From positions 1 through 27,449 of IMG/VR virus record IMGVR_UViG_3300030110_004503: a DNA stretch of 27,449 nucleotides, one strand, 5' to 3'. The notes under the pieces were generated by a model, which searched no databases, was not told the DNA's origin, and saw nothing but the letters and a program-made list of their open reading frames with translations. Of this stretch, positions 1-27,449 are shown in pieces (position 1 is the stretch's first letter; every line of letters starts with the position of its first letter). A program made the translations under genes and the position numbers. Origin of the DNA: a virus.

Positions 1-2
1 AA

Positions 3-323
3 AGTCAAGCAGAAATTTTCAAGATATGGAAAAAAGGTGTAAATTGTAGTATGCCAAACGATTTATTAAGCGAAATGCATTCTAGCACCAGTGTAGATTC
101 AGGTGTATGGGCTAATTTTAGGGCACAAGCGACAGGAATGTATTTACTTAGTGGGAGCGCAGAATATAACTCTCAGCATGTAATTAGGGAATACAATAGA
201 AATGTATTTAGCCTTGAATCGTCTTGGACAGGTGATGCACCAGCTACAACAGGATTATTATTAAGACCTTTTAATGATGGTTTTAGTTACATAGGCACAG
301 GCAACTTTACTAACTATCCTTAA
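3..323 (+). CDS. C-terminal part of an unrecognised protein, truncated by the left window edge
   Basis: The reading frame is open from base 3 to the stop at 321-323, so the true start probably lies outside the window. The first in-frame ATG is at 51, but codons upstream of it (reading SQAEIFKIWKKGVNCS) look like ordinary coding sequence and there is no clear ribosome binding site before 51. The visible part is about 106 residues, rich in Ser, Thr, Gly, Asn and aromatic residues, ending in YIGTGNFTNYP. There is no membrane segment or motif I recognise. It lies on the same strand as the tail genes starting at 6669, so a tail or virion protein is likely by position (in lambda the tape measure and gpM precede L), but it does not resemble gpM. 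Its last four bases overlap the end of the convergent nuclease-like gene. Confidence 0.55.
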   Translation, partial: SQAEIFKIWKKGVNCSMPNDLLSEMHSSTSVDSGVWANFRAQATGMYLLSGSAEYNSQHVIREYNRNVFSLESSWTGDAPATTGLLLRPFNDGFSYIGTGNFTNYP

Positions 324-856
324 ACTTTTTTAATTGGAATTTCGTATTCTTGGTAAGGTAGATACCACACACTAGGGCAACCTACTAAAACATCTTTTAG
401 TGTTACCATAGACATCATATCTTTACGACCTGCACGACGATAACCTTTATAAAGACAATCGTTTATATTTTTTGCTGGGTCTTTTAGCTTGCATTTTTCT
501 TTAGCTAAATCAAAAAGCTCAATGTTTTTAGCGTGTAAAAAGAAAGCCCCAAAATCAAAAGCTATCCACATTGGTGTGCCCTTTTCGTTACACCAACCAG
601 TTTTGCCCTTTACATTCATAAATTCTAAAAGGATTTTCCCCTCCCTTGTAGAATTTTTAATTCCTTTTAAATCTACGGTTTCTCCATTGACAACAAAGTC
701 AACATGACCGATGTCTTGTTTTTTGCCTGTCTTCTTTATATCTAACCCAGCAGACAAACAAGAATGTTGATAGCGTCTAACCGATTCATCCATCAACTTT
801 TTTGTGTGAGCTATATGGGCTGATCCAGACAACCCTTTAGCTTTATTTGACATCAT
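320..856 (-). CDS. Putative PD-(D/E)XK-superfamily nuclease (phage hypothetical)
   Basis: This 178-aa protein is not one I can name, but its middle looks like a PD-(D/E)XK nuclease core: Asp53 in HVDF, then Asp62-Leu-Lys64 (a DxK motif eight residues on), then Glu78 at the end of a beta-strand-like stretch, followed by a GW motif (residues 87-88) and an aromatic strand (WIAFDFGAFF, 97-106). The order D...DxK...E fits the fold; that it cuts DNA, and which DNA, is inference. Tandem ATG codons occur at 856 and 853. A promoter-like sequence (TTGACT, 16 nt, TATTAT) lies six bases before the first ATG, and the terminator of the preceding gene lies just upstream of that, so this is a single-gene unit. 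It converges on the plus-strand gene ending at 323 with a 4-nt overlap. Confidence 0.5.
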   Translation of the reverse strand: MMSNKAKGLSGSAHIAHTKKLMDESVRRYQHSCLSAGLDIKKTGKKQDIGHVDFVVNGETVDLKGIKNSTREGKILLEFMNVKGKTGWCNEKGTPMWIAFDFGAFFLHAKNIELFDLAKEKCKLKDPAKNINDCLYKGYRRAGRKDMMSMVTLKDVLVGCPSVWYLPYQEYEIPIKKV

Positions 857-862
857 ATGCCT

Positions 863-890
863 ATAATATAGTTTGATTATTAGAAGTCAA
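863..890 (-). promoter_or_regulatory. Sigma70-type promoter for the nuclease-like gene
   Basis: On the minus strand a TTGACT -35 box (885-890) and a TATTAT -10 box (863-868) are separated by 16 nt. Only six bases separate the -10 box from the ATG at 856, so a normal initiation distance puts the transcript start at or next to the start codon. There is no Shine-Dalgarno sequence in the gap. Confidence 0.6.
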
Positions 891-891
891 T

Positions 892-918
892 AAAAAACCC
901 CCACCGTTTAGGTGGAGG
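892..918 (-). terminator. Rho-independent terminator after the 63-aa membrane protein gene
   Basis: On the minus strand CCTCCACC (918-911) pairs with GGTGGGGG (905-898) around a 5-nt loop, giving an 8-bp stem with one G-T pair, followed by six T residues (897-892). It lies 22 bases after the stop of the 941-1132 gene, and its T tract abuts the -35 box of the next gene. Confidence 0.8.
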
Positions 919-940
919 TTCTTCTGAGCCTGACAAAGAA

Positions 941-1132
941 TTAATCTTCGCCTTTATCTTTAGCTTTTCCTACGTTTAAGGCAGCCCAGTCAACCAATCC
1001 GTAGACTTTAGCCCAGAAACTACCCTTCTTAGGAGTAGGCGTAGCTGCTGTAATAGCAGAGGCGAGAGCAATAGCTGCTGTAGCTACGCCGAACCAAGGG
1101 TTGTCCTGAATTAATTGTATAATAATGTCCAT
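941..1132 (-). CDS. 63-aa single-span membrane protein, holin-like
   Basis: The protein has a short N-terminus with an ENPW-like start (DNPWFG), one hydrophobic helix at about residues 13-30 (GVATAAIALASAITAA), then a charged and aromatic cytoplasmic-type tail ending KAKDKGED. Small phage proteins of this shape are often annotated as holins, or as partners of holins, but there is no diagnostic motif. Support comes from context: the 9-base element GTGTAAATA lies 8 bases before its ATG, and the identical element precedes the LydA-like holin gene at 4573. The gene is monocistronic, with a strong terminator at 892-918. It could be a second holin, an antiholin, or an unrelated small membrane protein. 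Confidence 0.6.
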   Translation of the reverse strand: MDIIIQLIQDNPWFGVATAAIALASAITAATPTPKKGSFWAKVYGLVDWAALNVGKAKDKGED

Positions 1133-1140
1133 GATACTAC

Positions 1141-1149
1141 TATTTACAC
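1141..1149 (-). promoter_or_regulatory. GTGTAAATA start-proximal element, copy 1
   Basis: Minus-strand GTGTAAATA ends 8 bases before the ATG at 1132. The same nine bases lie 7 bases before the ATG at 4573. TAAATA could serve as a -10 box for a leaderless transcript. No -35 box is seen at the expected distance, so a phage-specific or extended -10 promoter is possible. Confidence 0.35.
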
Positions 1150-1155
1150 TTATTA

Positions 1156-1190
1156 TGGAGCTTTTGCTTATTTTTTAGTTCCAAGCTCCA
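1156..1190. repeat. 8-bp inverted repeat spanning the pyrophosphatase stop codon
   Basis: TGGAGCTT (1156-1163) and AAGCTCCA (1183-1190) are perfect complements separated by 19 bases that include the pyrophosphatase stop codon. No T tract follows on the minus strand, so it does not look like a classical terminator. It may be an RNA hairpin between the pyrophosphatase and the 63-aa membrane protein gene, or chance. Confidence 0.35.
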
Positions 1191-1702
1191 TTTAACCATC
1201 TTCTATGAGAATCTTTGACTGTCTTAATAGCATTAACTGAACCTTTCCACTCACCGACTTTAGTCTCGGAGTTGCGATCTAGTTTATATGTCTTAAAGAA
1301 TTGCCTGTAGATTTTTAAATGAGATGATTCTATATCATTTAGCTTTTTGTATTTATCACTAGGTGACCAATGGGGAACAGCAATAATCTTATTATCTATT
1401 TCTCCATTATCTTCGAAACCTAGAACACCTAAAACTCTACACCTAACTAAACTAGCTCTGTCTATAGGGTCATGGTTAAACACAAGGACATCCAAAGGAT
1501 CATTGTCGAGAGCCAATGTTTGAGGTATGAAGCCATAATTAATTGGATAATTTAAAGAAGACACTAAGCACCTTTCTAACTCAAAGATATTTAATCTTTC
1601 GTTATACTCGTATTTGGTATTAGTGCCCTTGGGTATCTCAATGATACAGCTTACATGCTCAAAGTTGTCAACAGAAACTGGGATGTCATTTACTAGGTTC
1701 AC
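1175..1702 (-). CDS. ppa: Family I inorganic pyrophosphatase
   Basis: This enzyme hydrolyses pyrophosphate to two phosphates in the cytoplasm. At 175 aa it has the same length as the E. coli enzyme and aligns throughout. The signature DNDPLDVLV (residues 66-74) supplies the metal-binding Asp66, Asp68 and Asp71. Other catalytic positions are also present: Glu22, Lys30, Glu32, Arg44, Tyr52, Tyr56, Asp98, Asp103, Lys105, Tyr139 and Lys140. It is therefore predicted to be active. The start is GTG at 1702: an in-frame stop lies just before it, an AAGG sequence precedes it, and its first bases overlap the stop of the 46-aa basic protein (GTGA). It is the last gene of an operon that also carries a MazG-like enzyme, whose product is pyrophosphate. 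Removing pyrophosphate would also favour DNA synthesis during replication; this role is inference. Confidence 0.95.
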   Translation of the reverse strand: MNLVNDIPVSVDNFEHVSCIIEIPKGTNTKYEYNERLNIFELERCLVSSLNYPINYGFIPQTLALDNDPLDVLVFNHDPIDRASLVRCRVLGVLGFEDNGEIDNKIIAVPHWSPSDKYKKLNDIESSHLKIYRQFFKTYKLDRNSETKVGEWKGSVNAIKTVKDSHRRWLNGAWN

Positions 1703-1839
1703 TTAACTCTACCTTGGCCCCTATACTTTTTCTTATAGTGTTTACTATTCTTGTTGAAAGAGGTCTTTTTTCTAGAATTAAATCCTTTATAGCTCTTTTT
1801 TTTCTTCTCCTCGTAAGAGGTTCCTGATTTGTTTTTCAT
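1699..1839 (-). CDS. 46-aa lysine-rich small basic protein
   Basis: A short reading frame fills the gap between the HNH endonuclease and the pyrophosphatase genes. It starts at ATG 1839, eight bases after the HNH stop, and ends at TGA 1699-1701, overlapping the pyrophosphatase GTG by four bases. The product (starting MKNKSGTSYEEKKKKSYKGF) has roughly 40 percent Lys plus Arg and few hydrophobic residues, so it is probably unstructured or nucleic-acid binding. A GGAAAG sequence lies about 16 bases before the ATG, further than usual. The tight fit and the GTGA overlap support a real gene translated in coupling with the pyrophosphatase. I recognise no family. Low complexity means the alternative, a translated spacer or leader, cannot be excluded. 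Confidence 0.6.
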   Translation of the reverse strand: MKNKSGTSYEEKKKKSYKGFNSRKKTSFNKNSKHYKKKYRGQGRVK

Positions 1840-1847
1840 GTTTTATA

Positions 1848-2369
1848 TTAATCTTTCCTACTGAACCTACCGTGATATTTCTTTTCAGCTTCTTTGCGAG
1901 CTTTTATAGCATCTTCTTTATCAGTGAAGTATCCTAAGTGTTGAGGTTTCCCAAATGCTCTTATTTGAGCCAGCCATTTATTCTTTCCTTTAGCCCAAGT
2001 CACACCAGTTATACCGCTAGTGTTAGTGCTATAAATTTTGTGATTAAAACCGTTCTGAGATGTTGTCGCCAATCTGAGATTACTAATTTTGTTGTTTAAA
2101 CTATCGTTATCTTCATGGTCTACCAGATATTGTAAAGGGTCTATACCATGATACATATAATAAGCTAATCTATTAGCGCGATACCTTATATTGTTTATTC
2201 GTATTACCTTATACGGACGGCCATCTCTGTTTTTGCTATGCGTCCCTGCCTCTTCACCAACCTTTACGAAACCACAAGGAGTTATCTTCCAAGTAAACAC
2301 TCCTGTATCTGGATTATAATCTAAAATTTCTTTTAGATGTTTTAGCGGTGGTAGTCGTTTAAACTTCAT
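1848..2369 (-). CDS. HNH homing-type endonuclease with AP2-like DNA-binding domain
   Basis: This is a 173-aa protein of a type common as free-standing homing endonucleases in phages. The HNH core is at about residues 82-110: VDHEDND (83-89) carries the catalytic His85, followed by NNKISNLR (92-99) and TSQNGFNH (103-110). Residues about 118-168 form an AP2/ERF-like DNA-binding domain (SGITGVTW ... KWLAQIR ... GYFTDKEDAI). The N-terminal part (LDYNPDTGVFTWK) is the lead-in usual for this class. Its ATG overlaps the stop of the MazG-like gene (ATGA), so it is read as part of the operon. It probably entered as a mobile gene and was kept in frame with operon expression. Its target site cannot be told from this sequence. 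Confidence 0.85.
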   Translation of the reverse strand: MKFKRLPPLKHLKEILDYNPDTGVFTWKITPCGFVKVGEEAGTHSKNRDGRPYKVIRINNIRYRANRLAYYMYHGIDPLQYLVDHEDNDSLNNKISNLRLATTSQNGFNHKIYSTNTSGITGVTWAKGKNKWLAQIRAFGKPQHLGYFTDKEDAIKARKEAEKKYHGRFSRKD

Positions 2370-2707
2370 TTGTCTTTTACAAATTTACCATCAACCATCT
2401 TGCCAGTCCTGTTTTTGATCTCATCATAAGCCATCTGTAAACAATAAGTGGTGTCAAGATTCACCATTCTTGCCGCGATGATAATCGTCACAAGCATATC
2501 ACCAATGCCATCAGCGACTTCATCCTCTGCTTTTGAGATAGATTCCTGATCAAGAGCAGATGTCTGATACTCTTTAACAGCAAGAATTGTTTCATCTAAC
2601 TCCTCTTGAGTCTTATCTAGCTGTGCTAAAACATCTCCTTTATTAAAGATGCCGCGCTCCTCTGCCCAGTCGATGACTTTGCCGACTAATACTTCGTAGT
2701 TATCCAT
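2366..2707 (-). CDS. MazG-like nucleoside triphosphate pyrophosphohydrolase
   Basis: MazG enzymes hydrolyse NTPs or dNTPs to NMPs and pyrophosphate. The 113-aa protein is a single all-alpha MazG domain. The metal-binding pattern is complete: EELDE (residues 35-39, EExxE) and EVAD (63-66, ExxD), with a further Asp70. The end (AYDEIKNRTGKMVDGKFVKD) matches many phage and bacterial single-domain MazG proteins. The start codon overlaps the stop of the upstream gene by one base (TAATG), and its own stop overlaps the HNH gene start (ATGA), indicating one operon. Phage MazG proteins have been proposed to alter alarmone or nucleotide pools in the host. Here a pyrophosphatase is encoded two genes downstream, giving a direct outlet for the pyrophosphate produced. 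Confidence 0.9.
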   Translation of the reverse strand: MDNYEVLVGKVIDWAEERGIFNKGDVLAQLDKTQEELDETILAVKEYQTSALDQESISKAEDEVADGIGDMLVTIIIAARMVNLDTTYCLQMAYDEIKNRTGKMVDGKFVKDK

Positions 2708-2991
2708 TAGTTTATGTTTATGTGTTTAGGTGAGATTTCATGTATTTCTACGCACAATTTTAAGATCTCATAATCGCTCATATCCTTAGCTCTATCTTTT
2801 AGATTTCTCAAGTGCTCCATGTAATTATGGTATTTCTCTGATTGAGGGATAGAAACTTTTCTTGTGTGATCATAGATAGCATGATCATAGACCTCATACT
2901 TCTCTGGGTCTATCTGACGCTCTATGGGATCGTAATTAGTATTACCAACTACGTAGTTAAATATATCAGCTTTCTCTATCTTGATACGCAT
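2707..2991 (-). CDS. 94-aa hypothetical protein, first gene of the MazG-pyrophosphatase operon
   Basis: I do not recognise this protein. It begins MRIKIEKADIFNYV, has a charged middle rich in Tyr, His and Asp, and a C-terminal helix-like stretch (MSDYEILKLCVEIHEIS). It has no signal peptide or membrane segment, so it should be cytoplasmic. The chosen start is ATG 2991; an in-frame TTG at 2994 is less likely. A good promoter (TTGACA, 16 nt, TAATAT) ends seven bases before the ATG with no Shine-Dalgarno sequence, so the transcript may be leaderless. Its stop overlaps the MazG-like start (TAATG), which suggests coupled expression and possibly a related job, but its function is unknown. Confidence 0.7.
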   Translation of the reverse strand: MRIKIEKADIFNYVVGNTNYDPIERQIDPEKYEVYDHAIYDHTRKVSIPQSEKYHNYMEHLRNLKDRAKDMSDYEILKLCVEIHEISPKHININ

Positions 2992-2998
2992 CAAGAGG

Positions 2999-3026
2999 AT
3001 ATTAGAGCGAGGAGTATTTGTGTCAA
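2999..3026 (-). promoter_or_regulatory. Sigma70-type promoter for the MazG-pyrophosphatase operon
   Basis: On the minus strand a consensus TTGACA (3021-3026) and a TAATAT (2999-3004) are separated by 16 nt, directly after the endolysin stop. The -10 box ends seven bases before the ATG at 2991, so the transcript should start at or very near the start codon. Confidence 0.7.
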
Positions 3027-3033
3027 GAAAAAC

Positions 3034-3654
3034 TTACAGAATTCTAATCCTGCTTCTTATCTTGGAAACGTGACGCTTCTTCTCTAAAACAGAACCGCCT
3101 TCTCTGCTACCAGCACCGTTGGTATTACCCTCTATAGTGGTTACATAACCACTTGAATCAATGTCTTTGACTGCTATGCCAATGTGAGAGAAACTAAACA
3201 CAACTATATCACCAGCTTTGATATCTTCGTTTGTTGGCTTTCTTAACTCAACACCATTGCCAGCTTGCTTCTTAGCCCAGTTTTCAAAGTCCCAAGCTCC
3301 AGCAGTTTGAGGTCTTTTAAATGCGACTGTCTCTCCTTGTATAGCTTCTCTAACTAACCAGCAAATAAAAGCAGCACACCAAGGCCAGCCTTTATCTGCA
3401 TCTAGCCAAGTCGCAGCTTTGTATTCGTCAACCCTTGGCCCACAGTTACTGCCGTCAACTTCTGAAACTCCTATTTCACCGCGAGCTAACTGAACCATTT
3501 TTTCTGCTATACTACCTGTGGCATCAGCAGTTTCTTTTGTAGATAGTTTAGCCAGTATTGCGTTCCAAGTTACAGGACCATCAGCCCCATCAGCAGAAAC
3601 ACCGATAAGTTTCTGCACTGCTTTTACAACTTCTTTTTTACCTTTAAAATTCAT
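3034..3654 (-). CDS. Endolysin: peptidoglycan-binding domain plus CHAP amidase/peptidase
   Basis: This enzyme should cut host peptidoglycan at the end of infection. From the chosen ATG (3654) it is 206 aa. The N-terminal 35 residues look like a PG_binding_1-type repeat (KEVVKAVQKLIGVSADGADGP). The rest is a CHAP domain: catalytic Cys93 in WPWCAAF, His157 in SHIGIA, and Glu175 in IEGNTN. No signal peptide is visible, so export depends on the holin. A GTG at 3663 is an alternative start, but the ATG is preferred because AAGGTG lies about ten bases upstream of it and because it overlaps the stop of the upstream gene by one base (TAATG). It is the last gene of the holin, membrane protein, endolysin cassette. 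Confidence 0.9.
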   Translation of the reverse strand: MNFKGKKEVVKAVQKLIGVSADGADGPVTWNAILAKLSTKETADATGSIAEKMVQLARGEIGVSEVDGSNCGPRVDEYKAATWLDADKGWPWCAAFICWLVREAIQGETVAFKRPQTAGAWDFENWAKKQAGNGVELRKPTNEDIKAGDIVVFSFSHIGIAVKDIDSSGYVTTIEGNTNGAGSREGGSVLEKKRHVSKIRSRIRIL

Positions 3655-4259
3655 TATGCACACCTTCTACTAAAGCCAGCACAAACACACATTACAAAAC
3701 ATAAAACAACAGTTAATATCATAAAGTCTCTGTATTGCATTATGTCTTGGCTTAATTCTTCTGACCTTCCCTCATTGTAATACATTTTAGTATCCATAAT
3801 ATTATTTATGGCATCAATTGTTGGGTCAGTCATTTCATACATCAATGGTATAGATGCTTTTATTTTATCTAAATCATTATTTAGTCCCCACTTGATTAAA
3901 TCATCTACGTAGGAACTTATCTTCTCTTCCTGTTTAAAAACAAAATCTGCGTATGGTATCTCATCTTCTGTGATATCCTTTTTGTAACCGACTAAATACT
4001 CGTTTTTGTTTTGACGTTCTTCTTCAAGAATATCAACCATTTCTTCTGTTGTTATCACGCCATGTGATGTTTTTATAACAGAATTGACAATTATAACTCC
4101 ATACCAATCAAAACACATCCCTATCTCCATGATTGATGATTCAGACTGTCGAGCATTATCTTTTAAGGTATTATTTATATTCTCTGTAAGAGTAAGACCC
4201 TTCCATGCGAAAGATAAACAAATAGCAGCCAGACAATAAACTATAAACTTAGGTCTCAT
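3654..4259 (-). CDS. Two-TM lysis-cassette membrane protein with extracytoplasmic helical domain
   Basis: The 201-aa protein has a hydrophobic segment at about residues 4-19, a polar and mostly helical middle of about 155 residues, and a second membrane segment at about 179-196 followed by a short basic tail (SRRCA). With positive charge at both ends (MRPK and SRR), both termini are probably cytoplasmic and the middle periplasmic. I recognise no family. It sits exactly between holin and endolysin genes, with ATGA and TAATG overlaps on its two sides, so a part in lysis timing or envelope disruption is likely by position. It could be an antiholin or holin regulator. The similarity in layout to small sensor proteins (TM, helical sensor, TM) suggests a possible environmental or superinfection sensor; that is speculation. 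Confidence 0.6.
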   Translation of the reverse strand: MRPKFIVYCLAAICLSFAWKGLTLTENINNTLKDNARQSESSIMEIGMCFDWYGVIIVNSVIKTSHGVITTEEMVDILEEERQNKNEYLVGYKKDITEDEIPYADFVFKQEEKISSYVDDLIKWGLNNDLDKIKASIPLMYEMTDPTIDAINNIMDTKMYYNEGRSEELSQDIMQYRDFMILTVVLCFVMCVCAGFSRRCA

Positions 4260-4573
4260 CTTTTAATAAATTTTTCTGGATTCTTAGCGAACTTTTCCCC
4301 AAGTCGAACTATCCCAGAGATTATCTCTGGACTCACAACGCCAATAATGCCATACGTGATGGCTTTAGTAAGTGAGGAAACGTCAGTTTGCTCTAAAACA
4401 AACCAAGCTATACCCGCAGCAATTGCTGCTGTCAGTATTCTTTTGAGCTGTTGTTTGAATGACAATTCATTATGACCTGACAAAAGTCTCGCAAACATGG
4501 CGGCAGCACCAACCATTGGAACTAACCATCCTCCGTTAAGAAACTCCTTTATAATAGACTTTTCGGGTTCCAT
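4256..4573 (-). CDS. Holin, LydA-like (three membrane segments)
   Basis: This 105-aa protein should form the membrane lesions that release the endolysin. Three hydrophobic segments lie at about residues 15-32 (GWLVPMVGAAAMFARLL), 45-61 (RILTAAIAAGIAWFVL) and 69-88 (TKAITYGIIGVVSPEII). The GGWLVP start and the SPEII motif near the end of the third segment fit the LydA-type phage holin family as I know it. A charged tail follows (KNPEKFIKR). It is the first gene of the lysis cassette and overlaps the next gene (ATGA). The element GTGTAAATA lies seven bases before the ATG, right after the terminator of the upstream outer-membrane protein gene, so it probably has its own late promoter. Confidence 0.8.
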   Translation of the reverse strand: MEPEKSIIKEFLNGGWLVPMVGAAAMFARLLSGHNELSFKQQLKRILTAAIAAGIAWFVLEQTDVSSLTKAITYGIIGVVSPEIISGIVRLGEKFAKNPEKFIKR

Positions 4574-4580
4574 GTTTACT

Positions 4581-4589
4581 TATTTACAC
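4581..4589 (-). promoter_or_regulatory. GTGTAAATA start-proximal element, copy 2
   Basis: Minus-strand GTGTAAATA ends seven bases before the holin ATG (4573) and about seven bases after the T tract of the preceding terminator. A promoter is needed here if that terminator is efficient. It is identical to the element before the gene at 1132. Confidence 0.4.
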
Positions 4590-4596
4590 CTGATAC

Positions 4597-4624
4597 AAAA
4601 AAAAGCCCCCTTTGCAGGGGGCTT
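4597..4624 (-). terminator. Rho-independent terminator after the outer-membrane protein gene
   Basis: AAGCCCCC (4603-4610) and GGGGGCTT (4617-4624) form a perfect 8-bp GC-rich stem with a 6-nt loop, with eight T residues on the minus strand (4604-4597). The plus-strand side is also T-rich (TTAATTTTAATTTTTTTT), so it may work in both directions. It lies 23 bases after the stop of the 4648-5331 gene. Confidence 0.9.
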
Positions 4625-4647
4625 AATTTTAATTTTTTTTAAATAAA

Positions 4648-5331
4648 TTAGAAGCTATAAGTAAGACCAGCTCCAACTACCCAATCCTTTTGCAAGGAAT
4701 AAGCGGTGCCGTCAGCATCATTATCGTTAAATGACAATTTAGCTGATACTACTGCATCCTCTGTCAGCTGATAATCAGCTGATACTCCGACTTCAATTGC
4801 ATCGTAAGAATCAGCGAAGTTTACGGCGATAAAAGGACTGACTGTCAGTCCCTCAACAGGAGTGGTGAATTCACGGGAAGCAGTAAGCTCCACGCCGTAT
4901 CCTGCATTTGATCCAAGCTCATGCCAGAGACTAGCACCAACTTCGACCCAATCAAAACCGTAGGTAGCTCCAACTCCGACTTCTTCCCAGCCACCATAGC
5001 TAGAATCAATCTTTTGGAAGTAAACTTCAGTGTCAAGTGTGACATTAAACAGAGTTAATGGAACACCCCAAGCGATATTTACGTCCGCCTCAGTCTCACC
5101 ATCAGCTCTGTGGAGATCAATCCCAACAGATGCAACACCACCAGAAAGAGGCGAGCCAAGTAAAATAGAAGCGCTAGTAGAGTCATCTCTAATAGCCAGA
5201 CCTCCGCTTGTAGAAGTATTACTATACGCAATACCAGCTTCGACAGAAACGCTATCCGCGAGAGTAGCGTGAGAACCTGCGTTACAAATAGCAACGCCCA
5301 ACATTGTGATAAGACTAATTAGTGTCTTCAT
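4648..5331 (-). CDS. Phage-encoded outer-membrane beta-barrel protein
   Basis: The 227-aa precursor begins with a signal peptide (MKTLISLITMLGVAICNAGS, cleavage likely after Ala22 or Ala25). The mature part alternates short amphipathic strands with Gly, Asp and Ser turns and ends in TYSF, the terminal Phe typical of proteins inserted by the BAM machinery. About 200 mature residues would suit an 8- to 10-strand barrel. It has its own promoter (5363-5368 for the -35 box) and a strong terminator (4597-4624), so it is an independent cassette placed between spanin-like genes and the holin. Lambda's Lom is a known precedent for a phage outer-membrane protein. Possible roles are blocking superinfection by masking receptors, altering the host surface, or weakening the outer membrane; the sequence does not say which. 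The family is unassigned. Confidence 0.8.
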   Translation of the reverse strand: MKTLISLITMLGVAICNAGSHATLADSVSVEAGIAYSNTSTSGGLAIRDDSTSASILLGSPLSGGVASVGIDLHRADGETEADVNIAWGVPLTLFNVTLDTEVYFQKIDSSYGGWEEVGVGATYGFDWVEVGASLWHELGSNAGYGVELTASREFTTPVEGLTVSPFIAVNFADSYDAIEVGVSADYQLTEDAVVSAKLSFNDNDADGTAYSLQKDWVVGAGLTYSF

Positions 5332-5339
5332 TATTTACG

Positions 5340-5368
5340 TGTTTAGTTTAGTTATGAGAATATGTCAA
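5340..5368 (-). promoter_or_regulatory. Promoter for the outer-membrane protein gene
   Basis: A consensus TTGACA (5363-5368) lies on the minus strand just past the lipoprotein stop. With 17-nt spacing the -10 hexamer is a weak TAAACA (5340-5345), eight bases from the ATG at 5331. ACGTAAATA, similar to the GTGTAAATA element, directly abuts the ATG. The -35 is convincing, the -10 less so. Confidence 0.5.
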
Positions 5369-5371
5369 GGA

Positions 5372-5617
5372 TTATTTGCCTCTAAAATAAATTTCTCGCT
5401 CTAACCTTCGATAACGAGCATCGGAATGCCAAACCTCGTCAGTAAGAGGGGTATATGTGCCATCCTTAGTAAGCACAGGGTTATTCTTCTTCAGTCTTAG
5501 AGTAGAAGGCTGATAGATGTTCAAACTGTTTATTTTCGTAGTCGAGTTGCCTCCGCAAGATGTCAGCACGATCAGCGTCATTGCTATGACCAGTAGACCT
5601 AAGTTTTTCGATTTCAT
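5372..5617 (-). CDS. Rz1-like outer-membrane lipoprotein (o-spanin candidate)
   Basis: The 81-aa protein has a lipoprotein signal: MKSKN, a hydrophobic core (LGLLVIAMTLIVLTS) and the lipobox LTSC with the lipidated Cys21. The mature 61 residues are polar with scattered prolines (YQPS, NPVL, YTPLT) and end in a charged segment (RYRRLEREIYFRGK). The gene starts inside the upstream 5481-5735 gene in another frame and runs past its stop, overlapping by 137 bases. This is the overlapping arrangement of many Rz/Rz1 spanin pairs. Its role would be to join the inner and outer membranes with its partner at the last step of lysis. The family assignment rests on architecture and lysis context rather than a sequence match. 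Confidence 0.7.
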   Translation of the reverse strand: MKSKNLGLLVIAMTLIVLTSCGGNSTTKINSLNIYQPSTLRLKKNNPVLTKDGTYTPLTDEVWHSDARYRRLEREIYFRGK

Positions 5618-5735
5618 TTATAAGTTCAGCTTCGGTTTTTCTATGTTCTTTATGCAAATCATAGTAAAACTTCTTGTTTTTTAAAGACAAGAATAATTCT
5701 AATGACTTAACAAGGGATTTAATTAGACTTAGCAC
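5481..5735 (-). CDS. Rz-like coiled-coil protein overlapping the Rz1-like lipoprotein (i-spanin candidate)
   Basis: The 84-aa protein starts with an amphipathic to weakly hydrophobic helix (MLSLIKSLVKSLELFLSL, residues 1-18), then a basic patch (KNKKFYY) and a charged helical region rich in Glu, Lys, Arg and Leu (about residues 28-80) suited to a coiled coil. A standard i-spanin has a clear N-terminal membrane anchor; this one has lysines at positions 6 and 10, so the anchor is doubtful. It starts at GTG 5735, since an in-frame TGA lies two codons upstream, and it overlaps the preceding 65-aa gene by 17 bases. The nested lipoprotein gene is the main reason for the spanin call. Alternatively it is a cytoplasmic or peripheral protein of other function. 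Confidence 0.6.
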   Translation of the reverse strand: MLSLIKSLVKSLELFLSLKNKKFYYDLHKEHRKTEAELINEIEKLRSTGHSNDADRADILRRQLDYENKQFEHLSAFYSKTEEE

Positions 5736-5916
5736 TGGTCATTTTCTTGCATGAGAAGATTTCTTTTTCTTCCCCGTTTTCAGAAACTTCCTTTACCGAG
5801 CCATGAACTGACTTGGCACAATCAATTGCCCAATCACGGGCACCGTCTAACTGATTACTGTAACAATGGTGATACTGACCTTTTCGGTTGTATACTCTGT
5901 AAGATACGCAATTCAT
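5719..5916 (-). CDS. 65-aa hypothetical protein
   Basis: I do not recognise this small protein. It begins MNCVSYRVYNRKGQYHHCY, has three further cysteines or histidine-rich positions, a helical middle (GARDWAIDCAKSVHG) and a charged end. The first 50 residues look like a compact alpha/beta fold, with a strand, a helix, then VKEVSENGEEKEIF as a hairpin. Its ATG directly follows the stop of the GNAT-like gene (TAA then ATG, no gap), and its 3' end overlaps the Rz-like gene by 17 bases. The tight packing argues that it is a real gene of the 6627-5372 unit. Longer frames on the other strand here look like shadows. Confidence 0.6.
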   Translation of the reverse strand: MNCVSYRVYNRKGQYHHCYSNQLDGARDWAIDCAKSVHGSVKEVSENGEEKEIFSCKKMTSAKSN

Positions 5917-6627
5917 TTATTTATGAGGCTGGAATTCTAATGCTATTTTACCTGCGGTTGTTTTGTCATCTGACAGGAATCCGTGGATTAAAACACGATC
6001 AGTCAGAAAGTCAACACTTTTTTCATCTAAAAGGTATTTTTTGTCATCAAAAAATAATTCTCTTACTACTGTTCTCGGTCCTTTTCTTACAAAACCCATC
6101 TCGGATGTCTTACCCATCAAGTGCTCTGTCGCTTTATTAGTGCCTACTACCTTAAATATTACACTCATGTGATTTGATTTACTCCAAACTATTGTATTTT
6201 TATCGTCTGTTAAGATAATAGCTCTTTTATCGTATCTGTCAACCCATTTTATATATGATTTTACTTTAAATGTCCTTCTGACCTGACTTTTTAAGTAATT
6301 TTTATTAAATTTAACTAATGCATCATCGAAAATAGCATGTGCGGCACTAATTAATTTAGGACTAGTGAAGTTTTTTCTCACGCCAAAAATAAAATTTACG
6401 TCAAGACAATTAGTTTCCTCCTCCAAAAACACAAAACCCATTACTTTCCCATTTGATTCTGCCTTATATACTATTTTAGTAGAGTAAAAATTAAAACTAC
6501 TTTTAATTTTTTTATCTCTTAATTGACGAGATGGCAAGGAACAGAAATCGTATGGCTTAGATCTTATACAAAAATCATAAAAAAAAGGCCAAACTTCACT
6601 GGTGTCCTTTAAATGTGTAATTTTCAT
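5917..6627 (-). CDS. Putative GNAT-fold acyltransferase-like protein
   Basis: The 236-aa protein resembles phage members of the GNAT fold in residues about 50-140: strand KIVYKAESNGKVMGFVFLEE, strand CLDVNFIFGV (75-83), then a helix (LISAAHAIFDDALVKF, 92-107) and a basic segment ending in WVDRYDKRAIIL, a pattern I associate with phage GNAT-like proteins. The acetyl-CoA binding loop (RKNFTSPKL) is degenerate, so activity and substrate are uncertain. Residues about 150-236 are unlike anything I recognise. It is the first gene of the minus-strand block, divergent from the L gene across a 41-base gap, and shares a promoter region with it. A role in modifying the host or phage surface is possible but unproven. 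Confidence 0.5.
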   Translation of the reverse strand: MKITHLKDTSEVWPFFYDFCIRSKPYDFCSLPSRQLRDKKIKSSFNFYSTKIVYKAESNGKVMGFVFLEEETNCLDVNFIFGVRKNFTSPKLISAAHAIFDDALVKFNKNYLKSQVRRTFKVKSYIKWVDRYDKRAIILTDDKNTIVWSKSNHMSVIFKVVGTNKATEHLMGKTSEMGFVRKGPRTVVRELFFDDKKYLLDEKSVDFLTDRVLIHGFLSDDKTTAGKIALEFQPHK

Positions 6628-6636
6628 TTCTTTATT

Positions 6637-6665
6637 ATATTATACAATAATAAAGTGTAATTCAA
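6637..6665 (-). promoter_or_regulatory. Promoter for the GNAT-spanin transcript in the divergent intergenic gap
   Basis: On the minus strand TTGAAT (6660-6665) and TAATAT (6637-6642) are 17 nt apart; an overlapping TATAAT (6639-6644) is 15 nt away. The ATG at 6627 lies nine bases past TAATAT, so at most a very short leader is expected. The 41-base gap must also serve the plus-strand L gene, whose ATG (6669) is preceded by AAAGTGTAATTC and no Shine-Dalgarno sequence. Confidence 0.5.
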
Positions 6666-6668
6666 TGT

Positions 6669-8792
6669 ATGGCGGGAGAAGGTAAAAATAAAGTAGCTAC
6701 TAGTCTATTAGACTTGCAACCTACTGCTGTTTTAGAGCTTTTTAAAATTTTTCCCGACAGAATTAATAAACCTACATTGTTCTTAGGTTTTCATGGCGGC
6801 ACTTTATACGATAAGTCTTTAGTTTGGCAAGGAGTCCAGTATTTACCACTAGCTATAGAAACCGATGGTTTTGATATTTTGGCTGATGGTCAATTAGCCC
6901 GACCTAAAATAAAAGTATCAAACAAAGGCAATATAGTAACTAATTTCCTGCAAAACTATAAAGATTTTGTCAATGCTAAGGTAATAAGGAAAAGAGTTTC
7001 TGTTAAATTTTTAGATGACGTAAATTTCGATGGAGGTAATCCTTTTGGTGTCGCTGATGCAAAAGCAGAATTAACAAATCAAGAATGGATTGTAGGACGA
7101 AAATTAGCAGAATCTAAATTATTCGCAGAGTTTGAATTAAACTCCCCATTAGATCTAGAAAGCTTTAATGTTAATTCTAGAGGTGTAGTCTCTAAATTTT
7201 GTTATTGGCAGTATAGAGGAGAAGGATGCAGATATCAAGGACAACCAATAGAGAGAGAAGATGGCTTAAGTTTCCAAGATGTTGATGGCAACCCTATAGT
7301 GCCAAAATATAGTCCACCTTTAAATCCTGATACATCTGGTCCATCGTCTGATGTAAATTTTTTTTATGACCCCGCTGCTGAGTGGAGCAATTCAAACACG
7401 TATGTGGCTGGAGATACAGTTTATGTTAAAAGTCCATCTATTATTATTGGAGGACAGCCCTTAAAAACAGTTTATGTTTGTGTTAGTGGCAACTCAGCTC
7501 AAGTTCCAGAAGGTAATCCTAGTTTTTGGCAAAAAGACGGATGCACAAAAAGATTTAGTGCGTGTCAAAAAAGATTTAATGACAAACCTAATTTAGATTT
7601 TATTTCTGATGCTGGAATAGAATCAGGTTTTAATTCTATAACTATAACTGGGTCACGTAGTAACCAAAACCCGAATAAACCTTTTATGGACCCAAATGAC
7701 CGTCTGATAGAGGAACAGGGGGTATTTAATCAGCCATTCCCTTTGAATACAGGTGTATTCCATAGCACTAGAGGTGAATTGACTACTGGTATTATGACTG
7801 GTGAATTCTGTATTGTTGGTTGGGCGCACATAAATGCAAATAGCCCAATTGATGCAGGTATTTTTAGCACCTCATCTAGAGATGATGGTGATATCCCACT
7901 TACTAGATTTATTAACATAGGAGGAGCTAATCACGCAAGGGCTTTAAGAAATACCGCTTTTAGAAAAGTAAAAGTATCTTTTTTAAGTGATACAGACCCA
8001 CAGACCTCAGTCCAAACTCAATTACATGATGTTCAAAGAGGTGCTGGATGGTGGAGAGATCCTAGAGAGTATCATCAATATATTATTACTCATGAAACAG
8101 GGGTTCAATTATTAAAGGAAGCTGTAGATGGTGGAGATAATATAAATTCTGCGTTAAGAAATATAGATACAAGCCTGAATGTAAGATTAGATGGAGAGAC
8201 AGTTGTCGCACAAGATTTAACTAATGGTAATTTTGCTAATATAGCTAGCAGAGAGAGTTTCACAAACAGCGAAGGTGCTAGCACACCTTTATTACCTCAG
8301 ACTTTTATGCTAGGCGGTATAGTAAAAAGATATGGAACAGCAGGATTTGAAACTGGTGGCGCACCTTTTACCTCTAGTATGAATGGAAGGTTAGGCCCGT
8401 GGGCTATCTGGAGTAGGAAGCTAACCGAAACTGAATTAGAATATTTATATAAACCTGTTACAGCTCCTAACAATATAGATCCACAAATACCCTTTGTTCC
8501 ACGCCCGTATTATGAATGCACTGGAAATTACACAGGTATAACTGGAGATCGTTTAGTAGCATGGTGGGATGGCACTACAGGCTTAATTCCAACCACAACT
8601 GAGATAGGCATGTTAGATATACACACAGGGTCGTTACACTTAACAGGTAGTGGATCATTTACTGGTAGTGACGAAAGTTACAAAGAAGCTACTATAACAA
8701 AACTTAACAATGAAACGCCTCCATACCCTCGGTTTGGTGGTTTTCCAGGAACTGATGGATTTAGTTATGAACGAAACTCTAGTATATACTAA
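6669..8792 (+). CDS. Tail-tip protein L (lambda gpL-like) carrying CBM5/12-like and LamG-like insertions
   Basis: Residues about 13-190 match the lambda gpL family of tail-tip proteins. The four cysteines that hold the iron-sulfur cluster in lambda gpL are kept with the same spacing: Cys178-x8-Cys187 and Cys292-x6-Cys299. In lambda the two pairs are about 22 residues apart; here 104 residues lie between them, including a stretch like a CBM5/12 chitin-binding module (EWSNSNTYVAGDTVYV ... NPSFWQ, about 238-287). The usual gpL ending, RFGGFPG, appears only at 688-694. The roughly 385 residues before it look like a LamG/concanavalin-type domain (GRLGPWAIWSRKLTETELEYLY near its end). At 707 aa the protein is about three times the usual length. 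It heads the L-K-I-J series and overlaps K. Confidence 0.85.
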   Translation: MAGEGKNKVATSLLDLQPTAVLELFKIFPDRINKPTLFLGFHGGTLYDKSLVWQGVQYLPLAIETDGFDILADGQLARPKIKVSNKGNIVTNFLQNYKDFVNAKVIRKRVSVKFLDDVNFDGGNPFGVADAKAELTNQEWIVGRKLAESKLFAEFELNSPLDLESFNVNSRGVVSKFCYWQYRGEGCRYQGQPIEREDGLSFQDVDGNPIVPKYSPPLNPDTSGPSSDVNFFYDPAAEWSNSNTYVAGDTVYVKSPSIIIGGQPLKTVYVCVSGNSAQVPEGNPSFWQKDGCTKRFSACQKRFNDKPNLDFISDAGIESGFNSITITGSRSNQNPNKPFMDPNDRLIEEQGVFNQPFPLNTGVFHSTRGELTTGIMTGEFCIVGWAHINANSPIDAGIFSTSSRDDGDIPLTRFINIGGANHARALRNTAFRKVKVSFLSDTDPQTSVQTQLHDVQRGAGWWRDPREYHQYIITHETGVQLLKEAVDGGDNINSALRNIDTSLNVRLDGETVVAQDLTNGNFANIASRESFTNSEGASTPLLPQTFMLGGIVKRYGTAGFETGGAPFTSSMNGRLGPWAIWSRKLTETELEYLYKPVTAPNNIDPQIPFVPRPYYECTGNYTGITGDRLVAWWDGTTGLIPTTTEIGMLDIHTGSLHLTGSGSFTGSDESYKEATITKLNNETPPYPRFGGFPGTDGFSYERNSSIY

Positions 8793-9177
8793 AACAGCTA
8801 AACAAGCTTTAGATAAGATCAAAGATATCTCTCACAAAAACTTTACAATAGAGGTTTGTGGGTTTCTTGGTTATGACTCTAATAAAAAACAATATGTTGT
8901 GAAACTAGAGCGTAACGTGTCAGATAAACCAAAAGACCATTTTATGATAAATCCCTTAAATTACTTAATTTTTAAAGAGGATTACGAAATGATCGCTGTT
9001 TTTCATAGTCATATTAATGGCGACGAGAAAGAGTCAGATTTTGATATAAAGATGGCAGAGAACTGTTGTCAGGCTTTTTTAATATACAGCCTTAATACAA
9101 AAAAAATAAATATTTACACACCCGAAAACTTAGAGGGGAATGTAAATAAGCTAGAAAGGGTTAAGGCTATAAAATGA
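8767..9177 (+). CDS. Tail assembly protein K-like, JAMM/MPN metalloprotease domain only
   Basis: The 136-aa protein (from ATG 8767) is a JAMM (Mov34/MPN/PAD-1) domain. The zinc motif is intact: Glu in TIEVCGFLGY, then HSH, seven residues, Ser, two residues, Asp (HSHINGDEKESDFD). Lambda gpK has this domain followed by an NlpC/P60 domain; here the second domain is missing and the protein ends after the JAMM fold. The chosen start overlaps the L gene by 26 bases. An in-frame ATG at 8755 with AGGA close by is an alternative, adding four residues. Its stop overlaps the next gene (ATGA). It should act in tail-tip assembly, possibly by processing a tip protein. Confidence 0.85.
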   Translation: MNETLVYTKTAKQALDKIKDISHKNFTIEVCGFLGYDSNKKQYVVKLERNVSDKPKDHFMINPLNYLIFKEDYEMIAVFHSHINGDEKESDFDIKMAENCCQAFLIYSLNTKKINIYTPENLEGNVNKLERVKAIK

Positions 9178-9779
9178 CAATAGTAAAATTACATGGTATT
9201 TTAGGGAAGGAGTATGGTCATACTTTCAAACTTAACATAGGGAACCCAAAGCATATATTACAAGCTATTGATTGTAATAGAAAAGGTTTCATGAAGAGGT
9301 TAGTCGATCTGCAATCTGATGGGCAAGGCTATGAGATAATAATTAATAAAAAAAGAACATCTGAACCTTCTGAAATAGAACTCCACAAAAAGCCAGAAAC
9401 AATTGACTTGGTTCCAGTTATAGTAGGCTCTAGTGGTGTTGAGCTACTTCTAATTGAAAAATTATTTTTTGCGATAGTTTTTGCAACTATTTCATATGCG
9501 TTGACTCCCAAACCAGAAGTTGACGCTTTAGAGATACAAGCAGGAGCTAATACTCAATCTTTAATATTTAGTAACCGAGTAAACGTGGCGAGCCAAGGTT
9601 CTCCAGTCCCGATAGGATATGGACGTTTAAAGGTAGGAACACAAGTTATACAAGCAACAATAAAATCTTTCCCCCAATCAACAGATCCTAATTCAATATT
9701 AGTTGATAAAAACTATAAGGGAGAGGTTTCAATAAACACTAATCGGATTCAAGATAGTAGACCTAGATTTATAGAATGA
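9174..9779 (+). CDS. Tail assembly protein I-like (lambda gpI family)
   Basis: The 201-aa protein matches the lambda gpI type. It has an N-terminal ubiquitin-like region (TIVKLHGILGKEYGHTFKLN), a hydrophobic central segment at about residues 96-112 (LIEKLFFAIVFATISYAL), and the conserved stretch NRVNVASQGSPVPIGYGRLK followed by GTQVI. The gene lies between K and J with four-base ATGA overlaps on both sides, and AAGG seven bases before its ATG serves as ribosome binding site. gpI is needed for tail-tip assembly in lambda but is not clearly kept in the virion. The residues after the GYGRLK motif (about 40) are specific to this protein. Confidence 0.85.
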   Translation: MTIVKLHGILGKEYGHTFKLNIGNPKHILQAIDCNRKGFMKRLVDLQSDGQGYEIIINKKRTSEPSEIELHKKPETIDLVPVIVGSSGVELLLIEKLFFAIVFATISYALTPKPEVDALEIQAGANTQSLIFSNRVNVASQGSPVPIGYGRLKVGTQVIQATIKSFPQSTDPNSILVDKNYKGEVSINTNRIQDSRPRFIE

Positions 9780-12700
9780 AACATATTCTTAAAAAAATAA
9801 GTATAGCTGGTGCTGGAAGAGGTGGGAACCAACCCAAACCCCCAGTCTATAAACCACCCATACTAGGTGAGCTTCAATATGGAGCTTCTCATAGCTTTGC
9901 AGAAACAATAGATTTGATTAGTGATGGTCCGATTGAAGGCATAGTAGATCCTGATGGTAGAGTTTTAGATGGCATAAGACTATTACAAGGTATTTATTTA
10001 GATGATACTCCTGCTGCCATTAGTAATAGACCATCTGCTAACGAACAAATAACTGAAGTAGAAATTGAAGCAGCTCAAGAACTAAATGCTCAGTTAAATA
10101 ATGACACAAGTGCAGCTGTAACTAATATAAAAAGATTCTTTAGAGAGTTAGGAGAATCAGATCAAAGATCTGAAAGCGCGTTGATATCAAATCTACAAGC
10201 TGATCCTGCTGTAACTCCTCCAAACTTTGAATCTTATGCTTGGCCTGATTGTTCGCTGTATTACAGATTAGAATCTAAAACTATAGATGAAAATTATGAT
10301 GCCGATGAGGATATAGCTTTTGTAGAAAAGAAAAACAAAGAGGGTTTCGGATTAAGAGCTTTTGTTAAAGATGAGGAAGATAATAAAACATTTAATACTT
10401 TTTATAATGAAGAGCGTTTCACTACTTTAAGTCGGACCAATTCTAGGTTTAGTTATGACGATAGATTCCCATATGATCATGCGAGCGTTTACTGGATGGA
10501 TGGAGCTACCGAAGCAAATTCAAAATTAATGCTATCGTTATACAATAATTTACAACTAAACTTTTACAGCAGAGGACATGAAACTCGATTAGATATTACT
10601 AGAAGTGAAATTCATAATCCTTGGTCCTCACGCGAAATTGCACCTAATCCAAATAATCCATTTAATGTGCAAAATAGACGAGATGATTGGGGTTCTGTTC
10701 AAGCGTCTTTTGGATCTTATTTTAGAGATGGTATAAAAAAAGTATACGATTTCATCAATACTGATGAATGCTTACAACCAATACTTGATTTTGTAGAAAC
10801 AAATAGAAACGAGGATGGTAATAAAGCACAACTTGCATTAGCTGAAGCAGCATTGTCTTCTTTTCTTTTAGAAGCCCCTAATGCTACATTTAGAGATGGT
10901 TTTTTTGCGACACTATCAGATTCTTACAGTGATGAAGAGCAGCCATGTCTGATCGCAGCTGCTAAGGTAAAGGAAACATCAAACACAGAGTTAGATGGTC
11001 TAAATATTTCTGTGGGGCAAGATGAGGATGGAAATTTAATTTTAGAAAACATGACAACTAGACCATTTGGAACTGCAAATGGTTACTCTGTGCAAACAAA
11101 ATTAGAGCAAAGAGGTGTTAAAGTTTACGATGTAACTTGCCCGACTATACAAGCAGACGGAACGCTGACTGGTGACATTGATGGATTTATAGTATTTAAA
11201 ATACCATTAGAAATACAAACTAATCAAGATAATCTATTAGAAATATTACAATCTCTTCGTGTTTCAGAATCAGATATGAGAGGCGGGCTTGGTCTAAATC
11301 GAGATCAAAGTTTAAATAGAATCTCAACCGATTATCAAAACAAAGGATATACCTATTCTGTCAATAAAGAGATTTATACTCTATTGAAAGATATAGAATC
11401 TTTCAAATATAGCAAAACTACAATACCTAGATCTTTATTAAACCAGTATAGTTTTAGTGATTTAAAATTTAATTTTTCGAACGTATTAGCTGAGTTTAGA
11501 GAGGGGTCAGAGTATCAAGATCCATTAAATTATTTTAAGAGTATTTTCATTGATCATGTATACCAAAGAGAATTATTTGGTCCTTTTAATGCTGATAGAA
11601 TTGCCACTGGCCCTGAAACTTCTAATGGCAAAGATGTAAAAAAATCTCAAACGAATGCACCACAAAGGTTAGCTCAAAATACAGATTTACTAACAAGATC
11701 TCAAGTATTAGACAAGTCCACAGCAGATAATTATAATCTAGCAGTAGATTCAGATGGCTTGCCTATCGAAGAAGGTAGCGACGATAAAAGAAAAACAGGC
11801 AACAGTGAAAATGGCTTAGTCTCTAAAAACTATTCAGATTGGGCTAAGAGACAACTAATAAACTGGAACGAAGATGCTGTATCAGTTATACATACTGTTT
11901 ATAATCCAAACGTCACTAGAGCTTTCATATCTCTAAATATTTCAGACCTCAGTGATACTCTTAGTTTCCCAGAATTAACACCAACAGCTGGACTTGAGGG
12001 AGAGAAAATGGAGATAGCGGCTAAGTTCCCTGCTGTGCTAAATATAAGGGTAGAAACAGGTAGTCTTGGAATAAATGAGGAGGGAGATTCAGGTATAGAA
12101 CAACCCTACAGAACTTATAACTACAGGATTGTAGCTTTGATACAAGGTAGCACAATAGTTGACATTGGTAACCCTGATTTCGAACCAGAAGAATCTAGGC
12201 AATTTGTTGTTTCATTAGATGGTCAAGATGAAAAGTTAAACGCTGGGTTTCAACTGCCACCCACAATTACTACTAAACAAGCTATCTTAAGCGCTGATGG
12301 CGAAACAGGATTAGAAGTAGGCAGCAAAATTGATGAAGATGGTAGTATAAAAAGATACGTAAAAGTTACCAAGTTGTCTTTTGAAACAAACTCTGTTTTG
12401 ATCAACAAAAAAGTCACATTAGATAAAGTCACAGAAATTATTGATGTGCCTTTGCCATACCCGTTTTCAGCGATAGTGGGAACTAAATTAGACTCTAGAT
12501 CTTTTAATGCGATACCAACAAGATCATATGATTGTAAACTGAAAAAAGTTAAAATACCCAGCAACTACAGTCCAGTTTTACCAAATGGTAAAGATAAAAG
12601 ATACTATAATAATCAAGCAGAATTTAACTCTACAAGTAAAAAAGATAAATTAGTATATGATGGTGATTGGGATGGATCTTTCAAACAAGGTTTGCATTGG

Positions 12701-14692
12701 ACAGACAACCCCGCTTGGATTTTGTATGATTTGCTGACAAATAGCAGATATGGTATGGGAACACACATAGATCCAGATAATATAAATATTTGGGAACTAT
12801 ATAATATCGGAAGGTTTTGTGACGCTGTTGATGAACTTGGTTTCTTTGAAGGGGTAACGGATGGAAGAGGTGGTAAAGAGCCAAGGTTTTCCTGTAATAT
12901 AGTATTTGATCAAGGACAAAAAATATTTGATGCTATAAATATAATAGCATCTTTATTTAGAGGGCGCGTGTTTTTTAACGACACAACTATTAGTTTTGTA
13001 GATGATAGACCCCGAGATCCTGTAAACTTATTTACTAATGAAACTGTAAAAGATGGATTGTTCTTCTACTCAAACAATAGAAGAGATGAACAGTTCAATA
13101 CTATTGAAGTTGCTTACAATGATAGGTTCGATAACTTTGTGCCTAAAATAGAAGTCGTAGAGGACGAGGACAATATTAAAGAGAAGGGTGTCTTTAAGAA
13201 AAAAATAGAAGGCATAGGCATTACTTCTAGAGCTATGGCTCGCCGTGTAGCTCAACACCAAATTTTTTCTAAAATAAAAGAAAATCAACAGGTCGCGTTT
13301 ACAGCTGGTTTAGAAAGTCTTTTATGCAAACCTGGAGATCTTGTTATCATTGAAGATGATTTAAAAACAAATACAACAAATTATGGTAAGATATTAGACA
13401 TAAACTTAGATGACGAAACCATAAGGGTTAGTAATACTTTTGTCAGTAGTGACATGGATAAAGTATTAACTGTTTACAATCCAACAGGTGAAGATACTGC
13501 TTTAGACATACAAACAGGTTTTGCTGTAAAAAATAGAACTCGCTATTCACAATTAGAAGTAACTGGATCGACTCCAGCATTGCTAGCTAAATATACTGGC
13601 ACTTATACATTCTCTGGATACACTGAAGGATACGCTGGAGCCACAGGTGCGATTGATGATCCTCGTTTCCAGCAATATGCGCTTTACACAGGGTTACCAG
13701 ATAGTGGGACTGTTTTATATTTTGAAACTGGAGTAACTGGATGGGTTTTTGCATCTGGCACTGGAGTAGGTAATAAAAGCGCCTTTGATTTATTTTCTGG
13801 TGATTTGATATCAGAACTAACTGGTGACCATACGTTAGCCGCTGTCGGCACTGGTAAGTTTGCTGAAATGGACATGGTTGGAGACAAGAGATCGTCAACC
13901 CTATTTGGTTTCAGCGGCTTCAATTCTGACGCTTACATCGGACCAACAAAAGGTGCTTTAGAAACGGATTTAAAAAATCTAAACCCTGATCAATTAGAAG
14001 TATTAAATGTAACAAGTATTTTTAGCACACCCGCAGAATTAGATGCTAAAGATTTAAATAATTACGGAAGCTTACTCTCTGGTTTCGATAAGCCAGAAAT
14101 TCTGAAAAATTTAAAACTTGGTAGCCCTGCTAGATTACAAATAAAAAATGCAGATCCATTTATTTACAAAGTTATTTCCATGCAAGAGGAAAATATAAAT
14201 GAGTATCTAGTAACTGCTACAAAATACGACACAGGTAAATTTGACCTTATCGAAAAAAGCATCAGCATAGAGCCAGCAGCAAATACTTTTAGTTACAAGG
14301 CTACTCAAACTATAAATGGAATAACTTATGAAACATTAAATGCTCCAGTATTAAATACTGTAACCACTGGTATTCCTAATATCACTAACCAAACATTTGC
14401 TATAACTGGTCGATGGAATCAAATAACTAATGCCACTGGTTATAATGTCAGATTAAATATGCCTAATGGTAATTTTATATCTGCTAATACTGTAGCGACA
14501 GGATTGCAATTTTCTGGACTATCTCAGGTAGGACCATTCAGATATAGTGTAAATGCTTTGGGGAACAAGGGCAATTCAAACTTAACAACTGCATATTTCG
14601 ATTCTGATTATGATTCTTCAGGTATTTTTGTCGTTTACGATGACGCTTTAGTCAACAATGTATCATTTGTTCAAAGTCTTAGTATAATATAA
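9776..14692 (+). CDS. Tail-tip attachment/host-specificity protein J (lambda gpJ-like)
   Basis: This 1638-aa protein forms the central tail tip and usually contacts the receptor. The N-terminus has the conserved start ELQYGASHSFAETIDLISDG followed by PIEGIV (about residues 32-56). The core is at about 970-1200: HWTDNPAWILYDLLTNSRYG, then GRFCDAVDELGFF, a strand-rich section and KPGDLVIIEDD. Both parts are typical of gpJ. Between them lie about 850 residues, of which much of 80-700 is unlike lambda J (1132 aa in total). Another unusual insert with repeated TG dipeptides lies at about 1262-1390. Residues about 1523-1620 resemble a fibronectin type III domain (APVLNTV ... YNVRLN ... YSVNALGNKG). 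It overlaps I (ATGA) and the fibre gene (TAATG), so the whole run appears translationally coupled. Confidence 0.9.
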   Translation: MKHILKKISIAGAGRGGNQPKPPVYKPPILGELQYGASHSFAETIDLISDGPIEGIVDPDGRVLDGIRLLQGIYLDDTPAAISNRPSANEQITEVEIEAAQELNAQLNNDTSAAVTNIKRFFRELGESDQRSESALISNLQADPAVTPPNFESYAWPDCSLYYRLESKTIDENYDADEDIAFVEKKNKEGFGLRAFVKDEEDNKTFNTFYNEERFTTLSRTNSRFSYDDRFPYDHASVYWMDGATEANSKLMLSLYNNLQLNFYSRGHETRLDITRSEIHNPWSSREIAPNPNNPFNVQNRRDDWGSVQASFGSYFRDGIKKVYDFINTDECLQPILDFVETNRNEDGNKAQLALAEAALSSFLLEAPNATFRDGFFATLSDSYSDEEQPCLIAAAKVKETSNTELDGLNISVGQDEDGNLILENMTTRPFGTANGYSVQTKLEQRGVKVYDVTCPTIQADGTLTGDIDGFIVFKIPLEIQTNQDNLLEILQSLRVSESDMRGGLGLNRDQSLNRISTDYQNKGYTYSVNKEIYTLLKDIESFKYSKTTIPRSLLNQYSFSDLKFNFSNVLAEFREGSEYQDPLNYFKSIFIDHVYQRELFGPFNADRIATGPETSNGKDVKKSQTNAPQRLAQNTDLLTRSQVLDKSTADNYNLAVDSDGLPIEEGSDDKRKTGNSENGLVSKNYSDWAKRQLINWNEDAVSVIHTVYNPNVTRAFISLNISDLSDTLSFPELTPTAGLEGEKMEIAAKFPAVLNIRVETGSLGINEEGDSGIEQPYRTYNYRIVALIQGSTIVDIGNPDFEPEESRQFVVSLDGQDEKLNAGFQLPPTITTKQAILSADGETGLEVGSKIDEDGSIKRYVKVTKLSFETNSVLINKKVTLDKVTEIIDVPLPYPFSAIVGTKLDSRSFNAIPTRSYDCKLKKVKIPSNYSPVLPNGKDKRYYNNQAEFNSTSKKDKLVYDGDWDGSFKQGLHWTDNPAWILYDLLTNSRYGMGTHIDPDNINIWELYNIGRFCDAVDELGFFEGVTDGRGGKEPRFSCNIVFDQGQKIFDAINIIASLFRGRVFFNDTTISFVDDRPRDPVNLFTNETVKDGLFFYSNNRRDEQFNTIEVAYNDRFDNFVPKIEVVEDEDNIKEKGVFKKKIEGIGITSRAMARRVAQHQIFSKIKENQQVAFTAGLESLLCKPGDLVIIEDDLKTNTTNYGKILDINLDDETIRVSNTFVSSDMDKVLTVYNPTGEDTALDIQTGFAVKNRTRYSQLEVTGSTPALLAKYTGTYTFSGYTEGYAGATGAIDDPRFQQYALYTGLPDSGTVLYFETGVTGWVFASGTGVGNKSAFDLFSGDLISELTGDHTLAAVGTGKFAEMDMVGDKRSSTLFGFSGFNSDAYIGPTKGALETDLKNLNPDQLEVLNVTSIFSTPAELDAKDLNNYGSLLSGFDKPEILKNLKLGSPARLQIKNADPFIYKVISMQEENINEYLVTATKYDTGKFDLIEKSISIEPAANTFSYKATQTINGITYETLNAPVLNTVTTGIPNITNQTFAITGRWNQITNATGYNVRLNMPNGNFISANTVATGLQFSGLSQVGPFRYSVNALGNKGNSNLTTAYFDSDYDSSGIFVVYDDALVNNVSFVQSLSII

Positions 14693-17600
14693 TGAGCCAG
14701 CCATCATACGAAATTTTAAGGGTTACAAAGGATGAAGGAGCTATTATTTATGCTTCTGGAGCATATACGTTCGCCACAGGTGCCACTGGAGTAGGAGGAG
14801 TCCATAGAACAGCTGCTTCAGCTAATAATTGGAATAATGTAAGGTTTTTACACGTAGCGTCAAAAGTTGACAATTTAACTACATCTTTAGTTCCTAACTT
14901 CACCCCAGGAGCTAAGGAATTCGTAGGATCTACAGGAACAATTTTAGGCGGCTCTACACCAATTGGTGATTTAAGAGGTGAAGGAACAGGGTTTGTTGGT
15001 ATAGGAACAAATCAAATTCTTATACAAAAAGACTCCACCTACAGTGGAGCACTATACGCTATTTATGAGGGCGCTGGATCTACTCAGCTTACTGGTAAAA
15101 TAGGTATCGGGACAACTGCTGGTGATATTAGCACAAGTGGCTACTATGAGGGCACATTTAAAACAAAAAATGTTAATGAATTCGAAACAGTTTTTAGTGT
15201 CGATACTGGTGATTTAGCCAAGATAACAACTGGCAGTGGAGTCTACCTTAATGATACTGTTACTTTGACGAGCCAAATTGTTAATAGACAAGGCTCTTTA
15301 CTGACTACATCAGCGGAAATTGTAGCTGACCCTTTAATTAGCGGTCAAAAAATAAGCATATTAAATATTGATGGTGGTGTTGTTTTTAATGATTATAAAA
15401 TTACCAGTTCGCCAAGTTTTACGTTCACTAGACAAGATAATATAGATGTCTTTGGGTCTCACACTAGAAATTTTGGTATCCGAACCGAAATAGTAAACAA
15501 TGGAGGGGGTAGCCATAAAACAGATTTCTTCTTATATGGTAACTCGCTGTCTTTACAAGAGGTATACGTCCAAGCATCTGGTGTATCTAGATTAAATCAA
15601 TCAACAGGTAATTTAAGTATAAACACTGGCAGCATTACAAGCGCCGCAGATAGGGCTATAGCATTACAAGGTTTTAGTCAGCAAACATTATCGAATACAG
15701 GAGTATCTGGATTTATTGATTTTCAATTGTTTTTTGATCAAGATCCTAGTTATACTAACTATGCTAACCTTGATGTTTATGTCTCCAACACAGGGACTGG
15801 CTTTAATCTAACACAAGGTAATTTTCTTGGAAACTTTCCCCTAGACCAAACTCAAGGACAACACATTAGATTGTTCCCTAATGATTTTGGTAATTATAAT
15901 AAATCTGATATAGACCTATCACAAGATCTATATTTTAAATTTAGAACTGAAAGTAGTGTATTCTTAGACAGTCAAATATTTTCAGTAGGACCATATAGAA
16001 TAGAATCTATACCTTTTGGTGATGAACTTTATCTCGGCAATGCGGGAGGATCAGTATCCTCAACTGATAGAACTGATTCAACTGATGCTAAGTTAATAGT
16101 AGACGATGGTTTTGATGGGGGAACAATATTTGCAAATACCTACTCAGGATCTGGCGTAAGTGGTAGAATAACAGATCCATTCGGAAAAATATATTTAATA
16201 TCTGGAGAGGGTGGAACTACTGAAGCAGACACTTTACAAACTGTCACAGATCGTGGTAATAGCACAAACACTTCGATCCTTTCAACAGGACCGCATATCT
16301 CTGGTGTGACGGGACTGTTTAGCGATAGAGTGGGCATAGGAACCCTAGAAGTTTTTGGTGACACAACATTTAGCGTTGTTGGCGCAGGATCTACTGCTGC
16401 AAGTTTTACAGTAAGAAATGGAGTTGGGGGAGACCGAGGTTTTGTTGGGATTGGTTCTACTGAACCACAGTTTCCTCTTGATGGATCTAATTTAGCAAGA
16501 GCAAACATCGGGGCAGCAAGAAGTGAAATCAACTCAACTGGATCAGCTATTATGGGTGGTGCCGATCATCATATAAGTGGTGATTTCAACATGATAGCAG
16601 GTGGTATTTTCAACAACATCTCAGGTAATAATTTCTCTTTTATTGGTGGTGGATCTGGTATTGATATCACAGGTAGTAAATTTTCCACATCAGTAGGTGG
16701 TGATAATAATGATATATTTTTAGGCACTGGACACTTCTTAGGTGGAGGTCGGGATAACCTAATCACTGGGGCTAAATTAGCATCCACAATAGTTGGTGGA
16801 GATCAAAACAAAATATTTGGCGGTAATAGCAACTTTATCGGTGGTGGAGATAGGAATATTATAACTGGCTCTAGAGATGGTGCGACTCTAGTAGGAGGCA
16901 CCAACAATCAAGTTTCTGCCACTCTTGGTTTCGTCGGTGCTGGTGGGACAAATGTAGTTCATGGCCCACCTCAAGGGGGTGCTATTTTAGGAGGCGTAGG
17001 GAACTCAGTTTCTGGGGCTTATAGTTCTAGTATTGGTGGTTTTTCTAATGCTGTAAGTGGCGATTATAGTATAGTTGGCGGATATAAAGCTCAAATACCT
17101 GATGGTGTTGATGGGGCCACTGTTTTGGCTGATGGACAAAACCGAGATCATATATCTAGTGGATCTAATACTATAACTTTGGATTTCGCTGGTGGCGTTC
17201 ATGTGCCAACCAGCGGTCTGTTCGCACAGGGGTTATTAGTTAGTGGTGTGCCAGTCTCAACGGGATCTGCTGCCGAAGCAGATACCTTGCAAACAGTTAC
17301 AGATCGTGGTGCTACCACCACTAATAGTATCACGGTAGGACTTACATTAGATGTCGCCGATTCTGTAAGACATGCTGGTGATACAGATACAAGATTAGAC
17401 TTCGCTCCAGATCAGGTAAAACTTGTTTCTAATGGCATAACACGTTTACAAACGGAAAACGCTGGAGTCATTATTAATGAAGGAGGTGTTTCTGCCGACT
17501 TTAGAGTCGAGGGTGACACTGATACTCACGCATTATTTGTAGATGGTTCTGCTGATAATGTAGGTATAGGCACAGACAGTCCGTCTACAAAATTCCATTT

Positions 17601-20600
17601 AGGAAGCGGTATTGCTAGATTCCAAAATGGCTTGTCCAATTACATAGAAGTTGATGGTGGTGTAGCTGGCCAAAACATTGCTAGAATAAGCTCAAGATTT
17701 AATAGGTTTGAAATAGTAACAAATGCTGGGGCTGGTGACCCTGATATATCTTTGATGCCAGCCGCTGGCGGTAATGTGGGAATAGGTAATAACAGCCCAG
17801 CCGAGGCATTGTCTATCAGCACCGCTGCTGAATCTAAAGATAACAACATAGATTTCTTAGTCTCCAACTCTTATAATGCAGGTTTGTTGTTTAGAGATCC
17901 AGGTGGCGGGAGGGGTTCTATTATATCTAATACAGATAATGATTTAATTTTCTCTACTAATGGCACAGGTGTTTCTGCTGAAACCATGCGTATTCAAGAC
18001 GATGGCAATGTAGGTATAGGAACAAATAGTCCTACAACAAAACTAGCTGTCGCGGGGACGATATCTGGCGTTAGCGGACAATTTAGTCAGGGTTTGTTTA
18101 TTAGCGGAGTCCCTGTATCAACGGGATCTGCTGCCGAAGCAGATACCCTTGCTACTGTTACCGCTCGCGGGAACACCACAAGCACTTCTATTTTATCCAC
18201 GGGACCACACATCTCTGGTGTAACAGGATTATTCCAAGATGGTATAGGTATTAATACAACTGATGTAAGTTCTTCTTTAACGGTCAGTGCTACGGGAGAT
18301 AGCCATGCGGGTGGTTATGGCAATAATATTAAATTAAATGGTAGCAATTTTCCCTCTATCTTATTTGACGCTAGTTCTAATAATGATTTCTTATTGGGCG
18401 TAGATGGAAATGGATTTAATATTAAAGAAGCTGGCTCAGATGCTAGGCTTGTAATAGACAACAATGGGCTTGTCGGTATAGGGACACATAACCCAAGTGC
18501 GGCGCTTTCAGTTGGTGATGGTGGTGATAAAAGAGCTTCTAATACAGACTTTGTAATTTCTGATGATACTCCACAAATAGAATTAAGAGACACTGCTAAG
18601 AGTGCGATTATTTCTTTCAATGACACTCAAGGGGTTAGAATTTTTTCAAATTATAGCACTAGCACTTCTCCTCAATTTACTATCGAAAATGATGGCAATG
18701 TGGGGATAGGGACATCTACTCCAGATGATGCTTTGACAATCGTAGGGACATCAGCAGATTTCTCTCTAAGAAAAGCCGATAATAGTTTAGCTGCAAGACT
18801 AGTTCAATTCTCTGCTGGAGGCGCTCAACTAAGACTTTATGATTCAGGCTCTAATGAGCAGATTAGATTAGCTGGAGATGGTAGCAATTCTTTCATTACT
18901 GGCAATGTAGGAATAGGAATAACTAATCCAAACAAACCACTTCAAGTTGTAGGAGGTATATCTGGTGAGGACATAATCTTAGATGCAGGTAACAGCTCTG
19001 ACATGGCGATTCAATTCGCTGGATCAAGCAACGGAATATATTGCGATCCTGTGACACAGATGAGATTCGCAGTTGATAGTGCATCCTCTGCGATGGTGCT
19101 ATCCTCTAACAACATTCAGTTTGGTGCTGGTGGTAACTCAAAACTTACTTGGTCAACTAATAATTATTTAGAATTTAATGGTGGCGGCACTAAAGCCAGA
19201 TTGAATTCTGCTGGTCTAGGTATAGGCACAACAAACCCAGACGGAATTCTTAATACAAGTGGCGGCCATGTTACATTACAAGGGGTAAACAAAGGTTATA
19301 TAAGAGCGCGAGAAGAAAGAGCAAGCGTTTCAGACTATACTAGTGTAAGCTCTTCTATTTTAACTTTAGCTAACTACTTTGGACAAAATGAATATGGCCA
19401 GTTTGTTGATAATGCAGGTAATTTTATAATACAAAAATCTGGTCTAGCAACTCATCTTCTTAAGTTTAGCACCACTGATATCACAGTAAGTGGTTATGGT
19501 ATAAAATTTGCCAAAAACCAAGCTCTGGCTAATCTGGCCATTGACTTAAGAAATGAAAACGGTGATGAAGTAGGTTTCTATTCCCCCGCTACAAATGTTA
19601 TAGGTTTTGTTACTGACAGAACCGAAAGAATGCGGATTGATTCTGCTGGTAAAGTAGGTATAGGAACAGATAGTCCAAGTTATACATTAGATGTAAATGG
19701 TAGGATTCGGACCAAACAAGACCTCTACCTAGACGGTGCTTATGTTATAAAGAATTTAAGCAATCATTTATACCTCGATGCAGCGAGCAGTAAAGACATA
19801 ATTTTTAGACCCAATAATGGCACTGAAAAAATGCGGATTACCTCCGCAGGTAATGTAGGTATAGGAACAGATACCCCGACAACAGAACTAGCGGTCGTAG
19901 GGACAATATCTGGGGTCAGCGGACAATTCGATCAAGGGTTGTTCATTAGCGGAGTCCCAGTTTCTACGGGGTCTGCTGCCGAAGCGGATACGTTACAGAC
20001 TGTCACGACTCGCGGGAACACGACAAGCACTTCTATTTTATCCACGGGGCCACACATCTCTGGTGTGACAGGGTTCTTTAGCAATAGACTACATGTTGGA
20101 ACTCCAATTGGAACACATGACTGCGCGATTGAAGCCGCTCATGGTAGCAGACAGCTAATTGTCTCCGATACTACCTCTGTGGCAGCGGGTGTTGGCGGCA
20201 AGGTCGATTTTTTTGGTGCATACACAGCAGGTGGAGCCAGAACATTATTCGGAAGTATACAAGCAAAGAAAACTAATGCTAGTGCTGGACACTATGGAGG
20301 TGGTTTAGCTCTATCAACAAGAGTTAATGGAGGAGGTGCTGCCACCGAAAGATTAACAATTCTTGAGGGCGGCAATGTCGGAATAGGAACAGTTAGTCCA
20401 GATGCTACACTTCAAATCAAAGCTGGAGATACTACGGGGTTTTTAGTGCAGAGCAGCTCAGATAAAAATATCTTATGGGCCGAAGATACTGAAAGTGTTA
20501 ATGTAAGACAAACATTAAATGTATATCATACCACTGTAGCATCACGCTACTTACAATTAGGTTGGGGTTCTGTATTTGCTAATGATAACGATAATGAACT

Positions 20601-23355
20601 ATCATTAGGTTCTAATTTTTCTAGTAATACTGCTACAAGGATTTTACTAGCAGCAGAAAGTGCAGATAATATTCCCCCTAATACTATCCAAATGCAAGCT
20701 AATCATGGCTTGGCTATATTCTCGGGTAGCTCCTCTAATACCTTTGAACCGACAGCATTGATTGATGTCAGAGGAGATGGTTTCATCTCTGGAAGTGTCG
20801 GCATAGGAACAACTAGTCCTAGTGGTGCATTAGAAATATCAGCACAAATAACAGGATCATCAACTGTTGATTATCCATTTTTTATAACTGCTAAAGACGA
20901 TGGTAATACTATAAATCAAACAGCTGGAGCTGGTGTAGGTTTGAAATTCAGAATCGCTGGAAATTCTTCTAGTGATAGTTTAGTGGGAGCAAGTATAGCT
21001 GCTATTAGAGAGAACGGATCGGACACTGTTTCAAGCACGGCGCTAGGCTTCTTTACTTCTCAAAATGATGAGACTTTAGATGAGGCCATGCGTATTACCA
21101 ACGATGGTAATGTCGGCATAGGAACAAATAATGTAACCCAAGGCAAAGTAGAAATTTACGGTAATGGCGTTGATACAGAATTATGTATACATGAAGATGC
21201 TAATACTCACGAAGCGAGGTTGCATTTAAGAAGAGGGGGTAATGATTGGGAGATTATTAACAGTGGTCCTATGTCCATTGAAGTGGAAGGGTCAGAAGTT
21301 GTTAGGTTTAAAACCGATGGTAATGTCGGCATAGGCACAGCAAGCCCAAGTAGAAGACTTAGTGTTCTGCATGATAGTTCTACCACACTTAGTCCTGTAG
21401 CAGACTTTATAGGTGGAGGCTCTACCAACGATGAAACCCAAATACATGTCGGAACCGCATCATCTGCTACTATACTTGGATTCAATAATGGTAACGGAGC
21501 ACTGACTGGTCAATATGGATATGTTGGTATAAGTGGCGCGGGTGCCAATTATCAACCAATAGCTTTTAGATCAGCGAATGTCGGAATAGGAACAAATAGT
21601 CCTGCGGAGTCACTTGATGTTGTTGGAAATATAAAAACAGCGACAAGTTCAACCAATGCTGGTATAAGATTAATTACTTCAAATGGTGCAGGGCCTCAAT
21701 TAGAATTTGGATCAGCTAGTGATTTAGATTCATATGGAACAATAGGACAAAGAGTTGGCCAGTTTAAATTTACTACTTTCAATAGAGATTTTAATTTTAA
21801 TAACAATGGAACAACTAATTTATTTATAGATGTTTCAGAAAATAAAGTCGGCATAGGGACAGATACTCCTACAACAGAATTAGCAGTTGATGGGACGATA
21901 TCTGGCGTTAGTGGACTATACAGTCAAGGCTTATTCATAAGCGGAGTTCCAGTGTCAACGGGATCTGCTGCTGAAGCGGATACGCTTGCTACTGTTACCG
22001 CTCGCGGTAATAGCACAAGCACTTCCATCCTTTCTACGGGGCCGCATATATCTGGTGTGACGGGACTATATAGCGAAAAGGTAGGCATAGGAACAAGTAG
22101 CCCCAGTGGTAAATTAGAGATTAATACATCTCTTAGTAGCTCTGCGACATTAGATATGTTCCAGAGTGTTGTCACATCTTATCCATCAAACACTAGCCTT
22201 AAAGGAGCTTACATTGAATTAACTGATGACAGCAACGCTGGTGCTTGTAACGTCTTTGGAATTGATATTGATGTATCTCATGCAAAAAACCACGGATCGA
22301 ATCGCATTTACGGTGTTCATAGTGTTCTAGATGGCACTGCTGCTAATAATCAGTATGCGGGTTATTTTGAAGCGCCAGCAGCCAATGGTTATCTTGGCGA
22401 TCATGGAGACAGCGCAGTCGTGTTAATCAATGGGAAGAGCAATGGTGATATTTTGCGTGTGGAAGATAGTGATGTAGAAAAGTTTACTATAGTAGATGGT
22501 GGTAATGTCCATATTTCTGGGGATGTAGGAATAGGAACAAATAGTCCAGATACCTCCTTACATATTGAAAGCTCTGACGATGTATTAATTAAAGCGGTAT
22601 CAACAGATGGAGGAGCTGGCATAGCAATAGCTGATCATGGTTCTGCCTCTGAAACAGCTAATGTTATTCGTGTCGAAAGTAACGACATAGCTTTTAAAAC
22701 TAATACCTCTGAAAAATTACGTATCACAGCAGCTGGAAATGTAGGGATCGGCACAGCTATTCCCAGCTTTACATCAGGAGGTGGTGTGCAAATAATGCAG
22801 CCAAGTCAAGCGAATCTTAGGTTGTCAGATTCCTCTGATGCTAGCTATAATCTAGACTTGGCAATGTCTAATGATGACTTCTACGTTGTTAACAGATCTT
22901 CAGGTGGACACTTGAAATTCAGGGTTAACAACAGCACAGAAGCCATAACTGTATTACAAGATGGTAAGGTGGGCATAGGAACAACAGCCCCATCTGATGC
23001 TCTTTCCGTCAATGGTCACTTCTCTGCCACCAGTAAGTCCTTCCTGATTGATCACCCAATCAAAGAAAACAAAAAGCTACAATATGGCTCTTTGGAGGGT
23101 CCAGAGAACGGCGTTTATGTCCGTGGAACTAGTAATAGCGCTAAGATTGAACTGCCTGACTACTGGTCAGAGCTAGTGCATGAAGATTCAATTACTGTTT
23201 CCCTTACCGCATTAGGTAAAAAACAAGATCTATTTGTTAAGTCTAAATCCCCTGAGTTTGTAATAGTTGGGGGTGTAGATGGATCTTATGATTATGTAGT
23301 CTATGGAGAGCGTAAAGACATAGATAAACTAGAAACAGAACCATTAAAAGTGTAA
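14692..23355 (+). CDS. Giant repetitive tail fibre protein, 2887 aa
   Basis: The protein starts with a unique head (MSQPSYEILRVTKDEGAIIY), presumably for tail-tip attachment, and is then repetitive. More than twenty copies of a VGIGTxxP motif occur, often followed by a strand such as LxVxGxISG. A 44-residue cassette (SGVPVSTGSAAEADTL ... STGPHISGVTG) occurs complete three times and in variant form twice. Residues about 615-805 form a glycine-rich stretch with IGGGxNxIxG repeats like the beta-roll head of trimeric autotransporters. The last 106 residues form a distinct domain (KSFLIDHPIKENKKLQYGSL at about 2782) that I associate with cyanophage structural proteins. It lacks the peptidase S74 chaperone signature I would expect in some fibres. 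It is probably a trimeric receptor-binding fibre; it starts one base inside the J stop (TAATG). Confidence 0.85.
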   Translation: MSQPSYEILRVTKDEGAIIYASGAYTFATGATGVGGVHRTAASANNWNNVRFLHVASKVDNLTTSLVPNFTPGAKEFVGSTGTILGGSTPIGDLRGEGTGFVGIGTNQILIQKDSTYSGALYAIYEGAGSTQLTGKIGIGTTAGDISTSGYYEGTFKTKNVNEFETVFSVDTGDLAKITTGSGVYLNDTVTLTSQIVNRQGSLLTTSAEIVADPLISGQKISILNIDGGVVFNDYKITSSPSFTFTRQDNIDVFGSHTRNFGIRTEIVNNGGGSHKTDFFLYGNSLSLQEVYVQASGVSRLNQSTGNLSINTGSITSAADRAIALQGFSQQTLSNTGVSGFIDFQLFFDQDPSYTNYANLDVYVSNTGTGFNLTQGNFLGNFPLDQTQGQHIRLFPNDFGNYNKSDIDLSQDLYFKFRTESSVFLDSQIFSVGPYRIESIPFGDELYLGNAGGSVSSTDRTDSTDAKLIVDDGFDGGTIFANTYSGSGVSGRITDPFGKIYLISGEGGTTEADTLQTVTDRGNSTNTSILSTGPHISGVTGLFSDRVGIGTLEVFGDTTFSVVGAGSTAASFTVRNGVGGDRGFVGIGSTEPQFPLDGSNLARANIGAARSEINSTGSAIMGGADHHISGDFNMIAGGIFNNISGNNFSFIGGGSGIDITGSKFSTSVGGDNNDIFLGTGHFLGGGRDNLITGAKLASTIVGGDQNKIFGGNSNFIGGGDRNIITGSRDGATLVGGTNNQVSATLGFVGAGGTNVVHGPPQGGAILGGVGNSVSGAYSSSIGGFSNAVSGDYSIVGGYKAQIPDGVDGATVLADGQNRDHISSGSNTITLDFAGGVHVPTSGLFAQGLLVSGVPVSTGSAAEADTLQTVTDRGATTTNSITVGLTLDVADSVRHAGDTDTRLDFAPDQVKLVSNGITRLQTENAGVIINEGGVSADFRVEGDTDTHALFVDGSADNVGIGTDSPSTKFHLGSGIARFQNGLSNYIEVDGGVAGQNIARISSRFNRFEIVTNAGAGDPDISLMPAAGGNVGIGNNSPAEALSISTAAESKDNNIDFLVSNSYNAGLLFRDPGGGRGSIISNTDNDLIFSTNGTGVSAETMRIQDDGNVGIGTNSPTTKLAVAGTISGVSGQFSQGLFISGVPVSTGSAAEADTLATVTARGNTTSTSILSTGPHISGVTGLFQDGIGINTTDVSSSLTVSATGDSHAGGYGNNIKLNGSNFPSILFDASSNNDFLLGVDGNGFNIKEAGSDARLVIDNNGLVGIGTHNPSAALSVGDGGDKRASNTDFVISDDTPQIELRDTAKSAIISFNDTQGVRIFSNYSTSTSPQFTIENDGNVGIGTSTPDDALTIVGTSADFSLRKADNSLAARLVQFSAGGAQLRLYDSGSNEQIRLAGDGSNSFITGNVGIGITNPNKPLQVVGGISGEDIILDAGNSSDMAIQFAGSSNGIYCDPVTQMRFAVDSASSAMVLSSNNIQFGAGGNSKLTWSTNNYLEFNGGGTKARLNSAGLGIGTTNPDGILNTSGGHVTLQGVNKGYIRAREERASVSDYTSVSSSILTLANYFGQNEYGQFVDNAGNFIIQKSGLATHLLKFSTTDITVSGYGIKFAKNQALANLAIDLRNENGDEVGFYSPATNVIGFVTDRTERMRIDSAGKVGIGTDSPSYTLDVNGRIRTKQDLYLDGAYVIKNLSNHLYLDAASSKDIIFRPNNGTEKMRITSAGNVGIGTDTPTTELAVVGTISGVSGQFDQGLFISGVPVSTGSAAEADTLQTVTTRGNTTSTSILSTGPHISGVTGFFSNRLHVGTPIGTHDCAIEAAHGSRQLIVSDTTSVAAGVGGKVDFFGAYTAGGARTLFGSIQAKKTNASAGHYGGGLALSTRVNGGGAATERLTILEGGNVGIGTVSPDATLQIKAGDTTGFLVQSSSDKNILWAEDTESVNVRQTLNVYHTTVASRYLQLGWGSVFANDNDNELSLGSNFSSNTATRILLAAESADNIPPNTIQMQANHGLAIFSGSSSNTFEPTALIDVRGDGFISGSVGIGTTSPSGALEISAQITGSSTVDYPFFITAKDDGNTINQTAGAGVGLKFRIAGNSSSDSLVGASIAAIRENGSDTVSSTALGFFTSQNDETLDEAMRITNDGNVGIGTNNVTQGKVEIYGNGVDTELCIHEDANTHEARLHLRRGGNDWEIINSGPMSIEVEGSEVVRFKTDGNVGIGTASPSRRLSVLHDSSTTLSPVADFIGGGSTNDETQIHVGTASSATILGFNNGNGALTGQYGYVGISGAGANYQPIAFRSANVGIGTNSPAESLDVVGNIKTATSSTNAGIRLITSNGAGPQLEFGSASDLDSYGTIGQRVGQFKFTTFNRDFNFNNNGTTNLFIDVSENKVGIGTDTPTTELAVDGTISGVSGLYSQGLFISGVPVSTGSAAEADTLATVTARGNSTSTSILSTGPHISGVTGLYSEKVGIGTSSPSGKLEINTSLSSSATLDMFQSVVTSYPSNTSLKGAYIELTDDSNAGACNVFGIDIDVSHAKNHGSNRIYGVHSVLDGTAANNQYAGYFEAPAANGYLGDHGDSAVVLINGKSNGDILRVEDSDVEKFTIVDGGNVHISGDVGIGTNSPDTSLHIESSDDVLIKAVSTDGGAGIAIADHGSASETANVIRVESNDIAFKTNTSEKLRITAAGNVGIGTAIPSFTSGGGVQIMQPSQANLRLSDSSDASYNLDLAMSNDDFYVVNRSSGGHLKFRVNNSTEAITVLQDGKVGIGTTAPSDALSVNGHFSATSKSFLIDHPIKENKKLQYGSLEGPENGVYVRGTSNSAKIELPDYWSELVHEDSITVSLTALGKKQDLFVKSKSPEFVIVGGVDGSYDYVVYGERKDIDKLETEPLKV
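16222..16320 (+). repeat. Fibre cassette copy A (partial, first fibre)
   Basis: It encodes EADTLQTVTDRGNSTNTSIL followed by STGPHISGVTGLF, without the SGVPVSTGSA lead-in of the full copies. Confidence 0.75.
17242..17340 (+). repeat. Fibre cassette copy B (variant, first fibre)
   Basis: It encodes the SGVPVSTGSAAEADTLQTV lead-in, then the variant RGATTTNSITVG in place of the STGPHISGVTG end. Confidence 0.75.
18103..18234 (+). repeat. Fibre cassette copy C (132 bp, complete, first fibre)
   Basis: It is a full 44-residue unit from SGVPVSTGSAAEAD to HISGVTGLF, preceded by ISGVSGQFSQGLFI. Confidence 0.8.
19757..19811 (+). repeat. 55-bp exact direct repeat shared between fibres, copy 1
   Basis: It is identical to 25106-25160 in the second fibre gene. 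It encodes the stretch around SNHLYLDAASSKDIIFRP; flanking codons are similar but diverged. Confidence 0.85.
19948..20079 (+). repeat. Fibre cassette copy D (132 bp, complete, first fibre)
   Basis: It is the same length and phase as copy C; the protein is nearly the same but many codons differ at the third base. Confidence 0.8.
21940..22071 (+). repeat. Fibre cassette copy E (132 bp, complete, first fibre)
   Basis: It is a full unit, ending HISGVTGLY, with the ADTLATVTARGN variant also found in copies C and F. Confidence 0.8.
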
Positions 23356-23364
23356 TAAAATACG

Positions 23365-26300
23365 ATGTCCAATATTGTTATAAGTCCAGAATCAGGCATT
23401 TTAGAATTCAATAATAATTCTCCAAGTGGGGCAGCAATTAGATCTGCTACGGCCCCAATAAGGCTAGATGCAACTGGTGGTAATAGTTTTATTACTGGTG
23501 CTAATTTCGGTATAGGAACAAATAGTCCATCATCTCCCTTAGAAGTCATTAACGATACTAGCAGTTATGATGGTATTACTTTAAAAAGTGCAGCGGGTAA
23601 TAATACCGTTAGGATTGGGGCTGGTGATGTCAGTAACAATGCGAGAGTGAGCTTATTTAATAGCTCTGCTGAAGTAGCTATTCAACTTCATGCAAACACA
23701 TCAAACCCCACTTACTTTAATGCTGGTAATGTCGGTATAGGTTCAGCATCACCAGATCATAAATTAAGAGTCGGTGATGGTAACATATGCATAGATAGCG
23801 ATCATGCTTACATAGGAAACATATATAGATCTTTTGTAGCAAGTAATACAAACATCAGACTTAATAACACCACAGATATGCAGTTCAATCTGCATAACAC
23901 TAATATGGATTTCAAGTTTGGATTACAAGGAAGTGATCCATTCTTTACAATCGGTGGTGATGGTGTGGTCACATCCACGGGCGCACACATTTCTGGGATT
24001 AGCGGTATCTTTTCAGATGCAACAGTGACACCCAAAATTACTACAGCAGCTGGTAACCTTAATATAACCCCAGCTGGTTCTTATATTTTTATTGGTAAAG
24101 GATTGTATGGATCTAATGTGGGAGTTGGATATCAAACCAGCGCAGTTAGTGCCTTAAAGTTCTTCCTTGGTGGTAGTATTGATAGTCCAGATATCAAATT
24201 AGAAAGAGATGGCGCTGCTCAATTAGCTCTGCGTAATGGTTCTAATGCTCAAAATTTAAGAATTTATAATACTTATACATCTGCGACTAATTTTGAAAGA
24301 GGTTCTTTGCGTTGGGAAAACGATGTTTTCACAATTGCAGCGGAAGCTGGTTCAGCAGGAGGAACTTCAAGGAATCTAAGCATCAGTGGCGGCGCAACTG
24401 TTGGTATAACCACAAGTGATACAGAAAGAATAACCGTCCTTGCTAATGGTCTTGTAGGGATTAATGATACCAGCCCCGCTAGTTACCGCCTATGTGTTGG
24501 TGGGGGTATTAAAGCAACGGCTGCCTCTCAATTTGATGGCACTGTCACTTTTAACTCCCAATTGCTTGCTACTGACATTAGAGCCGTTGGTGATTCAGAT
24601 ACTCGTTTTGCTCTCGGTAGCGATTCGATTCAAATATTTGCTGGTGGTATGCAGATGGTTAATTTTTCTGAATCAACTACAAATCGAGTAATCGTAAATG
24701 GTGCTTATAATGATTTAGATTTAGTCGTTTACCCTTCTGGGGGTGGATATGAGGCATTCAAAGTGCAGGGGTCTGATGGTTTTGTAGGGGTTCACAAAGG
24801 CGCTCCAACTTCTCAACTTGATGTAGCGGGGACTGGAAAATTTAGTGCAGGACTATTTGTTAGTGGTGTCCCAGTGTCAACGGGTTCTGCCGCTGAAGCG
24901 GATACGTTAGCTACAGTTACGGCGCGTGGTAATAGCACAAGCACTTCTATTCTTTCTACAGGGCCGCACATTTCTGGAGTCACTGGACTGTTTGAAAAAC
25001 GAGTTGGTATAGGAACAGATAGTCCAGATTATACATTAGATGTAAATGGTAGGATCAGAACCAAGCAAGACCTCTACTTAGACGGTGCTTTTGTGATAAA
25101 AAATATAAGCAATCATTTATACCTCGATGCAGCGAGCAGTAAAGACATAATTTTTAGACCTAATAATGGCACACAGGCGGCGGTTATTACCTCCGCAGGT
25201 AATGTAGGAATAGGAACAGCTAGTCCGTCTGCAAACGGATCTAAAACTACATTACATATTAATAACGACACTAATGGTGCTGCTATAAGATTAAGTCAAG
25301 CAAGCAATAGCTCTCTTATTAGATATGATAATACCAACGGTTTGCAGGTTGGCACAATAGCTAGTAAAAATTTATCTTTTGAGACCGCTGATACAACAGC
25401 CATAACGATTGATACTAGTCAAAAAGTAGGCATAGGAACAGCGAGTGCTCAAGCTGATTTCCAAGTCAGTGGAAGCGGTGTATTCGGTGTAATCGAGGCC
25501 AATGCTGTTAACTCAACTGTAACTGTAGCTGGATATGATGATTTTGGTCTTGATTTTAGAGCGCATAACACTTGGACACATTGGAAAGCTAGAGTCGGGC
25601 ATGGTATAAATTTCAAATTATTTAACGATGGCACTGTTAACCAGAACCAAGTATTAGAGTTAGGTAAAACAACAAAAGATAATGCTAAAATATATGTAAG
25701 GTCTACTGGCGCATTCATAGAAGCTGGCATGAATGCCAGCACAACCATCCCTGTTGTTAGCATGGGTTGTTTGCCTGACAGTGATCATCTAGGTGGTGCT
25801 TACTTAGATGTTCGTGATGCTGTTGCTAGAACTCATAGATATGAGTTTAATAGAGATGGAACTTTTCTCGCATCTGGGATAAAGATAGCTAGCACGCTAA
25901 CTCATGATGGAGACACTGATACACTTTTAGAATTTACTGATAATACCATAAAGCTAGAGGCTGGTGGGGAAGAACACATAAAACTAGAGGTTGGTGGTGT
26001 TACTATCAACGAAGGGGGCCAACCTAATGACCTTAGAGTTGAGGGTGATACCGATACTCATTTGTTACATGTAGATGGTTCAAGTGATAGAGTGGGTATA
26101 GGAGTAGCAAATCCTTCTAGTTTCGGCATGAAGTTGGAAGTTGGTGGTGGTGTTAAAATAGATGATGTCAATTTCTTTACGAATTACACTGCTGGTCTAG
26201 CTATATCACCCACAACATCAGCTGATCCTCAAGTTCTCATAGCGGCTCAAGCCGCAGTTCAAAACAATAATTCCAAAACTATATTTAGGGTTACAGATCA

Positions 26301-27449
26301 GACTTTTAATACTCCCTTTTTCCAAGTTAATGGTGGCGGTAATGTGGCTATAGGAACGAATGTTCCTACAACAAAACTTGACGTAAGAGGTAACATTTCT
26401 GGATCTGGTAATTTCATAGGGACTGGTATCGGAAATCGAATTACCGCATCTGATGGAACACCTTATCTTGTATCAGGAGATGTGGCTGGAGAAGCTGATA
26501 CGTTACAGACTGTCACGACTCGCGGTAACAGCACAAGCACTTCTATTCTTTCTACAGGGCCGCACATTTCTGGAGTCACTGGACTATTTGAAAAACAAGT
26601 TGGTATAGGGACAAGTTCACCAAATTCTGATCTACATGTTTACGCACCTTCTAGTGCTCCAACATTTAGGATAAGTAGAGGATCAAATGGTCAAGTTTGG
26701 ACTCAAACTATTGACTCTTCTGCTCGCTTCCTATTACAAGAAGCTGCTTCAGAGGGAGGCACTCTAAATACCAGATTGTCAATAGATGATGCTGGAGAAA
26801 CTCTGCTATGCATGAATGGTGGTAGTGCAGGAATTGGGACAGTAAGTGTTAATCAGAACGGGAGCAAAACAACATTAGATATTCACCATGCTACTGCTGG
26901 TGCCGCTATAAGATTAAGACAAGCAAGTAATAGTGCCCTAATTAGATATGATGATACTAACGGTTTACAGGTAGGCACAATAGCTAGTAAAAATTTATCT
27001 TTTGAGACCGCTGATACAACAGCCATAACGATTGATACTAGTCAAAAAGTAGGCATAGGAACAACTGATCCAGCTACAAAACTATCAGTATCTGGTGGAG
27101 ATATCGCCGCTTACAACAGAGACGGGACATCAAGGGTCATAGTTAGCGAAGACGGTAGCACTACATTTAATTCATTAATAATGGAGGCTGATGGTGCTTC
27201 TAATAATACGCATTTTTATACTGATGGCACTTCTAATGCGATGTCAATTAGCTCTAAAGGTTCCACTTCAGATATAGTATTAAGCGCTCGTCAACATATA
27301 TCATTTAAAACTAATAATGGCGGAACTTTAGCTGGTGGTGGTGAAAGAATGCGGATTACCTCCGCAGGTAATGTTGGTATAGGAACAGCAAGCCCTGCTA
27401 GTAATGCACTTCTTGAAGTTACAGGAAACATTTTGTCATTTAGCACAGA
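23365..27449 (+). CDS. Second giant tail fibre gene, truncated by the right window edge
   Basis: The frame opens at ATG 23365, ten bases after the first fibre's stop, and stays open to the window end (at least 1361 residues). The N-terminus MSNIVISPESGILEFNNN is a fibre start of a kind seen in marine phages. It contains about a dozen VGIGT-type motifs, a full 44-residue cassette (24862-24993), a partial one (26491-26589), and segments nearly the same as parts of the first fibre, including a 55-bp exact match. It also has an internal 90-bp exact duplication. No Shine-Dalgarno sequence lies before the ATG; AAAGTGTAATAAAATACG, which includes the previous stop, precedes it. It is probably a paralogous or alternate fibre on the same tail tip. 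The C-terminal receptor-binding end is not visible. Confidence 0.85.
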   Translation, partial: MSNIVISPESGILEFNNNSPSGAAIRSATAPIRLDATGGNSFITGANFGIGTNSPSSPLEVINDTSSYDGITLKSAAGNNTVRIGAGDVSNNARVSLFNSSAEVAIQLHANTSNPTYFNAGNVGIGSASPDHKLRVGDGNICIDSDHAYIGNIYRSFVASNTNIRLNNTTDMQFNLHNTNMDFKFGLQGSDPFFTIGGDGVVTSTGAHISGISGIFSDATVTPKITTAAGNLNITPAGSYIFIGKGLYGSNVGVGYQTSAVSALKFFLGGSIDSPDIKLERDGAAQLALRNGSNAQNLRIYNTYTSATNFERGSLRWENDVFTIAAEAGSAGGTSRNLSISGGATVGITTSDTERITVLANGLVGINDTSPASYRLCVGGGIKATAASQFDGTVTFNSQLLATDIRAVGDSDTRFALGSDSIQIFAGGMQMVNFSESTTNRVIVNGAYNDLDLVVYPSGGGYEAFKVQGSDGFVGVHKGAPTSQLDVAGTGKFSAGLFVSGVPVSTGSAAEADTLATVTARGNSTSTSILSTGPHISGVTGLFEKRVGIGTDSPDYTLDVNGRIRTKQDLYLDGAFVIKNISNHLYLDAASSKDIIFRPNNGTQAAVITSAGNVGIGTASPSANGSKTTLHINNDTNGAAIRLSQASNSSLIRYDNTNGLQVGTIASKNLSFETADTTAITIDTSQKVGIGTASAQADFQVSGSGVFGVIEANAVNSTVTVAGYDDFGLDFRAHNTWTHWKARVGHGINFKLFNDGTVNQNQVLELGKTTKDNAKIYVRSTGAFIEAGMNASTTIPVVSMGCLPDSDHLGGAYLDVRDAVARTHRYEFNRDGTFLASGIKIASTLTHDGDTDTLLEFTDNTIKLEAGGEEHIKLEVGGVTINEGGQPNDLRVEGDTDTHLLHVDGSSDRVGIGVANPSSFGMKLEVGGGVKIDDVNFFTNYTAGLAISPTTSADPQVLIAAQAAVQNNNSKTIFRVTDQTFNTPFFQVNGGGNVAIGTNVPTTKLDVRGNISGSGNFIGTGIGNRITASDGTPYLVSGDVAGEADTLQTVTTRGNSTSTSILSTGPHISGVTGLFEKQVGIGTSSPNSDLHVYAPSSAPTFRISRGSNGQVWTQTIDSSARFLLQEAASEGGTLNTRLSIDDAGETLLCMNGGSAGIGTVSVNQNGSKTTLDIHHATAGAAIRLRQASNSALIRYDDTNGLQVGTIASKNLSFETADTTAITIDTSQKVGIGTTDPATKLSVSGGDIAAYNRDGTSRVIVSEDGSTTFNSLIMEADGASNNTHFYTDGTSNAMSISSKGSTSDIVLSARQHISFKTNNGGTLAGGGERMRITSAGNVGIGTASPASNALLEVTGNILSFST
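24862..24993 (+). repeat. Fibre cassette copy F (132 bp, complete, second fibre)
   Basis: It is a full 44-residue unit in the second fibre, closest in protein sequence to copy E of the first fibre. Confidence 0.8.
25106..25160 (+). repeat. 55-bp exact direct repeat shared between fibres, copy 2
   Basis: It is identical base for base to 19757-19811. It lies in the same module order (after TLDVNGRIRTKQDLYLDGA) as in the first fibre. Confidence 0.85.
25351..25440 (+). repeat. 90-bp exact direct repeat, copy 1
   Basis: It is identical to 26974-27063 within the same gene and encodes GTIASKNLSFETADTTAITI followed by DTSQKVGIGT. No synonymous change separates the copies, which points to recent duplication or gene conversion. 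Confidence 0.9.
26491..26589 (+). repeat. Fibre cassette copy G (partial, second fibre)
   Basis: It encodes EADTLQTVTTRGNSTSTSIL then STGPHISGVTGLF, lacking the SGVPVSTGSA lead-in, like copy A. Confidence 0.75.
26974..27063 (+). repeat. 90-bp exact direct repeat, copy 2
   Basis: It is the second copy of 25351-25440; the sequence just upstream (ATTAGATATGAT) is also similar but carries differences. Confidence 0.9.

Follow-up and report, generated by a model that had tools for sequence, protein, structure and literature searches.

Among described tail-tip proteins, the nearest to the one analyzed here are the gpL proteins of lambda and other siphophages (PF05100/TIGR01600). Lambda gpL is 232 aa long and carries no inserts. 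Its Cys residues coordinate a 4Fe-4S cluster; the iron-sulfur domain is exposed on the outside of the tail tip, and what it does there was posed as an open question (PMC10721106). In the hubs of RcGTA (Rcc01696, g13) and roseophage R4C (gp14), an oligosaccharide-binding domain is located between the two Cys pairs (PMC7296036, PMC10276861). Carbohydrate-binding modules in the loops of the so-called evolved Dit and Tal proteins are also well known in siphophages of Gram-positive hosts (PMC7291167).

The window, that is, the whole stretch of DNA analyzed, comes from IMG/VR, where it is a virus record 27,449 bases long. One of its ORFs encodes a protein matched by the profiles Phage_tail_L PF05100 (residues 41–198, E 9.5e-38, 130 bits vs. 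a cut-off of 25) and TIGR01600 (residues 16–196, E 1.3e-41, 142.3 bits vs. a cut-off of 70.75), as well as by PHROG_18 (E 1.1e-50) and lambda gpL (8iyk_L, E 1.2e-20). An hhalign comparison of its N-terminal domain with lambda gpL gave a probability of 99.1 over columns 49–204. The HDI domain, the Cys spacings of eight and six residues, the FGGF ending, and the place before K-I-J are shared with the lambda family. The layout of the window protein is C178-x8-C187-x104-C292-x6-C299-x388-RFGGF, and that of lambda gpL is C173-x8-C182-x22-C205-x6-C212-x7-NFGGF; the former exceeds the latter by 82 residues in the stretch that separates the Cys pairs and by 381 residues before the FGGF ending. The sequence-only reading had placed the ORF, both Cys pairs, and the RFGGFPG motif exactly as listed in Table 1 and had put about 80 extra residues between the pairs and about 385 residues between the last Cys and the ending, which the comparison bears out.

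Table 1. Features of the gpL homologue and of the genes downstream of it (positions in the window).
Feature	Position	Strand	Evidence
gpL homologue (tail-tip ring / hub domain I), 707 aa, two inserted domains	6669..8792	+	PF05100, TIGR01600, PHROG_18, and lambda gpL matches
gpL residues 1–177, N-terminal HDI / attachment domain	6669..7199	+	matches at 41–198 and 16–196; hhalign
First Cys pair C178-x8-C187, predicted 4Fe-4S domain	7200..7229	+	invariant (37 representatives); lambda C173/C182
Insert 1, residues ~205–288; CBM5/12-like pattern 238–288 (W239, Y245, W287)	7281..7532	+	PF02839 pieces, conservation, model strands
Second Cys pair C292-x6-C299	7542..7565	+	invariant (37 representatives); PF09356; R4C motif alignment
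Insert 2, residues ~305–687, LamG / concanavalin A-like jelly roll	7581..8729	+	AF2, Foldseek, hhalign, PF13385 in homologues
C-terminal motif RFGGFPG, residues 688–694	8730..8750	+	conservation; joined directly to second Cys motif in L318–L320
gpK homologue, JAB peptidase domain only	8710..9177	+	Prok-JAB 6.2e-6, PHROG_30 2.7e-16
gpI homologue	9174..9779	+	PHROG_32 2.6e-26
gpJ homologue, 1638 aa	9776..14692	+	PHROG_31 4.4e-104, Phage-tail_3 1.2e-15

The four Cys residues and G690, G691, P693, and G694 were invariant across 37 representatives of the window family, and the Cys residues are predicted to bind a 4Fe-4S cluster. The full-length model was poor in the N-terminal domain (pLDDT ~30–45 in places). 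The gpL profile matches, the invariant Cys residues, and the relatives that carry insert 1 alone support the proposal, made from the sequence at the outset, that the window protein would be a genuine lambda-type gpL with insertions at two separate sites and both core motifs kept.

Complete homologues of the window gpL were gathered from IMG/VR. Both inserts were present in 114 of the 115 distinct complete proteins of this set, the exception being that of the named phage S-H1. A background set of 79 complete S-H1-like gpLs was used for comparison: the Cys2–Cys3 spacing was 21–25 residues in 66 of the 74 proteins in which it was measured and reached 40 at most, vs. 104 in the window gpL, and the last Cys was followed by 21–29 residues, vs. 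408 in the window gpL. The gpLs of nine named phages were 227–244 aa long. Since the Cys, Gly, and Pro residues are invariant, the inserts occur in all 114 proteins, and the spacing lies far outside the S-H1-like background, this architecture did not arise by chance.

The search of bacterial and archaeal genomes yielded one locus, L318, whose 319-aa gpL has insert 1 and lacks insert 2; CKLRFGEGKI is joined directly to PFGGFPGTDGF, and the second site is thus uninterrupted. Two further insert-1-only gpLs from IMG/VR (L319 and L320) were 75% identical to it, and in all three proteins (319–320 aa) the second site reads SSCKLRFG..(K/R)IPFGGFPGT. Ordinary gpLs without either insert also exist. On a maximum-likelihood tree of the N-terminal HDI domain, the two-insert gpLs formed one clade (91/94) and the insert-1-only pair another (100/98), with the no-insert gpLs outside; two changes in all are required on this topology. 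A stepwise gain, in which insert 1 would have been acquired first and insert 2 later, is therefore well supported by the tree, although the order falls short of being beyond doubt because the tree contains a number of long branches, about which the program issued a warning.

The domain assignments of the two inserts differed in strength. In insert 1, Y245 and W287 were invariant in the 37 representatives and W239 was conserved in at least 90% of them, and the gpL model contained three strands of good confidence (residues 249–260, 263–271, and 287–290). The identification of this insert as a CBM5/12 module, suggested by the sequence-only reading, finds weak backing: two pieces of the PF02839 profile lie on it in order (profile positions 1–14 on window residues 238–251 and 21–44 in relative L001), but the score was at most 13 bits against the curated cut-off of 26.2. 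Scans of the inserts of the window copy against Pfam, PHROG, and NCBIfam returned nothing except a weak PHROG_6278 match to insert 1, 50,697 named phages searched by tblastn contained no match to either insert, and a PDB search with the insert-1 profile gave a chance-level match only. A small three-stranded CBM5/12-like sheet fits these data but is not proven by them.

The LamG-like nature of insert 2, in turn, proved well founded. The window copy did not reach the Laminin_G_3 (PF13385) cut-off; in two homologues that align with it over the insert (L183 and L187), a single ORF contains both PF05100 (E ~1e-37) and, at residues 352–505 within insert 2, PF13385, which there exceeds the cut-off (E 8.5e-7 and 1.4e-7). 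The insert-2 family profile matched a canonical LamG profile built from 102 viral LamG domains (hhalign P 3e-8, probability 95). The AF2 model of the insert (pLDDT 84.7, pTM 0.86) was a jelly roll; its best Foldseek matches in the PDB (TMt up to 0.63) included PAPP-A, pentraxins, CBM40, and a Bacteroides carbohydrate-binding protein, and its viral matches, from BFVD, included proteins annotated as LamG. Insert 2 shares the sequence profile, in homologues, and the predicted fold with the LamG domains (PF13385) of viral structural proteins, but it sits inside gpL and the first-strand segment was not found at the usual place.

Selective constraint was estimated as dN/dS in six pairs (the window vs. 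L001, L002, L003, L004, L005, and L007). The values were 0.02–0.06 for the core, 0.00–0.20 for insert 1, and 0.18–0.32 for insert 2. From the last range, compared with that of the core, it follows that insert 2 is kept by selection and evolves faster than the ring domain. The faster change suggests a host-contact domain, of which it would be expected; a looser folding constraint is the alternative.

The gene order in the window is L-K-I-J, and a series of ORFs of matching lengths follows gpL in the relatives. The gpK ORF overlaps gpL, and its true start may be downstream of the overlap; the profile scans showed no NlpC/P60 match in it. In the gpJ homologue, the conserved core begins at residue ~862, vs. 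~189 in the lambda TipJ profile, with several hundred extra residues before it. Further downstream, a 2887-aa ORF (14692–23355) matches tail-fibre PHROGs repeatedly, phrog_18345 in 10 stretches, and lacks a Pfam match. Upstream, a 236-aa ORF on the minus strand (5917–6627), oriented divergently from gpL, had no PHROG match; its position is taken by ORFs of 230–241 aa in L078, L144, and L171. A divergent block at 1848–3663, also on the minus strand, contains genes for an HNH endonuclease, a MazG-like pyrophosphatase, and an endolysin. In the L318 locus, gpL (1578–2537 of JABXKB010000040.1) lies within a phage tail-tip operon that has two tandem gpI-like ORFs (2957–4432 and 4437–5885) between gpK and gpJ. 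This MAG contig, labelled Candidatus Lokiarchaeota, was the only one obtained in the host search of 84,980 genomes. No host is claimed, since the contig resembles a virus contig in the bin and the binning assignment looks doubtful.

Several other explanations of this architecture were considered. The unusual length of the protein, and nothing else, would suit a fusion or assembly artefact in which the gpL gene was misjoined with a neighboring LamG gene. However, the LamG domain is followed by the gpL ending FGGFPGTDG, and many contigs, with 114 distinct sequences among them, share this architecture; these independent contigs refute misassembly, and we give the artefact practically no credence. 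A closer contest concerns the origin of insert 1, which might be a divergent copy of the oligosaccharide-binding domain of the RcGTA/R4C hubs instead of a CBM5/12 relative. The insertion site is the same and the size similar (~80 residues; 162–243 in R4C and 168–249 in RcGTA), and 16 of the 37 members have a PF09356 (BR0599) match at the second Cys motif (best E 0.001). Against this, the profile comparison with the R4C hub aligned just the Cys motif, over 15 columns, the motif of the window family pairing with GCDRTADTCRNRF, and the ordered sub-threshold PF02839 pieces point elsewhere. We therefore rejected insert 1 as a recognizable hub domain and consider a divergent copy unlikely, though the least remote of the alternatives.

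Another possibility is that the inserts are structural and brace the tail tip, through gpL-gpJ-gpI contacts or as the seat of the 2887-aa fibre, with no host ligand. Such permanence as the presence of both inserts in all 114 members suits a structural part, and in close pairs the constraint on insert 1 (dN/dS 0.00–0.11, L001–L004) comes near that on the core. Yet insert 2 is absent from sister gpLs, and ordinary gpLs have neither insert; insert 2, which has a lectin-type fold, is also under the weakest constraint of any part of the protein. A purely structural role thus appears improbable to us. We are equally skeptical of a more specific proposal, in which insert 2 would be the main receptor-binding module on the gpL ring, built as a circularly permuted jelly roll whose two ends would rejoin the gpL core by way of two long strands. 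A segment resembling a LamG opening, LVAWWDG...LDIHTG..HLTG (window 8553–8648, gpL residues ~629–660), indeed stands after the closing-type segment MNGRLGPWAIWSRKLTETELEYLY (residues ~571–593). In a profile test of the permutation, the C-terminal segment scored higher than any other segment compared and aligned in register, yet not significantly (P 0.085), and a single-sequence HMM test performed no better than reversed and shuffled controls.

The explanation that we prefer, with a probability of about 0.72, is a gpL homologue that gained domains stepwise at two loops and most likely has a glycan-binding role at the tip. The protein retains the HDI ring domain, the four-Cys domain predicted to bind a 4Fe-4S cluster, and the C-terminal FGGFPG segment. 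Two loops of the iron-sulfur domain took up the additions: the one separating the Cys pairs first received a small, three-stranded module resembling a CBM, and the one that leads from the last Cys to the C-terminal motif later received the LamG/concanavalin-like jelly roll. As both insertion points are in the iron-sulfur domain, the inserts should project around the tip in three copies each. They would likely bind host-surface glycans weakly and multivalently, which may hold and orient the tip until the main receptor is engaged by gpJ or the large fibre. The suggested binding of sugars and part in adsorption follow the analogy with the RcGTA/R4C hub domains and the evolved Dits. Many LamG folds bind proteins or ions rather than sugars. 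We infer that, in a widespread marine phage group, gpL with two added folded domains probably lets the tail tip hold host-surface sugars.

The novelty attributed to this arrangement by the sequence-only reading was overstated, since the RcGTA/R4C hubs were already known to have a domain between their Cys pairs, and Dit/Tal to have modules in their loops. A LamG domain at the second site of gpL was not found described in the mostly open-access literature on gpL and tail-tip inserts and on lectin-like domains. The RcGTA/R4C hubs resemble the window protein in being of gpL type and in having an inserted domain that separates the two Cys pairs. In R4C, however, that domain is unrelated to insert 1 by sequence and there is no second insert, CRNRF leading almost directly to NFRGFP; the N-terminal domain of these hubs belongs to PF09931, whereas that of the window gpL belongs to PF05100. 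Evolved Dit/Tal are likewise conserved tail-tip proteins with carbohydrate-binding modules inserted in their loops, but the host protein is Dit or Tal and not gpL, their CBMs often have the BppA fold, and LamG is unmentioned (PMC7291167). With two loops used, the Cys residues kept, and relatives with zero, one, or two inserts in existence, the iron-sulfur domain appears to be an evolvable site for the docking of host-contact modules. Natural gpLs with none, one, and two inserts provide matched proteins for testing this idea, which would extend the concept of evolved Dit/Tal to gpL.
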